64,000 nucleotides of DNA. Origin: a virus. The stretch spans positions 248,001 through 312,000 of the IMG/VR virus record IMGVR_UViG_3300049215_000771, one strand, 5' to 3'. Numbering within the stretch: the stretch's first letter is position 1; each line of letters begins with the position of its first letter. Both the position numbers and the translations under genes were made by a program. This document shows positions 1-64,000 of the stretch, piece after piece. The notes beneath the pieces are model-generated. The model was given only the letters and a program-made list of their open reading frames with translations. It was not told where the DNA came from and made no database searches.

Positions 1-123
1 GACGATCTGAAGGATATACCACCGACCCTCGATTTCCTTCAGGTCAGTGATACCCTTCGTCACGGGCTTGTTGCTGGAGCAGCCAACCAGGGCGAACAAG
101 ATGATGGGAAGTAACTTTCTCAC
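1..123 (-). CDS. Lipoprotein, 3' end cut by window edge
   Basis: Reading back from a GTG at 123, the first 41 codons give MRKLLPIILFALVGCSSNKP and onward. This is a textbook bacterial lipoprotein signal: two basic residues, a hydrophobic stretch, and lipobox LVGC with Cys15 followed by SSN. The product should be lipid-anchored in the cell envelope during infection; phage lipoproteins often act in superinfection exclusion or as o-spanins, but too little is visible to choose. The GTG overlaps the lysS stop as GTGA (positions 120-123), which implies translational coupling. The C-terminus lies outside the window. Confidence 0.72.
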   Translation of the reverse strand, partial: MRKLLPIILFALVGCSSNKPVTKGITDLKEIEGRWYILQIV

Positions 124-1673
124 TTTGGCCTCTGATGAGGGAAGGTGATGACATCCCTGATGGCGTCCGTCTCGGCGTAGAGCATGGCGAGGCGGTCGAT
201 GCCAATGCCCAACCCTCCTGCGGGCGGCATCCCGACAATCAAGGCGTCAAGGAAGTCGTAGTCGATCCTTGGATCGTGTTGTCCCGGCTGGAGGCCCAAC
301 TGCTTCTCGAAGTTGGCCTGTTGCACGTCGGGGTTGTTGAGTTCAGTGTAAGCGTTGGCGATCTCCATACCGTTGACGAACAACTCCCAGCGGTCACAAA
401 TCCAGCCCTGCCACTGTTCGTCGTCACGAGGCTTCGCCAGTGGACAAAGGACGGATGGGTAGCCGAACACGAAGGTTGGCTCGGTCAACTGCGGCTGGAT
501 GATCTTGTCGAACACAGCCTCCAGACGATCAACCAGCGGCGTCAACAGGGGCAGACCGGACTTGTGCGCCAGTTCTGCGTCCAGGTCGTGGTGCCACTGA
601 ATGACGTACCTTGGGTCGCCCTGCATCAAACTAGGGCTGTTTGGATCGTACTGCCATTCCGGGGCAAGGACGTGTTCCAACAAGGTGATGTTGCAATACT
701 CCTGAAAAAGATCGCCGTAGGTCGTCGTCCTGGCATTGGCGATGTTGTTTAGGCCGAGAGCGCCGGCGATCTGGCGAGTGATGTAGGCCATCGACTCGAC
801 ATCACCGTAGGCTTCGTACAATTCGAGCATCGTAAACTCAGGATTGTGGGTCCGATCCACGCCCTCGTTCCTGAAGTTCTTGCCGATCTCGTAAATCTTC
901 TCCATACCGCCAACGAGCAACTTCTTCAGGTACAACTCCGGGGCAATGCGAAGGTACAAGTTGGCGTTGTAGGCGTTGTGATGGGTTTGGAACGGACGAG
1001 CAGCGGCCCCACCTGCAATGGGTTGTAGGATTGGGGTTTCTACTTCCGTGAAGCCGTGCTTGTTGAGACACTGCCTGATCTTCCAGACCATCTCGCTCCG
1101 CTTCTGGAGAGTTTTCACCGCCCCTTCCCGGTAGATCAGTTCCAGGTGTCGGTTGCGGGAAAAGACTTCAGGATCGGTAATTCCGTGGAACTTGTCGGGA
1201 GGCGTAGCCAGGCTTTTGCAAAGCATGGTGATCTCGTTAATGCGAAGGCTGATCTCGCCGGTCCTGGTGGCCGTGAGGTAGCCTTGAACGCCAACGATGT
1301 CGCCCGGCAAGAGATTCTGGACGATGTACCAGGGCATCGGGTAATCGGTGCCATTGATGCTGCAAGAACTTACGCCGTCCCACAGGTCGCCCTTGGAAGC
1401 CCAAATCTGAATGGTTTCCGTGGAGTCCCGGAGATGGAAAAATACCAGCTTGCCGAAGTCATTCTTGGACATGACCCGGCCAGCAGCCTTGAATGTGACT
1501 TCCTTGTTGTCCTTGTGCGTCTCGAATTGCCGGCGAATGGTGTCGATGGGCGTGATGCCCTCGAACTTCTGGCCGTAGGGGTCCAGATCGCCGTGCATGA
1601 TGCCGGTCGAGAGTTGTGACAGGATTTCCCGCCTGCGGAGGCGGTCTTGGTAGAGTTGATCTGCGGTGTGCAT
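120..1673 (-). CDS. lysS: Lysyl-tRNA synthetase, class II
   Basis: At 517 aa this is the full length of a bacterial LysRS (about 500). It charges tRNA-Lys with lysine in the cytoplasm. An OB-fold anticodon-binding domain covers roughly residues 55-155. The class II catalytic core follows, with motif 2 FRNEG at 267-271 then THNPEFT, and motif 3 GIGIDRL at about 489-495. The lysine-pocket segment GMEIANAYTEL is also intact. No active-site loss is visible. SD AAAGGA stands 8 nt before the ATG. A sigma70-like promoter lies immediately upstream and a 20-bp inverted repeat brackets it. A complete aminoacyl-tRNA synthetase is rare in phages and typical of very large genomes. It is followed by the overlapping lipoprotein gene. 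Confidence 0.95.
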   Translation of the reverse strand: MHTADQLYQDRLRRREILSQLSTGIMHGDLDPYGQKFEGITPIDTIRRQFETHKDNKEVTFKAAGRVMSKNDFGKLVFFHLRDSTETIQIWASKGDLWDGVSSCSINGTDYPMPWYIVQNLLPGDIVGVQGYLTATRTGEISLRINEITMLCKSLATPPDKFHGITDPEVFSRNRHLELIYREGAVKTLQKRSEMVWKIRQCLNKHGFTEVETPILQPIAGGAAARPFQTHHNAYNANLYLRIAPELYLKKLLVGGMEKIYEIGKNFRNEGVDRTHNPEFTMLELYEAYGDVESMAYITRQIAGALGLNNIANARTTTYGDLFQEYCNITLLEHVLAPEWQYDPNSPSLMQGDPRYVIQWHHDLDAELAHKSGLPLLTPLVDRLEAVFDKIIQPQLTEPTFVFGYPSVLCPLAKPRDDEQWQGWICDRWELFVNGMEIANAYTELNNPDVQQANFEKQLGLQPGQHDPRIDYDFLDALIVGMPPAGGLGIGIDRLAMLYAETDAIRDVITFPHQRPK

Positions 1674-1676
1674 TGA

Positions 1677-1738
1677 TTGATCCTTTACAAACAGCCTTGG
1701 AGATGATACCCCGTTTCCGGCTGTTTGTAAAGGATCAA
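1677..1738. repeat. Perfect 20-bp inverted repeat around the lysS promoter and RBS
   Basis: Arms 1677-1696 and 1719-1738 are exact reverse complements, separated by 22 nt. On the minus strand the upstream arm holds the -35 hexamer and the downstream arm holds the lysS leader with its Shine-Dalgarno AAAGGA. A transcript reading through from clpP would fold both arms and bury the SD. A transcript from the local promoter would begin near the inner edge of the downstream arm and leave the SD free. Confidence 0.85.
1703..1731 (-). promoter_or_regulatory. Sigma70-like promoter of lysS
   Basis: Minus strand: TTTACA (1731-1726), 17-nt spacer, TATCAT (1708-1703), preceded by G as in an extended -10. 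The predicted start is near 1696, giving a leader of about 23 nt. The same layout, including AACGGnGTATCATC, recurs upstream of the zinc-ribbon gene (13902-13929). Confidence 0.7.
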
Positions 1739-1744
1739 CGGGGA

Positions 1745-2347
1745 TTACTCGAACGTGTATGTCACGCCAACGTCGTACTTGAGTTCAGGGATGCCGATGT
1801 GGGTGCAAAGGTTATGTTTTTTCGCCTCCTTCGCCGTCAGATACCACTCGGCGTGGCCCTTGTCATGGATGATCTCGGTGAAATAGTTGTCGGGTTTGCC
1901 AACATTCTTCGAGATGATGGAGAAGATCAATTTATGCAATCTTTCCGTCTCCTTGGTGTCGGCTTTAACTTCTTCGACCTTTCCCCAGGAGGCGCTGGAA
2001 ACATCATGAAGCATCAGGGTGGCGTGTTTAGCCATGTAGCGTTGTTGGCCCATTGCGAACAACATGGCCCCGCAGGACATACCCTTTCCTTCAAGTACAG
2101 TAACAACAGGAAGGCTGGCCGACTGGATTTGGGCGATCATGTCGAGAAGGGAGTAGACCTGTCCGCCGTAGGAGTCGATGACGACGGGAATGACGGGTTG
2201 ATGGGTCTGGTGGGCCTTCTCCATTTCTTCGGTGAAGGCTTTGGCCCCATCTTGATCGAACTTGGTGACACGAACGATGACGGGTTGTGGCAGGAGTTCT
2301 TCGATCTTACCACGAATGCGAGGATCAACAGTAAGCGTGCGCCGCAT
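1745..2347 (-). CDS. ClpP-like serine protease
   Basis: 200 aa, the size of ClpP. The fold signature is clear: SYGGQVYSLLDM (oxyanion/handle region, about 59-70), GKGMSCGAM with nucleophile Ser91, and LHD with His114. The third triad position, Asp in canonical ClpP (DRFLSAPEA), aligns with Glu167 in EWYLTAKEA, an unusual substitution. It could degrade host proteins with a host Clp ATPase, or serve as a prohead protease as ClpP/SppA-fold enzymes do in some phages; no capsid genes lie next to it to decide. Its start overlaps the end of the upstream small gene by 23 nt. The 20-bp inverted repeat lies between it and lysS. Confidence 0.85.
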   Translation of the reverse strand: MRRTLTVDPRIRGKIEELLPQPVIVRVTKFDQDGAKAFTEEMEKAHQTHQPVIPVVIDSYGGQVYSLLDMIAQIQSASLPVVTVLEGKGMSCGAMLFAMGQQRYMAKHATLMLHDVSSASWGKVEEVKADTKETERLHKLIFSIISKNVGKPDNYFTEIIHDKGHAEWYLTAKEAKKHNLCTHIGIPELKYDVGVTYTFE

Positions 2348-2579
2348 GGGATGCTCCGATTATTTCTTGTTCGACAATCATTCGGTCGATACAGTCACGG
2401 ACCATATCGGCCAAGGCCGTGTAGTAGAAGAAACTTTTCTCCGTTCCACATTTGTCACGATAGTTGATTATACGCTTCAGTTCAATACGAGCCGAGCGAA
2501 TATCTTCGCATATTTTGGTGTGGGTCCGATATTGGACAGTGAGAATACCATGCTCGTAGCTTACCCTAGTTTTCTTCAT
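2325..2579 (-). CDS. Hypothetical protein, 84 aa
   Basis: Basic, mostly helical small protein (begins MKKTRVSYEHG, ends HAAHAYC) with no family I recognise. It is the first gene of the minus-strand run into clpP, lysS and the lipoprotein, and overlaps clpP by 23 nt. No Shine-Dalgarno lies at normal distance; instead TATATA (2591-2586) ends 6 nt before the ATG, the same element used by the divergent gene at 2597. Confidence 0.6.
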   Translation of the reverse strand: MKKTRVSYEHGILTVQYRTHTKICEDIRSARIELKRIINYRDKCGTEKSFFYYTALADMVRDCIDRMIVEQEIIGASHAAHAYC

Positions 2580-2585
2580 GACAAC

Positions 2586-2591
2586 TATATA
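2586..2591. promoter_or_regulatory. Shared late-type -10 element between divergent genes
   Basis: The self-complementary TATATA sits in a 17-bp intergenic gap. It ends 5 nt before the plus-strand ATG (2597) and 6 nt before the minus-strand ATG (2579). With the usual 6-7 nt from -10 to start, both mRNAs would begin at or next to their ATG. Inferred from spacing and from its recurrence before other unit-opening genes. Confidence 0.5.
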
Positions 2592-2596
2592 CCTTC

Positions 2597-3199
2597 ATGT
2601 TAGACGGCTTCCGACAATACTTTGAGAGTTTGGCCCACTACACGCCTCGTGAGAACGGGCTTGCTGAACTTGCTCGGCTGGAGAAAGGTCACTACTTGAT
2701 CGTCCAGCCAGCAGACATCGAGACTGCCCATCAATACCTTAATGGGGCAGATGGACTACGGCACATATCGAAGGATATGGTTGTGACGGCTCAGGACATT
2801 GACTTCATGTCCCGAACCACCAAGGAAGCGATAGTTATCATGCCCATCCCGAAACGATGGTTCCGACGACCGCAGCTTGAGCAGAAGGGTGTAACAGGTG
2901 TGATTGGCGAGTTGTTGCCCCTGGGGGATGGCTGGCACTTGCCGGCCAACTATGTGTGGGGCTACTTCTCCAAATGGAACGAGGACCAGGAGAAGATGGT
3001 AGAACCGGGCCAGTTCTATCGCAATCAGAACTACCACGGGCACGACGGCTTGTACGAACTTTGGAAGCGGCAGCATCCCCAGCAGGAGAGGCCACAGACG
3101 CTAGACCGCCCTACGCCGAGAGTAGTTGCACCGTATAACCCGACCATCAATCGGTCATTCCACGGTTACAACACATTCGACTTCGATTCTTCACAATAA
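2597..3199 (+). CDS. Hypothetical protein, 200 aa
   Basis: Lone plus-strand gene among minus-strand neighbours. No recognised domain. The N-terminal two thirds look like a compact mixed alpha/beta fold; the C-terminal quarter is Pro/Gln/Arg-rich (QHPQQERPQTLDRPTPR) and probably disordered. There is no Shine-Dalgarno, and TATATA lies 5 nt before the ATG. The 3' end overlaps the convergent phosphatase gene by 34 bp. Confidence 0.7.
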   Translation: MLDGFRQYFESLAHYTPRENGLAELARLEKGHYLIVQPADIETAHQYLNGADGLRHISKDMVVTAQDIDFMSRTTKEAIVIMPIPKRWFRRPQLEQKGVTGVIGELLPLGDGWHLPANYVWGYFSKWNEDQEKMVEPGQFYRNQNYHGHDGLYELWKRQHPQQERPQTLDRPTPRVVAPYNPTINRSFHGYNTFDFDSSQ

Positions 3200-3813
3200 C
3201 ATACCTTGCCGCAGTAGACAAGTCGTCTCGCATCAATAAGCGTGATGCCGCCACCTGGCATACAGTCACAGTCCGTGACTCGATGTCCGATGGCTTGTTC
3301 TGTGAAATTCAAAATGAAATCAGAATGGGAAATGAAAACAGCTTTGGCTGGTGAGCGGGCCAGCACTTCATGGACACGCTGAAGAAACTCCTTCGGCGTT
3401 TCTTTGCCCATGCGACCCAGGTGCGGGTCTACAGAAAACTTCAGCCCTGTTACTTCCTCAATGATCCTGGCTGAGTGCCGGCATCGGACGTAAGGGCTGG
3501 TGAAGGCTTCAAAATCCGCCAGATCAAACTCGTGGGCCAGGAACTCGGCGGTCCTATATACCTGGCGCACTCCAACAGGTGTGAGGTTTGCCGGCAGCCT
3601 TTGCCCTGTTGCCTCCCCGTGTCGGATCAGAAAAATCTGCTTGAGATAGAAGTCGTATTCTTCCGTGAAAAACCTACCCGTTTCCGGGTCGAAGAATCCG
3701 CTTTCGATTGCACCATCTTGTTCAGCACAAGAAAGTTTCGAGAACGCATCTCCGTGGTTGCAGCCTGTAACTACCCTTCCGTTGGAGTACAAGGCGGCGA
3801 TATAACTCGACAT
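3166..3813 (-). CDS. Histidine phosphatase (phosphoglycerate-mutase fold) with N-terminal extension
   Basis: The catalytic signature FLIRHGEATG puts the phospho-accepting His at residue 65; the later FISHSDF gives the second active-site His. Between them, AFTSPYVRCRHSARII matches the usual SPxxRCxxTA segment. Members remove phosphate from sugars, nucleotides or proteins; the substrate here is unknown. About 55 residues precede the domain (SNGRVVTGCNHGDAF), which looks like a separate small module. RBS AGGAGGGG stands close before the ATG. Confidence 0.8.
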   Translation of the reverse strand: MSSYIAALYSNGRVVTGCNHGDAFSKLSCAEQDGAIESGFFDPETGRFFTEEYDFYLKQIFLIRHGEATGQRLPANLTPVGVRQVYRTAEFLAHEFDLADFEAFTSPYVRCRHSARIIEEVTGLKFSVDPHLGRMGKETPKEFLQRVHEVLARSPAKAVFISHSDFILNFTEQAIGHRVTDCDCMPGGGITLIDARRLVYCGKVCYCEESKSNVL

Positions 3814-3832
3814 CGGCCCCTCCTATGATGAG

Positions 3833-3840
3833 GGTATTTA
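3833..3840 (-). promoter_or_regulatory. Possible late promoter TAAATACC
   Basis: Minus-strand TAAATACC lies about 20 nt upstream of the phosphatase ATG and covers the stop of the preceding gene. It resembles the T4 late -10 TATAAATA. Weak, because it overlaps coding sequence. Confidence 0.3.
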
Positions 3841-4050
3841 GTCGCCCATCTCGCATGTTTCTTGTTCTTCTTCTTGCTTCGCATCCAAAGCAGCCAAACC
3901 CGAACTAACGGCGGCTGAGATCAAGAAGGAAAACACGCCGGCTCCCAAAAAATACCCCCAAATATCCTTGTTATTCAGGGCTAACCAAAACCCTGCAAAC
4001 AACAAGAACCCGGTCAACGAGAACAAACCAACAGAAACAAGAATCTTCAT
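3838..4050 (-). CDS. Small two-TM membrane protein, 70 aa
   Basis: Two hydrophobic segments (about residues 3-25 and 31-55) are separated by a short polar loop NNKDIWG. An acidic cytoplasmic-type tail follows (KQEEEQETCEMGD). Strong RBS GAGGAGGG stands just before the ATG. Size and topology would fit a holin or an inner-membrane accessory protein, but no endolysin is adjacent, so function is open. Confidence 0.75.
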   Translation of the reverse strand: MKILVSVGLFSLTGFLLFAGFWLALNNKDIWGYFLGAGVFSFLISAAVSSGLAALDAKQEEEQETCEMGD

Positions 4051-4077
4051 ATTCCCTCCTCAGTGGGATTCTCCATT

Positions 4078-4941
4078 CTAGGCAGCTTCTTTACGGGCGT
4101 CGAGACATATTTTTGCTAAACCAGCAACATATTGAGCAGAAGTGGTTCCAAGTTGGGTCGGCAACTTAGCAAGGGCATCGAGTGGGTCGCCTCCCAGCGA
4201 TAACATTGTCGGCGGCGAATACGCAAACAAAGACTTCGAGAAGTAGGGGAAAGCGCCACGACCACCATAGTTGATGAAATTGTTGTTCACTTGATGGTCG
4301 GAGAGAGACATATCGAACGTGTATTGTCCTTCCAGGGCCGCACGTCCTACCAGTTCGGATATACCAATCGACAGCGCCACCCTATCGGTGTGTCGCCAGA
4401 TTTCCTTGCCAGCCATGACTTGCTCGTATGCCAGCATCTCAGTGAGATAGATGGTTCGGTCAAAAAACTCGACGGGCAGGTGGTCGAAATACACGGTGTT
4501 GCCGAGAGCCACCCAATCCCCTGATAGATGCTTGCCAAGGCTAGGGATATTTTCCTCAGCAAGTTCCTTCGTGAAGAAAGGATCGACCTGGAAGACAATG
4601 TGTGGTACATCTTTCCTGGGGATAGTGACGGGCCTGTTGAGAACGGAATCCGGTTCCAACATTACGAAAGGTTGTTTGACAGCTTCTCCTCGCAGTAGAT
4701 TGGCTATTGAGTACAACCCAGCGAGGCGGTCATAGCCACGCACTTCTCCCATGTTGTTGCTACCAAGGGTGCGTGGGTGCGAGAACAGATTGCGGCAGAA
4801 TTCAATTTTGGGAGCCAGTGATGTGAACGACAGCCCTACGGCTAGATTTTCCTCTAGCTTGTGTTGCTTGAAACTTTCGATCAGCAACTCAATCTGCCAC
4901 TGGTAGTAGGGCGTGTGTTCAATGTTGACGAAGTAATCCAT
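4078..4941 (-). CDS. Putative glycosyltransferase-like protein
   Basis: 287 aa from the ATG at 4941. A longer reading frame to 5016 would overlap the upstream gene by 62 nt, so the inner start is preferred. The opening MDYFVNIEHTPYYQWQIELL recalls the start of GT-A folds that bind a nucleotide sugar. A candidate metal-binding acidic site is FVMLEPDSVL, and DHLPVEFFDRTIYLTEM looks like the later acceptor region. I infer a glycosyltransferase acting on phage or host glycans; no family-defining motif is certain. Confidence 0.5.
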   Translation of the reverse strand: MDYFVNIEHTPYYQWQIELLIESFKQHKLEENLAVGLSFTSLAPKIEFCRNLFSHPRTLGSNNMGEVRGYDRLAGLYSIANLLRGEAVKQPFVMLEPDSVLNRPVTIPRKDVPHIVFQVDPFFTKELAEENIPSLGKHLSGDWVALGNTVYFDHLPVEFFDRTIYLTEMLAYEQVMAGKEIWRHTDRVALSIGISELVGRAALEGQYTFDMSLSDHQVNNNFINYGGRGAFPYFSKSLFAYSPPTMLSLGGDPLDALAKLPTQLGTTSAQYVAGLAKICLDARKEAA

Positions 4942-4954
4942 GAACCTATAGGAG

Positions 4955-5326
4955 TTACTTCGGTCGATACTTGGAACATTTTTTATCCGTGACGATTGGC
5001 AGGAAGCATTGTTCATAGATGCGGTACACTTCGCTGTACGCTACACCCCATGATGCGTCATGCGACCGTTCTTCAAATTCGTCACAGGTCAAGGCATCAT
5101 GCAAGTGACTCCATGCCCTTGCGTGCGCCCACTCGTGGAGAAGTGTTTCAATGGCCGATGTTTCAGGTAGCTCTCTGTTGATGCGAATACAAAACTTATT
5201 CTCATTCAACGAACAGTCGCCGTCCCTGTGACACGTCATTTTTACTCGCCGCACCTTGATCGGATAGGCAGGCGAGCATTTTCTCTTCAACACGAGAACC
5301 AACTTCTTGTAGGATTCATATGCCAT
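4955..5326 (-). CDS. Putative zinc metallopeptidase-like protein
   Basis: 123 aa from the ATG at 5326, chosen for its RBS GGAGGGG. An upstream in-frame start would run through the terminator hairpin. The zinc motif HEWAH is at residues 64-68 in LLHEWAHARAW, and a downstream acidic region could supply the third ligand. Three Cys residues before it (CHRDGDC, FC) may bind metal or be structural. It resembles small SprT/ImmA-type single-domain peptidases in layout only. The substrate is unknown. Confidence 0.6.
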   Translation of the reverse strand: MAYESYKKLVLVLKRKCSPAYPIKVRRVKMTCHRDGDCSLNENKFCIRINRELPETSAIETLLHEWAHARAWSHLHDALTCDEFEERSHDASWGVAYSEVYRIYEQCFLPIVTDKKCSKYRPK

Positions 5327-5340
5327 ATCCCCTCCAGGCA

Positions 5341-5374
5341 AACAAAAAACCCACGAGGAAATCCTCGTGGGTTT
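5341..5374 (-). terminator. Rho-independent terminator after the cREC gene
   Basis: Stem CCCACGAGGA/TCCTCGTGGG (5350-5359 with 5362-5371) has a 2-nt spacer and A/T pairs extending it to 13 bp. On the minus strand it is followed by TTTTTTGTT. It ends the unit running 7685 to 5400. Confidence 0.85.
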
Positions 5375-5399
5375 ATATACTGCGTCAGAAACCAACATT

Positions 5400-5783
5400 T
5401 CATCGACGGATTTCTTCCAAAATACTGTCGATGCGGGCGGGAAGTTGGGTAAATGGCACCTGAATCACGTTGACGCCGCCCTGTTTGAGATACGAAACCA
5501 TGTTGCTGGCCCCGGCTGGGTTACAGCTATGGACCACAACAAGGTCAACGATGATCTCGTTATCGGCGATTAGTTTGGCAACTTCCATACCCGTGTCGCC
5601 ACGGTCGGAATTTACCATTTCTTCGCCGCCCAGGTCATGATCGAGAAACACCACATCGTACTTCTTCTTGAGAAGAAGATCGAAGGCTTCCGCCACGGTG
5701 TACGCCTCGTCATGCAACAGGATCGGCTTCATCTTCTGATGCCGATACTTGTTGTCGTCGAGGAACAAGATTCTAAATGCCAT
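5400..5783 (-). CDS. Receiver-like domain, cyclic-phosphate-processing type (cREC)
   Basis: 127 aa, a single receiver-like domain. The acid pair D9-D10 lies in FLDDNKYRH, and DHDLGG has Asp48/His49/Asp50 where a normal receiver has a lone phospho-Asp. VVHSCNPAGASNM follows near residue 87. This LDD...DHDLG...HSxNPxGxxNM pattern is that of the cREC family, predicted in comparative-genomic work to act on cyclic phosphates in RNA repair rather than in two-component signalling. Its ATG overlaps the upstream stop as TAATG. A HAD of the SAK type is two genes upstream. Confidence 0.72.
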   Translation of the reverse strand: MAFRILFLDDNKYRHQKMKPILLHDEAYTVAEAFDLLLKKKYDVVFLDHDLGGEEMVNSDRGDTGMEVAKLIADNEIIVDLVVVHSCNPAGASNMVSYLKQGGVNVIQVPFTQLPARIDSILEEIRR

Positions 5784-6940
5784 TACTCCCCTTTCCTGGA
5801 AATCCGTTTCCGAAGACTCTCGTAGATGAAAGCCGCCCGCTCATCGACGGTATCACCGTCGTTGTTCCAAAGAGAGTTGATCGTTGCGCCGAGGCGTGTG
5901 CTGCCGCAGAAGTGGGCCAGACGCTCGGCGCACTGTTTTGCAGGTGGCAGCTTGCCAAAAACCACTCGATCATAGATGTAGAAGGTGAAAAACCCCGTCT
6001 GCTTCATGATCTTGCGCAGAACTTTGACGTTCACCTGGGCTGCGGCTTGCTGGGCGATCTGATTCCTGAGTTCAGAGTGGAAAACCAGGTAATCCTCGAT
6101 GGCGAGAGCAATCTCCTGGAGAGTCTCGTCGCTGACCTTGAACAGCGATTCCGCTTCTTCTTCGTGATTCTTGTAAGGCAACTTCGCCAATTTCCCGGCG
6201 TAGCGGCGACAGTTGTAGATCGTGTAGTGGGACTTCTGCAAATCTCGGCCCGCCATCTTGCCAGACTTGATGACCTTCTCTGTTCGGGCGTACACAAGTG
6301 CGGCGAGCGGTTGCAGAAAGCCACTCTTGCCGCCGATCAGGTTGCGGGCAGGGGCGCTAATCATGTTGGCGAGCCGCCCATTGAGTTTTGGGTCATACGG
6401 GTCGCAAGAGATGATATGTCCCAAAACCATGTCCGGGTTCTTCAGGAACCCGTCCTTGCTTTGGGGACGACAGTTTTCGAGGTTGCAATACAGTTCCGTG
6501 ATCTTGTCGGCGTCAAAAACCCGGCAAGAAACGATCTCTTTCTTGACCGAGTTCCACATTTCGTCCGAGGCCATCCAGTAAAGATAGAGGAGGAAACAGC
6601 AGCGATGGTGGTGCGAGGCCAGGGTCATGGCGTCCGTGTTTTCGGACTCGCCGATTGGGAATTCCCCAAGGGCTTCGATGCACAACCCTTTCTCGAACCA
6701 GCGAAGAATTTGCCCCATGTCGATGGGCTGACCACCACGATTGCGACCGTAGCCGCCGCAAAGCTGCTGAAGCAGCATGTGAACCACGACCTCGACCGTC
6801 AGAAGAGCAACAACCGAGTTGCTGTAGTTACCTCGCTTCATGGATTTGAAGTCGGGCATCGGCAGGAACTTCTTCGGCAATTCCCGCTTGCGGTTCTTGA
6901 ATTTCTCAGGGTTTGTGAAATCGGCGAGATACATTCCCAT
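5783..6940 (-). CDS. Hypothetical protein between cREC and HAD-SAK genes, 385 aa
   Basis: No family recognised. Mostly helical. Notable segments are SENTDAMTLASHHHR (about 99-113), with three consecutive His, a Cys-containing CNLENC, and ISAPARNLIGGKSGFLQPLAALVYAR. The ends of the protein are basic. It has its own promoter and a structured leader (6967-7011) and ends in a TAATG overlap with the cREC gene, so the two are co-translated. Context suggests a part in the same putative RNA-repair function; that is inference. Confidence 0.75.
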   Translation of the reverse strand: MGMYLADFTNPEKFKNRKRELPKKFLPMPDFKSMKRGNYSNSVVALLTVEVVVHMLLQQLCGGYGRNRGGQPIDMGQILRWFEKGLCIEALGEFPIGESENTDAMTLASHHHRCCFLLYLYWMASDEMWNSVKKEIVSCRVFDADKITELYCNLENCRPQSKDGFLKNPDMVLGHIISCDPYDPKLNGRLANMISAPARNLIGGKSGFLQPLAALVYARTEKVIKSGKMAGRDLQKSHYTIYNCRRYAGKLAKLPYKNHEEEAESLFKVSDETLQEIALAIEDYLVFHSELRNQIAQQAAAQVNVKVLRKIMKQTGFFTFYIYDRVVFGKLPPAKQCAERLAHFCGSTRLGATINSLWNNDGDTVDERAAFIYESLRKRISRKGE

Positions 6941-6966
6941 TTTTGGCTCCGAGGTTGGTATCCAGA

Positions 6967-7011
6967 CAGTCGAGCGTCAAAAACAGTCGAGCGTCAAATG
7001 ACGCTCGACTG
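6967..7011 (-). promoter_or_regulatory. Attenuator-like leader with alternative hairpins
   Basis: Minus-strand RNA: CAGTCGAGCGTCA (7011-6999), TT, TGACGCTCGACTG (6996-6984), then TTTTT. This is a perfect 13-bp hairpin plus U-tract, as in an intrinsic terminator. A second copy of the right arm (GACGCTCGACTG, 6978-6967) follows and can pair with the same left arm instead. It lies between the promoter at 7025-7053 and the ATG at 6940. Confidence 0.65.
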
Positions 7012-7024
7012 CAACCGAAATGAG

Positions 7025-7053
7025 ATGCTACCACGGAAATCGAGGTTTGTAAA
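7025..7053 (-). promoter_or_regulatory. Sigma70-like promoter with palindrome over the -35
   Basis: Minus strand: TTTACA (7053-7048), 17-nt spacer, TAGCAT (7030-7025); start near 7018. The -35 lies inside the palindrome GAGGTTTGTAAACCTC (7042-7057), a likely operator. Confidence 0.65.
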
Positions 7054-7061
7054 CCTCAATT

Positions 7062-7685
7062 CTAAAATTCGTTGTGCTTCTGGAAGAGTACGTCGTGGAC
7101 GATCACCTTCTTCAAGTGATTCCCATACCGGCCCTTCCAGCGCTTTGCCATCATGCAGAACCGGCTGGTGTGTTCCGGGCGGTCCTCCCAAATTTCCAGA
7201 ACTTCCAGGTCTGAGTGAACGATCTCCCGCTCGATGAGTTCGATCTTGATCTCGAAAGTATCTCCGTGCTGCGGGTATCCCTTCATGCCACGGAAGTAAT
7301 ACTCGTCGAAGATCAGTTCCTTCACCGCCAGGATTTCCTTCACTCGATGCCGAATCTTGGCCGGACGACCCGTCATCAAGTAGCAGTTGGTGTCTTCCCT
7401 CGCCCGGTCAGCCTTGTAAGCAGCCAGCGTTTCAGAAATCCACATTTCCTCCGGGATCGGGTCCGGCACGAGCGGCGGCTGGAGCGTTTCGATCCGGCCC
7501 CACCAACCAGAAAACGGCCACAAGTTCCCCGTTTTCTCCAAGTACAGAACTTCTCCTTCGGGCCGATCCGGGGAGCGGAACAGCGTGCCGTCGAAGTCGT
7601 AAATGGAGGCACGGGAACGCTTTCGGACGTTCCGTGGAGCTTCAGCCCCAGGCAGCCACTTCGATAAGGTTTGTTCTTTGCTCAT
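7062..7685 (-). CDS. HAD-superfamily protein, Swiss Army Knife RNA-repair type
   Basis: 207 aa. HAD motif I DFDGT at residues 30-34, with Asp30 and Asp32. It is followed by the SAK-type sequence TLFRSP, GWWGR, LQPPLVP and a W before the helix. Motif II is LMTGR, with HRVKEILAVKELIFDEYYF after it, and the late acidic motif is IWEDRPEH. This order matches the HAD_SAK_1 family, linked by comparative genomics to RNA end repair (phosphatase/phosphodiesterase). RBS GGGAGGATT precedes the ATG, and it has its own promoter. The cREC gene lies downstream on the same strand. Confidence 0.8.
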   Translation of the reverse strand: MSKEQTLSKWLPGAEAPRNVRKRSRASIYDFDGTLFRSPDRPEGEVLYLEKTGNLWPFSGWWGRIETLQPPLVPDPIPEEMWISETLAAYKADRAREDTNCYLMTGRPAKIRHRVKEILAVKELIFDEYYFRGMKGYPQHGDTFEIKIELIEREIVHSDLEVLEIWEDRPEHTSRFCMMAKRWKGRYGNHLKKVIVHDVLFQKHNEF

Positions 7686-7745
7686 AATCCTCCCGCAACC
7701 ACGACTACGAGAGGAAGACCCCGTTTTATGGTTCCAGGTTCGGAA

Positions 7746-7773
7746 ATTGTACCAAGATTCTTGGGATTGTAAA
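7746..7773 (-). promoter_or_regulatory. Sigma70-like promoter with palindromic spacer
   Basis: Minus strand: TTTACA (7773-7768), 16-nt spacer, TACAAT (7751-7746); start near 7739, leader about 54 nt. The spacer contains the palindrome CCAAGATTCTTGG (7753-7765), well placed for a repressor. Confidence 0.7.
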
Positions 7774-7775
7774 GG

Positions 7776-8330
7776 TTACTTGCCGGCGTATCGAACCGTG
7801 ATGTCCATGCCTTCGTCGGTCGGGGTGATCTGGACCTGGAAACCATCGGGTCGGCGGGCGCTCATTTCGTTCATGGCGATAGCCCTAGCCTGTTTGATGG
7901 CCGAGTTCGGCTCGATATGACCGTGGACGTGGAAAACCCATGTGTTGGCCAGTGGGCGTTCTAGTGTGGCTTTGACGGTAGCATAACCACTACGGCCACC
8001 CTTCATCATGATGGTTTTACCTATTTTTTCCTTGACAGGTTCGGCTGGTGCGTCGGCGACATCGCTTTTGGGCATCTCTCCGACTGGCACACGAGGAGAT
8101 GTCCCATATGGCGTGTGAGTCGTGGCTGGATCGGCTGAGGCGACCATAGCGGGCCGGTCGGCGGCAGGAGAAGCAGGACGATTCATCAGTTTGTTCGCAC
8201 CCCAGGCGCTTGCGGCAAGTCCACCAAGGAGGCCCATTGTTTGTAGAAACTTGTTGTCCTTCAACGCCTCTACCAATTCAACATCCCTAACTTCCAACCA
8301 CTCGTTGAATGTTGGAAGTTTATTCTTCAT
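7776..8330 (-). CDS. Hypothetical membrane-associated/virion protein, 184 aa
   Basis: The ATG at 8330 is chosen because longer forms would lie inside the upstream gene; the two overlap by 11 nt. Layout: a short N-terminal peptide KLPTFNEWLEVRD, a hydrophobic stretch MGLLGGLAASAWGANKLM (about 32-49), a Pro/Ala/Asp-rich linker (50-100), and a C-terminal alpha/beta domain ending ITPTDEGMDITVRYAGK. The N-terminal peptide resembles the capsid-targeting-like starts of two other proteins here. Function unknown. Confidence 0.68.
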   Translation of the reverse strand: MKNKLPTFNEWLEVRDVELVEALKDNKFLQTMGLLGGLAASAWGANKLMNRPASPAADRPAMVASADPATTHTPYGTSPRVPVGEMPKSDVADAPAEPVKEKIGKTIMMKGGRSGYATVKATLERPLANTWVFHVHGHIEPNSAIKQARAIAMNEMSARRPDGFQVQITPTDEGMDITVRYAGK

Positions 8331-10047
8331 CGCCGCCATCGTCATCTCCCTTGTCATCGCCAAATCCGTGGTGCTTCGGTTTATCGAATCCGTGCTTCGG
8401 TTTATCGCCGCCGAAGTGGTGCTTGTTTTCTTCGTGATCGTCATCGCCCCCGAAGCCTGGTCGCTTCTCGTTCCTGCCGAAAGCTGGCTTCTTCGTATCT
8501 TCTTCATCCGGGCCGCTGTGTTTGCTTCCCTTCAGCTTGCCGACATTATCCTTCCAGCGGTTGGTAGAAAGATGGCGTTTGACATGATCGAACTCATGGC
8601 CGTGCGGTGCCCGACCCAAATGCTTGGTGTATGCAGGGTTGACAGACTTCTTGCCATCTTCGCCCTGGGTGTACGGAGACAAATCTTTGTCATCGTGACT
8701 CAAGAAGGCATCCGTCTCCGGGCCGACTTGCTTCGCCATTTGCAGCCACTCACGAATCTTGCTTTTGGTCAAGCCCGTGTGGGTGTTCTTCATGTCGTAG
8801 AACTGGTCAGGGTCATATTTGTTCTTTGCGCCCCAACTGTAGAGTTTCACCAGGTAAGCAATATCGCTGGCTTCTTGCTTGCTCCAGCCACCACCAATGA
8901 GCATGTTTTTTACATCTTCAGGCTCGTTATTGCGCAGTACCCAGGCCGGGGCGAGCCAACGGTCGCCACGAAAATCTTCTGGCATATCTTCTTCGTCAAA
9001 ATCAACGCCTGGAAAAACGGCGCTGAGAAGTCCAGTCTGCTTGAAAGACTTCATGTACTTGCGTGGGTCACTGTCCGGGTGTTCCAACCCATCCAGGAAC
9101 TCCTTGCGAACGTGGTCCTTCGGCACATCCTGAAGATCACGATGTCGTTCAAGGGCTTGTTTGTATTTGTCAGGAATCTTATCGGGGTTGCCGTAACGAT
9201 TTAGTTGCTTCATATAGCGCAGGGCCGTTGCCGGGTCTTCGCCTAGACGCTTGTTGAAATCACCAACAGCCACGACCTCGCCGTTCTTCAAGTGGTGAGC
9301 GCCGCCGTGAGGGTCCGTCAGTTCCGAGTTGTCGCCGTCTGCCGTGGTCAACGGAATGTACATAGCGTTCATCGTGAAGTCACGGTTCTGCGAATCATCT
9401 TCAATCGTGGATGCCGCTTCGCCTTTTTCTGCTTGTACTCGTCGGCTTTTTGGGTGTTTGCTGAGGGTGGCCAAGTCGAACTTTTCGCCGTTGATCTCGG
9501 CAGTCATTTCTATTTCCTTACCGGCTTTGTCCCAACGAGAAGCGTAGAAAATCTTGTTCTTTGTACCTGGGGCGGGGAGTTTGGCGTAGCGTTCATCCGA
9601 GGCATATTCGCCGCACCGTGGTTTTGTTTCGGTGAAGCCTGCATCGGGTTGAACGAGGATCATGCGCATTTCAGAAGGGGTGGCATCCGTCACCAGGTCG
9701 TAGTTCCTGGGGGTCTTTCCCTTCAGGTGGTCACGAACAGCACCACCTGTTAGCCACAGGTTCTTCTTCTTCAACTGTGGTTCTACTTCACCCTTGGTCT
9801 TCTCAATAGTCGTATAGCCAACGCCGACTTTATCGCTGTCGGTGAAGGCTTTGATGAGAAGTCGTAGGTTCGGGTGAGTCGTTCTGTTCACAGTGAACGG
9901 AGCGAACTCCTTGGAACCTTCAGTCTTCTGAAGTTTGATCTTGGACGTGATCTGAGGACGCTTCGGGCCTTCGCTGCCGCCACTGCTGCTGCTTCCGCCT
10001 TCCGCCTCTTCACGCAATGTGAAATACTTACCAAATAGGGTTTTCAT
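8320..10047 (-). CDS. CCA-adding/poly(A) polymerase-like nucleotidyltransferase, possibly capsid-targeted
   Basis: 575 aa. Class II nucleotidyltransferase head: LWLTGGAVRDHLKGKTPRNY (97-116) then DLVTDATP, NRDFTMNAMYIP (RRDFTxNA motif), and DPHGGA with GEDPATALRYMK (the EDPxRxLR motif). This family adds CCA to tRNA or A tails to RNA 3' ends. The usual metal-binding DxD is N115-Y-D117, so the first Asp is Asn and activity is uncertain. The N-terminus MKTLFGKYFTLREEAEGG followed by a Ser/Gly linker resembles T4 internal-protein capsid-targeting peptides. The C-terminal 90 residues are a repetitive Asp/His/Lys/Gly tail. Confidence 0.78.
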   Translation of the reverse strand: MKTLFGKYFTLREEAEGGSSSSGGSEGPKRPQITSKIKLQKTEGSKEFAPFTVNRTTHPNLRLLIKAFTDSDKVGVGYTTIEKTKGEVEPQLKKKNLWLTGGAVRDHLKGKTPRNYDLVTDATPSEMRMILVQPDAGFTETKPRCGEYASDERYAKLPAPGTKNKIFYASRWDKAGKEIEMTAEINGEKFDLATLSKHPKSRRVQAEKGEAASTIEDDSQNRDFTMNAMYIPLTTADGDNSELTDPHGGAHHLKNGEVVAVGDFNKRLGEDPATALRYMKQLNRYGNPDKIPDKYKQALERHRDLQDVPKDHVRKEFLDGLEHPDSDPRKYMKSFKQTGLLSAVFPGVDFDEEDMPEDFRGDRWLAPAWVLRNNEPEDVKNMLIGGGWSKQEASDIAYLVKLYSWGAKNKYDPDQFYDMKNTHTGLTKSKIREWLQMAKQVGPETDAFLSHDDKDLSPYTQGEDGKKSVNPAYTKHLGRAPHGHEFDHVKRHLSTNRWKDNVGKLKGSKHSGPDEEDTKKPAFGRNEKRPGFGGDDDHEENKHHFGGDKPKHGFDKPKHHGFGDDKGDDDGGDEE

Positions 10048-10079
10048 GTATCCTTCCCAATCGAGATAACAGCGTCTAT

Positions 10080-10087
10080 GTTATTTA
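10080..10087 (-). promoter_or_regulatory. Late-type promoter candidate TAAATAAC
   Basis: Minus strand, in the 80-bp gap between the 10128-10592 gene and the CCA-like gene, 32 nt before the latter's ATG (SD GGAAGGA). It resembles T4 late TATAAATA. Confidence 0.4.
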
Positions 10088-10127
10088 CTCTTTGCCAGAC
10101 TTTTTTCCCGAACGACCTGGGAAAATG

Positions 10128-10592
10128 TCATGGTGTTGGCGGCGCTTGCCAGCCAAACTTGTAGAGTAGATAGCCGCCCAAAATCATGAACAAGACCTTC
10201 AAGACCCAATCGAAGATTTGATTCATGCGTGTGTCGTGGTGAGATGTCTTGAGTTGGATTCCTTCCAGCTTCAATTCCATCACTTGCAACTTACCTTTCA
10301 ATTCTTCTACCTTGTTTTGGAGGAGATCAAGTTCTTTCTTGGTTTCGCCTGTGACATCTTTCGTTTCGAGGATGGTAAGTCGTTGGGTTACGGAGTGTTG
10401 TAGTTCCATGAATTTATCCAATCGCTCGTCGAGAGCATTCTGTCTTTCTACTAGCATCTTGACCCGTTCATCTATCCTTGACGTAAGATCGAACACCAAC
10501 TTAATGGATTCAGACACCTGGGTATAAAACTGCTCTGCAATCAAGGCTTTTTCTTCCGTGCTTGTGCTTCGAGTGGGCATATTTCCATCCAT
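10128..10592 (-). CDS. Coiled-coil protein with C-terminal membrane anchor
   Basis: 154 aa. A long heptad-patterned helix covers about residues 10-120 (VSESIKLVFDL through LEGIQLKTSHHD). It is followed by one membrane segment VLKVLFMILGGYLLYKFGW and the short tail QAPPTP. Tail-anchored topology places the coiled coil on the cytoplasmic side. It could be an envelope or lysis accessory protein. An alternative ATG (10580) has an SD-like GGATGG. It is divergent from the gene at 10624. Confidence 0.7.
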   Translation of the reverse strand: MDGNMPTRSTSTEEKALIAEQFYTQVSESIKLVFDLTSRIDERVKMLVERQNALDERLDKFMELQHSVTQRLTILETKDVTGETKKELDLLQNKVEELKGKLQVMELKLEGIQLKTSHHDTRMNQIFDWVLKVLFMILGGYLLYKFGWQAPPTP

Positions 10593-10611
10593 TCTTCTGA
10601 GGTAGCGACTA

Positions 10612-10623
10612 CATATCTACACC
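10612..10623 (+). promoter_or_regulatory. Late-type promoter candidate CATATCTACACC abutting the ATG
   Basis: The 12-mer directly precedes the ATG at 10624, with no Shine-Dalgarno. It matches 11 of 12 bases of CATATCTACTCC at 54097-54108, ahead of the probably highly expressed gene at 54143. Confidence 0.45.
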
Positions 10624-11142
10624 ATGAACGATGAACTTAAAACCGCCCAGGCTGAAGAATCGTCTCCTTTGGAAGAAATACCAACCACCAAAGGCGAACT
10701 TATCGAAGATGATCTCGATGACATTGAAAGCCTCATGCCCACCATGAATGTTGCTGTGCCCCAAGGAATGGTTCAAAAAGCTGAGATCATTTCAGACACT
10801 CAGCTTACCGGCATCTACGACGAAATCCTCACAATGCTTCGTAAGGAACACGAACAAGTAACAGATTACATTGACAACTTTGCCGAAATGGTTATCAACG
10901 GCGGCGATCCCAGCACATCTAGCAAAGAAGCACTGGTCAACCTCGTGAAGATCAGGACTGACATCCCCGACAAGATGGTGAAGGTTGCTGACTTGATGAC
11001 CCGGCTCAAGATGAAAGACCCCAACACCTACAAGCCATACTTAAACGCCCATCAGACCAACAACGTAGTGATTGGCGACACGACTGGCGAGCGGCGAGCC
11101 ATTTTGGACCATATCAAGAAGGCGAAGAAGAAGAATAAATAA
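10624..11142 (+). CDS. Hypothetical protein, possible small-terminase-like
   Basis: 172 aa. Acidic disordered start (EESSPLEEIPTTKGELIEDD), a helical core (about 55-135), then HQTNNVVIGDTTGERRAILDHIKKAKKKNK at the C-terminus. Helical core plus a tail with NNVVIGDT and a helix resembles T4-type gp16 small terminases of cyanophages (their tail VFVGSTxxLQ), but this is a pattern resemblance only and no large terminase is in view. It opens the plus-strand virion block and appears to be leaderless. Confidence 0.6.
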   Translation: MNDELKTAQAEESSPLEEIPTTKGELIEDDLDDIESLMPTMNVAVPQGMVQKAEIISDTQLTGIYDEILTMLRKEHEQVTDYIDNFAEMVINGGDPSTSSKEALVNLVKIRTDIPDKMVKVADLMTRLKMKDPNTYKPYLNAHQTNNVVIGDTTGERRAILDHIKKAKKKNK

Positions 11143-11185
11143 CGGCTACTAACATATCATGTCATCAATTTGAAAGGGGTATGAC

Positions 11186-12565
11186 ATGAAACCAGTGTGG
11201 CCTCCTCAGCCAAAGGTAAGGAAAATGAAGTTCAATACTAATAGTTGGTTCAAGCGAAAACTTCTCGAAGCTGGCGATCCTGCCGGCAACGCAGATGGCA
11301 ACCCGCCAATGGGCAACATGGGCGGCGGTCCAGGTGGGTTTGGTGCTGCGCAACCGCCACAGCCAGGACAAGACCCGAACGTAGCAAATCCAGCGATGGC
11401 GAAAACCCCCGACGCCGGCCAAGGTCCAAACGATCCATCCAAATCAGGCCAACAACCCGATGTTTCCGGTGATCCTGCGGCTCCTGACATGCCGGATGAA
11501 GGCGACGAGATGGACTTTGAGCAGTGGAAGGACTCGTACTTCAAAGAATCCGTCAAGGGCGATGTCAACAAACTGATTGACATGATCCATCAAGTTCGTG
11601 ATCTCGAACTCGACCCATATCCACGGAAGTTTGTTGAGGACAATTTGCAGATCGTTTTCTTGCGCCAGAACGCCAACATTGACAAGGCCAGCAAGGAAAT
11701 CCGCAAACTCATCAAGCAGGAACTCGATCAGAACAACCCATCTACAACCCTGGTCAACCATATCACCACTGTTCTCCAGCAGATGCCAGAACTTAGTAAT
11801 GTGTTCATCAAGTTGAAAGGGTTGCTGGGCATGAAGGGCGATTTGCATCGTAAATACATTGCCGCTTTGATTGGTGGTGTTCAGGTCGGCACGGGCGGCA
11901 ACGCCGAAGATGTAATCTACAACGAGAAAGACTACTCGATCCGTGTCTCCACCAGGTACAACGACCGCTGGGGCCGAGTTGACATCGGCAAATGGGCGTT
12001 GCGTGAAGACGACCCGGAGCGTTACCTGTCCGAGCCTGAGTTGAAGCGATTGGAAGGTGAAGGTTCGCCGGGTGAGAAGGAAGAACTGCGCAAGCGCATC
12101 GTTGTGGAATCCATCGCCGAGCAGTTCAAGCAAAGGGCGTTCATTGTGAACGTCGTTGGCAAGAACGGAACTGTCTACACCCTGGGCTGGGACTTGGCTG
12201 GCAGTTTGAAGGCCGCTTACACGGCGGGCAAGCTGGTAGTGAGAACCATTCAGGCCGAGAACTCGGACTCCATGATTACGGATGACGGAGAGATCATTCC
12301 GTATGTTGACATCAAAGTTCGCTATATGAAGGAAACAGGCGGACAGGATGAGGATGGCAAGCCTGAGAAGGAAGAACACGATTTCCTGGAAAGGATTGAC
12401 GGCACCTTGTTCCTTACTTCTCGATTCAACATTTTGCGTGAGGCGGCATCCAGCTTCCAGGGTATTGTGTTGAAAGAAACCCCCTACACCGGCAACCCTT
12501 CTGACTTGAGGGTATTGCAGCGGTGTGTGCCGAGCGCTCCTGAAATTTTACTGAGGCAGTGCTAA
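11186..12565 (+). CDS. Virion-associated protein with Pro/Gly-rich N-terminus
   Basis: 459 aa. Strong SD GAAAGGGG precedes the ATG at 11186; an inner ATG at 11225 would begin MKFNTNSWFKRKLLEAGDP. That inner sequence looks like a capsid-targeting peptide with a T4-protease-type site (LLE/AG). A Pro/Gly/Gln/Asn-rich disordered region follows (about 30-105), then a helical domain (110-235) and a beta-rich C-terminal domain with DGTLFLTSRFNIL. Position ahead of the tail genes suggests a virion or assembly role. Family not recognised. Confidence 0.7.
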   Translation: MKPVWPPQPKVRKMKFNTNSWFKRKLLEAGDPAGNADGNPPMGNMGGGPGGFGAAQPPQPGQDPNVANPAMAKTPDAGQGPNDPSKSGQQPDVSGDPAAPDMPDEGDEMDFEQWKDSYFKESVKGDVNKLIDMIHQVRDLELDPYPRKFVEDNLQIVFLRQNANIDKASKEIRKLIKQELDQNNPSTTLVNHITTVLQQMPELSNVFIKLKGLLGMKGDLHRKYIAALIGGVQVGTGGNAEDVIYNEKDYSIRVSTRYNDRWGRVDIGKWALREDDPERYLSEPELKRLEGEGSPGEKEELRKRIVVESIAEQFKQRAFIVNVVGKNGTVYTLGWDLAGSLKAAYTAGKLVVRTIQAENSDSMITDDGEIIPYVDIKVRYMKETGGQDEDGKPEKEEHDFLERIDGTLFLTSRFNILREAASSFQGIVLKETPYTGNPSDLRVLQRCVPSAPEILLRQC

Positions 12566-12780
12566 TGTGTTGCTGTTTTGGTGGCTGTTTGAGTTCCGGC
12601 AGGGAGAAGTACCATGAAGGATGGGTTGTTTTGTACAACAAAGGCAACCCCGTTCCTTACTTGACGAGTACATGGTCAGACTACCCGCCGAAGTATTTCA
12701 AAACGAAGGAAGAAGCCGAGGCAGTGTGCCAGGCTTTGAGATTCGGCGGCTGGGCCGCAAAAGGAGGAGTATGCCAGTAA
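12565..12780 (+). CDS. Small Cys-rich N-terminus protein, 71 aa
   Basis: The ATG overlaps the previous stop as TAATG; GAGG lies 9 nt upstream. It begins MCCCFGGCLSSG, so four of the first eight residues are Cys, suggesting metal binding or acylation. A compact domain follows (YHEGWVVLYNKGNPVPYL and KTKEEAEAVCQALRFGG) that looks like a small alpha/beta fold. The 3' end overlaps the next gene by 10 nt. Function unknown. Confidence 0.6.
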   Translation: MCCCFGGCLSSGREKYHEGWVVLYNKGNPVPYLTSTWSDYPPKYFKTKEEAEAVCQALRFGGWAAKGGVCQ

Positions 12781-13256
12781 CAATGTTCATGGAATTCGTT
12801 GACCGCCAACAACGGGAATCGAGAAGGCATCTCAAGATCATGGAGAAACTTCTCAAAAGCCAAGGTATGCAGGTGAAGTCCCATCTTGAAGACGAAGACC
12901 CCTACATTTTCGTCAAAACAACTACACCAAGGCTGAGTTTTGACGGCATCAGAATCTACGAGATAGGCGAAGCCCTTGCCTATCGGGTCGTGAAAGAAGA
13001 AAAAACTGAACCTTACGGCAAGGCGTACTCATTGAATCTTGAACAAATGTTCAACGATTTCATGAGTGAAAACAAGATGGAATCGGAGCAAGCGGGCAAG
13101 AAGGTAATCGAGAGTGTTTTGAACGAGTTGAAGAAATTCTTCGACAAAAGTGCAACAGCCGAGAAGGAATTGAAAGCTGGCGACTTGGATGGGACTGGCA
13201 TCATCCTGAGAACAGGTGGTACGGATTACTCCAGCCTGGTCTTCAACAAGCCATAA
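12771..13256 (+). CDS. Hypothetical protein, 161 aa
   Basis: The start at 12771 is set by the strong SD AAGGAGG just upstream. Sequence begins MPVTMFMEFVDRQQRESRRH. Helical N-terminus, a short beta region (PYIFVKTTTPRLSFDGIRIYEIG), a helical middle (SLNLEQMFNDFMSENKME), and a closing segment TGIILRTGGTDYSSLVFN. No family recognised. It is the last gene before a strong terminator, so the unit 10624-13256 appears to end here. Confidence 0.7.
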   Translation: MPVTMFMEFVDRQQRESRRHLKIMEKLLKSQGMQVKSHLEDEDPYIFVKTTTPRLSFDGIRIYEIGEALAYRVVKEEKTEPYGKAYSLNLEQMFNDFMSENKMESEQAGKKVIESVLNELKKFFDKSATAEKELKAGDLDGTGIILRTGGTDYSSLVFNKP

Positions 13257-13262
13257 AGCTGA

Positions 13263-13325
13263 CCGGGGCTGAGACTAGCTGAAGGCATTTTTGTGCCTCT
13301 TAATGCTGTCTCAGCCCCGGTTTTT
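13263..13325 (+). terminator. Strong rho-independent terminator
   Basis: 13-bp perfect stem CCGGGGCTGAGAC (13263-13275) with GTCTCAGCCCCGG (13308-13320), followed by TTTTT. A smaller hairpin AGGCA/TGCCT lies in the loop. It closes the plus-strand unit before the convergent zinc-ribbon gene. Confidence 0.9.
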
Positions 13326-13366
13326 CGTGTTTCTAGGGCTTCCTATTGAAGATTAGTCAGCCCCGT

Positions 13367-13831
13367 TCAGCCCCCACCGCCCCGTCGAACCGCCTGCTGA
13401 ACCATCTGCTTCAGTTGGCCCACTTCAACAGGGCTAAACTCCGAAGAAAGCGACTCAATTCTTTGAAGAAGTTCGTTGCCCTTGGCAACTGAACAAGAAT
13501 ACCCATTCAAGGTCCGAGCCACCATCTCGTAGTTAGTTTCCCACTCGGTCCCAGGAAATCGGTCAGGTCGCCTGGGCAGTTTGCGACAACAAGAGTAGCA
13601 CCGCTGCGGCCCGATGTAGCCACCACGATCCCCACCTGAACGAAGTTCCAGTGGCGTCCAGCAATACAAGCACCCGGTCATCATGAATTCCAGGCCGACC
13701 ACCGACCAGAATCCAACTTCGGCCTCCAAACCCATGAAGGTGTGATTGCACTTCCGGCAGGTAAATTCCCGAAAGCGGCTTGCGCCGCCTATCTTTACGC
13801 CTGCCTTGCACTTCGGACAAATCAGTTTCAT
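13367..13831 (-). CDS. Zinc-ribbon protein, 154 aa
   Basis: From MKLICPKCKAG at 13831; longer forms would run through the promoter and the divergent gene. Two paired CxxC sets: CPKC with CRKC (residues about 5-30) form a first ribbon, and CLYC with CYSC (about 53-80) a second. A helical C-terminus follows (ELLQRIESLSSEF, VGQLKQMVQQAVRRGGGG). Probably a nucleic-acid or protein-binding regulator. It has its own sigma70-like promoter and a leader of about 65 nt, so early expression is likely. Confidence 0.72.
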   Translation of the reverse strand: MKLICPKCKAGVKIGGASRFREFTCRKCNHTFMGLEAEVGFWSVVGLEFMMTGCLYCWTPLELRSGGDRGGYIGPQRCYSCCRKLPRRPDRFPGTEWETNYEMVARTLNGYSCSVAKGNELLQRIESLSSEFSPVEVGQLKQMVQQAVRRGGGG

Positions 13832-13901
13832 GGTCCGTTCTCCCTTTCGCAAGGAAGACCGTGGGAACTTCCCAGGGTTCGGAATTTTTCTCCCTCCTTC
13901 G

Positions 13902-13929
13902 ATGATACGCCGTTTTTGCCAGTTGTAAA
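13902..13929 (-). promoter_or_regulatory. Sigma70-like promoter of the zinc-ribbon gene
   Basis: Minus strand: TTTACA (13929-13924), 16-nt spacer, TATCAT (13907-13902). CTTTACAA and AACGGnGTATCATC are shared with the lysS promoter. Confidence 0.7.
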
Positions 13930-13932
13930 GCC

Positions 13933-13938
13933 TAGATA
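13933..13938 (+). promoter_or_regulatory. Late-type -10 candidate TAGATA, 5 nt before ATG
   Basis: TAGATA-ACGCA-ATG. Same 5-nt spacing as before the genes at 2597, 39637 and 62002; no Shine-Dalgarno. Confidence 0.45.
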
Positions 13939-13943
13939 ACGCA

Positions 13944-14474
13944 ATGAACCCGAATCTTTTCCAGACGCTCGAACAGTGCTTGAAGAACAACAACGCCCTG
14001 GCCGGGCCGACAACTCCCGTCATCCAGAAGGGAAGTCTGGTGAAGTTTGGCTACCTGTACGCAAAGCCAGGTCACGATCAAACACCGATGGTTTTGATTA
14101 CCGACATCTGGCCGGCGTACATCAGGGGGTTGAATCTGAACTACTTGACGTTTCCGATTATCAAAGGGTTGTTGCAACAGTTCGGGGAGAAGCCGACGTT
14201 CTCGTATCAGAACATCAAAGGTCAGGACTACATAGTATCAGCATTTCGCCAATACAAACGTCCTGGCATCAGCGCCATCCAGAAGCTAAACAGCCCTTTC
14301 TTACTGAACGCACTCGCTTGTGCCCGCTCCACTGATCCAAGCGAAGTCGAACAGATGAGAAAAGTCATTCGTGACCAGCTTCGTCAGCAGACTAACCCTT
14401 CTGCGGCTCCTTCTGCCGAGATGCCTGTTGGTGGAAATCCCACCCAACAACAGCCTCCAGCGCCAGGAGTTTGA
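13944..14474 (+). CDS. Virion/assembly protein of unknown role, 176 aa
   Basis: The conserved-looking core is KGSLVKFGYLYAKPGHDQTP then MVLITDIWPAYIRGLNLNYL (about residues 29-68). That is a small beta-barrel-like domain of the kind seen in hypothetical virion proteins of T4-like phages (pattern P.V.ITD...IRG.NL.YLTF). The C-terminal 40 residues are Gln/Pro-rich and disordered. It directly precedes the tape measure, 24 nt apart, and opens the plus unit without an SD. Confidence 0.65.
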   Translation: MNPNLFQTLEQCLKNNNALAGPTTPVIQKGSLVKFGYLYAKPGHDQTPMVLITDIWPAYIRGLNLNYLTFPIIKGLLQQFGEKPTFSYQNIKGQDYIVSAFRQYKRPGISAIQKLNSPFLLNALACARSTDPSEVEQMRKVIRDQLRQQTNPSAAPSAEMPVGGNPTQQQPPAPGV

Positions 14475-14498
14475 AAATGCGAACTAATTTAGGTAGAC

Positions 14499-17400
14499 AT
14501 GGCACAAGTTCTTGACAGTTTTGGGCGTGCTGCTGAAGACGCAACAATGAGTCTGAAGCAGCTTCGTGAGTTAATCAAGTCGTTGGCTCAGGGCAAAGTT
14601 GGCCCGCCAACGTCTCCTGGACAGGCTGCGCAAGATGCTGGCGTAAAGATGCCGATGCCGACCCCGGATGTCAAGCCCGATCCAAACAGTGTCGATCCCA
14701 AAGTCATTGAAGAAATGCGTGACATTTTGAAGGAGTACAAGAAGGATTGGGACAAGGAAACAGATGATGCCAAGAAGCACGTCGAGGACACTGTTGATCT
14801 CCTGAAAAACATCGACCAGGCCAAAGAAGCAAAAAGCAAGCAACCCAAGGGTGTGGGGAAAGACAAACCGAGCAAAGAAGATGTCTCGATGGAGCATTCT
14901 CTTGCTCAGTTGGCGCATCATGGACTGAAGAAAGGTTCGATCCAGACGGCAGATTGGAAGATGTTCTCGCACGTTGTCAAGGCGGACGGCATCACACAGT
15001 CAAAGCTGGAACAAATCGTGCAGCTACTTGACAAGAGCGCCAAAGTTTCCAAGGGTATCAAGCCCGGCACATTCAAGGTTGAAACCGACTTGAACCTGTC
15101 TACAGTGAAAAAGCAAGTCGAGAAGGAAGCCCCCGGTGCTTACAAGGCTGGCAAGACAAAACGAGACGACAGCTACTCGGCTCACCCAGCGCACAAAGCC
15201 CTGGCCGAGATGCGACTTGAACCATTGGTGCGTGAACTTTCCTTCATGAAGGAAGTCCTCACGAGTATAACTGGCGTGCTGGATAAGATGCAGGATGCCT
15301 TCTTTGGCTTCAAGGTCGGCGAGACGTTGTTCAAGGGTATTGTCAAAGAAGAAACCAAGTTCATCCGTGATGCCCGTGCTGCCGCCTACGAGACAGCCGG
15401 AATCACTAAGGAAACTCGTGCCCTGCAACGAGCCTACGAAGACATCGGCACAACTGCCGCCATCACGGGCTTCAATCGTACCGAGTACCAGAAAGCCTAC
15501 CTGAAGACCTTGAAGCGTGGCATCAAGGATTTGGGCACGGTCAACAAGATCACCCAGGCTCAACTCAACACCGAAAGCCAGATCGGTGTCGAGGCCGGTA
15601 CTTTGAGCGATGAGTTCGCCAACTGGCACACGCAGATGAGGTTCAACGCTGGCCAGGTTGCCGAAATGGGACGTGGAGTTCGTGATGTTGCCAAGTTCAC
15701 TGGCATCACTGGCGAGAAGCTGGCACAAGCCGTCAAGAGCAGTGAGCAGTTCATGACGACGATGCGCAACGCCGCCACATTGACAGCTTCCGCAGCGAAG
15801 AACATCATCGAGATTCAGGCTGTTTCTCAGAAGATGGGTACTGCTGACACAATGGCCCCGCTCATGAAGGCCATGACCAGTACCAACAATTTGATCCGAG
15901 AGGCATCCAACCAGACTCGTGCCTTGTTGATTAACGCCGCCGCCAAGGTTGGTCGTGTTCGTGAATTGATGATGGGCACCATCCTCCAGTCCAAGGCCGG
16001 TATCAAGGACATGGCGAAGGGTTTGGAGGCTAACCTCCGCATGTTCGGCGTCAATAGCATCGAAGAAATCGACAACCTGAGCGACGAGGCCAAGCAGCGG
16101 CTTAACCTCCAGTTGAAGGCTGCTTTTGGCATTGAACTTGGAGAGATGCGTCAAACCATCGAAACCCTGAAGGAAGCTGGCAAGGGTTTGGGCGACCGCA
16201 TCGCCGACATCAACAAGAAACTACAACAAAACGTCACCATCGAGGAGCGTAAGGCTTTGGAAGAACAGAAGCGGGCTATGACCGCTTCTGCCAGCTTGTC
16301 GGTTTTGAACGCCCTGGACGAAGCAGCCAAGGGTGCCCAGGACATGAACCAGGCTCTCGCCAAGTTTGGCACTCGCCGCAAGCAGTTCCAGGATGACCTG
16401 AACGCAATGGGTATCACCGCTACGGACAACGCTGATGTTGCCCGTCAAGCCATCGGTACGGCCCTCGCCAACATCAACCAGTCTTTGAAGGCTGGCGGTA
16501 AGCAGGAACTCAAGATCGACTCGTCGCAGATTGAGAAGGCACTGCAAGACCCGGTTGCGTTCCGTGAGCTACAAGCACAACTGACCAAGGCTGAACAACA
16601 AGCAGCAACGGCTGCCAAGGCCCAGCTTGATCCGGTGTCGGAGATCAGACAGAAAGTCAACGAGATCAACGACAACATCAGGAATATGAGCCAGAACGTC
16701 ATCAGCAAGCTGATGAATAGTATGTTGGGCAAGTTGGCCTTCATCGCCATTGCCATCATGTCTGTCGTGTCAACGGTTGGATTGTTCCTGATCGGGTTGT
16801 ATATGCTCAAGAGGGAACTTGGCACCATGTTGCAGTTCGTCGGGCCGTCCCTGATGAAGATATTCGATCTATTCAAGTCAAAGTTGTTCGGAGGCGGTCC
16901 AACGACCCCGGCTCCTAAAGGACCGACCACACCTGATGCCGCACTCGATATTGTGGATAAGAGGAAGAAGGAAGGAAAAGAAAAAACAACTGAAGCAGAG
17001 AAAAAAACCAAAACTCCTTGCGATCCATGTCCACTGCTCACAGAAATAGTCAAATTGTTGAGTGCTATCAAGGATTGTGTTTGCCAGGGTAAGGAACCGA
17101 CCATCAAAACTGCTGTTGTTGATTCCAAGGGCAAGATCATTCCTGAAGAAAAACGGGCCGAGGCTGCTGCTGGGATGAACAAGTACCAGGGCATGACACA
17201 AGAGCAAAAAGCGACAGAAAAACTGAAGGAACGCAAGGGAGTCACGACCCCAACTGCGGCTCTGCCGACTCCGCAGACGCTACCGAAAGCTACAGAAACA
17301 ACGGCTGCAATGCCCAAGAAGGCGGAAGCTGCTGCTGGCGCTGCGGCCACGGCGGTCAAAGAAAAAACAACTTGTGACACCTGCCCAATCCTGAAAGAAA

Positions 17401-20400
17401 TCGCCGGCAGCATCAAGGCTTTGGACCCAACCATGAAGGAAATGGCTGGCAAAGTTGCTGCATTGGAACCAGTCGTCAAAGCTATTGATCCTTCTTTGAA
17501 GGCAATTGCTTCGGCTTTGGCCCCGCTTGCCGACATCAAAACACTTCTCGATGCCATCAAGCAATGTGTGTGTCAGCCAAAAACCGAACAAGCTACCCAG
17601 GCTGCACAACCAGAAGCCAAGAAAACAACAACCACGCCAGCGGCAACAGCACAGGCAACGGCTACGGCTGCTGCGACTGCTCCTGCGAAGAAGATTGAGG
17701 GGTTGGAAGACCCAGCGGTTGTCAAGGCCAAGCTGAAACAGATCAACAACGACAGCAAGCTCACGACTGTCGAGAAGAAGATGCAGACGAAGGAACTCGT
17801 CATGCAGCGCAAAGAAATCATCATGCAGAAGAAGGCGATTCCTTTGCAAAAGCGTGAGATTGCAACAGAAAAAGCACGGGAGGGTTTGGTCAAGGGCCAG
17901 AAGAAGGAAATGGCTAAGGCCGAGCCAGCAGAACCACCACCAACTGCACCTTCTGGTGGGTGGGACTTGGAATCCCTGAAGAAGTCTGGACCGGAGATGG
18001 CTAAGACAGCCGCCGCCATTTTGATTATGGCCGTGGGTGTTGTAGCCCTTGGTGCGGCTATTGTCTTCCTGTCGCACAAGGTCATCAAAGCCTTCAACCT
18101 TGACATGAAAACTGTGCTGGAGACTGCGGGCATAGTTGCAGCTTTGGCAGGAGCCGGCGCAGCCATCGCCGTCGCAGCTTATGGTGTCATCGAGGCATTG
18201 GAAAGCAAAGAAGTCCAAGACTTTGTTGGCAAGGCGAAGAAGGGTTGGAAAGACCTGGCTAAAACCGCCGCTGCCATCCTCATCATCGGACCAGCCGTTG
18301 TGCTACTTGGTGCTGCCGTTGTTGGAGCTACTGCCGCCATCCTGAAGGCTTTCAACCTGAATCTTACCACCGTAATTGAAACGGCGGCGGTTGTAACTGC
18401 TGTTGCTGGCGCTGCTACTGCTATTATTGTGGCCGCAAGTAAGGCATTGGAGTGCATGGAAGAAATGAACTCCCTGCCGGGTGCGAAGAAACTGATGCAG
18501 AATCCTGTCAAGATGGCATGGACGATGGCGAAGGCTGGCCTGGCGATGCTTATCCTAGCCCCGGCCATTGTATTCCTGGGTGCTGCTGTCATCAAGATGG
18601 CTCAGTGGATATTGGGAATCTTCAACCTCGATGCTAGGACGGCGATGGAAGTTGGGGCCACAGTCGCCGCCGTCATCCTGTCTGCCGGTCTAATTGCTGG
18701 TGCCATCATTGGTGCCATGTTCGGGTTGTATGGCCTGGGCTTGCTGGTTGACTGGATGTACTCCGATCCGACTTTCATTCCGCATATCACCCAGGGCGCA
18801 ATCGCCTTGTTGATTCTGGCCCCGCTCGTTTTGCTACTGGCAGCCGCCGTCACCAAGTTCGCTCAGTGGATTCTTGGAGCCTTCAAACTATCTGCCAAGG
18901 ACGCCCTTGACACCGGCATGACTGTAGCCGCCGTCATAGTCGGGGCCGGTTTGATTGCCGGTGCCATCATTGGTGCGATGTACGGATTGTACGGCCTGGG
19001 CTTGCTGGCGAAATACGCCATGAAGTACGCCTGGACGATAGCGATGGGCGCTTTGGCTTTGCTCATCTTGACGCCAGTGATGATTAAATTGGCCTTGGTA
19101 ATCATCGACATGGCGAACTCCCTGATCGACCTGTCGCCGAAGGATGTTGAAAACATTGTCAACAAGGTCACAGCTTTGTTTGAAGGAGCCGGCAAGATAG
19201 CCTTGGCTGTATTGTTGGCATCCGGTGCCCTGGCCTTGCTCGGCATGGCTGTAGCATCTGGCTATATTCTTTATGCCGCCCTCATGATGGGTCTTGGCGC
19301 TTTGGCATTGCTGGTTTTGACTCCTGCCATGATAAAGATGGCGCTCGCCATCCTCAACATGGGCAAGGAGCTAACCGAAAGTATCTCCCTAGAAGAAGCC
19401 AAGAAGATCGCCGAAGGTGTGAAGACAATCTTCACTGCCGCTGGTGATGTTGCAGGTGCCGTGGTAGACATGAGCGGTTATCTGTTGAAGATGGGTTTCC
19501 TGTCCTTCTTGAATTTGTTTGGATTTGTTACAGGTTTGTTGAACAAGGGCGCAGCGTTCTTCTTCGAGATTGCGAAGCCAATCGGCAACTTCGTGATGGG
19601 GTTGATGGCAATGGGCAAGGCCATGACTCAAACGATGCCGATGGATCAGGCAAAGAAAACAGCCGAGGGCGTCAAAACGATCTTCGAGTCTGCTGGTGTC
19701 ATTTCCGACAATGTTCAGTCCTCCGTGTGGTCGTTGATTAAGATGGGATTCCTTAGCATCCTCAACAGGGGTGGTTGGATTACCAGCTTGATGGATGCCG
19801 GCGCAGGCTTCTTCATGGATTTGGCTAAACCAGTTGCCAAGTTCACCTTGTCGATTTTGGCGTTGGGCAAGGCTATGTCGCAAGCTATCGACCCGGCCAA
19901 GGCACGAGAAATTGCCAAGGGCGTGAAGGACATTTTCGATGCAGCGGCAGCCGTCAACCAGTCGCTAACCAGCCAGATGAGTACCCTCATCAAGCTGGGA
20001 ATGCTTTCCTGGTTCTCGTTCCTGATTCCTGACCTGGACAAAGCAACCGAATTCTTCATGTCGCTGGCGAAGCCGGCTATGAAGTTCACCCTCATTCTGA
20101 TTGCCCTGGGCCGTGCCCTTGTTGCTGCTGCTGGTGGTCCGAAGAAGATTAAGCCGTTGATTGAAGGAATCAAGGGTATTGGCGAGATCATTGAGGCAGT
20201 CAGCAAGATCATGGACATTCTCATCAAGAAGATCGTGCCGATGACTCAGGCGAAATGGTTCGGCTTGTTCGGCTCGTCTCAGCTTGAAGATTTGGCTGAC
20301 GCTGTGCCGAAGTTCCGGGCGTCGTTCGAGTCAATCACGACCTTCATCAGAGATGGCATCATTATGCCGATCAGGAGAACTTTCAGGAACACGGCGCAGA

Positions 20401-23400
20401 TTCAGAAAACCCTCGCCATCGCCAAGGGTCTGGCCGACGCTATGCAGGCGGCAGCCAAGATCATGGATACAGTCATCAAGTCCGTCCTGCCGTTGACTCG
20501 TCCGTGGTTCCTGGGTTGGTGGGGTAACAGTCGCCTCGACGATCTGGCAGATGCGATTCCGAAGTTCCAGAAGTCGTTCGAGAAGATTGTTGATTTCATC
20601 AAGAACGCAATCATTGAACCGATCAGGAGTGCTTTCCGAAACACCAAGAAGATCGCAGCGGTCATTGGTGTTGCCAAGGCGATTGCGCAAGCAATGCAAG
20701 CCGTTCTGCCGATGGTCAACAGCGTCCAGAAAGCGGTTTCGGACTTGACGCAGGCCAGGGGCTTCTTCAGCTTCATTGGCATTGGCGACTCCAAGATGGA
20801 ACAGCTTGAGAAAGCAATACCAGGATTCCAGGGAACCTTCCAGAAGATTGTCGATTTCGTCAAGAATGGCATCATCGAACCAATCCGCCGTGCATTCCCG
20901 CACCTGAAGAAAGTGCAGCCGATCATTGCCATCGCCAAGGGCATTGGCGATACGGTGCTTTCTATCGTCAACATGGTTGACACAGTTGCGAACAAGTTAG
21001 TGCCAATGACAGAACGTGGTGGTATTTGGGCCAGCATGTTCGGTGACGCCCGCTCGCAAATGGAGAAGATCGACGCCTTGCTCACAGGAAGTTTCCAGAA
21101 AATCTTCTCCAGCATGGTGAACTTCTTGAAGAACGGCCTTATTGGACCAATCACCAGTGCGTTCCCGAACCTGCAACAAGTCAACACGATTCTTCCAGTT
21201 GTCAACGGAGTCGGCAATGCCGTCACTGCCATTGCAAACATGGTGGACGCCCTAATCAACAAGTTGATGCCGCTGGCTGAGAAGCCTGGTTTTTGGGGAA
21301 GGATATTCGGCGAAACAAAATCCAAGTTCGAGCAGTTGGAAGAAGTCATCCCGACCATCGGGGCGATGTGGAGCAGTATTGTTTACTTCGTCCGTGACGG
21401 ATTGATTGGTCCAGTTGTGCGTGCTTTCCCATGCCTGAAAGAAGCCGAATCGCAAATCAAAACTGTTGAATTGGTTGGCAAGTCCATAAAAACAGTTGCC
21501 GATGTCATGGAAACAGTAAAGGAGATACAGCAAAACATCGACCCGCTGGCCGGTATAAGGTCTATCTTTGGCGACATCTTCCCCAAGGTGAACCCGCTGG
21601 AGAAAGCGATCCCGATGATCCAGGCTACCTTCATCGCCATCACCAAGTTCGTGAAGGAAGGTATTATCGAGCCAGTTCAGTCAATGGATGCCAATGGCTT
21701 GAAACAGTCCGTCACAAAACTGGAACAAATGAACAAGGCGTTCCAACTCATGCAAGACCTGGTGGATAGTCTCCAGGGCATGATGGGCATGACAGAAGGG
21801 GGCACCGTAAGCAAAACCACCGGCCCTTGGTACTGGCGGACCACGGTTGTCGAGAAGGTTGATCCAATGACGGACAAGCTGCAAGCCGCCATCAAGCCGA
21901 TTTCCGATACCTTCAAGAAGATCACTCAGTTTGTGCAAGATGGCATCGTGGTCCCTGTTTCCAAACTTGATGCTGGCGACCTGAAGAAAACCGTCAAGAT
22001 TTTGATGTGGATGGCATTGGCGCTAGAGAAAGTTCCAGAAGTAATGGAGAACCTGGGCGACGTTCTGAAGATGTTGAGTCCTGATGGCAACGCACTGCAA
22101 AGCCACCTTGCAACTCAAATGATTAACGAAATGCAGGGTCGCTGGAAGGGTTGGTACAAGTGGGTCTTCACGGGTATGGCAACATTCATCAAGGACGGCA
22201 TCATGGACCCGATCTTGAAGAATCTTACCGATGTGAAGAAAGTCAAAACCGTCGCCAAGATTATCATGGCAGCGGCTATAATGCTCGACAAACTTCCAGA
22301 CATGATGGAGAACTTGGGAGATGCGCTCAGGCTGTTGAGTCCTGATGGTAACGCACTACAAAGCCACCTTGCAACTCAAATGATTAACGAGATGCAGGGT
22401 CGCTGGAAGGGTTGGTACAAGTGGGTCTTCACGGGCATGGCAACATTCATCAGGGAAGGCATCATAGACCCAATCTCCAAGGAACTCACGGACGTTAAGA
22501 AGGTCAAAACCGTCGCCAAGATCGTTGTCGCCGCCGCAATGATGCTTGAAAAACTTCCAACGATGATGGAAGGACTTGGCAACGCTCTCAGGCTGTTGAG
22601 TCCTGATGGCAACGTACTGCAAAGCGCTCTCGCAACACAGATCATTAACGAGATGCAGGGTCGATGGAAGGGCTGGTACAAGTGGGTCTTCACTGGCATG
22701 GCAGCATTCATCAGGGAAGGCATCATGGACCCAATCTCGAAGAACCTTACCGAAGTGGATAAAGTCCAAACCGTAGCTAAGATTCTGGTCGCTGCCGCCA
22801 CCATGATGACCAAGCTCCCGCCTGTCATGCAGAACCTTGGTGATGCACTCAGGCTGTTGAGTCCTGATGGTAATGTACTCCAGACCGCCCTCGTGTCGCA
22901 GATTCAAGGAGAAATGAACGGACGCTGGAAAGGCTGGTACGCCAAGACCTTCACCGACATCGCCAAGTTCATCAGGGAAGGCATCGTCAACCCGGTGTTG
23001 GGAGAACTCTACGACGCCAAGACAATCATGACCGCCGCCAAGATTCTGGTCGCTGCGGCGCAGATATTGACCGTTCTGCCAGTAGTCATGCAGAAACTCG
23101 GCGATGCACTCAGGTTGTTGAGTCCTGACGGAAACGTACTGCAAAGCGCTTTGACAACGCAAATGCAGAACGAAATGGCCGGACGTTGGAAGGGCTGGTA
23201 CGAGAAGACCTTCAGATCAATCGCCATTTTCATGCGGGAAGGTATCGTCAACCCAATACTGCAAGAACTGCCGAATGTCAAGGACATTGTGATGGCAGCC
23301 CGCTTGATGCGTGCGATGTCGGTTATCCTCACGTCACTACCGAGGGTTATCACTGCCTTGGCAAGTGCTATGGGCCTGATGTCCAACCCGGATTCGCTGC

Positions 23401-26400
23401 GTGATGCTCCGGGCGAAAAAATCATGGAACACAAAGAAGAGTTCAGGGTGTGGTTCAAAAACATCGCCATCTTCATGCGTGACGCCATTGTGAACCCAAT
23501 CTTGGACGAACTGCCGGATGTCAAGTCGGTATTGATGGCTGCTCGTTTGATGCGTGCCATGAGTGTTGTGATCTCGTCGATCCCTCGTGTCATCCTGGGT
23601 ATGGCCAATGGCCTGATGCCGTTGGTTGATAGTGGTATGACCTTGAGAGACACGCCTGCTGACAAGATCAACGACAGCAAGGATGAGTTCAAAGAATGGT
23701 TCCGCCAGGTTGCCATTTTCATGCGTGATGGCATTGTGGCTCCAATCTTGGAAGAACTGCCGGATGTTAAAAGCATCTTGATGGCGGCTAGGATTCTGCG
23801 TGCCATGAGCATCGTCGTCAGTGGCGTTGCTGCAATCATCAAGAATATCTCCAAGGTATTTGGAACCCTGAAGCCAAGCGAGTGCATCAATGACTCCCCT
23901 ATGAGCATGATAGCCGCAGCCGCACCGATCTTCGCTGATTGGTTCATGACTTTGACCGACTTCTTGGTTGGCGGAATCATTGATCCGATTTTGCTCTACT
24001 TCCCAAACAAGGAAGAAGTAGCTGTCGTTGTGGATGCGTTGCGACAGATGATTAACGTCATTCGGTTGCTGCCTGCATTCCTTAACGAACTGTCGGCTGA
24101 AATTGCACCAATGATTGACGGAAGCTGGATGCGGGCCTCACCGATCTCCCGAATTGCATCAGGAGTCATCATCTTTGGCGCTTGGTTCGGTGCGCTCGCC
24201 AATGCCCTGATTGTGGGAATCATCAACCCGATCAAGAATGAGTTCCCGAAGCCTGAAGAAATTGGGCAGATGTTTAACTCCATGCAGACCATGAATGGCT
24301 TGCTGGCAAGTATGCCGGAATTCCTGGAAGACCTGGGCGACCAGATGTCGAAGATTTACGACTCCCCAATATGGGATGAAGGCATGAAGATGCAGGTCAC
24401 TGTTTTCTCAGCCTACTTCAAACACATCTCAGATGCGTTGGTGAAGGGTATCGTAACTCCGGTCGAGGCGTGGCCGAAGAGCGCTATGCTCCAGGAAATG
24501 GTTGCCCGACTGCGTGCAATGTCTGATGCTGTGAAAGCTGTCGCTGAAGTCCTCGAAACCTTCTCCAACAAGTTGGGACCGTTGGTTAATGGATATTGGT
24601 GGTACAGCCCGGAATTGTCAGACCTGAGCCGTAGGGTTGGAAGATTCTCCACCTACTTCACAGGCATTGCTCTATCTTTGCGTGATGGTATCATCAAGCC
24701 GATCCAAGATAACTTCCCAGCAGCGACCGAGTTGCAGGAAATTGTAACAAGGGTAACTGCCCTGAACGATGTCATCCACAACCTCAGCGGTGCTATGACG
24801 GAATTGGCGGCAACAATCGCAGAATTGAATGCCATCAATATGCCAGACCTGGACCCGGAAGTGCTGGGAAGAATTGCTGGTATATTGAACAGACTTGCCC
24901 TCCCGCCAGCAATGGCTCCAGTACAAACTGTTTCGTTCTCGAACCCTGAAGTTTCTTTTGATCCGAACCAGTTCGCACCACCTGAAATTCAACTGGCAGC
25001 ACCAGAAGTTCAGCCTGCATCCTTCCAGATGCCGGATGCACAAGTATTAACACCACCTGCTGCACCACAAGTACAAATGCCAACGCCACAAGCGTTGACG
25101 CCCCCGGCTGCACCACAGTTGCAAATGCCGATGCCACAAGTTCAGCCTGCATCCTTCCAGGTGCCGGGAAGTTCCTTCCAGATGCCAGCACCACAGGTGT
25201 TGACACCACCTGCTGCACCACAAGTACAGATGCCAGCACCACAGGTGTTGACACCACCTGCTGCACCACAAGTACAGATGCCAGCACCGCAGGCACAAAT
25301 ACCGGCTGCACCACAGTTGCAAATGCCAACGCCGCAGGTTCGGCCAGCATCTTTCCAGATGCCAGCACCACAAGCATTGACACCACCCGCAGCCCCACAG
25401 TTGCAAATGCCAACGCCGCAGGTTCGGCCAGCATCTTTCCAGATGCCAGCACCACAAGCATTGACACCACCCGCAGCCCCACAGTTGCAAATGCCGACTC
25501 CACAGGTGCGGCCAGCAGCACCACTACAGTTGCCGAGGCCACAAGCCCAGCAGCCGCAGATGCCGCAGCAAGTGCAGAACTTGCAGATTCCGCAGGTACA
25601 ACAGGTAACAATGCCACAAGTGCAGCAGTTGCAGATTCCGCAGCTTCAAAACTTGCAGATTCCGCAAGTACAACAGTTGCAGATTCCACAGGCACAACAA
25701 GTGCAAGTTCCTCCTGTCCCAGCAATACCTTCACCGGCGCAGTTGCAACAAGCTGGAGCCACGGTTCGTCCGCCAACCATCACCCAGGCAAACATCGGAG
25801 CAAATGCTGGTGCGGCTGGCGCTGGTGCGCTGGGCGGAACTCCGACACCAACACCGGCAGCCCCAGCAACGCCGGCAACCCCAACACCACCGACACCAAG
25901 GGCACCAGCACAAGGAAGACCAGCAACAGGAAGACCAGCAACAGGAAGACCAGCAGCGATGCCGGGTATGCCAATGCCTCCTGCGCCTGCTGCCCCTGCG
26001 ACCCCAGCCCCGACAGGCAACTGGTTCTCTCGCTTGATGCCAAGTTGGATGGGTGGAACGCCGACGCCAGCACCAGCAGCAACGCCGGCAACCCCAACAC
26101 CACCGACACCAAGGGCACCAACTCCAGGAAGACCAGCACAAGGAAGGCCGGCAACAGGAAGACCAGCAACACCAGCAGCGATGCCGGGTATGCCAATGCC
26201 TCCTGCGCCTGCTGCCCCAGCAACCCCAGCCCCAACAGGCAACTGGTTCTCTCGTATGTTGCCTAGTTGGATGGGTGGAACGCCAACACCTACAACGCCA
26301 GCAGCGATGCCGGCAACACCAAGACCGCCTGTAAGACCGCCTGTAACAAGGCCGGCTCCCGTACAAGGTACGGCCACACTACAACAAGGACAGATCACCG

Positions 26401-28160
26401 GAACTACCGGAAACATTACACCACCTGCCGTCACAGACGCCCGTGCAAGGTTGAATGAAGCAAATGCTCCGCTCCAAGAAAGGTTGCGTGCAGCACGGGA
26501 AAGAATGTCGAGAAGAATGACCGAGCGTAGGGCACAACGGGGATTGCCTGCAATTCCAACTGCTCCGACAACGCCCGCCACAACAATGCCTGCAATCCCG
26601 GCGACAACGCCCGCCACAACAATGCCTGTTGTTCCAACAGCGCCAGGTGTGGCTCCTGGTGCGCCGCCGACAACCCCAGCCCCGGCTGGCAACTGGCTTA
26701 CTCGTATGTTGCCTAGCTGGATGGGTGGAACGCCGACGCCAGCACCAGCAACCCCAGCAGGCCCAGCAGCGATGCCGGGTATGCCAATGCCTCCTGCCCC
26801 GCCTGCCCCAGCAACCCCAGCCCCGACAGGCAACTGGCTTACTCGTATGTTGCCTAGCTGGATGGGTGGAACGCCGACGCCAGCAGCGCCGCAAGTAACC
26901 CCTGGAATTACTCCTCAACCGACAGATATTCCGGGGCCGGCTGTTCCACAAACGCCGACTGCTCCGACAAACTTGACACCACCAACTATGCCGGGTGCAA
27001 CAAGACCGCCAAGGACAGTGTTGCCGCCAGTTCAAAGGAACACAACACGTCCACCAAGGACGGTATTGCCGCCAGTCCAGCGGGATATGACACGACCGCC
27101 ACAAACTGTATTGCCCCCTGTAGAAAGGGATGCAACACGACCACCAAGGACGGTATTGCCGCCAGTCCAGCGGGATATAACACGACCGCCACAAACTGTA
27201 TTGCCGCCAGTGGAAAGGGATGCAACACGACCACCAGCCACGGTGTTGCCGCCAGTGGAAAGGAACACAGTACGTCCACCAAGGACTGTACTACCTCCTG
27301 TAGAGAGGGATGCAACACGTCCACCAAGGACTGTACTACCTCCTGTAGAGAGGGACATGACAAGACCACCAAGGACAGTAGTGCCGCCAGTGGAAAGGAA
27401 CACAGTACGTCCGCCAAGGACTGTACTGCCTCCTGTAGAGAGGGATGCAACACGTCCACCAAGGACTGTACTGCCTCCTGTAGAGAGGGATGCAACACGT
27501 CCACCAAGGACTGTACTGCCGCCAGTCCAGCGGGATGCAACACGACCACCAAGGACGGTATTGCCGCCAGTGGAAAGGAACACAGTACGTCCGCCAAGGA
27601 CTGTACTGCCTCCTGTTGGCTCGTTGACTCAGCCACCGATGTCGGCTGTTGCTCCTCCTGGATTGAGGCCACCGACACAACAATTCAACAACTTGTCAAT
27701 GCCGATGCCGATGCCGATGAGGAATTTGGCGAGCGGCGACTCTACTACTTCTACCGTCGAGGGACAAAGCGGACAAACCGCTGCAACCCCAACGGCCCCG
27801 CAAGTACGACCGCTCCCGCCTGCTCAGGCCAATATGGACACGCAGCGTAGGGTGGAGCAAGATCGTGCTTCGTCCCAACCGCCAGTGGCAAGCATTTCGT
27901 CGCCGGAACTTGGTCAGATTGCTGCAAGTTCTCAACAGACCAACAGCAGCATGACGCAGTTGGTGACTTTGATCCAGACGCTCGTGAACTACATGAAGCC
28001 GCAAAACGGAACAGTTGGAAACAGTGACAGTAGCGGGCAGGGAAGGGGTGGTACGAACATGGTGGTAAGTTCCCCACCTAAGTATTACAAGTGGAACACA
28101 GGCAAGCACAATCAAATCGCAGGCAAAGCTGTGACCAACATTAGTGCAAGCAATTACTAA
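14499..28160 (+). CDS. Giant tail tape measure protein, 4,553 aa
   Basis: Position just before the tube adaptor and baseplate genes, size and helical content identify the tape measure, which sets tail length and is ejected with DNA. Order: coiled-coil N-terminus (1-740); one TM segment (about 745-770); two Cys modules CDPC...CVC and CDTC...CVC (about 840-1022); charged helices; a hydrophobic multi-TM region of repeated pairs (about 1168-1690); some 18 repeats of 84-96 residues, each with F..I..FI..GII.PI (about 1890-3465), five of them at an exact 87-aa period; Pro/Gln-rich repeats (3470-4400); Ser/Asn/Gln-rich C-terminus. At about 1.5 Angstrom per residue the helical part would span some 500-680 nm. 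No lysozyme or peptidase motif seen. Confidence 0.88.
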   Translation: MAQVLDSFGRAAEDATMSLKQLRELIKSLAQGKVGPPTSPGQAAQDAGVKMPMPTPDVKPDPNSVDPKVIEEMRDILKEYKKDWDKETDDAKKHVEDTVDLLKNIDQAKEAKSKQPKGVGKDKPSKEDVSMEHSLAQLAHHGLKKGSIQTADWKMFSHVVKADGITQSKLEQIVQLLDKSAKVSKGIKPGTFKVETDLNLSTVKKQVEKEAPGAYKAGKTKRDDSYSAHPAHKALAEMRLEPLVRELSFMKEVLTSITGVLDKMQDAFFGFKVGETLFKGIVKEETKFIRDARAAAYETAGITKETRALQRAYEDIGTTAAITGFNRTEYQKAYLKTLKRGIKDLGTVNKITQAQLNTESQIGVEAGTLSDEFANWHTQMRFNAGQVAEMGRGVRDVAKFTGITGEKLAQAVKSSEQFMTTMRNAATLTASAAKNIIEIQAVSQKMGTADTMAPLMKAMTSTNNLIREASNQTRALLINAAAKVGRVRELMMGTILQSKAGIKDMAKGLEANLRMFGVNSIEEIDNLSDEAKQRLNLQLKAAFGIELGEMRQTIETLKEAGKGLGDRIADINKKLQQNVTIEERKALEEQKRAMTASASLSVLNALDEAAKGAQDMNQALAKFGTRRKQFQDDLNAMGITATDNADVARQAIGTALANINQSLKAGGKQELKIDSSQIEKALQDPVAFRELQAQLTKAEQQAATAAKAQLDPVSEIRQKVNEINDNIRNMSQNVISKLMNSMLGKLAFIAIAIMSVVSTVGLFLIGLYMLKRELGTMLQFVGPSLMKIFDLFKSKLFGGGPTTPAPKGPTTPDAALDIVDKRKKEGKEKTTEAEKKTKTPCDPCPLLTEIVKLLSAIKDCVCQGKEPTIKTAVVDSKGKIIPEEKRAEAAAGMNKYQGMTQEQKATEKLKERKGVTTPTAALPTPQTLPKATETTAAMPKKAEAAAGAAATAVKEKTTCDTCPILKEIAGSIKALDPTMKEMAGKVAALEPVVKAIDPSLKAIASALAPLADIKTLLDAIKQCVCQPKTEQATQAAQPEAKKTTTTPAATAQATATAAATAPAKKIEGLEDPAVVKAKLKQINNDSKLTTVEKKMQTKELVMQRKEIIMQKKAIPLQKREIATEKAREGLVKGQKKEMAKAEPAEPPPTAPSGGWDLESLKKSGPEMAKTAAAILIMAVGVVALGAAIVFLSHKVIKAFNLDMKTVLETAGIVAALAGAGAAIAVAAYGVIEALESKEVQDFVGKAKKGWKDLAKTAAAILIIGPAVVLLGAAVVGATAAILKAFNLNLTTVIETAAVVTAVAGAATAIIVAASKALECMEEMNSLPGAKKLMQNPVKMAWTMAKAGLAMLILAPAIVFLGAAVIKMAQWILGIFNLDARTAMEVGATVAAVILSAGLIAGAIIGAMFGLYGLGLLVDWMYSDPTFIPHITQGAIALLILAPLVLLLAAAVTKFAQWILGAFKLSAKDALDTGMTVAAVIVGAGLIAGAIIGAMYGLYGLGLLAKYAMKYAWTIAMGALALLILTPVMIKLALVIIDMANSLIDLSPKDVENIVNKVTALFEGAGKIALAVLLASGALALLGMAVASGYILYAALMMGLGALALLVLTPAMIKMALAILNMGKELTESISLEEAKKIAEGVKTIFTAAGDVAGAVVDMSGYLLKMGFLSFLNLFGFVTGLLNKGAAFFFEIAKPIGNFVMGLMAMGKAMTQTMPMDQAKKTAEGVKTIFESAGVISDNVQSSVWSLIKMGFLSILNRGGWITSLMDAGAGFFMDLAKPVAKFTLSILALGKAMSQAIDPAKAREIAKGVKDIFDAAAAVNQSLTSQMSTLIKLGMLSWFSFLIPDLDKATEFFMSLAKPAMKFTLILIALGRALVAAAGGPKKIKPLIEGIKGIGEIIEAVSKIMDILIKKIVPMTQAKWFGLFGSSQLEDLADAVPKFRASFESITTFIRDGIIMPIRRTFRNTAQIQKTLAIAKGLADAMQAAAKIMDTVIKSVLPLTRPWFLGWWGNSRLDDLADAIPKFQKSFEKIVDFIKNAIIEPIRSAFRNTKKIAAVIGVAKAIAQAMQAVLPMVNSVQKAVSDLTQARGFFSFIGIGDSKMEQLEKAIPGFQGTFQKIVDFVKNGIIEPIRRAFPHLKKVQPIIAIAKGIGDTVLSIVNMVDTVANKLVPMTERGGIWASMFGDARSQMEKIDALLTGSFQKIFSSMVNFLKNGLIGPITSAFPNLQQVNTILPVVNGVGNAVTAIANMVDALINKLMPLAEKPGFWGRIFGETKSKFEQLEEVIPTIGAMWSSIVYFVRDGLIGPVVRAFPCLKEAESQIKTVELVGKSIKTVADVMETVKEIQQNIDPLAGIRSIFGDIFPKVNPLEKAIPMIQATFIAITKFVKEGIIEPVQSMDANGLKQSVTKLEQMNKAFQLMQDLVDSLQGMMGMTEGGTVSKTTGPWYWRTTVVEKVDPMTDKLQAAIKPISDTFKKITQFVQDGIVVPVSKLDAGDLKKTVKILMWMALALEKVPEVMENLGDVLKMLSPDGNALQSHLATQMINEMQGRWKGWYKWVFTGMATFIKDGIMDPILKNLTDVKKVKTVAKIIMAAAIMLDKLPDMMENLGDALRLLSPDGNALQSHLATQMINEMQGRWKGWYKWVFTGMATFIREGIIDPISKELTDVKKVKTVAKIVVAAAMMLEKLPTMMEGLGNALRLLSPDGNVLQSALATQIINEMQGRWKGWYKWVFTGMAAFIREGIMDPISKNLTEVDKVQTVAKILVAAATMMTKLPPVMQNLGDALRLLSPDGNVLQTALVSQIQGEMNGRWKGWYAKTFTDIAKFIREGIVNPVLGELYDAKTIMTAAKILVAAAQILTVLPVVMQKLGDALRLLSPDGNVLQSALTTQMQNEMAGRWKGWYEKTFRSIAIFMREGIVNPILQELPNVKDIVMAARLMRAMSVILTSLPRVITALASAMGLMSNPDSLRDAPGEKIMEHKEEFRVWFKNIAIFMRDAIVNPILDELPDVKSVLMAARLMRAMSVVISSIPRVILGMANGLMPLVDSGMTLRDTPADKINDSKDEFKEWFRQVAIFMRDGIVAPILEELPDVKSILMAARILRAMSIVVSGVAAIIKNISKVFGTLKPSECINDSPMSMIAAAAPIFADWFMTLTDFLVGGIIDPILLYFPNKEEVAVVVDALRQMINVIRLLPAFLNELSAEIAPMIDGSWMRASPISRIASGVIIFGAWFGALANALIVGIINPIKNEFPKPEEIGQMFNSMQTMNGLLASMPEFLEDLGDQMSKIYDSPIWDEGMKMQVTVFSAYFKHISDALVKGIVTPVEAWPKSAMLQEMVARLRAMSDAVKAVAEVLETFSNKLGPLVNGYWWYSPELSDLSRRVGRFSTYFTGIALSLRDGIIKPIQDNFPAATELQEIVTRVTALNDVIHNLSGAMTELAATIAELNAINMPDLDPEVLGRIAGILNRLALPPAMAPVQTVSFSNPEVSFDPNQFAPPEIQLAAPEVQPASFQMPDAQVLTPPAAPQVQMPTPQALTPPAAPQLQMPMPQVQPASFQVPGSSFQMPAPQVLTPPAAPQVQMPAPQVLTPPAAPQVQMPAPQAQIPAAPQLQMPTPQVRPASFQMPAPQALTPPAAPQLQMPTPQVRPASFQMPAPQALTPPAAPQLQMPTPQVRPAAPLQLPRPQAQQPQMPQQVQNLQIPQVQQVTMPQVQQLQIPQLQNLQIPQVQQLQIPQAQQVQVPPVPAIPSPAQLQQAGATVRPPTITQANIGANAGAAGAGALGGTPTPTPAAPATPATPTPPTPRAPAQGRPATGRPATGRPAAMPGMPMPPAPAAPATPAPTGNWFSRLMPSWMGGTPTPAPAATPATPTPPTPRAPTPGRPAQGRPATGRPATPAAMPGMPMPPAPAAPATPAPTGNWFSRMLPSWMGGTPTPTTPAAMPATPRPPVRPPVTRPAPVQGTATLQQGQITGTTGNITPPAVTDARARLNEANAPLQERLRAARERMSRRMTERRAQRGLPAIPTAPTTPATTMPAIPATTPATTMPVVPTAPGVAPGAPPTTPAPAGNWLTRMLPSWMGGTPTPAPATPAGPAAMPGMPMPPAPPAPATPAPTGNWLTRMLPSWMGGTPTPAAPQVTPGITPQPTDIPGPAVPQTPTAPTNLTPPTMPGATRPPRTVLPPVQRNTTRPPRTVLPPVQRDMTRPPQTVLPPVERDATRPPRTVLPPVQRDITRPPQTVLPPVERDATRPPATVLPPVERNTVRPPRTVLPPVERDATRPPRTVLPPVERDMTRPPRTVVPPVERNTVRPPRTVLPPVERDATRPPRTVLPPVERDATRPPRTVLPPVQRDATRPPRTVLPPVERNTVRPPRTVLPPVGSLTQPPMSAVAPPGLRPPTQQFNNLSMPMPMPMRNLASGDSTTSTVEGQSGQTAATPTAPQVRPLPPAQANMDTQRRVEQDRASSQPPVASISSPELGQIAASSQQTNSSMTQLVTLIQTLVNYMKPQNGTVGNSDSSGQGRGGTNMVVSSPPKYYKWNTGKHNQIAGKAVTNISASNY
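18001..19560 (+). repeat. Tape-measure hydrophobic repeats (multi-TM region)
   Basis: At least five copies of a hydrophobic pair: AAAILIMAVGVVALGAAIVF...AIAVAAYGVIEAL and relatives. Two are very close: AGLIAGAIIGAMFGLYGLGL and AGLIAGAIIGAMYGLYGLGL, about 95 residues apart. Ten or more possible membrane helices. Confidence 0.75.
22076..23380 (+). repeat. Five 261-bp (87-aa) tandem repeats in the tape measure gene
   Basis: The segment beginning GAGTCCTGATGG recurs at 22076, 22337, 22598, 22859 and 23120, exactly 261 nt apart. The first two copies differ at only a few positions over about 125 nt. Each encodes LLSPDGN, GRWKGWY and F.R.GI..P. Confidence 0.88.
24960..25730 (+). repeat. Pro/Gln-rich repeats in tape measure C-terminal region
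   Basis: Degenerate tandem repeats of QMPAPQALTPPAAPQ and then QIPQVQQLQIPQ. A 96-nt block encoding LQMPTPQVRPASF through TPPAAPQ is repeated almost unchanged at about 25315 and 25400. Confidence 0.8.
26011..26887 (+). repeat. Four copies of a Trp-containing motif in the tape measure
   Basis: GNWFSRLMPSWMGGTPTP and variants (F/L, S/T, L/M) begin near 26018, 26239, 26687 and 26828, each set in Pro/Ala/Thr-rich linker. Confidence 0.8.
27003..27626 (+). repeat. Fourteen 45-bp repeats, RPPRTVLPPVERDAT
   Basis: 15-residue unit RPPRTVLPPV(E/Q)R(D/N)xT/V repeated about 14 times head to tail with few substitutions; the last is truncated before GSLTQPP. Codon choice alternates between two sub-types, which suggests duplication of multi-unit blocks. 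Confidence 0.9.
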
Positions 28161-28168
28161 GGAGAAAA

Positions 28169-28699
28169 ATGGCACAAGCTACATCACCAGGCGGCAATTT
28201 AATTGAGATTGACGATTGTTACATTGACATCAATGGAACGCTTCTTACTCAAAGAATGCTGCCTGATATTACAGACGCCAAGGGAGCCAGTTACCCGGAA
28301 GAACCTTTGATGGGTCGGTCTACTCCGCTGAAAACTTACTCCCACTCGGAAACACGCACTATTTCTTGGACCATGCACTTCATCGTGTGCAAAGAAGAAG
28401 ACATCCAGGAGAACCTGGCAAACCTTCGGGCCATCGAAAGTGCCGTGTATCCGGTTGATAACGCATCAAACGCCCCGTACCAGCCGCCAAACCTTTGTCG
28501 CATCAAGTGCGGCCAGATGCTTGGCGATAACGAGTTGTGTGCGGCCATGAAAAGCTATTCAGTGAAATTCCCGCCAGATGTTGCGTGGGATGAAGAAACT
28601 TTGTTGCCCTACAAGTTCGATGTCGATATGTCGTTCGACGTGGTTTACGACAGCAGCGATCTGCCGGGGGCAGACAGGATTTTTGCTACTGGAGAGTAA
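28169..28699 (+). CDS. Baseplate/tail-tube adaptor-like protein, 176 aa
   Basis: SD AAGGAG precedes the ATG. The ordered features YSHSETRTISWTMHFIV, then PPNLCRIKCGQML, then an alternating beta C-terminus (LPYKFDVDMSFDVVYDSSDL) fit the tube-initiator/adaptor fold of contractile tails (T4 gp48/gp54 and relatives), where PP-x-x-x-R-x-x-x-G is common. Its place right after the tape measure and before a LysM-like protein agrees. Assignment rests on pattern and order rather than a diagnostic motif. Confidence 0.6.
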   Translation: MAQATSPGGNLIEIDDCYIDINGTLLTQRMLPDITDAKGASYPEEPLMGRSTPLKTYSHSETRTISWTMHFIVCKEEDIQENLANLRAIESAVYPVDNASNAPYQPPNLCRIKCGQMLGDNELCAAMKSYSVKFPPDVAWDEETLLPYKFDVDMSFDVVYDSSDLPGADRIFATGE

Positions 28700-28701
28700 C
28701 A

Positions 28702-29028
28702 ATGGCGAATTACTACGAAGAAACATTGATTAACGCACGAAGGTTTGTGCCGGTGACGAGCCGGTACGCCAACGAAACGGTGATCTATTACACGGATAGA
28801 AAACTGTTGGCCTACAAAACATACATCAGGCCAGAATACAAAAAAGACGCCAAGGACAAGTTCACTGTCGTCACGAAACGGTATGAATACAGGCCCGATC
28901 TTACATCCTACGACGCTTACGGAACGCCAGATTTCTGGTGGAAAATCATGGAAGCAAATGGGATTTGGGATGTGTTCGATTTCAAAGCCGGCCTCAACAT
29001 CAGATTGCCGGGCAACATTTTCCTATAA
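28702..29028 (+). CDS. LysM/gp53-like baseplate protein, 108 aa
   Basis: The C-terminal half YGTPDFWWKIMEANGIWDVF then LNIRLPGNIFL follows the gpX/gp53 pattern: YGDPxxWWxIxxxNGI...G..LxIP. These small LysM-like domains bind between tube and wedge in P2 and T4. It starts 2 nt after the upstream stop and is followed 8 nt later by the hub gene, so the baseplate genes are one operon. Confidence 0.72.
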   Translation: MANYYEETLINARRFVPVTSRYANETVIYYTDRKLLAYKTYIRPEYKKDAKDKFTVVTKRYEYRPDLTSYDAYGTPDFWWKIMEANGIWDVFDFKAGLNIRLPGNIFL

Positions 29029-29036
29029 GGAGATAA

Positions 29037-30530
29037 ATGTCATCTTGCGAATTTGATTGTCTTGCACAATACCAATGCGGCCAAGTAGAGCAATTGCCGC
29101 CTGGTGCTATTTATGGTCCCTGGGTTCAGATCGGACTTTCAGGAGAAGGTACAAACATCACGGTCGGTAATCATTCCTCCCCACCAGACAACCACGCCTG
29201 CATCAAATCCTTCGAGTACGGATTCTCCGAGGGCGCTGGCATGAAGGTGGAAATTTACGACGAGGAAGGTAGCCGGCTTTCCACCTTCGTCAACCGCATC
29301 AGCAAAACTGTTTGCCAAGCACCAAATGACTACAAGCTGACGGTAAATTTTGGGTGGATCACTGTAGATTGCAATGGAAACACCAACATTATCAGCACCC
29401 AAAATTTCGGCAACACGTTGTACTTCCTCCCACTGAAAATCGAAGTGGCGTTCGAGAACGGCAAGATCAAATACACTATTGAAGGTACAGACCTTCAGGA
29501 CCGCATCTCGGAAACTCGTGTTGAAAACGCCCGTGGGACGGAAGACGCACGAGTGGATTTGAAAACAGCCATTCGTGAACTATTTGCCGATAGCTGTCCA
29601 AAAATTGACGACATTCGATTTACTGACGCCGAACATCCAGATGCGCCAGATGGATGGCACTTCAAAAACAGTGACGGCGGACCAAATGGACCGAGGGCAG
29701 TGTGGACTACAGACCAGCAGAATGCGATGGCGACAACGAGGAAATGGATTTCTCCTTTGCTCACGGAAAACGACAAAGGTGTAATCCTTCAGTGGAAACA
29801 AGATGAGGACCATCCGGTTCTGGTTTTGTTGGAAGACCCAAACCCGGCCCCGGACGAAAACGAAAGCTGCTGCGAGAACAGCATTGGCACCTACATCGTA
29901 AATGGAGGCAACTGCACTCCCGTTCTCGGATTCACACCACAGATCAATTGGGCATTGAGTTCCAACGCCGGCTCCGGTGGTCAGCAGGCGGGTGGCGCAT
30001 CTGCCAACAACCAGCAACAGGTCGGTAGGCCAGACTCCAACATTGAACGTGTTGGTACGCAAACACAATGGCCTGTGAATCAGAACGATAATATGTGGCG
30101 TCCACAAGACTTGATCGTTCACCGGGCACAAGAAGCTAACGCCGCTCACGAAGCCGCCAACCGCTTCCGTGAAGTTCCGCAAAGCATCAACGCCGAGTTG
30201 AAATTGATGGGTGATCCATCCCTAGCCTTCCCATTGGGCGGGTCTGGTTTGGTGGGCAAATCTGTCTCACTCGTCGTCATCAACCCTTTCTACATTCAGG
30301 AATGTGAATGGATCGCTCAACCTCCCTGTAACGAAATGTTGAGCAACAAAAGATGGATGATTATGGGAGCTAATCACCAAATTAGAGAAGGTTCTTACAC
30401 CACAACACTGAAGTTGTTCCTTGCTGTGCCGAACGTGGACCTGGAACCTGGTACGCCGCTTGGTGGACCTGGCTGTGGAAGATTGACCTTCGACAACGAC
30501 CGCAGCGGCGGCAACGACGAGGACAGCTAA
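29037..30530 (+). CDS. Baseplate hub protein (gp27/gpD-like), 497 aa
   Basis: SD AAGGAGATAA precedes the ATG. The N-terminal beta domain carries KSFEYGFSEGAGMKVEIYDE, typical of hub proteins where a field equation-like domain meets the tube. Its middle (KIKYTIEGTDLQDRI) is like the gp27 second barrel, and the C-terminus (KRWMIMGANHQIREGSYTTT) resembles the last hub strand. A low-complexity linker (NAGSGGQQAGGASANNQQQ) lies near residue 310. It forms the platform for the spike encoded next, with TAATG overlap. Confidence 0.65.
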   Translation: MSSCEFDCLAQYQCGQVEQLPPGAIYGPWVQIGLSGEGTNITVGNHSSPPDNHACIKSFEYGFSEGAGMKVEIYDEEGSRLSTFVNRISKTVCQAPNDYKLTVNFGWITVDCNGNTNIISTQNFGNTLYFLPLKIEVAFENGKIKYTIEGTDLQDRISETRVENARGTEDARVDLKTAIRELFADSCPKIDDIRFTDAEHPDAPDGWHFKNSDGGPNGPRAVWTTDQQNAMATTRKWISPLLTENDKGVILQWKQDEDHPVLVLLEDPNPAPDENESCCENSIGTYIVNGGNCTPVLGFTPQINWALSSNAGSGGQQAGGASANNQQQVGRPDSNIERVGTQTQWPVNQNDNMWRPQDLIVHRAQEANAAHEAANRFREVPQSINAELKLMGDPSLAFPLGGSGLVGKSVSLVVINPFYIQECEWIAQPPCNEMLSNKRWMIMGANHQIREGSYTTTLKLFLAVPNVDLEPGTPLGGPGCGRLTFDNDRSGGNDEDS

Positions 30531-32731
30531 TGTCAGTAGTAAGCCAACAACAATTCGCCAAACTCGAACAACGACTCAAAGAAATCGAAGTGCGATTCGG
30601 CAACATGCTGTACGATACTCGTGGTGTTGTACAATCAGAATTGAAAGACCGAATGATTGTTCACAGTCAGTCGGAATCTCAATTTGGGTTGTACACCGCC
30701 CTGTGCATCGACACCATTGACATTTGGAAACAAAATCGCATCAGGTTTTTCTGTCCGGCCTTCCACAATCCGAAGCGTCCGATCAAGGAGATGCCCTGGG
30801 CTTACCCTGTTTCCAACATGGGTGGTTTTGACGATTGTGGTTTGACTTGGGTTCCACCTGCTGGTTCAACTGTCTGCATCTTGTTTGAAGCGGGCCAGCG
30901 GTCATCGCCGTTCTACATTGGTACGACCTGGCATCGTAACCGTGGGCCGGGCGGCAACTTGTTTGGCTTCAACATTGACGAATACTACCGAGTTTGGGCT
31001 GGGCATCGTGGCGGCTATTTGGTAGGGCCGGATGACGAATCTCAGGTTTTCCCGCCGTGGAACACAGAAAACTACAACGGATTTGATCTTTCCTCCATCG
31101 TAGATTTCTCCTCCAACCCGGAGGCACAAAAACTAATCACCTATCCAAATATCTACGGCTTCAAAACACCTGAGAAGCACATGATAAAAATGACGGATGG
31201 TGATCCCAAGTGTAATCGACGATGGAAACGATTCGAGATCATGTCCGGTTGTGGCAACTGGATCATGTTGAAAGACGACCACCTTCATTACGCCGGACAG
31301 TGGGCGCATCCACAGTGCGGCGTCAAAGATGGTGAGACTTCCTGCGTACAAGGTGCGTCCAATAGCAGCGAAACCGACATCACCAGACAGCAGGGTTTAT
31401 CTCCTGATGGAACTACTGCGCATGACGTTCCGACTACAAGCGATCCAATCTCGAAACAATTTGCCGATGTAACAAGTTCAACCTTCCAGTCGGCCCCAAA
31501 AACTGAGAATACACCGTGCCAGGGAACGCACAGCAACAGCAGTATCATTGGAGGACATCCAGCAACATCTGCTGATGATTCGCCGTATATAAACTCTCAA
31601 GCCGGCGCTAATCCATTCTTCAAACATCAAAGCGAGTGCCGACCCTATCAGGGACCGGGCACGCCCCAAAACAACAGAATCGACTTACCGCAGTCTGGCA
31701 TTCAGATTATGTCGATTTCCGGCCACACCATTGTTATGGATGATTCAGTAGAAGAACCTTCCGGCGATCCACGTTGGGAACGTGGAATACAACCATTTGA
31801 TTTCGGTTGCAACAATCACTATTCCGGGCGAACGTACTGGAAGTCTGCCACAGGCCACTGCATTGAGATGCGGGATGTAGAAGACCCTCCACACGTCCAA
31901 AACGCTATGTTGCGTGGTGAATTCAACTTCATCAGGCTGCTGACGGCGACTGGCAACAAAATCGAACTAAACGACCACACTGTAGGTGCGCCGAACTGTC
32001 CTGGCTGTCCGCCAAACGTAGCTGGAAACAAGCGTGGCATCATGCTTGCCAGCACAGCGGGTCACACCATCGAGATGCACGACGAACTAAACCAACAGTG
32101 CGGTCCTTGTCGCATGGAAGGTGGCGTACCTGCTCCGATGGCGAACCCAGGAAACGCTTATGTGAGGATTAGGACGGGGTACGGACTGGAGATGATGTAT
32201 CACGACGACAACCGCCAAGACAAAACAGTTCAACAATACATTCAGATTTTCTGTCCGCAGAAAGACAACAAGGTTCGTGGGCCGCACATCATGAGGTTCC
32301 AGGAAGCACCATCTGGACCTGGATTGATTTTCTTGAGGGCTGGCGGAAACTACATCATCATGACCTACGATAACATGATTGAAATCGTAGGAGACATCAA
32401 GAAAAATCCTTCCGACAAGATCGAAATCATCAGCAAATTGAAGCTGGTGTACACCAAGGACTTCTATGTGAACGTAACTGAGAAGTCGCATGTATTTGTG
32501 GCGAAGAATGACATTCTCCTGTTGGCCGGATGTGATTGTTCATCACCGCAGTTCAACGAAATATGCGGTAGCAGTTGCGGCCCATGCGTTGGACCTGTGT
32601 TGGTTTATGTTGGCGGTTGCATCAGGTTGAGCGACCGCATATATGGTTCTTCTTCACTCAGCGCAACACCAGCTAACATCTTCATGTTGGAACCGCTGGT
32701 CAAGTGTCCGCAGGGTGGGGGCTGCGGCTAA
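30530..32731 (+). CDS. Baseplate central spike (gp5/VgrG-like), 733 aa
   Basis: After a short N-terminal helix, an OB-fold-like domain carries RIRFFCPAFHNP, MPWAYPVSNMGG and GSTVCILFEAGQRSSPFYIG (about 65-140), the standard gp5/VgrG N-terminal signature. The rest is beta-rich with repeated IMS/IEM strands such as GHTIVMDDSVE, GHCIEMRDVED, NKIELNDHT and GHTIEMHDE, as in a triple-stranded beta-helix that pierces the envelope. No lysozyme insert is present. The C-terminus is Cys-rich (CDCSS, CGSSCGPC) and may bind a tip metal. PPWNTENYNG near residue 175 recurs in the 135-aa protein at 38677. Confidence 0.8.
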   Translation: MSVVSQQQFAKLEQRLKEIEVRFGNMLYDTRGVVQSELKDRMIVHSQSESQFGLYTALCIDTIDIWKQNRIRFFCPAFHNPKRPIKEMPWAYPVSNMGGFDDCGLTWVPPAGSTVCILFEAGQRSSPFYIGTTWHRNRGPGGNLFGFNIDEYYRVWAGHRGGYLVGPDDESQVFPPWNTENYNGFDLSSIVDFSSNPEAQKLITYPNIYGFKTPEKHMIKMTDGDPKCNRRWKRFEIMSGCGNWIMLKDDHLHYAGQWAHPQCGVKDGETSCVQGASNSSETDITRQQGLSPDGTTAHDVPTTSDPISKQFADVTSSTFQSAPKTENTPCQGTHSNSSIIGGHPATSADDSPYINSQAGANPFFKHQSECRPYQGPGTPQNNRIDLPQSGIQIMSISGHTIVMDDSVEEPSGDPRWERGIQPFDFGCNNHYSGRTYWKSATGHCIEMRDVEDPPHVQNAMLRGEFNFIRLLTATGNKIELNDHTVGAPNCPGCPPNVAGNKRGIMLASTAGHTIEMHDELNQQCGPCRMEGGVPAPMANPGNAYVRIRTGYGLEMMYHDDNRQDKTVQQYIQIFCPQKDNKVRGPHIMRFQEAPSGPGLIFLRAGGNYIIMTYDNMIEIVGDIKKNPSDKIEIISKLKLVYTKDFYVNVTEKSHVFVAKNDILLLAGCDCSSPQFNEICGSSCGPCVGPVLVYVGGCIRLSDRIYGSSSLSATPANIFMLEPLVKCPQGGGCG

Positions 32732-32743
32732 TGGAGGTAACTG

Positions 32744-33166
32744 ATGCCTAAATTTCTCGGCGTACCTTACCCAATAATGCCGAATGCCCTGGGTTTCATG
32801 CACGCACAAGGCGGCGTTAGACAGATCAAAGCCGATTTGTTGCAATTGTTGCTAACGAATCCGGGCGAGAGAGTATTTTTGCCGACATTTGGTACTCCTT
32901 TAAGGAAGTTGCTGTTTGAACCAAACGACCCGACCATTGCGGCCACGGCGAGGACGATGATTATAAACTCCGTCAAAGCGTGGGAACCAAGGATCGCAGT
33001 ACAAAGCATCACAGTAACAAACTCAGGAATCGACACGGAGTTGAATCCTGCCGACACAAAAACAGAGTTTCAGGCCATCCTGAGCATCAACATCGTGTTT
33101 GTAGACCCGGATCAGATCAGCGATGTGCAATCACTGAGCCTAGAAATACCACTCGCTGGAGGATAA
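32744..33166 (+). CDS. Baseplate wedge gp25-like protein, 140 aa
   Basis: gp25/gpW lysozyme-like fold: IKADLLQLLLTNPGERVFLP then TFGTPLRKLLFEP (about 27-59), with the EPR-type motif WEPRI (about 83) that locks the wedge to the sheath. Length is typical of the family. It precedes the gp6/J-like gene with no gap. Confidence 0.88.
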   Translation: MPKFLGVPYPIMPNALGFMHAQGGVRQIKADLLQLLLTNPGERVFLPTFGTPLRKLLFEPNDPTIAATARTMIINSVKAWEPRIAVQSITVTNSGIDTELNPADTKTEFQAILSINIVFVDPDQISDVQSLSLEIPLAGG

Positions 33167-34744
33167 ATGGCAATTACCAACGGCTGCCCATTTGACATTG
33201 CACCATATGCACAATCGCAGGTCGTAAGTAGCCCAAACATCTTCAACCTGAACTACACCAACCAGGACTTCTGGTCGATGAAGACACGTTTGATCGACTT
33301 CATTCGGCAAAAGTTCACCACGGAGTTCTCGGACTTTGTTGAAGGTTCTTTGGCCATCATGTTGATCGAGAATTGGGCATTCCTGGCGGATACCCTTTCC
33401 TTCAAAATCGACCAAATCGCTAATGAAATCTTCATCGACACAGTAACAGAAATAGACAATGGTTTCAGGCTTTCTAAACTGGTTGGCTTCCAGCCACAAC
33501 CCCCGATTGCAGCTTCCTCCATGTGGACCGCTACGATCAATAACCCGATCCTAACAGACCTGACAATCCCTGCGCCACTCGACATCAAAACACAATCGGG
33601 CACAACAAGCATCACTATTGAGTTGTACCCAGCCGATCAGAACAACAATCCAATTTTCGATCAAGACATCATCATCCCGGCTGGAAACATTGTAAACGCC
33701 GCCATTGTTGGACTTGAGGGGCGAACCCGCACCCAAACAGTAACCAGCACAGGTGTTGTTGGACAAACTATCCAGTTGAACTACTTCCCTGTCATTTTCG
33801 ACTCGGTGTTGGTGGATGTAGATGGGGTACGCTGGACCCAGGTTGAATTCTTCACTGACTCGCAGCCTCGCCGGGAATTTAGAGTTGAGTTTGACGCCAC
33901 TTACACAGCCTATGTCATTTTTGGAGACAACACGGCTGGTTTGCTGCCTTCCAACGGTTCGCAAATTGTTGTGACCTATCGTCAGGGTGGCGGAACCATC
34001 GGCAACATCGTGACTGGCTCAGTGCAGACACAGACCATTGTGGATGTGCCTGGGCTGGGATATGCCGTACCCGTCAATTTCACCAATTACACCGCTGGCA
34101 CCAATGGCTACGACGGCGACACGCTGGATGACATTCGACACAAACTACCGGCCTGGACCACGACTCAGCTTCGGTGTGTCACTGGACTTGACTACAAGAA
34201 CACAGCAGACCTGTTTGCCACTCCCTACAACGGATTGATTGGAAAATCCACGGCGGTACTGAGGAATGCTGGATGCGCAGGAAACATCATTGACCTGTAC
34301 GTTCTTGCCGTAGCTGGGACTACGCAATCCTTGTCAACAACAGCCCTGGCCCCGGCATCGAATGAATTGAAAACGGCCCTGCAAGAATATCTGGCCGGTT
34401 TGCAAATGTTCACAGACTACGTTTGTATTCGAGATGGATTCGTGGTGACAGTTGACGTAACAATTGACGTGGTTTTGAACAAGTTCTACCAGAAGTTCCA
34501 GGATCAGATCAACGCACAGATACAACAAAAATTGACCCAATTCTTCTCGTTGAGCAATTGGGATTACGGGCAGACCTTGCAAGACAAAGACATCATCATG
34601 CTGCTTTCCAGCATCTCGGAGGTAAGCAGCTACGAAATCTCGTTCACGACGAACGATCCAAACAATGGCGGAACAACCGTTGTGACGGATTTCAACCAGA
34701 TTATCGTGCCTGATGTTGTGACAATTGCTTTTTCCTACGAGTAA
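33167..34744 (+). CDS. Baseplate wedge protein J/gp6-like, 525 aa
   Basis: The N-terminus FWSMKTRLIDFIRQKFTTEF...MLIENWAFLADTLSFKIDQI is the diagnostic J/gp6 start (helix that reaches the neighbouring wedge). It is followed by a beta domain and a GYDGDTLDDIRHKLP motif (about 306) seen in Baseplate_J proteins. SD GGAGG lies before the ATG. It directly follows the gp25-like gene, as in P2, Mu and T4-type baseplates. Confidence 0.85.
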   Translation: MAITNGCPFDIAPYAQSQVVSSPNIFNLNYTNQDFWSMKTRLIDFIRQKFTTEFSDFVEGSLAIMLIENWAFLADTLSFKIDQIANEIFIDTVTEIDNGFRLSKLVGFQPQPPIAASSMWTATINNPILTDLTIPAPLDIKTQSGTTSITIELYPADQNNNPIFDQDIIIPAGNIVNAAIVGLEGRTRTQTVTSTGVVGQTIQLNYFPVIFDSVLVDVDGVRWTQVEFFTDSQPRREFRVEFDATYTAYVIFGDNTAGLLPSNGSQIVVTYRQGGGTIGNIVTGSVQTQTIVDVPGLGYAVPVNFTNYTAGTNGYDGDTLDDIRHKLPAWTTTQLRCVTGLDYKNTADLFATPYNGLIGKSTAVLRNAGCAGNIIDLYVLAVAGTTQSLSTTALAPASNELKTALQEYLAGLQMFTDYVCIRDGFVVTVDVTIDVVLNKFYQKFQDQINAQIQQKLTQFFSLSNWDYGQTLQDKDIIMLLSSISEVSSYEISFTTNDPNNGGTTVVTDFNQIIVPDVVTIAFSYE

Positions 34745-34747
34745 AAT

Positions 34748-37700
34748 ATGGCAACAGTAGCGCCCGATCAAAACCCTCAAGTATTAGACACGGTTCTGTT
34801 CAACCTGCCGACGCCGGATGCCAATGGCTGCTTCCTGGCTGATCCATACATGGTGAACAGCGTTGTGGTCTATTTCGTTGAGAGAGATTTCGCTGATCTG
34901 AATGAAAACCAATATGACAATATCATTCAGGATGACGCCGCCAGTGCTGCCGCTGACGCAGCCGAGGCCGTGGCCTGCGCCAATCCGACTGCCGCCAACA
35001 TTCAACAAGCAAAAACACTTCGGTCACAAGCCAACAGTTTGGCATTCACAAGCCCATTCTACTACAACGATGCCAACCCTGTCACTGTTGTAGGCAATGC
35101 TGATTATCCTGCCTGGCTTACCACAGATCAAAGCAACGCCTTCATCACGCACACTGGCACCGGGCAGTTTCAATATGCCTGGAACAGTTATGGAATGCGT
35201 GAAGGCGACTACTTTGTTTGTTGGACCTGGACGCCCAACCCTGCCGGCGACACCATCTCCAACAGTTTCAAGTTCAATCTGGCTGGCAATTCAGTAGTAA
35301 CAACCAGCATTCCGACGCACTACACACAGCCGGACAAGTATTACACTCTACTGACAACCTACCTGCCGGAAACGTACAAAACACTGATTACTGACACCGA
35401 CCGAACACCAGATGTATTGGACAGGTTCAACCAGGCCGTAGCCCTTGGTTTTACTGCTGTAGAAAACCTAGCCAATCAGATTGTAGACCTTCAGGACGCC
35501 AACAGTACGGCAGAAGCATTCTTGCCCCTTCTGGCCCGTTACTTTGGCATTACCCTGAAAACACAAGACCCAGCACTGTGGAGGCGTCAGATCAAGCAAG
35601 CCATCCCATTGTTCAAGAAGAAGGGAACGATTGGAGGCTTGCAGGAGGCATTGGCTCAGGCTGGAATCAGGATGGCGAAAGTAACCAGGTTGTGGCAGAT
35701 TATTTCTTCATACACTTGGCAGGACGCTTTCACCTATGACGGAACCAATGACACCTGGGAACTTTCCAAGACGCCAGTGATGCCTATTGATCCAACCAAC
35801 TATGCTGTTTACTTGAGGCCAGAAGGACAACCTTCTTACATGCAATTGGGAACAGATTATGTTTCCTTTGGAACTGACATGGACGGCAACCCAACAGTAA
35901 CCTGGGCTGGCAGCGGCCTGATGATCGACCCTATTGACCTTGTTGCTGGCGACATCGTAAAGGTGTTGTATGTTTACAAGTCAGTGCCGGATAGCCCACA
36001 CCAGACCATTGAGAATTATGTGCGCAGCCTGCCATTGGCTGACCAGCGTGACGAAACAAAACAACAATACCCACTAAAAAACTGGAACGTGCGACTCATC
36101 GAGGAGGACGACCCGTTGTTCAATGTGGTCATTCCCGACAAGTTTCCATTCATGGACCCGCTGATCTACGGCAAGGTGCGCACTGAATTCCCGTACTCCG
36201 AGAATGCCTACAACGCCGATGAATACAACGGCAGCATCAGGAATTCCTACAATCCCTGCGACATCGACAAGGACTTCCTCGATCCATGTACGGCCTGCCT
36301 GGGAAGCAAGTTCAATATCGACCTGGAGATCGAGAACTTGTCCAACAATCGCATTCTGGAGGCCCAGGACGTGATATTGGAATTCGTGCCGTTCCACGCC
36401 CAGCTTCAGACCATGAACTTCACTGGCGGGATAACTGAATTTATAACGCCTCCCCTGGAAGAAATTGAGGTTTTGGTGAGTGTTTCGGGCGGTGATTTTG
36501 TGCTTTGCGGCGAGGGACAGATGTGGTTCAACCGTGCCATGAAGGGCGGCTTAACCACCCATATCATCGACCGCTCCATGTTGGCATCGTCGGACATCCC
36601 AATATCAAATCAGGCCGGCACAGCCTACAACGATTACATTACCATCTGGAGTTCCAGTGTTTTGTTCGACAACATAGCCATGTCCACAGATGGTTCGGCT
36701 TTATTGGAAGTTTTTGCACCATCACCAAATGCCGGAACCTACAACCTGAGCAACCCGTCCCGCAACACAGCAGTTGTAACTGGTGCTACGGAACCACTGA
36801 ACACTTCAGCATTTACGTTCAGGCTATCGAACGTCTTGACTTCAGGTACGCTGTGTAACATCTATCAGAACAACTCGGTGACGTTGCTTGATGCGAACAA
36901 TCCGTTCCCTAGTGTTTTGTCCTTGTTTGACGTGACATATAACGGGGCGACGGGACCATATACAGTTTTGATTCCTGCTTACAGCGCCACACATTATCAG
37001 GTGAACAGTGTTTTCCCGGACGGCTCCTTGGAGTTGTTGGATCACGGAGAAACGCTGCCAACATCCAATGTAACCAACGTGGCTTATACCTTGTACGATG
37101 AGAACGGAGCGGTGGTAAGCAGCAGTACGACAGGCGGGTTGACGATAGCAGTACGGGGTCGGGTGCAATCGTTGGATAGTAGCATTCAGGACATCCACAA
37201 CATGATTCGTGGCACCTGTTATGTTGTTACGGGCGGCAGTCAGTATTTGATTGATGGTTTTGTCAGTCCCACTGATGACGCCGAATTCTACATCGACGGG
37301 TACGCAGGCGGGGACATGGCTGGCACGACTTTGACGATTTACCAGCGAATTGTAGACAACGAAATTGGATATTTCAGCCATCGAGGACTGGAGTTGCAGG
37401 TTTCAGGCAACCTGGAAACAACTTTGAACATACAAAATGGTGCAAATCCACCTGCTACGCCGCTAGAAAATAACGACTTCATGGAGAACTACATTGTAAC
37501 AATTAACAGCCAAGATTACTTGATTAGCATGATAAATGGCAACAGCCCACCGGGATACACGACAATTACTTTGGCCGGGCCGGACAATTACTGGAAGACG
37601 TTGGGTGCAGGAGGTACGAGCGTGAATTTCACGGTAACACACTTCACCAAGGAAACGATCACAGTTCCAGGCCAGCAGTTCGATCTACCTGCTCACACCT

Positions 37701-37879
37701 TCCCGACCTATGACCGTGGAGGCCGTGAGGTTATTGACCAGCAAACCAACAACGATCCGCCTGTAGGTGTGTCGATGGTTGGCAAGGGTGCCGGTTTGAC
37801 AGAAGTTGTCGAGCAATCGGAGGGCATTAGTTTTGAAATCGAATGGGCCGATGGCTCGAAGGATCAGGGGAATATATGA
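34748..37879 (+). CDS. Tail protein I-like/gp7-like baseplate protein, 1,043 aa
   Basis: Residues about 215-330 hold the P2 gpI-type domain: YLPETYKTL, LLARYFGI, LWRRQIKQAIPLFKKKGTIG. The protein is about five times the size of gpI; beyond the domain lie beta-rich segments with many D/G/T residues (DGTNDTWELSKTPVMP, FPDGSLELLDHGE), probably stacked beta-sandwiches extending from the wedge as T4 gp7/gp10 do. An N-terminal Ala-rich helix (about 58-97) sits before the domain. The next gene starts in ATGA overlap. Confidence 0.75.
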   Translation: MATVAPDQNPQVLDTVLFNLPTPDANGCFLADPYMVNSVVVYFVERDFADLNENQYDNIIQDDAASAAADAAEAVACANPTAANIQQAKTLRSQANSLAFTSPFYYNDANPVTVVGNADYPAWLTTDQSNAFITHTGTGQFQYAWNSYGMREGDYFVCWTWTPNPAGDTISNSFKFNLAGNSVVTTSIPTHYTQPDKYYTLLTTYLPETYKTLITDTDRTPDVLDRFNQAVALGFTAVENLANQIVDLQDANSTAEAFLPLLARYFGITLKTQDPALWRRQIKQAIPLFKKKGTIGGLQEALAQAGIRMAKVTRLWQIISSYTWQDAFTYDGTNDTWELSKTPVMPIDPTNYAVYLRPEGQPSYMQLGTDYVSFGTDMDGNPTVTWAGSGLMIDPIDLVAGDIVKVLYVYKSVPDSPHQTIENYVRSLPLADQRDETKQQYPLKNWNVRLIEEDDPLFNVVIPDKFPFMDPLIYGKVRTEFPYSENAYNADEYNGSIRNSYNPCDIDKDFLDPCTACLGSKFNIDLEIENLSNNRILEAQDVILEFVPFHAQLQTMNFTGGITEFITPPLEEIEVLVSVSGGDFVLCGEGQMWFNRAMKGGLTTHIIDRSMLASSDIPISNQAGTAYNDYITIWSSSVLFDNIAMSTDGSALLEVFAPSPNAGTYNLSNPSRNTAVVTGATEPLNTSAFTFRLSNVLTSGTLCNIYQNNSVTLLDANNPFPSVLSLFDVTYNGATGPYTVLIPAYSATHYQVNSVFPDGSLELLDHGETLPTSNVTNVAYTLYDENGAVVSSSTTGGLTIAVRGRVQSLDSSIQDIHNMIRGTCYVVTGGSQYLIDGFVSPTDDAEFYIDGYAGGDMAGTTLTIYQRIVDNEIGYFSHRGLELQVSGNLETTLNIQNGANPPATPLENNDFMENYIVTINSQDYLISMINGNSPPGYTTITLAGPDNYWKTLGAGGTSVNFTVTHFTKETITVPGQQFDLPAHTFPTYDRGGREVIDQQTNNDPPVGVSMVGKGAGLTEVVEQSEGISFEIEWADGSKDQGNI

Positions 37880-38355
37880 GAGAAACACATAGCCCGTGTG
37901 AAGTGTACGGCCATGTCCAGGCGATCATCGACTACAAGTCTGGCGAGAGGGCCGTCATTGAGTTTCCGAACACCATTCTTCGCACGGGAAGGAATGCGTT
38001 GGCGGCTTCACTTGCCAATGATGTAGGAGGCCAGTTCAACTTCTATATCTCAAGGATGTTGTTCGGCGACGGCGGCACGGCGGGCGGCGTCGTTAAGTTC
38101 GTAGACACTGCCAGAAACGGGTTGTTTGGTATTACCCGTGCCAACAAGCCAGTTATTGCGCAGGTCGATCCGAACATTCCATCTCAGGTGATTTTCACTT
38201 CTGTCGTCGCCTACAGTGAGGCGAACGGTTACACTTTGAATGAGATGGCGTTGCAGATGAACACAGGGGATTTCTACAGTATGGTGACGTTCCCGGACCT
38301 AACCAAGACAGATCAGATGCAGATTACTTGGAATTGGAGGCTTTCCTTCGTATGA
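37876..38355 (+). CDS. Baseplate or tail-fibre-connector protein, 159 aa
   Basis: The start at 37876 is fixed by ATGA overlap with the upstream stop and an AGGGGA SD. Layout IEFPNTILRTGRNALAASLA then ISRMLFGDGGTAGG and NEMALQM...WNWRLSF is a recurrent small tail protein arrangement at the end of baseplate operons (beta-rich, with FGDGG loop). It ends in a further ATGA overlap with the sigma-like gene. Exact role unknown. Confidence 0.68.
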   Translation: MRETHSPCEVYGHVQAIIDYKSGERAVIEFPNTILRTGRNALAASLANDVGGQFNFYISRMLFGDGGTAGGVVKFVDTARNGLFGITRANKPVIAQVDPNIPSQVIFTSVVAYSEANGYTLNEMALQMNTGDFYSMVTFPDLTKTDQMQITWNWRLSFV

Positions 38356-38717
38356 AAAACTACTGGCTCGATAAGAAAAAGAACAACATTCCGACTTGCA
38401 AGGATTTGCAGGAAGCTACTGTTGATTTTCAGAACAACAGGACAACAAAAAACGCCGAGAGGCTATGCGAGATGTTCAAGGTTTTGGTGGAAACCATCTT
38501 GAAGTATTTCGGCGACAAGATCGACCTTGGGGACAGGAAGCAAGTTACTGTCGAGTGCATGGCGACGTGCTTTACCAAACTGAGGCGGTACAATCCACAG
38601 AAGGGGAAGGCGTTCAATTTCTTCACAACAATCATCCTGTCACACATGCGGCAGATATACAGAACGAGGAGGGCTTATGCGGAACTTTTGGCTCGACAAA
38701 ATAACAGAAAAAAGTAA
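38352..38717 (+). CDS. Late sigma factor, T4 gp55-like, with MKNYWLD tag
   Basis: 121 aa. Residues 79-108 (RRYNPQKGKAFNFFTT, then ILSHMRQIYRTRR) align with T4 gp55 ([20 protein letters not shown] and onward), the sigma region 2-like part that reads the TATAAATA late -10. The preceding helices (about 34-75) follow the same spacing as gp55. No region 4 is present, as expected for gp55. The N-terminal MKNYWLDKKK is shared with the next two proteins, which is odd for a transcription factor. It lies in the baseplate operon by ATGA overlap. Confidence 0.65.
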   Translation: MKNYWLDKKKNNIPTCKDLQEATVDFQNNRTTKNAERLCEMFKVLVETILKYFGDKIDLGDRKQVTVECMATCFTKLRRYNPQKGKAFNFFTTIILSHMRQIYRTRRAYAELLARQNNRKK

Positions 38718-39084
38718 GGTGCAAACTTGGAACTTCGAGGAAGAACTGAAGAAAATGATGGACAAGGCAGCGATAACTTTGGAGATGCAGTCCGTGAAAG
38801 TCTTGCCGGAACCAAGCTCGACGGAAAACTTGGTGCGCCGTTGGAAGAGAATGGAAATCACTTCCCAATGCGGGCACAGTTGGTTCTTCGCCGACGAGAA
38901 TGCAAGCTGCGGCGCATGGGCGAAGCTGGTGGAGCGGCCCGATTATGGGGTTCCATTGCCGCAGGCATCCGTAAAGCAACAAGATGATGTGCTTCCACCC
39001 TGGAACACTGAAACCTACAACGGAATCGACCTGGAGAATACCGAAGAATTTACGCCGACAAACGGCTGGGAGTGCGATCTATGA
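38677..39084 (+). CDS. MRNFWLD-tagged protein with spike-like motif, 135 aa
   Basis: SD GAGGAGGG lies 3 nt before the ATG; the gene overlaps the sigma-like gene by 41 nt. It begins MRNFWLDKITEKS, then a helical region, a Cys/His/Trp stretch (SQCGHSWFFADENASCGAW) that could bind metal, and VLPPWNTETYNGIDLENTEE near the end. The last closely matches VFPPWNTENYNGFDLSS in the central spike. Probably a virion protein of the baseplate region; no named family. Confidence 0.65.
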   Translation: MRNFWLDKITEKSKVQTWNFEEELKKMMDKAAITLEMQSVKVLPEPSSTENLVRRWKRMEITSQCGHSWFFADENASCGAWAKLVERPDYGVPLPQASVKQQDDVLPPWNTETYNGIDLENTEEFTPTNGWECDL

Positions 39085-39632
39085 AGAACTACTGGTTAGA
39101 CAGGAAAAAAAAGAAAGATTGCTACTGCGACAAATCCGACGAGGGAATGAGGAGGCGGGCAAAGTTGCAGACTGAGTACATGCGGCGTCGGATAGAACGC
39201 CTGCGAAACTTCACCAGGGCTTTGGCCACGGGCGGCTCGGTGGAGATCAATTGGGAAGCCATTGAGAAGGAGGAGCAGGAAGAAAAAATCAAGTTCGAGA
39301 TTCCTGAAATTCCGACCCCTGAAATTCCGCCAATCACAGTAATGTGGGACTTCAACACCCCGCCGCCTGAAATCAACATCCCGCCGATGGTATTCGGGAC
39401 CATCGACATCACTGGTACTGGAATAATGACTCAGATCGACATTTCGCCACCCGTCAATATACCGACTGAGATCAAACTGGTTGCTCCAGACCCGATGCCT
39501 GTCATCAAGGTGGAATGGGGTCTACCGCCTACCATTCCTTTGATAATCACGGATACGTCCGGGCCGATGGGGACCATGCCGTTGGACATTCCCAGCGTGA
39601 TTACGATAAACTCGCCGGAATACCGTATATAA
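39081..39632 (+). CDS. MKNYWLD-tagged fibre-like protein with I/P repeats, 183 aa
   Basis: ATG overlaps the upstream stop (ATGA). It starts MKNYWLDRKKKKDCYC, then a basic helix (about 24-60), an acidic helix, and from about residue 75 a Pro/Ile/Glu region of EIPxPEIPPITV-like strands. The part VNIPTEIKLVAPDPMPVIKV strongly resembles the C-terminal section of the 2,048-aa fibre protein (GIPTEIQLVVPEIPDIRVIH). It may be a short relative of the same beta-repeat fold or an adaptor for it. Confidence 0.68.
   Translation: MKNYWLDRKKKKDCYCDKSDEGMRRRAKLQTEYMRRRIERLRNFTRALATGGSVEINWEAIEKEEQEEKIKFEIPEIPTPEIPPITVMWDFNTPPPEINIPPMVFGTIDITGTGIMTQIDISPPVNIPTEIKLVAPDPMPVIKVEWGLPPTIPLIITDTSGPMGTMPLDIPSVITINSPEYRI
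39626..39631 (+). promoter_or_regulatory. Late-type -10 candidate TATATA, 5 nt before ATG
   Basis: TATATA-ACGAT-ATG, covering the stop of the upstream gene; no SD for the gene at 39637. Confidence 0.5.
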
Positions 39633-39636
39633 CGAT

Positions 39637-40461
39637 ATGCCAGAACTTGATCTGTATCCAGTACCACTGTATAATCCACTGCACCCGTACCATTGGGAGT
39701 ACGACAACCTGCCGTTGCAGAATTTAATCCTTCGGGATGAAATCATCAACGGCCAGGTTGACTACAACTCAGGCATCTTGATGGATGCCGCTGGTACACA
39801 GGGCACATTGGCAAATCGGCTTGCGCAAAGCATCGACCCCAACGGCAGTCTCTTACTTGCCGCCGTCGATTCCGTGATGCACAACATAGCCGCTCACATT
39901 GACGGAACAGCCAATCTGTCTCCAACTGAGATTTCTTCTTTGGCGACACTTGGGTATGTTGTATCGAATCCAGTCCCGTATGTGAGAATGTTGAACGCAG
40001 AACGGGCCAAGCTATCCCTTATTGCTGATGAAGCAACGAACATGACGATTCAGGTGCAAACACCTTCTGTCACTGTTCTGTACACCCAGGGACCGATTAC
40101 CTTTGTTCCATCCGAAACAGTAACATGGTTCGTTTCAGGTAATCAGATACAGGCCAATTTGGGGTTCCCGATTGAAGCAGCACATCGTCACTACTACGAT
40201 CAGGAACCAGTAACGAGCGATTATCAGAACTATCAAACAACGTCGGTCAGCACACCATGTAGGGTGGGCACATTGCGAGTGTACATCAACGGCGTAAGAC
40301 TCAGTGAAACAGCAAACGTCTACGTTCCCTCAGCCATCATCTCGGCCCCGTGGACGCTGAACTCCTTCACGCCAAACGAAGAAGCTGGAACTTTCCAACT
40401 GGAAACTCCCATTACCGCCGCTGACATCATTCGCATCGACTTCGACATTGCTTTGACATAA
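39637..40461 (+). CDS. Virion structural protein, 274 aa
   Basis: Begins MPELDLYPVPLYNPLHPYHW. A helical N-terminal half (SIDPNGSLLLAAVDSVMHNI) is followed by a beta-rich half with VETITVLY-type strands, TLRVYINGVRLSETANVYVP and EEAGTFQLETPITAADIIRI. This layout (helix bundle then beta sandwich with an Ser/Thr-Glu-Thr-Pro-Ile motif) is common in phage fibre or collar proteins of unknown role. It lacks an SD and is preceded by TATATA. Confidence 0.62.
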   Translation: MPELDLYPVPLYNPLHPYHWEYDNLPLQNLILRDEIINGQVDYNSGILMDAAGTQGTLANRLAQSIDPNGSLLLAAVDSVMHNIAAHIDGTANLSPTEISSLATLGYVVSNPVPYVRMLNAERAKLSLIADEATNMTIQVQTPSVTVLYTQGPITFVPSETVTWFVSGNQIQANLGFPIEAAHRHYYDQEPVTSDYQNYQTTSVSTPCRVGTLRVYINGVRLSETANVYVPSAIISAPWTLNSFTPNEEAGTFQLETPITAADIIRIDFDIALT

Positions 40462-40479
40462 GGCAATGAGGCATAAAAC

Positions 40480-41019
40480 TTGAGCAATTTATTCACACAT
40501 AAGGACTTGAAGTGTGGGTTCATTATCTTGTGTTCGGAACACAACCCTGATCTTTTACGATACACAGTCCGATCAATTCAGATGCGCTACGGCGAAGCAC
40601 CCATCATCGCCGTAACTGACGCCGGGACAACAGATAACGAGATGAGGGAAATGAAAACATTTTGCCCTGTGTTTAAGGGCAAGAAAACTTTCACTTCCCT
40701 CATCAATGTTGGTTTCCAGCACACCCTGGCCGGTTGGAACTTCGTCGTCATGGCCGGCACAACCATGCGGGCCAGCCTGGATCGCAAAATGTCCTACTTT
40801 GTCAACAGCGAGAAGGACATTTTGTTTCCAATTGCCAACAACAAGTGGAATTTCGTGGAGGCGACCCTGAACGGCCTCCTAATTCACAAGAAAACCTTCA
40901 AGGAGGTCGGCGACATGCCAAACGAAGGCTCCCTGGAGATGGCAAAGGCAGAATGGGCACTGAACGCTGCTGACCGTGGCTGCACTTTCAAAGCCATCAT
41001 AGGAGCCAAACTTTGCTAG
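40480..41019 (+). CDS. GT-A-type glycosyltransferase-like protein, 179 aa
   Basis: Starts at TTG with GAGG 10 nt upstream; no ATG is nearby. FIILCSEHNPDLLRYTVRSI then YGEAPIIAVTDAGTTDNEM resembles the N-terminal half of GT2 nucleotide-sugar binding folds (beta strand, helix, acidic loop). It is short for a full enzyme and lacks an obvious DxD-to-acceptor region, so it may be a stand-alone domain. It overlaps the convergent gene by 4 bp. Confidence 0.55.
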   Translation: MSNLFTHKDLKCGFIILCSEHNPDLLRYTVRSIQMRYGEAPIIAVTDAGTTDNEMREMKTFCPVFKGKKTFTSLINVGFQHTLAGWNFVVMAGTTMRASLDRKMSYFVNSEKDILFPIANNKWNFVEATLNGLLIHKKTFKEVGDMPNEGSLEMAKAEWALNAADRGCTFKAIIGAKLC

Positions 41020-41567
41020 ACCAGGCCGTAGGTGAACGCCCAGCGGTCGTTATGGACATGCTTGCCCTTATTCACTTCGCATAGATATTCCCACAGCCCA
41101 TCCCAGCTACCGAACATGAACTCATGCGGGATGAAGCCATAATACCACAAGGGAATGAACTCCTTCCCCTGCGGACAAACCAGCATGGTCGGCTTCTTCG
41201 CATTGTTTGAGTTGATGATTTCGTGGTGCGTGCCGGTCGTCGGAACACCAGACGGCAGGTAGGCAATCGTGAAATCCGCCCGATCCACCATAGCCAAATC
41301 CTTCCGCACGAAGGCTTTGGCTATTTTCGTCATTGTTTCATAGTCCCTGTCGATCCTGGCTTGTTTCAGAACAGGAACCCACTGTTGCTTGGGATCGGCG
41401 AAAGGATCAAACAGCGTGATTTTGAAGGTTTCAACCAGCACCTTGCGAGGTTCATCCCGCCAGTTGTGCCCCTGGTTGTCGTTCTCAATAGGCCCGGAGA
41501 GGTAGCAGCGTTTTCCCTTCAATACCTTCTTGCGAGGCTTTGGCGGCATCAGGTCGATATTTTGCAT
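41016..41567 (-). CDS. Nucleoside 2-deoxyribosyltransferase-like protein, 183 aa
   Basis: The ATG at 41567 is chosen by SD GAGGAAG; longer reading would cross the divergent promoter. CYLSGPIENDNQGHNWRDEP (N-terminal SGPI motif) and later VRKDLAMVDRADFTIAYLP then GVPTTGTHHEI match the N-deoxyribosyltransferase/RCL fold: nucleotide cleavage or transfer with Asp-x-x-x-x-Asp and a TxGTxxE loop. Likely cytoplasmic nucleotide metabolism or degradation of modified nucleosides. TATATC lies 12 nt upstream of the SD on the minus strand. Confidence 0.7.
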   Translation of the reverse strand: MQNIDLMPPKPRKKVLKGKRCYLSGPIENDNQGHNWRDEPRKVLVETFKITLFDPFADPKQQWVPVLKQARIDRDYETMTKIAKAFVRKDLAMVDRADFTIAYLPSGVPTTGTHHEIINSNNAKKPTMLVCPQGKEFIPLWYYGFIPHEFMFGSWDGLWEYLCEVNKGKHVHNDRWAFTYGLV

Positions 41568-41624
41568 GGCTTCCTCGTGATATAGAACTCTATTACAGGT
41601 AGGTTGTACCACACAGGAGAAAAT

Positions 41625-42305
41625 ATGTCAACACAACTCGAATCGGTGAATTTCATGTCGGATATTGACAAGGTACTGGAGGCAGAAGTCGCCCAGCGGC
41701 ACAGCTTCTTCCAACTCAAATACTTCGTCATTGGCAAAGAACCCACCCATCAGGCCCGCATGTGGCAGTGTATTCGTGAACTCAAAGCACGGCGGGAAGC
41801 CCTTGTTGCCCTTGAACTTGAGATCGAGGAGGGCAGGGATAACCTCGAACTGTCCGAGATGCAATTCGACGAGCATATCAATACGGACGATGTAGTGAAC
41901 AGGGACAAATATGCAGAACGACGGCGGCATATTATGGGCCGCAAACTGCTGCGTCAGGTGAATGCCGCCAAGAACAACCTGGCCCAGCTTGAGGACAAGA
42001 AGAAGTGGTTGTTACAGGAAGCGCAGTTCTTCCTGGAGTCGTTCAAGAACCTTGAGAAGATCGAGAAAATGAAGCCATTCGACGACTTGGATGCTCAGAA
42101 AGCATATTGGGGCGAGAAACTGGCGAACAAAATAAACCTCAAAATGTTGATGCAGAACCCTGTAGATACTGAACTGATCGAAACGGTCATCGCTTTGCCG
42201 GATGATATTCCCGTCAAACAAACGATGGTGAAGCGTCTGAACTCAATCCAGAACCAAATGCTTCTGCTCAAGGAAGAATATAAGAAGAAACTTGGGGCTG
42301 CATAA
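41625..42305 (+). CDS. Coiled-coil virion-associated protein, 226 aa
   Basis: SD CAGGAG precedes the ATG. Long heptad-like helices (about 45-165: ALVALELEIEEGRDNLELSE and AAKNNLAQLEDKKKWLLQEA) with few glycines. No domain recognised. It directly precedes the fibre cluster with an SD AAAGGAGG for the next gene 9 nt away, so a tail or fibre-assembly chaperone is plausible, but nothing more can be said. Confidence 0.65.
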   Translation: MSTQLESVNFMSDIDKVLEAEVAQRHSFFQLKYFVIGKEPTHQARMWQCIRELKARREALVALELEIEEGRDNLELSEMQFDEHINTDDVVNRDKYAERRRHIMGRKLLRQVNAAKNNLAQLEDKKKWLLQEAQFFLESFKNLEKIEKMKPFDDLDAQKAYWGEKLANKINLKMLMQNPVDTELIETVIALPDDIPVKQTMVKRLNSIQNQMLLLKEEYKKKLGAA

Positions 42306-42314
42306 AGGAGGAAT

Positions 42315-43367
42315 ATGGCTGTACAAAGGATTTCTTCCCTGGACCTGGGGTACTCGTCAGGTCAATTGTCGCTTTTTCCTTCAGCCTTGGACTCGGCATA
42401 TCAACTGTACAAAGCAGCCAACAACGCCGTAACCAAACTGAAGCAAACGATGACGTACAACGCAAAATACATCGTCGTTGAAGATACAACAGGCTTCCCG
42501 CCGAACGGCCTCATCAGAATCGGCCCACCACCCGGCCAACCGGGAAATTCCGAACTGATCTATTACGATCAGGTCACAACGGGTGTATTCCGTAATCTGA
42601 TCCGTGGTTTCGCCGGCTCCATCCAAGGCCAGTGGACTGTAGGAAGCTACGTCACCAACTCGGTGATGGCAGAACACCACAACTCCGTCAAGGATGCAGT
42701 CCTTCAGATGGAGGCCGATCTCGGTACGGAGGTTGATCCAACAGCCACGAGCCTGAATGGAATCCTGAAGTCGCAAGAAACTCGGTTCTTGTCACCCCAG
42801 GCTATCTTCAGGGCGTGGCCCCAAGCTGGTCCGCCTCCATTGCGTGTTCGTTTCCAAAACTTCAGCACCGGGCCAGTTATTCGATCCCTTTGGGATTTTG
42901 GTGATGGAACAACTTCTGTCGAGAAGTCGCCCATTCATACCTACTTAGCCGATGGTGTGTATACCGTCAGCTTAAACATCATTACTTTGCTTGGAGCGCA
43001 AGGGATCGTAACGAAAACAAACTACATAACCGTAGACCCAGGAGACAGACAACCTTTCTTCTATGTTACGCCTCAAACTGGTCTATCCGCTGCTACTGCG
43101 GCCAAGTTGAACGTACAACCAACAACATTCCAGTTTGTCGATCAAACAGATGGCGACATCTCCCAGCGCTACTGGATTTTCGACGGCAACGGAAAAATCA
43201 ATGGCGTAGAAGTAGCGAACCAAAGCCTCCCTGAAAACGATCCAAACATACACACGGCAACCTACGTTTATGACCTGCCTGGCAGCTACACCCCTTCGTT
43301 GTTGGTTTTGTTTGCCAACCAGGAGCTAAAAAGAGCCTACTTGTCAAGTACAATCACGGTGCAGTAA
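42315..43367 (+). CDS. Fibre-like protein with PKD domain, copy 1, 350 aa
   Basis: N-terminal module (about 25-155) ends in SVMAEHHNSVKDAVLQMEAD, which is shared with the next two genes. A PKD domain (about 190-245) has SLWDFGDGTTSVEKSPIHTY then GVYTVSLNI. A second PKD-like fold (about 255-345) has YWIFDGNG and GSYTPSLLVL. Virion display or adhesion is inferred. Stop and next start overlap as TAATG. Confidence 0.75.
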   Translation: MAVQRISSLDLGYSSGQLSLFPSALDSAYQLYKAANNAVTKLKQTMTYNAKYIVVEDTTGFPPNGLIRIGPPPGQPGNSELIYYDQVTTGVFRNLIRGFAGSIQGQWTVGSYVTNSVMAEHHNSVKDAVLQMEADLGTEVDPTATSLNGILKSQETRFLSPQAIFRAWPQAGPPPLRVRFQNFSTGPVIRSLWDFGDGTTSVEKSPIHTYLADGVYTVSLNIITLLGAQGIVTKTNYITVDPGDRQPFFYVTPQTGLSAATAAKLNVQPTTFQFVDQTDGDISQRYWIFDGNGKINGVEVANQSLPENDPNIHTATYVYDLPGSYTPSLLVLFANQELKRAYLSSTITVQ

Positions 43368-45628
43368 TGACAATCCCAAATGGAAGCAACTATCCAGCGG
43401 CATTGGACACAGACGACAATATGTTCCTTGTCCATGACTCGCTTCGTGTAACCCTTGCGCAAGATTACAACCCTGGCGACACATCCATTACTGTTTCCGG
43501 TGACTTGGAAACTATGTCCAGATTTCCGCCCACCGGCCTCATTACCCTTACCGAACAATGCAGCGACCCCAAACTACGGGCTATTTCTTTCTACTACAAA
43601 GCAACCGACAATCTTTCTACGTTTAGCGGCCTGGAATTGCTGGAAGGTTTCACGGATAATCCAAAACCTGCCCTTATCACAGACGTAACCCAAAACGTCA
43701 TGGATAAACATCACAACAGCATCAAAGATGCTGTAATAGCCATCCAGCAGTTCGCCGGCAAGAAAGGTGAAGTTGGCACTATTCCACTTGAAGGAACAAT
43801 GGAAGCCAGGATCAATTATCTGCGCAACCTCGTGCTGATTCCCAAGGCGTGGATGTCCGCCAACACAACAATCGGGCTGGTTCCATTCACTGTTGAGTTT
43901 ACCGACCAATCTTTCCGACTAGGAACGGATGGAACCTCCCATTCCATCACCCGAACCTGGGACTTCGGTGATAACAACGGACCATCGGAAATTACCATCT
44001 CGCAGACGGCCACTGGCCTCCCCTGCCCGTCACCAGACATTACGCCACCTGAAACGATCTCTCACACCTACACAACGCCCGGAATCTACGATGTGACGCT
44101 GACGATAACCAACGACTTCGGCTCAGATACAGTCGTATTTCCCAGCCTCATTAACGCCCGTGTGCCTGCTCCTGATTTTGCTGTGATAAATTTCACGCCA
44201 AGGTCGGGACAGATTTTCACGCCAGGCAGCCCAATTGGTGGGCCGTATATAACAACGCCAATCATTCGATCCCCTACCAACACCATCATCACACTCGACG
44301 TGCCACAGGGCATCAACGGAAACACAGGCGAGTCTTATGCTGGAGAAACATTGGATGGGGCTGGACATCCTATCGACCCGATTACAGCCTACACCTGGTC
44401 GCTGGCTGATGATTTGCAGCACAACAACTCCATGATGGCTAATGCCTCCTACAGCGTGGGCGGATTGTACGATCTAATCCTGCGTGTAGACACGGAATTC
44501 GGCGCATATCGCATCACAAAGTACCCGGCAGCCCTGGACATCGTTGAACGAGACAACTTATGGTTCTGGAGTTTCAGCAACATTCAGCAAGTGTACAGTT
44601 TTGAGTTTGGATTGTTCTCTGAGACGTTCAAAAACCGCTCTCAGGCAGCCCTGAACGTCAATTATAACGATTCCTTCCTGTCAGGAGCCGTCAACAGTGC
44701 CCAGCAGCTTCGGGAATTCCATCGCAACAATGGCTTCGCTCAACGTGGGTCTATCCAGTCTGGATTGGGCGGAACGGGTCTTTTGTATTGGGCGAGCGGC
44801 AGAAACGCCACAGATAGCCCCGCTTTGGAAACTATTCAGTTCAGCGAGTTCAACGGTTTCGCTGATACCTACACTGCTCGCTCCCCCATCAACCGCCCGT
44901 GGAATTGGGTGTCACTGGTATCGCAAAGCAAGATTTACTTTCTGCTAGGCGGGGTAACAACCCCTTCTTTGCCAAATACCTCGCCGACAAATCAGCGGCA
45001 AGACGCCCTCCTGCTATCGAACCTCAGCGTAGCTTCTGTCTCCTTTGGTAATTCAAACTACAAAAACGGAGCCAACGAGTTGATGCAGAACGAGGTAACT
45101 TACGACATCAGCGGCAATCCACTCCAGGGAAACATGAGCGTGTACAGGTCATGTTGGAAAGATAGCGCCGGCTATTTCCTTCGGAATGAAGGTACTGGTG
45201 CGTTCTTCAGGATGGCCGCTTTCTACAAAACAAACGGGAACACAACCGAGCCGTTCCAGTTTCTCTACAAACTGCCAGATATGGCAGGACCGGCAAAAGT
45301 GGAAGGTCAACTGGTAACACTGAGCCAAGGGGTGTTCTTCTTCAATAACTCCGGGTCGGTGTCGGCATACAACCCTACATCGGCAGTATGGGAAGTCGGT
45401 GGCCCTGGTGCAAACTCGGCGGCGTTTCGCTCCTTCCAGGATACGAATGTGCTTGATTTCGACGATCCAGCGAACACACTGCTGGCAACGTCTGACAACC
45501 AACAAGTAGCATATTTGAGCTACGACTACAGCACCAATGCTTTCATCAAATTCAATGCTGCGGACTTGACATTCAGCAGCGTGGTTGCGAGGCCAAGCGG
45601 GACGCAATGGCAGATGACAATCTTCTGA
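43367..45628 (+). CDS. Fibre-like protein with PKD domain and C-terminal beta-propeller-like region, copy 2, 753 aa
   Basis: The N-terminal module again ends MDKHHNSIKDAVIAIQQFAG (about 110). PKD follows: RTWDFGDNN, then SHTYTTPGIYDVTLTITND (about 225-245). A third domain has ITAYTWSLADD...GGLYDLILRVDTEFGAY. From about 400 a new region carries repeated aromatic-Gly strands (QSKIYFLLGG, TVAYLSYDY), suggesting a propeller-like receptor-binding part. It may bind host glycans. Confidence 0.72.
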   Translation: MTIPNGSNYPAALDTDDNMFLVHDSLRVTLAQDYNPGDTSITVSGDLETMSRFPPTGLITLTEQCSDPKLRAISFYYKATDNLSTFSGLELLEGFTDNPKPALITDVTQNVMDKHHNSIKDAVIAIQQFAGKKGEVGTIPLEGTMEARINYLRNLVLIPKAWMSANTTIGLVPFTVEFTDQSFRLGTDGTSHSITRTWDFGDNNGPSEITISQTATGLPCPSPDITPPETISHTYTTPGIYDVTLTITNDFGSDTVVFPSLINARVPAPDFAVINFTPRSGQIFTPGSPIGGPYITTPIIRSPTNTIITLDVPQGINGNTGESYAGETLDGAGHPIDPITAYTWSLADDLQHNNSMMANASYSVGGLYDLILRVDTEFGAYRITKYPAALDIVERDNLWFWSFSNIQQVYSFEFGLFSETFKNRSQAALNVNYNDSFLSGAVNSAQQLREFHRNNGFAQRGSIQSGLGGTGLLYWASGRNATDSPALETIQFSEFNGFADTYTARSPINRPWNWVSLVSQSKIYFLLGGVTTPSLPNTSPTNQRQDALLLSNLSVASVSFGNSNYKNGANELMQNEVTYDISGNPLQGNMSVYRSCWKDSAGYFLRNEGTGAFFRMAAFYKTNGNTTEPFQFLYKLPDMAGPAKVEGQLVTLSQGVFFFNNSGSVSAYNPTSAVWEVGGPGANSAAFRSFQDTNVLDFDDPANTLLATSDNQQVAYLSYDYSTNAFIKFNAADLTFSSVVARPSGTQWQMTIF

Positions 45629-45648
45629 GAAATAGGGCTAGATAGGGC

Positions 45649-48600
45649 ATGGCTAATGGCTTTCCTCCAGTTCCGGTTTACCCTGCGGGGTACGATAGTG
45701 ACAAAACTCTGTATTTGGTTTACAACACAGCAGAAACAGTCACCACCCGTGATAATGCGCCCTGGTCTGAATTCATTCACATCAAACCAGTTGATTCCGA
45801 TGCAGATGAAATTTGGGCCAGCAATGGCTTCGCCAATATCGAAGGCGAACTGTTCTACTACGACGCCGTAGGTTACGACGAATTTGGCAAAGTAAACGTC
45901 CTGAAGCGATGCGCCAGGAACCTGGGCGGCTCGCACACTGTATGGAACCCGCAAGGCTCCGACGTTCGTGGTTTCGTCATTGCCGAACACCACAACCAAC
46001 TCGTGGAGGCCATTCTAAACACCCAGGGCTTCATTGGCTACAACTTCACGAATGACTGCTCCACACTTGACTGGAGGATTCGCCATCTCCAGGCTTTGCC
46101 GATCATCGACGATGATTCCAACTGCCCCACAATCGTTCTTGATGTACAAGTCATTAGCCAAGACCCAGCCCAGGGCACCGTCATCCAGTATGCCATTCTC
46201 ATCAATGGCCCATACACTGGATTCCGCCTGGATTTCGGTGACGGAGATTTTACAACCACAGCTACCAACGGATACCACCAATACGCCGCCAATGCGACCA
46301 TCGACCCAATCGTAACCATCGTCAACTCCAACTGCTCGGTAGTAACTTCGCCAATTCAGCGTACTATCGCCACTGAACCTGCGGTCGGGTCTGCTTTGAC
46401 GCCATTTGAAGTTACAATCCCAACGATACCTTCACTACCCCCAATTATTTTCCCGAACGTAATTCCACCATCGAACGCTTTCAACCTGCCGCCAATTGTG
46501 TTCCCGTGCTTGAACATTGGACCTATTGGCCCAATCAACATACCTTCTATCATCACTGTTGAACCACCGATCAACATACCTTCGGAGATTTTCATCACGC
46601 CGGTCACAATCCCGACCGAGATCACGATCACCCCAATCACGATCCCGACCGAGGTTGTCATCACCCCGATCACGATCCCAACACACATAACGATCTCGCC
46701 GGTTACGATCCCGACGCTGATTACTATCACGCCGGTTACGATCAGCCCAATTGACATTCCGACGTTAATCGTCATCACGCCGGTCAGCATCCCGACCGAA
46801 ATCGTCATCACGCCGGTCAGCATCCCGACCGAAATCGTCATCACGCCGGTCAGCATCCCGACATTGATTACGATTACGCCGGTCAACATCCCGAACGTCA
46901 TTACGATCACTCCGATCACAATCCCGAACATCAGGATCACACCGATCTCGATCCCGAACATCACGATCTCGCCGGTCAGCATCCCGACCGTTATCACGAT
47001 CACGCCGGTAACGATCCCGACTCAGATCACGTTCGGGCCAGTGACGATTCCGACTGCGATCACAATTACACCAGTGACGATTCCGACTGCAATCACAATT
47101 ACACCAGTCACAATCCCGACGACAATTACCATCACGCCGGTCAATATCCCGACGAACATTACCATTACGCCGGTCAATATCCCGACACAGATCACGTTCG
47201 GGCCAGTAACGATCCCGACACAGATCACGTTCGGGCCAGTAACGATCCCGACACAGATCACGTTCGGGCCAGTGACGATCCCGACTCAGATCACGATCAC
47301 TCCGATCACGATCCCGAACATCAGGATCACGCCGATCTCGATCCCGAACATCACGATCTCGCCGGTCAGCATCCCGACAACAATCACCATTACGCCGGTC
47401 AACATCCCGACAGTGATAACGATCACGCCGTTCCCGTGCAAAATTCCATCGCAGATCACGATCACTCCGGTCACGATCCCGACGAACATCACTATTACAC
47501 CAATTTCGATACCGAACATCAACATTTCACCGATTTCGATACCGACAAAGATCACAATTACACCAGTCACGATCCCGACGACAATTACCATCACGCCGGT
47601 CAATATCCCGACGAACATCACCATCACGCCGGTTGATATTCCGACGAACATCACCATCACGCCGGTCGCAATCCCGACGAACATCACGATTACGCCGGTC
47701 AACATCCCGACGTTGATTACCATTACGCCGGTCAACATCCCGACAACAATCACCATTACACCAGTGACGATCCCGACTCAGATCACGTTCGGGCCAGTGA
47801 CGATCCCGACTCAGATCACGATCACTCCGATCACGATCCCGAACATCAGGATCACGCCGATCTCGATCCCGAACATCACGATCTCGCCGGTCAGCATCCC
47901 GACAACAATCACCATTACGCCGGTCAACATCCCGACAGTGATAACGATCTCGCCGGTCAACATCCCGACAAACATAACGATCTCGCCGGTTACAATACCG
48001 ACTAACATCACCATTACACCTGTCACGATACCGACGAAGATCACCATTACGCCGGTTGACATCCCGACGAACATCACGATTACGCCGGTCAACATCCCGA
48101 CGTTGATTACCATTACGCCGGTCAACATCCCGACTCAGATCACGTTCGGGCCAGTGACAATCCCGACTCAGATCACGTTCGGACCAGTGACGATCCCGAC
48201 TCAGATCACGATCACTCCGATCACGATCCCGAACATCAGGATCACTCCGATCACGATCCCGAACATCACGATTACGCCGGTCAACATCCCGACGTTGATT
48301 ACCATCACGCCTGCCAACATCCCGACGAACATCACCATCACGCCGGTCAACATCCCGACAAACATCACCATTACGCCGGTTACAATACCGACTAACATCA
48401 CCATTACGCCGGTTACAATACCGACGAAGATCACCATCACTCCGGTCACGATCCCGACAGTGATAACGATCACTCCGGTCACGATCCCGACAGTGATAAC
48501 GATCACTCCGGTCACGATCCCGACAGTGATAACGATCACACCAGTTGACATCCCGACTGCAATCACGATCACTCCGGTTACAATCCCGACGAACATCACC

Positions 48601-51600
48601 ATTACGCCGGTAACGATTCCGACAACGATTACGATTACTCCAGTCACGATTCCGACAAAAATCACCATTACGCCGGTCAACATCCCGACGAACATCACCA
48701 TTACGCCGGTTACAATACCGACGAACATCACTATTACGCCGGTCAACATCCCGACGTTGATTACCATTACGCCGGTCACGATCCCGACGACAATTACCAT
48801 CACGCCGGTCACGATCCCGACAACAATCACCATTACGCCGGTCAACATCCCGACGTTGATTACCATTACGCCGGTCAACATCCCGACGTTGATTACCATT
48901 ACGCCGGTCACGATCCCGACTCAGATCACGTTCGGGCCAGTAACGATCCCGACTCAGATCACGTTCGGGCCAGTGACGATTCCGACTAAGATCACGATTA
49001 CACCGATCACGATTCCGGCAATCAGGATCACGCCGATCTCGATCCCGAATATCACGATTTCACCTGTAAACATCCCGACGACAATTACCATCACGCCGGT
49101 CAACATCCCGACAGCGATCACGATCACGCCAGTTGATATTCCGACAGCGATCACGATCACGCCAGTTGATATTCCGACAGCGATCACGATCACGCCAGTC
49201 AACATCCCAACGAACATCACCATTACGCCGGTCACGATACCGACAGCGATTACCATTACGCCGGTCACGATACCGACAAAGATTACCATTACGCCGGTCA
49301 ACATCCCGACGTTGATTGCGATCACGCCGGTCAACATCCCGACAAACATCACCATCACACCAGTTACGATCCCGACACGAATCACAATCACGCCGGTCAC
49401 GATCCCAACAGCGATCACGATCACGCCGGTCACGATCCCGACGACAATTACCATCACGCCGGTCAACATCCCAACAGCAATCACGATCACGCCGGTCAAC
49501 ATCCCGACTCAGATCACGTTCGGGCCAGTGACGATCCCGACTCAGATCACGTTCGGGCCGGTTACAATTCCGACCAAGATCACGATCACTCCGGTAACGA
49601 TCCCAAACATCAGGATCACACCGATCTCGATCCCGAACATCACGATTACTCCAGTTGATATTCCGACAGCGATCACGATCACGCCGGTCAACATCCCGAC
49701 AGCGATCACCATCACTCCAGTTGATATTCCAACAGCGATCACCATCACGCCGGTCAACATCCCGACAGCGATCACCATCACGCCGGTCAACATCCCGACA
49801 GCGATCACCATCACGCCGGTCACGATCCCGACGTTGATTACCATTACCCCTGTGATAATCCCGACGTTAATTACAATTACGCCGGTCACGATACCGACAA
49901 AAATCACCATCACGCCGGTCGCAATCCCGACGAACATCACCATTACACCGATCACGATCCCGACAGCGATCACTATTACGCCGGTTGATATTCCGACAGC
50001 GATCACTATTACGCCGGTCAACATCCCGACAGCGATCACTATTACGCCGGTCAACATCCCGACAGCGATCACGATCACGCCGGTCACGATCCCAACAGCG
50101 ATCACGATCACGCCGGTCAACATCCCGACAACAATCACCATTACGCCGGTCAACATCCCGACGTTGATTACCATTACACCAATTACAATCCCAACACAAA
50201 TTACGTTCGGACCAGTGACGATCCCGACTCAAATTACGTTCGGGCCAGTGACGATTCCGACTAAGATCACGATCACACCGATCACGATTCCGGCAATCAG
50301 GATCACGCCGATCTCGATCCCAAACATCATGATCTCGCCGATCTCGATACCGACAGTGATTACGATCTCGCCGGTCAATATCCCGACAGCGATCACGATC
50401 ACTCCAGTTGATATTCCGACAGCGATCACGATCACGCCAGTTGATATTCCGACAGCGATCACGATCACGCCGGTCACGATCCCAACAGCGATTACCATTA
50501 CGCCGGTCACGATCCCGACAGCGATTACCATTACGCCGGTCACGATACCGACAGCAATCACCATTACGCCGGTCAACATCCCGACGAGTATCACGATCAC
50601 GCCGATCACGATTCCTGCAATCACGATCACGCCGATCTCAATCCCGAATATCAACATTACGCCGATCTCGATCCCAGCGATCACGATCACACCGATCTCG
50701 ATCCCAGCGATCACGATCACACCGATCTCGATCCCAGCGATCACGATCACACCGATCTCGATTCCGAATGTGAACATCACGCCGATCACGATCCCAAATG
50801 TGAACATCACACCGATCTCGATCCCGGACATTAACATCACGCCGATCACGATCCCAAATGTGAACATCACACCGATCTCGATCCCGGACATTAACATCAC
50901 GCCGATCACGATTCCTGCAATCACGATCACGCCGATCTCGATTCCAGCAATCACGATCACACCGATCTCGATTCCGAATGTGAACATCACGCCGATCTCG
51001 ATACCGGACATCAATATCACGCCGATCACGATTCCTGCAATCACGATCACGCCGATCACGATCCCGGACATCAACATCACGCCGGTCACAATCCCGGACA
51101 TCAACGTGAATTGGGGACCAGCGCCAACAGTTACCTGCACGGTAACGGTGTCGTGTCCTTCTTCGCCGTCAACGACGCCATCTATGGGGTTCCTGGCGGG
51201 TGGGGTAGCTTTGCCGAGCGACTTCCAGGATGGCTTCTCACCGATTGAGGGAACGGTAGAGACAAGTGACATTGGCATTCCAACTGAAATTCAGTTGGTT
51301 GTGCCTGAAATCCCGGACATCCGAGTGATTCACGACATCCCGGCCATGATTGAGGTTGTGGCCCCGAAGATTCCGCCGATTGAGATCACGGGCTGGCAGA
51401 ACATCCCGAAGACCATCGAGGTCATTGCCACGGACATCCCGAAGACCATCGAGGTTGTGGGAGCGCACGCTATTCCGAAGTCGATCTCGATTGAGGGGGC
51501 GTCGAACATCCCAACCGTCATCAGGCTAGAAGTGCCTGTGGACTTCCCGAAGACGATTGTGCTGGACGCCAGCGGCATCCCGGACAAGATTCAAGTTGTC

Positions 51601-51795
51601 GGCATTCCGCCAGTCATTGAATTGATTGGCAACATCCCAACGGAAATCAAACTAACGATGCCTGAGAAACCGGAAGTAGAAATGGTATACAGGGGCGCTC
51701 CTATAGAGATGAAGATCAGCCTGGACACGAGCCGGCTGACAGGCGAGGATCAAAACGCCAACTGTGTAGCGATTGTCCCGTGCAAACCGAGCTAA
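45649..51795 (+). CDS. Giant repeat fibre protein with PKD domain, copy 3, 2,048 aa
   Basis: The N-terminal module (about 1-140) ends FVIAEHHNQLVEAILNTQGF as in the two preceding genes. A PKD-like domain has YTGFRLDFGDGDFTTTATNG (about 185-205). From about residue 295 to 1820 the chain consists of roughly 140 tandem units of 10-11 residues, chiefly ITITPVTIPTx, with variants TFGPV, ISIPN and ISPV. Strict alternation of I/T with a conserved Pro pair suggests a long beta-structured stalk. A C-terminal part (about 1820-2048) has less regular IPxEI, IPKTIEV units. No chaperone domain is visible. Confidence 0.85.
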   Translation: MANGFPPVPVYPAGYDSDKTLYLVYNTAETVTTRDNAPWSEFIHIKPVDSDADEIWASNGFANIEGELFYYDAVGYDEFGKVNVLKRCARNLGGSHTVWNPQGSDVRGFVIAEHHNQLVEAILNTQGFIGYNFTNDCSTLDWRIRHLQALPIIDDDSNCPTIVLDVQVISQDPAQGTVIQYAILINGPYTGFRLDFGDGDFTTTATNGYHQYAANATIDPIVTIVNSNCSVVTSPIQRTIATEPAVGSALTPFEVTIPTIPSLPPIIFPNVIPPSNAFNLPPIVFPCLNIGPIGPINIPSIITVEPPINIPSEIFITPVTIPTEITITPITIPTEVVITPITIPTHITISPVTIPTLITITPVTISPIDIPTLIVITPVSIPTEIVITPVSIPTEIVITPVSIPTLITITPVNIPNVITITPITIPNIRITPISIPNITISPVSIPTVITITPVTIPTQITFGPVTIPTAITITPVTIPTAITITPVTIPTTITITPVNIPTNITITPVNIPTQITFGPVTIPTQITFGPVTIPTQITFGPVTIPTQITITPITIPNIRITPISIPNITISPVSIPTTITITPVNIPTVITITPFPCKIPSQITITPVTIPTNITITPISIPNINISPISIPTKITITPVTIPTTITITPVNIPTNITITPVDIPTNITITPVAIPTNITITPVNIPTLITITPVNIPTTITITPVTIPTQITFGPVTIPTQITITPITIPNIRITPISIPNITISPVSIPTTITITPVNIPTVITISPVNIPTNITISPVTIPTNITITPVTIPTKITITPVDIPTNITITPVNIPTLITITPVNIPTQITFGPVTIPTQITFGPVTIPTQITITPITIPNIRITPITIPNITITPVNIPTLITITPANIPTNITITPVNIPTNITITPVTIPTNITITPVTIPTKITITPVTIPTVITITPVTIPTVITITPVTIPTVITITPVDIPTAITITPVTIPTNITITPVTIPTTITITPVTIPTKITITPVNIPTNITITPVTIPTNITITPVNIPTLITITPVTIPTTITITPVTIPTTITITPVNIPTLITITPVNIPTLITITPVTIPTQITFGPVTIPTQITFGPVTIPTKITITPITIPAIRITPISIPNITISPVNIPTTITITPVNIPTAITITPVDIPTAITITPVDIPTAITITPVNIPTNITITPVTIPTAITITPVTIPTKITITPVNIPTLIAITPVNIPTNITITPVTIPTRITITPVTIPTAITITPVTIPTTITITPVNIPTAITITPVNIPTQITFGPVTIPTQITFGPVTIPTKITITPVTIPNIRITPISIPNITITPVDIPTAITITPVNIPTAITITPVDIPTAITITPVNIPTAITITPVNIPTAITITPVTIPTLITITPVIIPTLITITPVTIPTKITITPVAIPTNITITPITIPTAITITPVDIPTAITITPVNIPTAITITPVNIPTAITITPVTIPTAITITPVNIPTTITITPVNIPTLITITPITIPTQITFGPVTIPTQITFGPVTIPTKITITPITIPAIRITPISIPNIMISPISIPTVITISPVNIPTAITITPVDIPTAITITPVDIPTAITITPVTIPTAITITPVTIPTAITITPVTIPTAITITPVNIPTSITITPITIPAITITPISIPNINITPISIPAITITPISIPAITITPISIPAITITPISIPNVNITPITIPNVNITPISIPDINITPITIPNVNITPISIPDINITPITIPAITITPISIPAITITPISIPNVNITPISIPDINITPITIPAITITPITIPDINITPVTIPDINVNWGPAPTVTCTVTVSCPSSPSTTPSMGFLAGGVALPSDFQDGFSPIEGTVETSDIGIPTEIQLVVPEIPDIRVIHDIPAMIEVVAPKIPPIEITGWQNIPKTIEVIATDIPKTIEVVGAHAIPKSISIEGASNIPTVIRLEVPVDFPKTIVLDASGIPDKIQVVGIPPVIELIGNIPTEIKLTMPEKPEVEMVYRGAPIEMKISLDTSRLTGEDQNANCVAIVPCKPS
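46533..51112 (+). repeat. 33-bp (and 30-bp) minisatellite encoding I/T/P units
   Basis: About 140 units in 4.6 kb. The basic unit is ATCACGATCACGCCGGTCA plus ATCCCGACn. A 3-unit block with TTCGGGCCAGTGACG followed by NIRITPISIPNITISPV recurs about seven times (near 47190, 47770, 48130, 48910, 49510, 50190), giving a higher-order period of about 0.4-0.8 kb. Near 50,590 onwards 30-bp ISIPxITITP units take over. Confidence 0.9.
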
Positions 51796-51796
51796 G

Positions 51797-52663
51797 ATGA
51801 GAATCAAAAAAACCAAAGACAAAAACGAGTACCTGCTGACCAAGCAGGGTATGTGGGTTCGCAACTTCACCAAGAACCTGGTTCCGTTTGTTGATTTGAA
51901 CGAATCAGTAGACAAGAAAGATCATTTCATGCTACTGAAGAATGAAATAAACAACAATCGAGCCAGGTACACTTGGATTGACTCGGAGAAATTTTATCAC
52001 ACCAAGATGGTAATTGTTTCTGACGGATATGGATTCCAGGAGAAGCACAAACTGCTAGAGGATTTGCCCAAGGACGTGGCAATCATTGCCGTCCACGGGG
52101 CGCTCGCAAAATGGAACATCAACAGAAATCCAACCTACTACGTTGTCAACAACCCATATGAATTGTGCATGATGTACTTGCCACGCCGTCTGAGAAGTTT
52201 GCCAAAATGTATAGCTTCAACCAGAACAAATTACGAGTTCCTTGCTAACTACCGTGGCACCAGGTATCGGTACTTTCCTGTGAGTGGAAAGAATTATGCA
52301 GGGTCAAAAACCAGCGAAGCCCAATGGCAAATTGATGATTATCGCAATCCGATTTGTGCCGCCATAGGGCTTGCCTACCGCTTTGGGGTGGACAGGTTAG
52401 CGCTGCTGTGTTGCGATGATGTATTCAAAGATGAAAGGGTAGGATCGGAACAAATACACAACGGCATGTGGATTTACCCGCCTCAGTTGACGGCCCACGG
52501 GCTAATTGACGGTTGTTTGTACTGGCTAAGAAACACGCCATATCGAGATATGAAAGTTGTAGATCACAGTTCTGGCCCACTTTACGAGAATGCTGTGTAT
52601 ATAGAGAAGGACAATCTAGTGTCTTTCCTACAGGATGGAGTGTCTGATGACAAAAAGGAATGA
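51797..52663 (+). CDS. DUF115/MAF-like glycosyltransferase-fold protein, 288 aa
   Basis: ATG 2 nt after the upstream stop. MVIVSDGYGFQEKHKLLEDL then VAIIAVHGALAKW and NPTYYVVNNPYELCM follow the layout of DUF115/motility-accessory-factor proteins (SNPSL.. then PDYYVxxD), which act in flagellin or surface glycosylation. In a phage beside fibre genes it may glycosylate the I/T-rich fibre; that is inference. It ends in overlap with the next small gene. Confidence 0.58.
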   Translation: MRIKKTKDKNEYLLTKQGMWVRNFTKNLVPFVDLNESVDKKDHFMLLKNEINNNRARYTWIDSEKFYHTKMVIVSDGYGFQEKHKLLEDLPKDVAIIAVHGALAKWNINRNPTYYVVNNPYELCMMYLPRRLRSLPKCIASTRTNYEFLANYRGTRYRYFPVSGKNYAGSKTSEAQWQIDDYRNPICAAIGLAYRFGVDRLALLCCDDVFKDERVGSEQIHNGMWIYPPQLTAHGLIDGCLYWLRNTPYRDMKVVDHSSGPLYENAVYIEKDNLVSFLQDGVSDDKKE

Positions 52664-52967
52664 CCACCAAGGGGATGAAAGGTTAAACCCTGCTTCATTT
52701 TCTTTGAGTGACTTCAAAAAATGGATGGAGAGCCAGCAGAAAGAAGAAGCCCCGAAGCCCAACCTAGTCGGCACCACGGTCGAATCCAGGATCAGCGTGC
52801 GCAAGCTCGTTGACCGGATGGACAGTGACGATGACTTGGAGGAACTAGCTAAAGACTTCAAGAAAAACGGCGGCGTAATCGCCGAAGTAGATGGTCACAG
52901 ATTGATGATCGAAGTGGATTCAGGAACTTTCATTATCCACCGAATGTTCGTCAAGCGTTGTGGCTAA
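52647..52967 (+). CDS. Hypothetical protein, 106 aa
   Basis: The start at 52647 has GGAG 8 nt upstream; an in-frame ATG at 52635 is possible. Overlaps the previous gene by 17 nt. Helical, with FSLSDFKKWMESQQKEE, an acidic linker, DSDDDLEELAKDFKKNGG and a beta end (HRLMIEVDSGTFIIHRMFV). No recognised domain; likely a small virion or regulatory protein. Confidence 0.6.
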   Translation: MTKRNDHQGDERLNPASFSLSDFKKWMESQQKEEAPKPNLVGTTVESRISVRKLVDRMDSDDDLEELAKDFKKNGGVIAEVDGHRLMIEVDSGTFIIHRMFVKRCG

Positions 52968-53353
52968 TCTTTCCGCCTAACCATCGTTTGCACTTTTGGC
53001 AAATTACTTTGGACAGCCCGCTGGGGGTTAGAAAACAACCCGCCAAACAATTCAGGCTGCCCACTCACAGGCAGGCCAGAATACCCTCGCCGCTTCAAGC
53101 TGGTTTTCAAAGCATCATAAGTCGGGGCTGATTCAATCCAAGGTTCCCACATCATCCTGTCATCGGCGATGATTTTTGCAACCTGTGTGTACAAATTAGC
53201 TGGCAACTGAAGCACCTTCAAATCACTCACTCGTACCGGCGCTTGCTGCTGCCCGGTAAAAGTTGAAATCAGTCGCACGCCAGATTTATCTCGGCGGGCC
53301 AGGTAGAGGTACAAAGTCGCAGCCTGTGTTATTTTCTTCTTCATGTTTTTCAT
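52964..53353 (-). CDS. Hypothetical protein, 129 aa
   Basis: Begins MKNMKKKITQAATLYLYLAR, then GVRLISTFTGQQQAPVRVSD and WEPWIESAPTYDALKTSLKR. Basic, mixed alpha/beta. Overlaps the end of the preceding minus gene by 68 nt in another frame, so the true start may be the inner Met (53344). Overlap with the plus gene downstream is 4 bp. No family recognised. Confidence 0.55.
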   Translation of the reverse strand: MKNMKKKITQAATLYLYLARRDKSGVRLISTFTGQQQAPVRVSDLKVLQLPANLYTQVAKIIADDRMMWEPWIESAPTYDALKTSLKRRGYSGLPVSGQPELFGGLFSNPQRAVQSNLPKVQTMVRRKD

Positions 53354-53480
53354 CAGAGTTCATGCCATACAACTCTTCCAACAATACTTCCCAAAACACT
53401 CTTGTATAGATGTCATCCAAAGGCCCGAATTGATTGAAAAAATCACCAAGAGCTTCTATTCCTTTTTGAGAGTCTGTCAT
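53286..53480 (-). CDS. Small acidic protein, 64 aa
   Basis: From MTDSQKGIEALGDFFNQFGP at 53480, SD AAAGG 8 nt upstream. Helical, then acidic-Asn-rich (SDEKHEEENNTG) and CDFVPLPGPPR. It shares the palindrome CATG with the start of the divergent gene at 53479, so the two start codons overlap by 2 bp. Short, so expression is uncertain. Confidence 0.45.
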   Translation of the reverse strand: MTDSQKGIEALGDFFNQFGPLDDIYTRVFWEVLLEELYGMNSDEKHEEENNTGCDFVPLPGPPR

Positions 53481-54087
53481 GAGTGTACCTTTGCCCGAAT
53501 ATGTCAAAGTAAAAGACAAGTATTGCATCGCTTATTTTGGTCATTGCGATGATTACCTGGTTCAGTTGAAACTACTGCGTCCCATCATGGAAAAATCCTT
53601 CCCAGGAATCCATGTGTATATAGCCTGCAAAACCTCAGCTATGGAACACATGGAGGGTGAAGATAACGTAGTCAACATTGCCAACCCCAAAGACTATGGC
53701 TACTTCCGGGAGTTGCGGTGCGATATGGCCTCTCATCCCGTAGAAGCATTCATGAAAGAATCCGGCCTCCCATGCGGACCAGTTCGCATTAAACCATTTG
53801 CCACCAATTCCAAGAAGCGAGGAGTCATTGTACAAAATGGAATGCTTCCAACTCGGTCCCTCAGCATGGAACAAATCATCGCCGCCCGGAAATTCTTGTT
53901 CACCAAAGGCTGCTACAACATAGAAATGGACGGAAACATCAACGAGGCAGATGTAGTTTTGGGAGTCGAGTCGGCCAAATTGTTCCAAGCAGGAGCCAAC
54001 GGCGCTCAAGTGTTTTTGGTGCCAACGGGGTTTGGTGAAAATATCTTCAAATGTATGTACCCCAAAGGAACCATCATCAAATTATAG
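53479..54087 (+). CDS. Glycosyltransferase-like (GT9-type) protein, 202 aa
   Basis: CIAYFGHCDDYLVQLKLLRP (Rossmann start), HVYIACKTSAM, then NGMLPTRSLSMEQIIAARKF and ADVVLGVESAKLF...VFLVPTGFGENIF. This is the order of the two halves of GT9-like folds, but shorter than heptosyltransferases, with no clear DxD or phosphate-binding consensus. It stands beside the fuller GT9-like gene at 54857, so both may modify the same glycan. Confidence 0.55.
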   Translation: MSVPLPEYVKVKDKYCIAYFGHCDDYLVQLKLLRPIMEKSFPGIHVYIACKTSAMEHMEGEDNVVNIANPKDYGYFRELRCDMASHPVEAFMKESGLPCGPVRIKPFATNSKKRGVIVQNGMLPTRSLSMEQIIAARKFLFTKGCYNIEMDGNINEADVVLGVESAKLFQAGANGAQVFLVPTGFGENIFKCMYPKGTIIKL

Positions 54088-54096
54088 CAGGTGGTG

Positions 54097-54108
54097 CATA
54101 TCTACTCC
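54097..54108 (+). promoter_or_regulatory. Late-type promoter candidate CATATCTACTCC
   Basis: 11 of 12 bases match 10612-10623. It lies 34 nt upstream of the ATG at 54143, giving a short leader that carries a near-consensus SD AAGGAG. Confidence 0.55.
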
Positions 54109-54142
54109 TGAAGACCAAAGATCGGCACCATCAAGGAGCATA

Positions 54143-54784
54143 ATGAGCGTATTTCAAGTCACTTTGAACAACATCGCCCAGGGTTACATGGATTTGAACC
54201 CTGCAACGGCGACCATGTACCAGGCTGACCTTTACAGCAACCTGGGCGCTGAAATGCAGCCATCTATCCAGAGGACGATTTACGTTGCTGGTCCGAACAG
54301 GACTTACCGTAAGTTGTACGACGGCCAGACTTTCACGGACTGCAACTACTGGAAGCGTTTCGCTTACCCACAAGTTCCTCTCGACCAGGCTTTCATCACC
54401 GTCATCACTGACGATGGTTCTGTTTGGAGCGATGTGGAGTCTGAGAACACTTACCCGAAGGTTTACAACGTCGCAGTCGCCAACGGCTCGACCTACACCA
54501 CGGGTTACAATGGTTCTACTTCTTCGGGTAACACCGTCAACATCCTGGGCGACACGGGTGGTTACGCCATCTTCGTTCAGATTGCCAACCAGTCTTCCAC
54601 GGCTGTCAAGGTTCAGTTGAATGGCATGTCCACCGCCATCTTCGACCTGGGCGCTGGCGAGACTCAGGTGTTCAACTCTGGCGAACTGTCGGTAACGATG
54701 ATTCAGTTCGCAAACACGGTATCTGGTGGCTCGACCGCCAACATCCAGGTACTCGTTTCCGTCAAGAGCGTCTGCAACAGCTAA
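54143..54784 (+). CDS. Probable highly expressed virion/decoration protein, 213 aa
   Basis: From MSVFQVTLNNIAQGYMDLNP; the ATG at 54143 has perfect SD AAGGAG 5 nt upstream. N-terminal domain has GPNRTYRKLYDGQTFTDCNY and then an Ig/beta-sandwich-like C-terminus with NVAVANGSTYTTGYNG...SVTMIQFANTVSGGSTANIQVL. Codons are strongly biased to C-ending pairs (AAC, TTC, GGT), unlike neighbours. A late-type promoter, strong SD, single-gene unit and terminator imply one of the most abundant virion proteins. Family not recognised. Confidence 0.75.
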   Translation: MSVFQVTLNNIAQGYMDLNPATATMYQADLYSNLGAEMQPSIQRTIYVAGPNRTYRKLYDGQTFTDCNYWKRFAYPQVPLDQAFITVITDDGSVWSDVESENTYPKVYNVAVANGSTYTTGYNGSTSSGNTVNILGDTGGYAIFVQIANQSSTAVKVQLNGMSTAIFDLGAGETQVFNSGELSVTMIQFANTVSGGSTANIQVLVSVKSVCNS

Positions 54785-54807
54785 AACTAGCTGGGCCTAA
54801 ACAAGAG

Positions 54808-54830
54808 AGCCGGGAGCAATCCCGGCTTTT
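54808..54830 (+). terminator. Rho-independent terminator of the 54143 gene
   Basis: Stem AGCCGGGA (54808-54815), loop GCAA, TCCCGGCT (54820-54827), then TTT. Isolates the monocistronic unit. Confidence 0.88.
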
Positions 54831-54856
54831 CTCGTTTCTGCATACTCCTTCAAGGT

Positions 54857-55840
54857 ATGCCAAAACTAATCAAACCCAAGGCTTACGCCGCAGTCCCGCT
54901 GGGCCTTTCTGACTTTTACAAAAAGCGCAACAAAGTGCTGATCTGGCATGAGAAAGGAGGGCTGGGCGATGTTTTCATGCAACGAATGATGTTCGACGAC
55001 TTGAAAGAAATAGCTCCGAACTGCGACCTAATTTTCGCTTGCCTGCCGGAATACTTTGATGCGGCCAGGGACCATCCAGCCATTTCTGAAGTAATCGACT
55101 CACGCTCAGTGAATCCGAAAGATTACGTCGCCTGCTACAACACATGCGTTACCATCGCCGACCGCTGTGAGAATTTCTACGCCCCAAACTGCAACGAACA
55201 TAGGGCTGACATATGGGCCAAGGTGCTGGGAGTTGAGTTAAAAACCCACGAGATGAACTTCCGACTCAATCCGAGGTTGGTTGCGACAGGTAAAACAAAA
55301 ATGGAGACGTTCAGGAGGTCGGGGCAACCATTGGTGGCTTTGGCCCCTGTAAGCAAAATGTCAACCAAGTCGTTGCTGCCAGAACAATTGGAAGCAATTG
55401 TAGAAGCTACGAGGGATTGCAGTCTGGTTGGGATACATAACCAGGAGGTCAGAGAACTTACGGCGTTGGGAGTGCCGGGTTTGTACAAATCGACCATTCA
55501 GGAATGGATGAGTTACATCAATGCTGCTGATTACGTCATCTCAGTTGATACAGCGGCTTTCCACTTGGCAGGCGGGTTGAAAAAACCATTGATGGGAATT
55601 TTTACTTTCGCTGACGGGAAAGTGTACGGCAAGTATTTTGACTTCATCCTGGTGCAGAAACACCGGGACAACGGAGATTGGGACTGCGGCCCCTGTTTCA
55701 AGTTCATCGACTGTCCTAAATGCAAATCTCTACCGAAACCTTGTTTGACTGAAATTACAGGCGAGATGCTGAGGGGTGGTGTGGAGAAAATGTTCCAGCG
55801 ATGGCCTCGTTACAGAACAGCCTTGCCAATACTCGTTTAG
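54857..55840 (+). CDS. Heptosyltransferase-like GT9 glycosyltransferase, 327 aa
   Basis: Signature GGLGDVFMQRMMFDDL at about 34-49 (the GxGD of ADP-heptose transferases), then VALAPVSKMSTKSLLPEQLE and YVISVDTAAFHLAGGLKKPL, matching the C-terminal donor-binding S/D-T-A/G-xxHLA motif of GT9. It likely transfers a sugar to host lipopolysaccharide or phage protein. A Cys-rich segment (DCGPCFKFIDCPKCKSLPKP) near 275-295 is unusual. Begins MPKLIKPKAY, close to the start MPALIKPHE of the next gene. Confidence 0.8.
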   Translation: MPKLIKPKAYAAVPLGLSDFYKKRNKVLIWHEKGGLGDVFMQRMMFDDLKEIAPNCDLIFACLPEYFDAARDHPAISEVIDSRSVNPKDYVACYNTCVTIADRCENFYAPNCNEHRADIWAKVLGVELKTHEMNFRLNPRLVATGKTKMETFRRSGQPLVALAPVSKMSTKSLLPEQLEAIVEATRDCSLVGIHNQEVRELTALGVPGLYKSTIQEWMSYINAADYVISVDTAAFHLAGGLKKPLMGIFTFADGKVYGKYFDFILVQKHRDNGDWDCGPCFKFIDCPKCKSLPKPCLTEITGEMLRGGVEKMFQRWPRYRTALPILV

Positions 55841-55878
55841 TTTCTGGAGAAAATCACAAGAAATGGAGTACATAGGGT

Positions 55879-56088
55879 ATGCCAGCGCTCATCAAACCAC
55901 ATGAAGTGAAAGTAACTACCAAAGATGGCGAGGTTCAGGTAGCGATTACATTGGACTTGAACATCAACTTGAATGCGGCTGGACTGCATGTTACGGCAAA
56001 AGTAGCCGGCGAACAGAAAGAAGAGACACAGTGGGAAATTCCCGACTTTGAACCTTCACCAAAAATCAACTTCGGAAAGAAGGAGTAA
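55879..56088 (+). CDS. Small beta-rich protein, 69 aa
   Basis: MPALIKPHEVKVTTKDGEVQ then VAITLDLNINLNAAGLHVTAKVA. Alternating hydrophobic strands suggest a small beta-sandwich or barrel. It starts MPxLIKP like the GT9-like protein upstream, and ends 2 nt before the actin-like gene, so is probably cotranslated with it; function not known. Confidence 0.65.
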   Translation: MPALIKPHEVKVTTKDGEVQVAITLDLNINLNAAGLHVTAKVAGEQKEETQWEIPDFEPSPKINFGKKE

Positions 56089-56090
56089 CT

Positions 56091-57095
56091 ATGCCAATCG
56101 GATTTGACTGTGGAACGTACAACTTAGTCGCTTGCACCAGGGATGACAAAGGAAACTTCGTCCACAAGCGAGAAGTAAATGCTTTCCTCGAACTCCCGCT
56201 GGAGAATCGCTTTGTATTCAACATGATGAAGAATGCGGGCGTGCCCTTGATTGAAAGGGAGAAAGTCGGCTATGCCTTGGGCGAGGCGGCTGTCAACATG
56301 GCCTACACAATGAGCCAGTTGGAACTTAAAAGGCCCATGACGGCGGGATGCGTCAACCCGAAAGAAAGAGACGCTTTTCAGATTTTGTCCATCATGATTC
56401 ACAGCTTGCTGGACGATGTTAGGAAGGATGGAGAAGTGTTGTACTACTCCGTCCCAGCCAATGCCATCAATGAGGAGACAGATGCAGACTACCACGCCAA
56501 AATCCTTGAAGCCATCTTCAAAGCCTACAAATCCGACAAAGGGTACAAAGTTGACCCACGCCCGATCAATGAAGGTTTGGCCTTGGTGTATGCGGAACTC
56601 GGCAAGAAAGCATTCACTGGTATCGGCGTTTCCTTCGGCGCTGGTATGGTAAACCTATGCTATGCAATGTACGGCAATCCAGTTTTCCAGTTCTCGATTG
56701 TGAATTCTGGCGACTGGATCGACAAGCAAGCAGCGAAGGCAACCGGCGAATCGGTTTCCTTCATCAACAAGCAGAAGACAAAGATCGACCTGACCAAACA
56801 ACCGACAACCCTTGTGGATCGGGCTATATGCACACAATATAACCTGATGATTGAGAAAACAGTTCAGGAGATCAAGAAGGGACTCACCAATGCTTCAAAG
56901 GTCGTTCACTCGGACGCCCCTGTAGACATTGTTATCGCTGGTGGTACATCGTCGCCATATGGTTTTGCGTCGGTGTTCAAGGATACCATCAAAGTAGCCA
57001 ATCTGCCTATTCAGGTTGGCGAAGTCGTTAAGCCAACGGACCCGCTATACAGCGTGGCTCGTGGCTGTTTGATTGCTGCGGAAGCAGCGAAGTAA
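56091..57095 (+). CDS. Actin/Hsp70-fold ATPase (ParM/MreB-like), 334 aa
   Basis: Phosphate-1 GFDCGTYNLVACT (Asp6), connect-1 region PINEGLALVYAEL (about 158-170), phosphate-2 GIGVSFGAGMVNL (about 178-189), adenosine motif VIAGGTSSPYG (about 281-291). This order defines the actin/Hsp70/sugar-kinase fold. The phosphate-2 Asp seen in actin and MreB is Ser181. Function may be DNA segregation, positioning of phage DNA in the cell, or filament formation; a phage-encoded actin homologue has precedent (AlpC). Confidence 0.8.
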   Translation: MPIGFDCGTYNLVACTRDDKGNFVHKREVNAFLELPLENRFVFNMMKNAGVPLIEREKVGYALGEAAVNMAYTMSQLELKRPMTAGCVNPKERDAFQILSIMIHSLLDDVRKDGEVLYYSVPANAINEETDADYHAKILEAIFKAYKSDKGYKVDPRPINEGLALVYAELGKKAFTGIGVSFGAGMVNLCYAMYGNPVFQFSIVNSGDWIDKQAAKATGESVSFINKQKTKIDLTKQPTTLVDRAICTQYNLMIEKTVQEIKKGLTNASKVVHSDAPVDIVIAGGTSSPYGFASVFKDTIKVANLPIQVGEVVKPTDPLYSVARGCLIAAEAAK

Positions 57096-57115
57096 CTTTT
57101 CAGAAAGGATGAGTA

Positions 57116-57979
57116 ATGAACGATACAACACAGAAAGTGGAAGACCGCTTCCACGCAACTCCCCCAAGCTACAAACGGATCGCCGACAATTGGCCGGCTG
57201 CCCCAAAAGCACCGACCACCCCATTGGCAATGGCCTACTGTCCCCAGGGAAATCAAGCCCTTGAAGCGACGAAGGCCGGCTACAAGTTCACCGAGGACAA
57301 GAACTACCATGTTCTTGAACGGAAAGACTACAAGATCAAGGTGGTCGATGACAGCGGAACCGAGCGCTGGGTGAAGGAAGATTACTTCACTCTAGCGAAT
57401 CAGGCTCTCATGCACGACAAGGACTGCGGCTTCACAACCAAGAAGCCCCAAGACACTTTGCTTTGGGGTGGACTGGAACTTGACCCAGGCGTACCCGACG
57501 TGCGCAAGGTGAAGTTGAATAAGCCGGAAGACGACCCACAGTTGGTCGAGAACAAGATCACCCTGGATCGGTTCTCTGACAACAACACCAAGGCGCTGGC
57601 AGGTGTGGATGGCAAAAGCTACCACGACTACCAACGCACACACGAGAAAACAAAGCTGGGACCAAACCAGGAATTCATTGACCTGAAGTCTCCAAAGACC
57701 ATGAACGACATCGACAAGCTGTGGGAGAAGATGGGAAACGTCTTCCCTGAGTACCGCAAGGTCAACTCGGACGGCTTGATGGATTACATCAAGAGCAAGT
57801 TCCCAAGTCGTGGCATTAGTTGGAAGTGCGGCGTATTGATGGTTGATGGCTGCGCTACCAACATCAATAAGGCAGATGTGAATGCGGTGTTCGACGGCTT
57901 GAAAAAACTGACAACACCAAAGATGGCCGATAAGCTGGTAGGCAAGGTCATCGTGAGCAAGTTGAAGAAACTATTCTAA
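57116..57979 (+). CDS. Hypothetical protein, 287 aa
   Basis: SD AAAGGATG precedes the ATG. Starts MNDTTQKVEDRFHATPPSYK, with a Lys/Asp-rich middle (RKDYKIKVVDDSGTERWVKE, ITLDRFSDNNTKALAGVDGK) and a helix-rich end (ALDKLWEKMG, VFDGLKKLTTPKMADKLVGK). No family recognised. Lies after the actin-like gene, so it may be its partner (an adaptor as ParR is to ParM), a hypothesis from position only. Confidence 0.6.
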   Translation: MNDTTQKVEDRFHATPPSYKRIADNWPAAPKAPTTPLAMAYCPQGNQALEATKAGYKFTEDKNYHVLERKDYKIKVVDDSGTERWVKEDYFTLANQALMHDKDCGFTTKKPQDTLLWGGLELDPGVPDVRKVKLNKPEDDPQLVENKITLDRFSDNNTKALAGVDGKSYHDYQRTHEKTKLGPNQEFIDLKSPKTMNDIDKLWEKMGNVFPEYRKVNSDGLMDYIKSKFPSRGISWKCGVLMVDGCATNINKADVNAVFDGLKKLTTPKMADKLVGKVIVSKLKKLF

Positions 57980-57994
57980 ACAGTAGCGGAGGGA

Positions 57995-58037
57995 CCACGC
58001 CTCAATTTGAGGCGTGGCACCCCTTTGAAAGAAAGGG
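57995..58037 (+). promoter_or_regulatory. Hairpin plus SD-masking stem before the DUF5659-like gene
   Basis: An 11-bp stem CCACGCCTCAA/TTGAGGCGTGG (57995-58005 with 58007-58017) lacks a U-tract. Then CCCTTT (58021-58026) can pair with AAAGGG (58032-58037), which is the Shine-Dalgarno of the gene at 58042. It may work as terminator, attenuator or RBS switch. Confidence 0.55.
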
Positions 58038-58041
58038 AGAA

Positions 58042-58506
58042 ATGAAGAAGAATCAAAAATGCGTCAGCGACCTTGGTGCCGCTGCATACATCCTCATGCA
58101 CGAATACAAAGTCATAGGTCGCCGTGGAAAGGAAATTTTTTTCCTCGTCGATGATGACGAACACAACAACGAGAAGTTTGACGAGTTGACACTCGACTAC
58201 CTCTCCAGTGAGTTCCATCGCTTCGACTCGTGTATCATGTCGTTAAAAAAAATCGGCGAGTACCCATTCGACCAGAAAAAACACCGATTTGTAACAGACC
58301 TGGGAGCCGCCGCATACATCCTCATGCACGGTTACAGGGTTGTTGGGAAGAAAGGCAAAGCAATTTACTTCGAGGTTGTTGAAGAAGAAACTGCCGACAA
58401 GTTTGATGAAGTTGCGCTGGAATACCTGTCCAGCGATTTCCACAGATTCGATTCCTGCCTGATGTCTCTCAAAAAGATCGGTGAATATATCAGCGAGCAG
58501 AACTAA
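58042..58506 (+). CDS. Tandem DUF5659-like protein, 154 aa
   Basis: Two copies of one ~72-aa domain: VSDLGAAAYILMHEYKVIGR through DSCIMSLKKIGEYP, and VTDLGAAAYILMHGYRVVGK through DSCLMSLKKIGEYI (about 8-73 and 84-149). They are highly similar, so duplication is recent. The T/S-DL.AAxxLxxxGY pattern is that of DUF5659-type small proteins (unknown function, common in phages). No catalytic motif seen. Confidence 0.72.
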   Translation: MKKNQKCVSDLGAAAYILMHEYKVIGRRGKEIFFLVDDDEHNNEKFDELTLDYLSSEFHRFDSCIMSLKKIGEYPFDQKKHRFVTDLGAAAYILMHGYRVVGKKGKAIYFEVVEEETADKFDEVALEYLSSDFHRFDSCLMSLKKIGEYISEQN

Positions 58507-58518
58507 CCCATCTCTTCC

Positions 58519-58526
58519 TATATACC
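58519..58526 (+). promoter_or_regulatory. Late-type promoter candidate TATATACC
   Basis: TATATACC 13 nt before the ATG at 58540, identical in 8 nt to the element at 2586-2593. Confidence 0.45.
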
Positions 58527-58539
58527 GGCAGGTGAAACT

Positions 58540-60477
58540 ATGCGAACATTTGCTGAATTCAGGAAGAGAATGGTTGTTGAATCTGGAGATAGAGAACATC
58601 TTACTCCTGACGAGGAAACTGCGCCCGCAGCGGAAAAACCTGCTGCTCCAGTGGCAGAAAAACCAACAACTCCTGCCGCTCCAATGCCCGACCACCTTGC
58701 GGCTGACCTAGAGAGAACTGTTGACCAGTTTGTTAGCCAACTAAAACAACAGCTTGTCAACCCGACCACGCCACCAGATGCCCGCCGAGGCGTTTGGGAT
58801 CGGATGAAAAACTGGTGGTCCAATATGTGGCACGGTCGCTACAATCAAACCAACCCTTATTTCTGGCAGAACAAACTAGGCGATGACCTGGGCCGGCAAG
58901 CCTCCCCCATGCCGACAGAAAGCGTCCTGGCTCCCATGCCGCTCGAACACTACATGGTTCTGCATGAACAAGCCAACATGCTTGAATTGGCCCTACCTCC
59001 TGGGGCCGAGGGGCTTCAAGTTGTGCGAGTTGTTGACCAGTGGGCCGGGCAATTCAAGAACGCCCTCATGAATCTTGTTTCTCGACATCACGCCGCCCAT
59101 CCAGTGCCTTCTGCTCCTGCTCCTGCTGGTGGGGAAGTACATCACGAAGAAGAACCAGAATTCCATGATGAAGAAGGTTTTGAAGATGATGATGCTGCTC
59201 ACGAAGAAGAACCTGCTCACGAAGAAGAACCGGAAGCCGAGGAGCCAGGACATCCATCGCTCGACGATTTGGAAAAAGATAACCCTTCAGCCGACCCACT
59301 AGAAGCCAGCAGAAAGAAACTCCTGGATGAACTAGATGCAATGAAAGATAAAATGCCTCGTGCTACCTACGAAGCATTCAAACATCACATCACAGTTGGA
59401 TCAGAAGAACACCTGAACCGCATCAGCCTGTTGATGCAAAAAAGGCGTACTGCCCCAATGAAGAATCCAGAAGAAGTCGGCAAAGCAACAGCCCCGCCAG
59501 AACGGGTGCCGGCCTCCTCCACTGCGGCTGCGGCTACAAGCGAGGAAGATGATGTTGCGCCGCCAAAACCAGACAAGCGACAGTGGAAAGAACTTTCCGT
59601 ACATGAAAGGGAACAATGGGATCAGGCTGGTGGAGGGAGTGCTGGCGATGCTTCGTTTTATGCACGACACCACCACGATATTCGTACCCTGCCGTGGATA
59701 TTGCGTATTGGCGACCCACGCCTAACTGCAATAGAAAGCATCCCTGGGCGCAGTTTGTACAAAAGATTGGTCCGGCAGAAGCGAATTGAAACTCCTGCCC
59801 ACCCGATCAAAAACAGGATTCAACTCGAAAAAGCTGTCGAGGAAGCACAAAGGCTACATGGCGACGAACGATCTAACGTATCGTCGGACAGAAAGGAACG
59901 GCACAAGAGAAGAATGCTCAGAAACAACATCACGGCCAGACTTGAAGGACAGCCAGAAGATGAAGGAGGCGAAGAAGAAACTACTGGAGGCGGGGATGGA
60001 CGTACTGCGCCTTTGAATACAAGCCAGCCAAGCGAACCTGCGGCCAGTACCGCCAGCGGAAAACCACGTCCGCCACGCACGGCCCCGCTGAAAACAGGTG
60101 GGGCAGTGGAAGATATTGATCCCAAGGCTTTGACCGCCGATCTCGAAAGTTTGAAGGGCGAAATTGACGATGAAATCTACGCCAAACTACACAATTGGAT
60201 CGAGAGGGGCGAGCCAGAATATCTGAAAAGCGTTCAGGAGAAGCTAAAATTCCTCAAGGAACTGATTGCCAAGAAGAAAACTGAAAAACCACCAGAAGCC
60301 GAATCTGACGAGATGCCGGAAGAAGGTAGCGGTCACGGCCTCGACAAAATCGAGTCTACAGTTCGTGACCGCACGGCCTTTGTGGTTTCAAATTTCAGAA
60401 ACCTTGTCAACGAAACCAACAAGGATTGTAGCATCATAGGCGAGAAGAAACGGGTCCGGCGACAGAAGGTTTCCTGA
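58540..60477 (+). CDS. Large acidic disordered protein with capsid-targeting-like N-terminus, 645 aa
   Basis: It begins MRTFAEFRKRMVVESGDREH. T4 internal proteins begin MKTYQEFIAEAR and are cut after a Glu; here VVE/SG would be a candidate cut. The rest is a low-complexity chain: Pro/Ala/Glu-rich (30-50), a Trp-rich patch (VWDRMKNWWSNMWHG, about 84-98), His/Glu runs (HHEEEPEFHDEEGFEDDDAA, about 200-220), Lys/Arg helix (KERHKRRMLRNNITARLEG) and a helix-rich end. Candidate internal head protein or scaffold. The promoter and SD are weak. Confidence 0.65.
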   Translation: MRTFAEFRKRMVVESGDREHLTPDEETAPAAEKPAAPVAEKPTTPAAPMPDHLAADLERTVDQFVSQLKQQLVNPTTPPDARRGVWDRMKNWWSNMWHGRYNQTNPYFWQNKLGDDLGRQASPMPTESVLAPMPLEHYMVLHEQANMLELALPPGAEGLQVVRVVDQWAGQFKNALMNLVSRHHAAHPVPSAPAPAGGEVHHEEEPEFHDEEGFEDDDAAHEEEPAHEEEPEAEEPGHPSLDDLEKDNPSADPLEASRKKLLDELDAMKDKMPRATYEAFKHHITVGSEEHLNRISLLMQKRRTAPMKNPEEVGKATAPPERVPASSTAAAATSEEDDVAPPKPDKRQWKELSVHEREQWDQAGGGSAGDASFYARHHHDIRTLPWILRIGDPRLTAIESIPGRSLYKRLVRQKRIETPAHPIKNRIQLEKAVEEAQRLHGDERSNVSSDRKERHKRRMLRNNITARLEGQPEDEGGEEETTGGGDGRTAPLNTSQPSEPAASTASGKPRPPRTAPLKTGGAVEDIDPKALTADLESLKGEIDDEIYAKLHNWIERGEPEYLKSVQEKLKFLKELIAKKKTEKPPEAESDEMPEEGSGHGLDKIESTVRDRTAFVVSNFRNLVNETNKDCSIIGEKKRVRRQKVS

Positions 60478-60682
60478 CGACGTAAACAGTGTCTTCGGGA
60501 TGCTTGGCAAAGTTATTCCAGGTTTCGATGATTTCATGGAACGGTACACCATTGCGGTATCGTTCCGTGAAAAAATCTACAAACCGAGCCAACTTCCACG
60601 AACCAAACAAGCCTGTGCCCAGGTGTTGGCAGTGAATGATGTAAGTCCCATGTTCCGTTGTATATTCAGTGTCAATTCCCAT
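60434..60682 (-). CDS. Hypothetical protein, 82 aa
   Basis: MGIDTEYTTEHGTYIIHCQH then TERYRNGVPFHEIIETWNNF. Overlaps the end of the acidic protein gene by 44 bp (convergent) and the end of the GlpX gene by 11 bp, so it is the third of a minus-strand run. Compact mixed fold; unknown. Confidence 0.55.
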   Translation of the reverse strand: MGIDTEYTTEHGTYIIHCQHLGTGLFGSWKLARFVDFFTERYRNGVPFHEIIETWNNFAKHPEDTVYVVRKPSVAGPVSSRL

Positions 60683-61589
60683 GATTTGTTGTCAACCACC
60701 TAATCGTGCCACTTTCTGAGCGCATGAACACGGAATTCGTGATAGGTCCACGGCTATCAAACCGCACACCCTTCAACAAACTGCCGTTGGTGATCCCGGT
60801 AGCAGCGAAGGCACATTCACCTTTCACCAGGTCTTCAATCACCATCATACCGCCGTCCACTTTGCCATCTTTCCAGATAGCACCCATGAAGAAACCTCCG
60901 AGGCACTTCATGGCAGCCGCCGTAATGACGGCTTCAGGTGCGCCACCCACGCCGAACTGCATATCAATCTCCCCGTCAGGAAGACAAGTTGCAATCGCCG
61001 CCGAGATGTCACAGTCCTGAATCAACTTGATCCGAACCCCCAACTCCCTCATCTCGTCAATGTACTGCTGATGTCGTGGTCGATTCAAAATACACACCAG
61101 CAACCTGTGCAGCGGCTTGTTCAATGCCGTCGCTACTTGTTGGCACAAAATAGGGAGAGGAGTTGTAAGGTAGAGATTTGTTTTCTTTGCCACTTTGCCG
61201 CTGACAGCCAGCTTGAGCATGTAGTGTTCTTCGGTGTCGAACATTGTATCTTTGTTCGAGATGGCAATGACACTCATGGCTTCCGGGCCGGAATTCACAG
61301 TGGGAGTGGTGCCGTCAATCGGGTCAACAGCAATGTCGTATTCCTCCAAACAACGGTCATAGTGAGGAGCCGAAATCACATCTCCTTTGAACAAGCCATA
61401 GCTTTGGTCCTTCTTGCCTTCACCAATTTTGATGTGACCGCAGAAGTTTGTGATTCTTCCCAGGCGCTCCTGCATAGCAGTCGTAGCCGCCCTATCCGCC
61501 TCCAGTTTATTGCCACTCCCAACCCACGCCGACGCCGAGATTGCTGCGGCTTCCGTTACCCGAACCAAGTCGAAACTCATGTTCTTCAT
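60672..61589 (-). CDS. glpX: Class II fructose-1,6-bisphosphatase (GlpX-like), 305 aa
   Basis: FDLVRVTEAAAISASAWVGS, EADRAATTAM (30-39), IKIGEGKKD (53-61), AVDPIDGTTPT (87-97) and GVGGAPEAVITAAAMKCLGG follow GlpX exactly, with metal-binding GEG and DPIDGT intact. GlpX hydrolyses fructose-1,6- (and in cyanobacteria sedoheptulose-1,7-) bisphosphate in gluconeogenesis or the Calvin cycle. A second Glu of GEGE is Lys here (GEGKKD). At 305 aa it is slightly shorter than the usual 330. SD GGAGAAG; ATGA overlap with the upstream gene. Confidence 0.9.
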   Translation of the reverse strand: MKNMSFDLVRVTEAAAISASAWVGSGNKLEADRAATTAMQERLGRITNFCGHIKIGEGKKDQSYGLFKGDVISAPHYDRCLEEYDIAVDPIDGTTPTVNSGPEAMSVIAISNKDTMFDTEEHYMLKLAVSGKVAKKTNLYLTTPLPILCQQVATALNKPLHRLLVCILNRPRHQQYIDEMRELGVRIKLIQDCDISAAIATCLPDGEIDMQFGVGGAPEAVITAAAMKCLGGFFMGAIWKDGKVDGGMMVIEDLVKGECAFAATGITNGSLLKGVRFDSRGPITNSVFMRSESGTIRWLTTNHGN

Positions 61590-61972
61590 TTTTTCTTCTC
61601 CATCTCCTTGGCTTGTCGTGCAAGGTCTGCCATGATGTCTATATCTGCGAATTGTGACTCGTCAACCTTCATCTCCATTGACGGTTGAATCCCCTTCTCC
61701 TTGATTTCCTTGATGAGTTCTGCGTCGGCTGGTTTTGATGGATCAAGCATTTGTTCTTCCGAGATACCAACAATATGGGAATACGGGAAGAAGTTCTTGC
61801 AACCAGTAACGGGATGAATCGTCACAACACCATCCAGATCAATTGACTCCACCAAACCAACGAAGTAATCGTTGAACTGTTGGTGAGTAAAATGCTTCGG
61901 CATGTCCGTGACAAAAATCGTGCAGACCCGCTTAACGAAGTATTCTAGGCTCTTGAGGGTTCCGTGTTTCAT
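61586..61972 (-). CDS. Hypothetical protein upstream of glpX, 128 aa
   Basis: MKHGTLKSLEYFVKRVCTIF then a beta-like YFVGLVESIDLDGVVTIHPV and acidic helical C-terminus ending in EKKK. No domain recognised. First gene of the minus-strand glpX unit, with GGAG before the ATG and ATGA overlap with glpX, so it is co-translated with it. A regulator or partner of the enzyme is possible. Confidence 0.6.
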   Translation of the reverse strand: MKHGTLKSLEYFVKRVCTIFVTDMPKHFTHQQFNDYFVGLVESIDLDGVVTIHPVTGCKNFFPYSHIVGISEEQMLDPSKPADAELIKEIKEKGIQPSMEMKVDESQFADIDIMADLARQAKEMEKKK

Positions 61973-61990
61973 TTTTTAACTCCAATTTCA

Positions 61991-61996
61991 TTTATA
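61991..61996 (+). promoter_or_regulatory. Late-type -10 candidate TTTATA, 5 nt before ATG
   Basis: TTTATA-CCTAC-ATG, divergent from the 61972 gene and without SD; the same spacing as at 2586, 13933 and 39626. Confidence 0.5.
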
Positions 61997-62001
61997 CCTA
62001 C

Positions 62002-62244
62002 ATGAGTAACATCAATGAAGTTTCGCCGCCTGGCTGGGCCGGCACCGTCAAGGCCATGAAGAAACACAAGGACATCGACAATCCTTTCGCCCTTGCGTGG
62101 AGCATGAAGAACAAGGGTGACACTGCGCATTATAAGGACAAGAAGAAAGGAAAACCCGAAAAGAAAACCAAATACAAGCATGAAGAAATTGAGAGGAAAA
62201 CCTTCAAACAATTCCTCGAAGAAAAGGGCTGGAAGCCTCAGTAA
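62002..62244 (+). CDS. Small Lys-rich virion-type protein, 80 aa
   Basis: SPPGWAGTVKAMKKHKDIDN and NPFALAWSMKNKGDTAHYKD: this opening recurs in many small phage proteins (PPGWEGTVKAMKKHxxIxNPFALA). The rest is highly basic and helical (about 45-80). Likely nucleic-acid-associated or virion component. Divergent, with a possible leaderless start. The stop overlaps the convergent primase gene by 7 bp. Confidence 0.68.
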   Translation: MSNINEVSPPGWAGTVKAMKKHKDIDNPFALAWSMKNKGDTAHYKDKKKGKPEKKTKYKHEEIERKTFKQFLEEKGWKPQ

Positions 62245-63287
62245 CCAAAAAAATTCGTCCAGTCCGCCCCTGCCTGGTACGGGAACTGGTAGGAAATTGG
62301 TTTAGCAAACTTCTTGATGAACCCGTGGACGATAACCGGGCCTTCCTTGACGTACATCTCATTCCAGTCCTTGTAGGGTTTCGGGGGACGTACAACAAAC
62401 AACTTGTCCTTGTGCTTGGAAGTCGTCTGCACCAGCGACAAAGCATCACTCATGACCGTAGTTCCTACCTTTCCCGCTTTGTCACGGTCGAGACACAACA
62501 CCAACCTGTAGTCCGCCAGCATGATGGCCTGCTTATCATTCATGTTCTTACCACCACACGCAGCAGCGTTCAAGTCAGAAAACGCCAGACTCATGGCGTT
62601 GAACTCACCTTCGCACAAATGCACGAGTTCGCCAGCCCTGGGCCACTTGCCTCCCGGCATGTAAATGACATCACCTTTGCCGACCCCTACCTCCTTGGGC
62701 GGGCCGAGGTAGCGAATCTTTGCCTGGGGAAAGATATGTCGCCCGTTCCAGTAAATCAACTTCCCGGTCCTGTCGTAATACGGGATGATGATGCGTGACT
62801 TGTAGGGGTGTTCCGTGCAGATGTACAAACCCGTTGTCGGAATCTTACGCCCTTCCAGGTACTCTTCCGCCTTCTGCTTCCACCACTTATTCTTCAGTTC
62901 GTCGATCAAGTAGGTGCCATAAGGCAGCAACAGATCAGGCGGGGGCGGCTCGACTTCTTCGGGTTGTTGTTTGGCGAAGAACTCTTCCAGGGCCACTTCC
63001 AGGTCACGAACTGTTGGCTCGCCCTTCAAAATGGCGAGAGCGTCTTCACGGTCGCAGTGGTCGATGAGTTGGACGAAGTTGATGAGGCTGCCCTTGCGGT
63101 CAGTCTTGAAGCAGTGGAATACCCCATACTTGCGGCGTTTCTTTCCACCAACAGGTGACAACCATAGATGATGGCCGTCATCGTCCGGCTCGAAGATGCT
63201 GTTGATGCGGATTTCCGTACCTTTCACGATCACGTCGTCGAAGCGTCGTTCTACCCAGCGTCGGAATCGGTCGAAATCTACAGCCAT
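62238..63287 (-). CDS. DNA primase-like TOPRIM protein, 349 aa
   Basis: The start MAVDFDRFRRWVERRF at 63287 is chosen over a longer form that would overlap the divergent gene. It begins like DnaG-type primases but lacks the zinc-ribbon Cys set; a FHCFKTDRKGSLINFVQ segment remains where CxxC would be. TOPRIM region: VHLCEGEFNAMSL (catalytic Glu) and LVLCLDRDKAG (DxD). Probably primes phage DNA replication. TATATA precedes the ATG by 9 nt. Confidence 0.78.
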   Translation of the reverse strand: MAVDFDRFRRWVERRFDDVIVKGTEIRINSIFEPDDDGHHLWLSPVGGKKRRKYGVFHCFKTDRKGSLINFVQLIDHCDREDALAILKGEPTVRDLEVALEEFFAKQQPEEVEPPPPDLLLPYGTYLIDELKNKWWKQKAEEYLEGRKIPTTGLYICTEHPYKSRIIIPYYDRTGKLIYWNGRHIFPQAKIRYLGPPKEVGVGKGDVIYMPGGKWPRAGELVHLCEGEFNAMSLAFSDLNAAACGGKNMNDKQAIMLADYRLVLCLDRDKAGKVGTTVMSDALSLVQTTSKHKDKLFVVRPPKPYKDWNEMYVKEGPVIVHGFIKKFAKPISYQFPYQAGADWTNFFGY

Positions 63288-63362
63288 GCTCTGTTCTATA
63301 TATTGGACTGGCTTATCATTGAATATCGGGTTAAAATACCCAACGATATTGGAGACTACACA

Positions 63363-64000
63363 ATGGACATCGAACACATCAGCGTATCACGAAAACAAAC
63401 CTGGGACACCTGCCAGCAACAATATAAATACCGTTACCATTTGAAGATGTACCCGGAAGGCCCACAACCCATCTACCTTTCCTACGGAAAAACCGTCCAC
63501 AAGGTCGCCGAGGAATACGTCCGGGCACAGGGCAAACGCAAAATCGAGGATATTGCCAAGGACGTTCTCTCCGGGCATATTCTACTCGAACATGGCGTTG
63601 CTGCACCACCCCTGGATCGGGAATACAAGAAAAAATTCCCGCAGCACTGCCGGCATATCAAAGAACTGACCGACAAGATCGGCTACGACGGCGAACTGGA
63701 GTACCAGTTCCACTACGACCTGGACCCGCCGCACGGACGCTTCGTCACAGGCTTCATCGACCGTCTCATCGTCCGGGGCGACAAGTATTTCATCCTCGAC
63801 TACAAGACCACCAAGAAAGGCTTCTGGCGCAAGAACTCAAACACCATCAAGAAAGACCTCCAGTTGGCTGCTTACGGTCGGGTTGTACAACGCACATTCA
63901 ATGCGAAGGCTGAAAACATCCGGGCAGCCTTGTTCTATCTGGAAGGAAACGAACTCGTGTCGGTTCGTTTCAACGACGAGATGTTGTTGAAGGCCGAGCA
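63363..64000 (+). CDS. PD-(D/E)XK nuclease (RecB/Cas4-type), 3' end cut by window edge
   Basis: N-terminus SVSRKQTWDTCQQQYKYRYH is the family opening (S..L..Y..CP..Y.YRY). The catalytic core follows as FVTGFIDRLIVRGDKYFILD then YKTT (about 127-150), with Asp133, Asp146 and Lys148. Exonuclease of RecB/Cas4 type, expected in recombination or DNA processing; the partner primase gene is divergent. SD GGAG 9 nt before the ATG. 212 residues are visible; the C-terminus is outside. Confidence 0.85.
   Translation, partial: MDIEHISVSRKQTWDTCQQQYKYRYHLKMYPEGPQPIYLSYGKTVHKVAEEYVRAQGKRKIEDIAKDVLSGHILLEHGVAAPPLDREYKKKFPQHCRHIKELTDKIGYDGELEYQFHYDLDPPHGRFVTGFIDRLIVRGDKYFILDYKTTKKGFWRKNSNTIKKDLQLAAYGRVVQRTFNAKAENIRAALFYLEGNELVSVRFNDEMLLKAE

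Follow-up and report, generated by a model that had tools for sequence, protein, structure and literature searches.

The virus record IMGVR_UViG_3300049215_000771 carries the gene of a putative tail or baseplate fibre whose two ends are conserved among its relatives, while the middle varies and is here made up of 139 short units in tandem that are held by selection on the protein. We put the probability at roughly 60% that it is a baseplate-anchored fibre with an elongated beta-structured shaft, probably oligomeric, that evolves by block duplication together with concerted change. The record is 532,729 bp long, and the phage genome is therefore at least ~533,000 bases. In the window, by which we mean the whole stretch of 64,000 nucleotides that was analysed (positions 248,001 to 312,000 of the record), the gene is found at 45649..51795 on the plus strand, as one unbroken open frame of 2,048 aa for which orthologues were found. 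The protein matches no Pfam family and few PHROGs. The phage collection that was searched contained no near-identical DNA, and literature searches aimed at the fibre found no description of it.

The fibre gene and its baseplate neighbourhood

Upstream of the fibre lies a cluster of baseplate genes, encoding a base_V-type spike (30530-32731), a gp25-like wedge protein (32744-33166), a gpJ-like wedge protein (33167-34744) and Tail_P2_I/gpI (34748-37879). Three consecutive paralogues follow these genes, and the fibre is the last of them. The two others, of 350 aa (42315..43367, plus strand) and 753 aa (43367..45628, plus strand), both match Pfam PKD, and the first also matches the baseplate wedge family phrog_2885; BLASTP relates them to the N-terminus of the fibre with E=2e-8 and E=3e-5, respectively. 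Both sit upstream of the fibre in nearly all orthologue loci, and two of the fibre orthologues have a PHROG baseplate wedge match of their own.

Alignments and the homology to the two paralogues delimit a conserved N-terminal domain (aa 1-296; 45649..46536, plus strand) of the baseplate-anchor type, with the motifs DSDxTL, WAxNGF and VIAEHHNQ and a degenerate PKD-like stretch (FGDG), the PKD matches being weak. The tandem array follows (residues 312-1816; 46582..51096, plus strand), and after it a C-terminal region, also conserved in the alignments (aa 1817-2048; 51097..51792, plus strand), which holds degenerate IPxxIxL repeats and the final motif PEKPEVEMVYRGAPI...CVAIVPC. A preliminary description of this DNA had proposed a phage stalk or fibre, and it gains support from the baseplate cluster and from the N-terminal domain common to two baseplate-type paralogues. 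We picture the product as a fibre of a huge myophage-like phage, where the N-terminal domain, judging from its homology, would dock to the baseplate like the two upstream paralogues. The C-terminal region may be a tip or a domain for assembly and registration, a position at the tip being suggested by analogy.

Grammar and age of the array

Parsing divides the 4,515 bp of the array (1,505 residues) into 139 head-to-tail units, namely 106 of 11 aa (TxITITPVTIP), 31 of 10 aa (xITITPISIP), one of 13 and one of 16, with a run of 16 successive 10-residue units at the C-terminal end (50617..51096, plus strand). TRF detects the array as well, with periods of 30/33/66/99. About 140 units and 1,500 residues at 46533-51112 had been reported beforehand, which is right within a few units, and the I/T/P repeat of 10-11 residues described then is real, but it is not basically a 10-mer: the unit has 11 residues, with a 10-residue minority. 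The consensus of the 11-mers, with positions counted from 0, is T-x-I-T-I-T-P-V-[T/N]-I-P. Near-invariant are Pro 6 and Ile 9 (137/137 each) and Pro 10 (136/137), and position 1 is the most variable one (N, A, Q, L, T, K, V). Ile makes up 29% of the array, Thr 27%, Pro 19% and Val 8%; charged residues amount to 2.5% and Thr+Ser to 30%, and there are 13 Gly (0.9%) and a single Cys in the 1,505 residues.

As many as 84 of the 106 11-mers are distinct by DNA, and only 38 by protein. Comparing every 11-mer with every other gives a pS of 0.54 and a pN of 0.16 (pN/pS 0.29, synonymous differences being 3.4x the nonsynonymous ones), and the variation among units is mostly at third codon positions; these values and the number of distinct units rule out fresh slippage as the origin of the array. 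Neighbouring units are slightly more similar (0.80) than distant ones (0.73). The longest exact direct repeat is 171 bp (47254-47424 and 47779-47949, plus strand, offset 525 bp) and is the most recent block duplication. On a higher level, a block of 53 aa around IRITPISIP (IRITPISIPNITISPVSIP) is present in seven copies, the first of them at 46861..47019 (plus strand). The IRITP of the seven blocks is found at 46930, 47320, 47845, 48235, 49021, 49609 and 50296, thus at irregular intervals, and two of the blocks differ by only 1/159 nt. Counted in units the spacings are 12, 16, 12, 24, 18 and 21, where five of the six are multiples of 3, too few to weigh, and the unit-level autocorrelation of the array gave no mod-3 signal of a solenoid with three units per turn. 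From the silent divergence, the many distinct units and the recurring blocks we infer that the array is old, held by selection on the protein, and growing by block duplication.

Tandem arrays are prone to assembly error, and one exact repeat, that of 171 bp, is longer than a short read and is the sole place where short reads could miscount. An assembly artefact, or an unselected satellite expansion, is nevertheless close to inconceivable and already largely refuted: the differences between units are mostly silent, arrays with the same grammar are found independently in many contigs, and the assembly is credible because 98% of the 127-mers of the array are unique (2.1% are present more than once).

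Relatives with constant ends and a variable middle

Searches with the whole protein and with the N-domain gave relatives in LR756511.1, an uncultured phage of 595,163 bp which we take to be one of the huge phages of Al-Shayeb et al. 2020, and in 80 IMG/VR contigs, mostly fragments but several of them >200 kb. Bacterial genome assemblies yielded a single relative, and the MAG contig it lies on likewise breaks off in an array. Both ends of the fibre are conserved across the relatives in alignments of the N-domain and the C-terminus. The orthologue group, to which the fibre in the window belongs, is defined by the N-terminal anchor domain at a site directly after the two PKD paralogues, and by the conserved C-terminal region ending CVxIVPC; this region is lost or replaced in L056 and was not found in the record of L060.

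The middle, on the other hand, ranges among the 80 loci from no detectable array up to that of the window, which with 1,504 repeat residues is the longest read. In most members of 592-621 aa an array is undetectable or nearly so, and the arrays of other members have periods of 9-14, for example PTLINFGPVNI, PTEIKITPVSF, PTSITFGPAPTI, ASFNWGKAPKVEG, PPVNITPVNI and SFDCISFCHPP, the last being the different unit of the LR756511.1 orthologue. L060 has RCC1 propeller repeats (Pfam E = 1.6e-111) at the place of the array, and L056 has unrelated Cys- and Pro-rich domains in its middle. The array-less members retain degenerate IPSxIxIxPP stretches, and the arrays thus look as if they had grown from an ancestral unit. 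Identity of units averages 0.72 within an array and 0.39 between arrays, and the latter is only weakly and not significantly correlated with that of the N-domain (rho 0.16, p 0.13), both of which argue for concerted evolution of the arrays. With shared ends and middles that differ in length and sequence, the protein looks like one with a fast-evolving, length-adjustable shaft. Duplication and loss of unit blocks, and homogenisation within each array, would give the relatives, between ends that are kept, folded domains or a shaft of their own, and the comparison of these sequences shows that the turnover of units alters both its length and its surface.

It had been suggested that the length should vary easily between virions. 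At close range we see no such variation: L080 and L082, with 87% DNA identity, have proteins of 1,227 and 1,229 aa, and their arrays differ by 1-residue indels only, and L006 and L009 (94%) have no indels over the 200 residues they have in common. Indels that span one unit or several are seen only at ~80% protein identity (L053/L054, L077/L080). This pattern indicates that the length of the shaft is stable in the short term and labile in the longer term.

As many as 29 of the 80 contigs end inside the fibre ORF, a count that leaves out L060 and L067, as their listed ranges do not stop at contig ends. The density of contig ends is 0.28 per kb after the N-domain, compared to 0.013 upstream and 0.029 downstream, and 16 of the 29 contigs terminate with 30-104 bp that duplicate, without a mismatch, a stretch found earlier in the same locus. 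Since contigs, and the MAG relative too, end in the array, members with long arrays are under-represented. Short-read metagenomes systematically truncate the fibre gene and under-count long shafts. The huge-phage study reports proteins of up to 7,694 aa, some of which it tentatively regards as structural, and assemblies broken at repeat regions (PMC7162821); no tail fibre is named in its main text, and nothing there describes the present family.

Structure, reach and role of the proposed shaft

By its composition the array falls well to the folded side of the Uversky charge-hydropathy boundary (H 0.60 vs 0.41). When the unit is started at P, positions 4, 6, 9 and 11 are hydrophobic in 92, 93, 71 and 96% of cases and positions 2, 5 and 10 in 0, 11 and 10%, over the 19 loci that have 11-mers; the rule used for parsing in part dictates positions 1-6, and 7-11 are free of it. 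Judged from the sequence, a beta rod calls for just such an alternation of hydrophobic and polar residues, with prolines breaking it. The Ile/Val side chains of every unit would point inward and its Thr/Asn/Ser outward, and the two prolines would serve as turns. The composition and the alternation thus favour the beta filament of the preliminary description, but do not show it: the single-chain AlphaFold2 models have a pLDDT of 45.9 and a pTM of 0.21 (20 units and the C-terminus), and 52.9 and 0.38 (24 units, with one 4-residue strand, xITI, per unit), and neither of these low-confidence models is evidence for a given fold. Low confidence is to be expected if the native form is an intertwined oligomer, and adenovirus shaft peptides alone do not take up their native fold (PMC8869412). 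Searches of the PDB by phmmer/hmmsearch with profiles of the array, the C-terminal and N-terminal parts and the MptE-like protein found nothing significant, and Foldseek found no significant structural relative in the PDB or BFVD; the PDB matches of the low-confidence array model were mostly hexapeptide-helix proteins, at E >=1.9 and TM ~0.1. We think it likely that the array forms a beta-structured rod. Whether this rod is oligomeric, as analogy suggests, is about an even bet; the 139 units could be intertwined or stacked in an oligomer, a trimer if known phage fibres are a guide.

The alternative of a flexible polyproline-like tether, for the most part unfolded, without an ordered rod and with a reach of up to ~500 nm, is in our opinion improbable. 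Pro is 19% of the array, and 35% in the relative L072, and such a chain would agree with the low confidence of both AlphaFold2 models, but intertwined fibres are a case where modelling of one chain should fail, and an array with 29% Ile, 8% Val and 2.5% charged residues is far on the folded side and keeps a strict hydrophobic/polar alternation under purifying selection. We judge it about equally improbable that the array itself binds a polymer of the host surface (capsule, sheath, S-layer or chitin-like) through outward ladders of Thr/Asn/Ser, with a specificity that shifts as units turn over. Among the relatives the variation is confined to the middle, which can be replaced by RCC1 propellers, binding domains elsewhere, and it is position 1 of the unit that varies most; near-identical units in one array, however, suit a structural element. 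Many fibres bind their receptor with a variable C-terminal tip. Here it is the C-terminus that is conserved and the middle that varies, so the middle could itself be an interaction surface.

With so much Thr and Ser (30%), the array could also be a mucin-like, O-glycosylated stalk, decorated by the products of the GT9-like and MptE-like genes downstream, the latter directly after the fibre (51773..52663, plus strand; Pfam PF01973, a match below the Pfam cut-off). The preliminary description drew this link, but it fails in those relatives whose flanks are long enough to tell: the MptE-like gene lies behind the fibre in 8/8 that bear an array and in 21/21 that have a short one or none, and the GT9 gene is found in 4/8 and 16/21, respectively, and is absent near several long arrays (L046, L053). 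Being equally present with and without arrays, the sugar genes belong to the neighbourhood and not to the array. Thr+Ser is moreover only 13-17% in the arrays of L072, L009 and L023, and a stalk of this kind is very unlikely.

To return to the beta-structured shaft, its length would be about 130 nm by the rise of the adenovirus shaft. One strand (0.48 nm) per unit gives ~67 nm, and ~82 nm results from T4 gp34, where 1,289 aa span 700 A, or 0.054 nm per residue (PMC3004832). If beta-structured the shaft is thus ~65-130 nm long, and the hundreds of nanometres first proposed would be reached only by a fully extended chain (~500 nm). By analogy the shaft would set the reach of the tip, carrying the C-terminal region outward.

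Phage fibres with repeat shafts are already known; what is new is the I/T/P unit and the family with fixed ends and a hypervariable middle. Collagen-like fibres of phages are similar in having a Pro-rich tandem repeat of variable copy number in structural proteins, but Gly-X-Y is absent here (13 Gly in 1,505 residues), and that the array is not collagen had been correctly suggested. The triple beta-spiral of adenovirus, an animal virus, likewise has a shaft of short tandem repeats with conserved Gly/Pro turn residues at fixed places, where the copy number sets the length, but its repeat has 15 residues and another motif; with a period of 10/11, no PDB sequence match and no homology, it is rejected on the sequence. 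The hexapeptide left-handed helix and the insect antifreeze-type solenoid, with its 12-residue coil and Cys, do not agree at the sequence level with a 10/11-residue period and one Cys in the array. Like gp34/gp37 of T4, the protein would be a long, baseplate-attached fibre of a contractile-tailed phage with an N-terminal anchor, a repeat-built shaft and a conserved end; no sequence relation to gp34/gp37 was found, and the 139 short, uniform units differ from the seven quasi-repeats of gp34, which come with globular beads (PMC3004832). The gp5 needle of T4 is also a rod of a regular short repeat with hydrophobic residues inward, but its VxGxxxxx has 8 residues (PMC4576200), whereas the unit here has 10/11, practically no Gly (0.9%) and two Pro, and a triple-stranded beta-helix of that type is ruled out by sequence.

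A new fibrous fold is possible. We would only tentatively suggest that the [I/F]P[ST]xIx[I/F]xP unit (10/11 residues, with variants of period 9-14 in dozens of phage contigs) makes up a fibrous beta fold outside the PDB, a modular rod with a length and surface that unit duplication would reset; should the fold prove new, protein designers would have in the unit a simple rod that can be tuned genetically. For the phages themselves, this is a fibre family of some of the largest known, in which variation is confined to one part, occupied by a tandem-repeat shaft or by binding domains that have been exchanged. With the ends fixed and the middle variable, the role that the length and sequence of the shaft may have in host contact can be tested by comparison.

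Other units and domains at the array position

Some relatives of the fibre carry arrays with other units. In LR756511.1, the genome of a 595-kb uncultured phage, a short array (11100-11500 of its locus, L005) is built from the 11-residue unit SFDCISFCHPP with two cysteines in each, possibly cross-linked or metal-bound. The array of the relative L072 (8000-10288 of that locus) is 35% proline, with units such as PPVNITPVNI and PPITIPPISPINI, and runs to the very end of its 381-kb contig.

Other orthologues carry domains at the place that the array takes elsewhere. In the one at L060 (7871-11872), whose open frame spans 3,049 aa in its record, RCC1 propeller repeats are inserted there, along with additional segments that are also repeated. 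At L056 (7901-10972) the array is replaced by Cys-rich domains, which are repeated, and by (PSPTP)n linkers; the C-terminus of this last protein is different as well.

Genes downstream of the fibre

Directly behind the fibre gene, in every testable relative, lies an MptE-like gene (51773-52663, + strand, in the window; its PF01973 match is below the cut-off). Further downstream, the product of the ORF at 56091-57095 (+) is matched in many relatives at 54-85% identity, and is more conserved among them than the neighbouring ORFs. Judged by eye, its relative at locus L001 looks like an actin/ParM-like ATPase.

A giant ORF ahead of the baseplate genes

An ORF of 4,553 aa (14499-28160, +) lies directly ahead of the baseplate genes, where a tail tape measure would sit. 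A stretch of ~3,200 residues is rich in Ala, Lys and Leu and includes an 87-aa repeat (22029-22985). It is followed by a stretch of ~1,000 residues in which Pro, Ala, Thr and Gln are abundant and which contains the 15-residue repeat TRPPRTVLPPVERDA (26998-27610). Searches of the product against Pfam and PHROG gave nothing significant. If it were helical throughout, the implied tail would be several hundred nm long.
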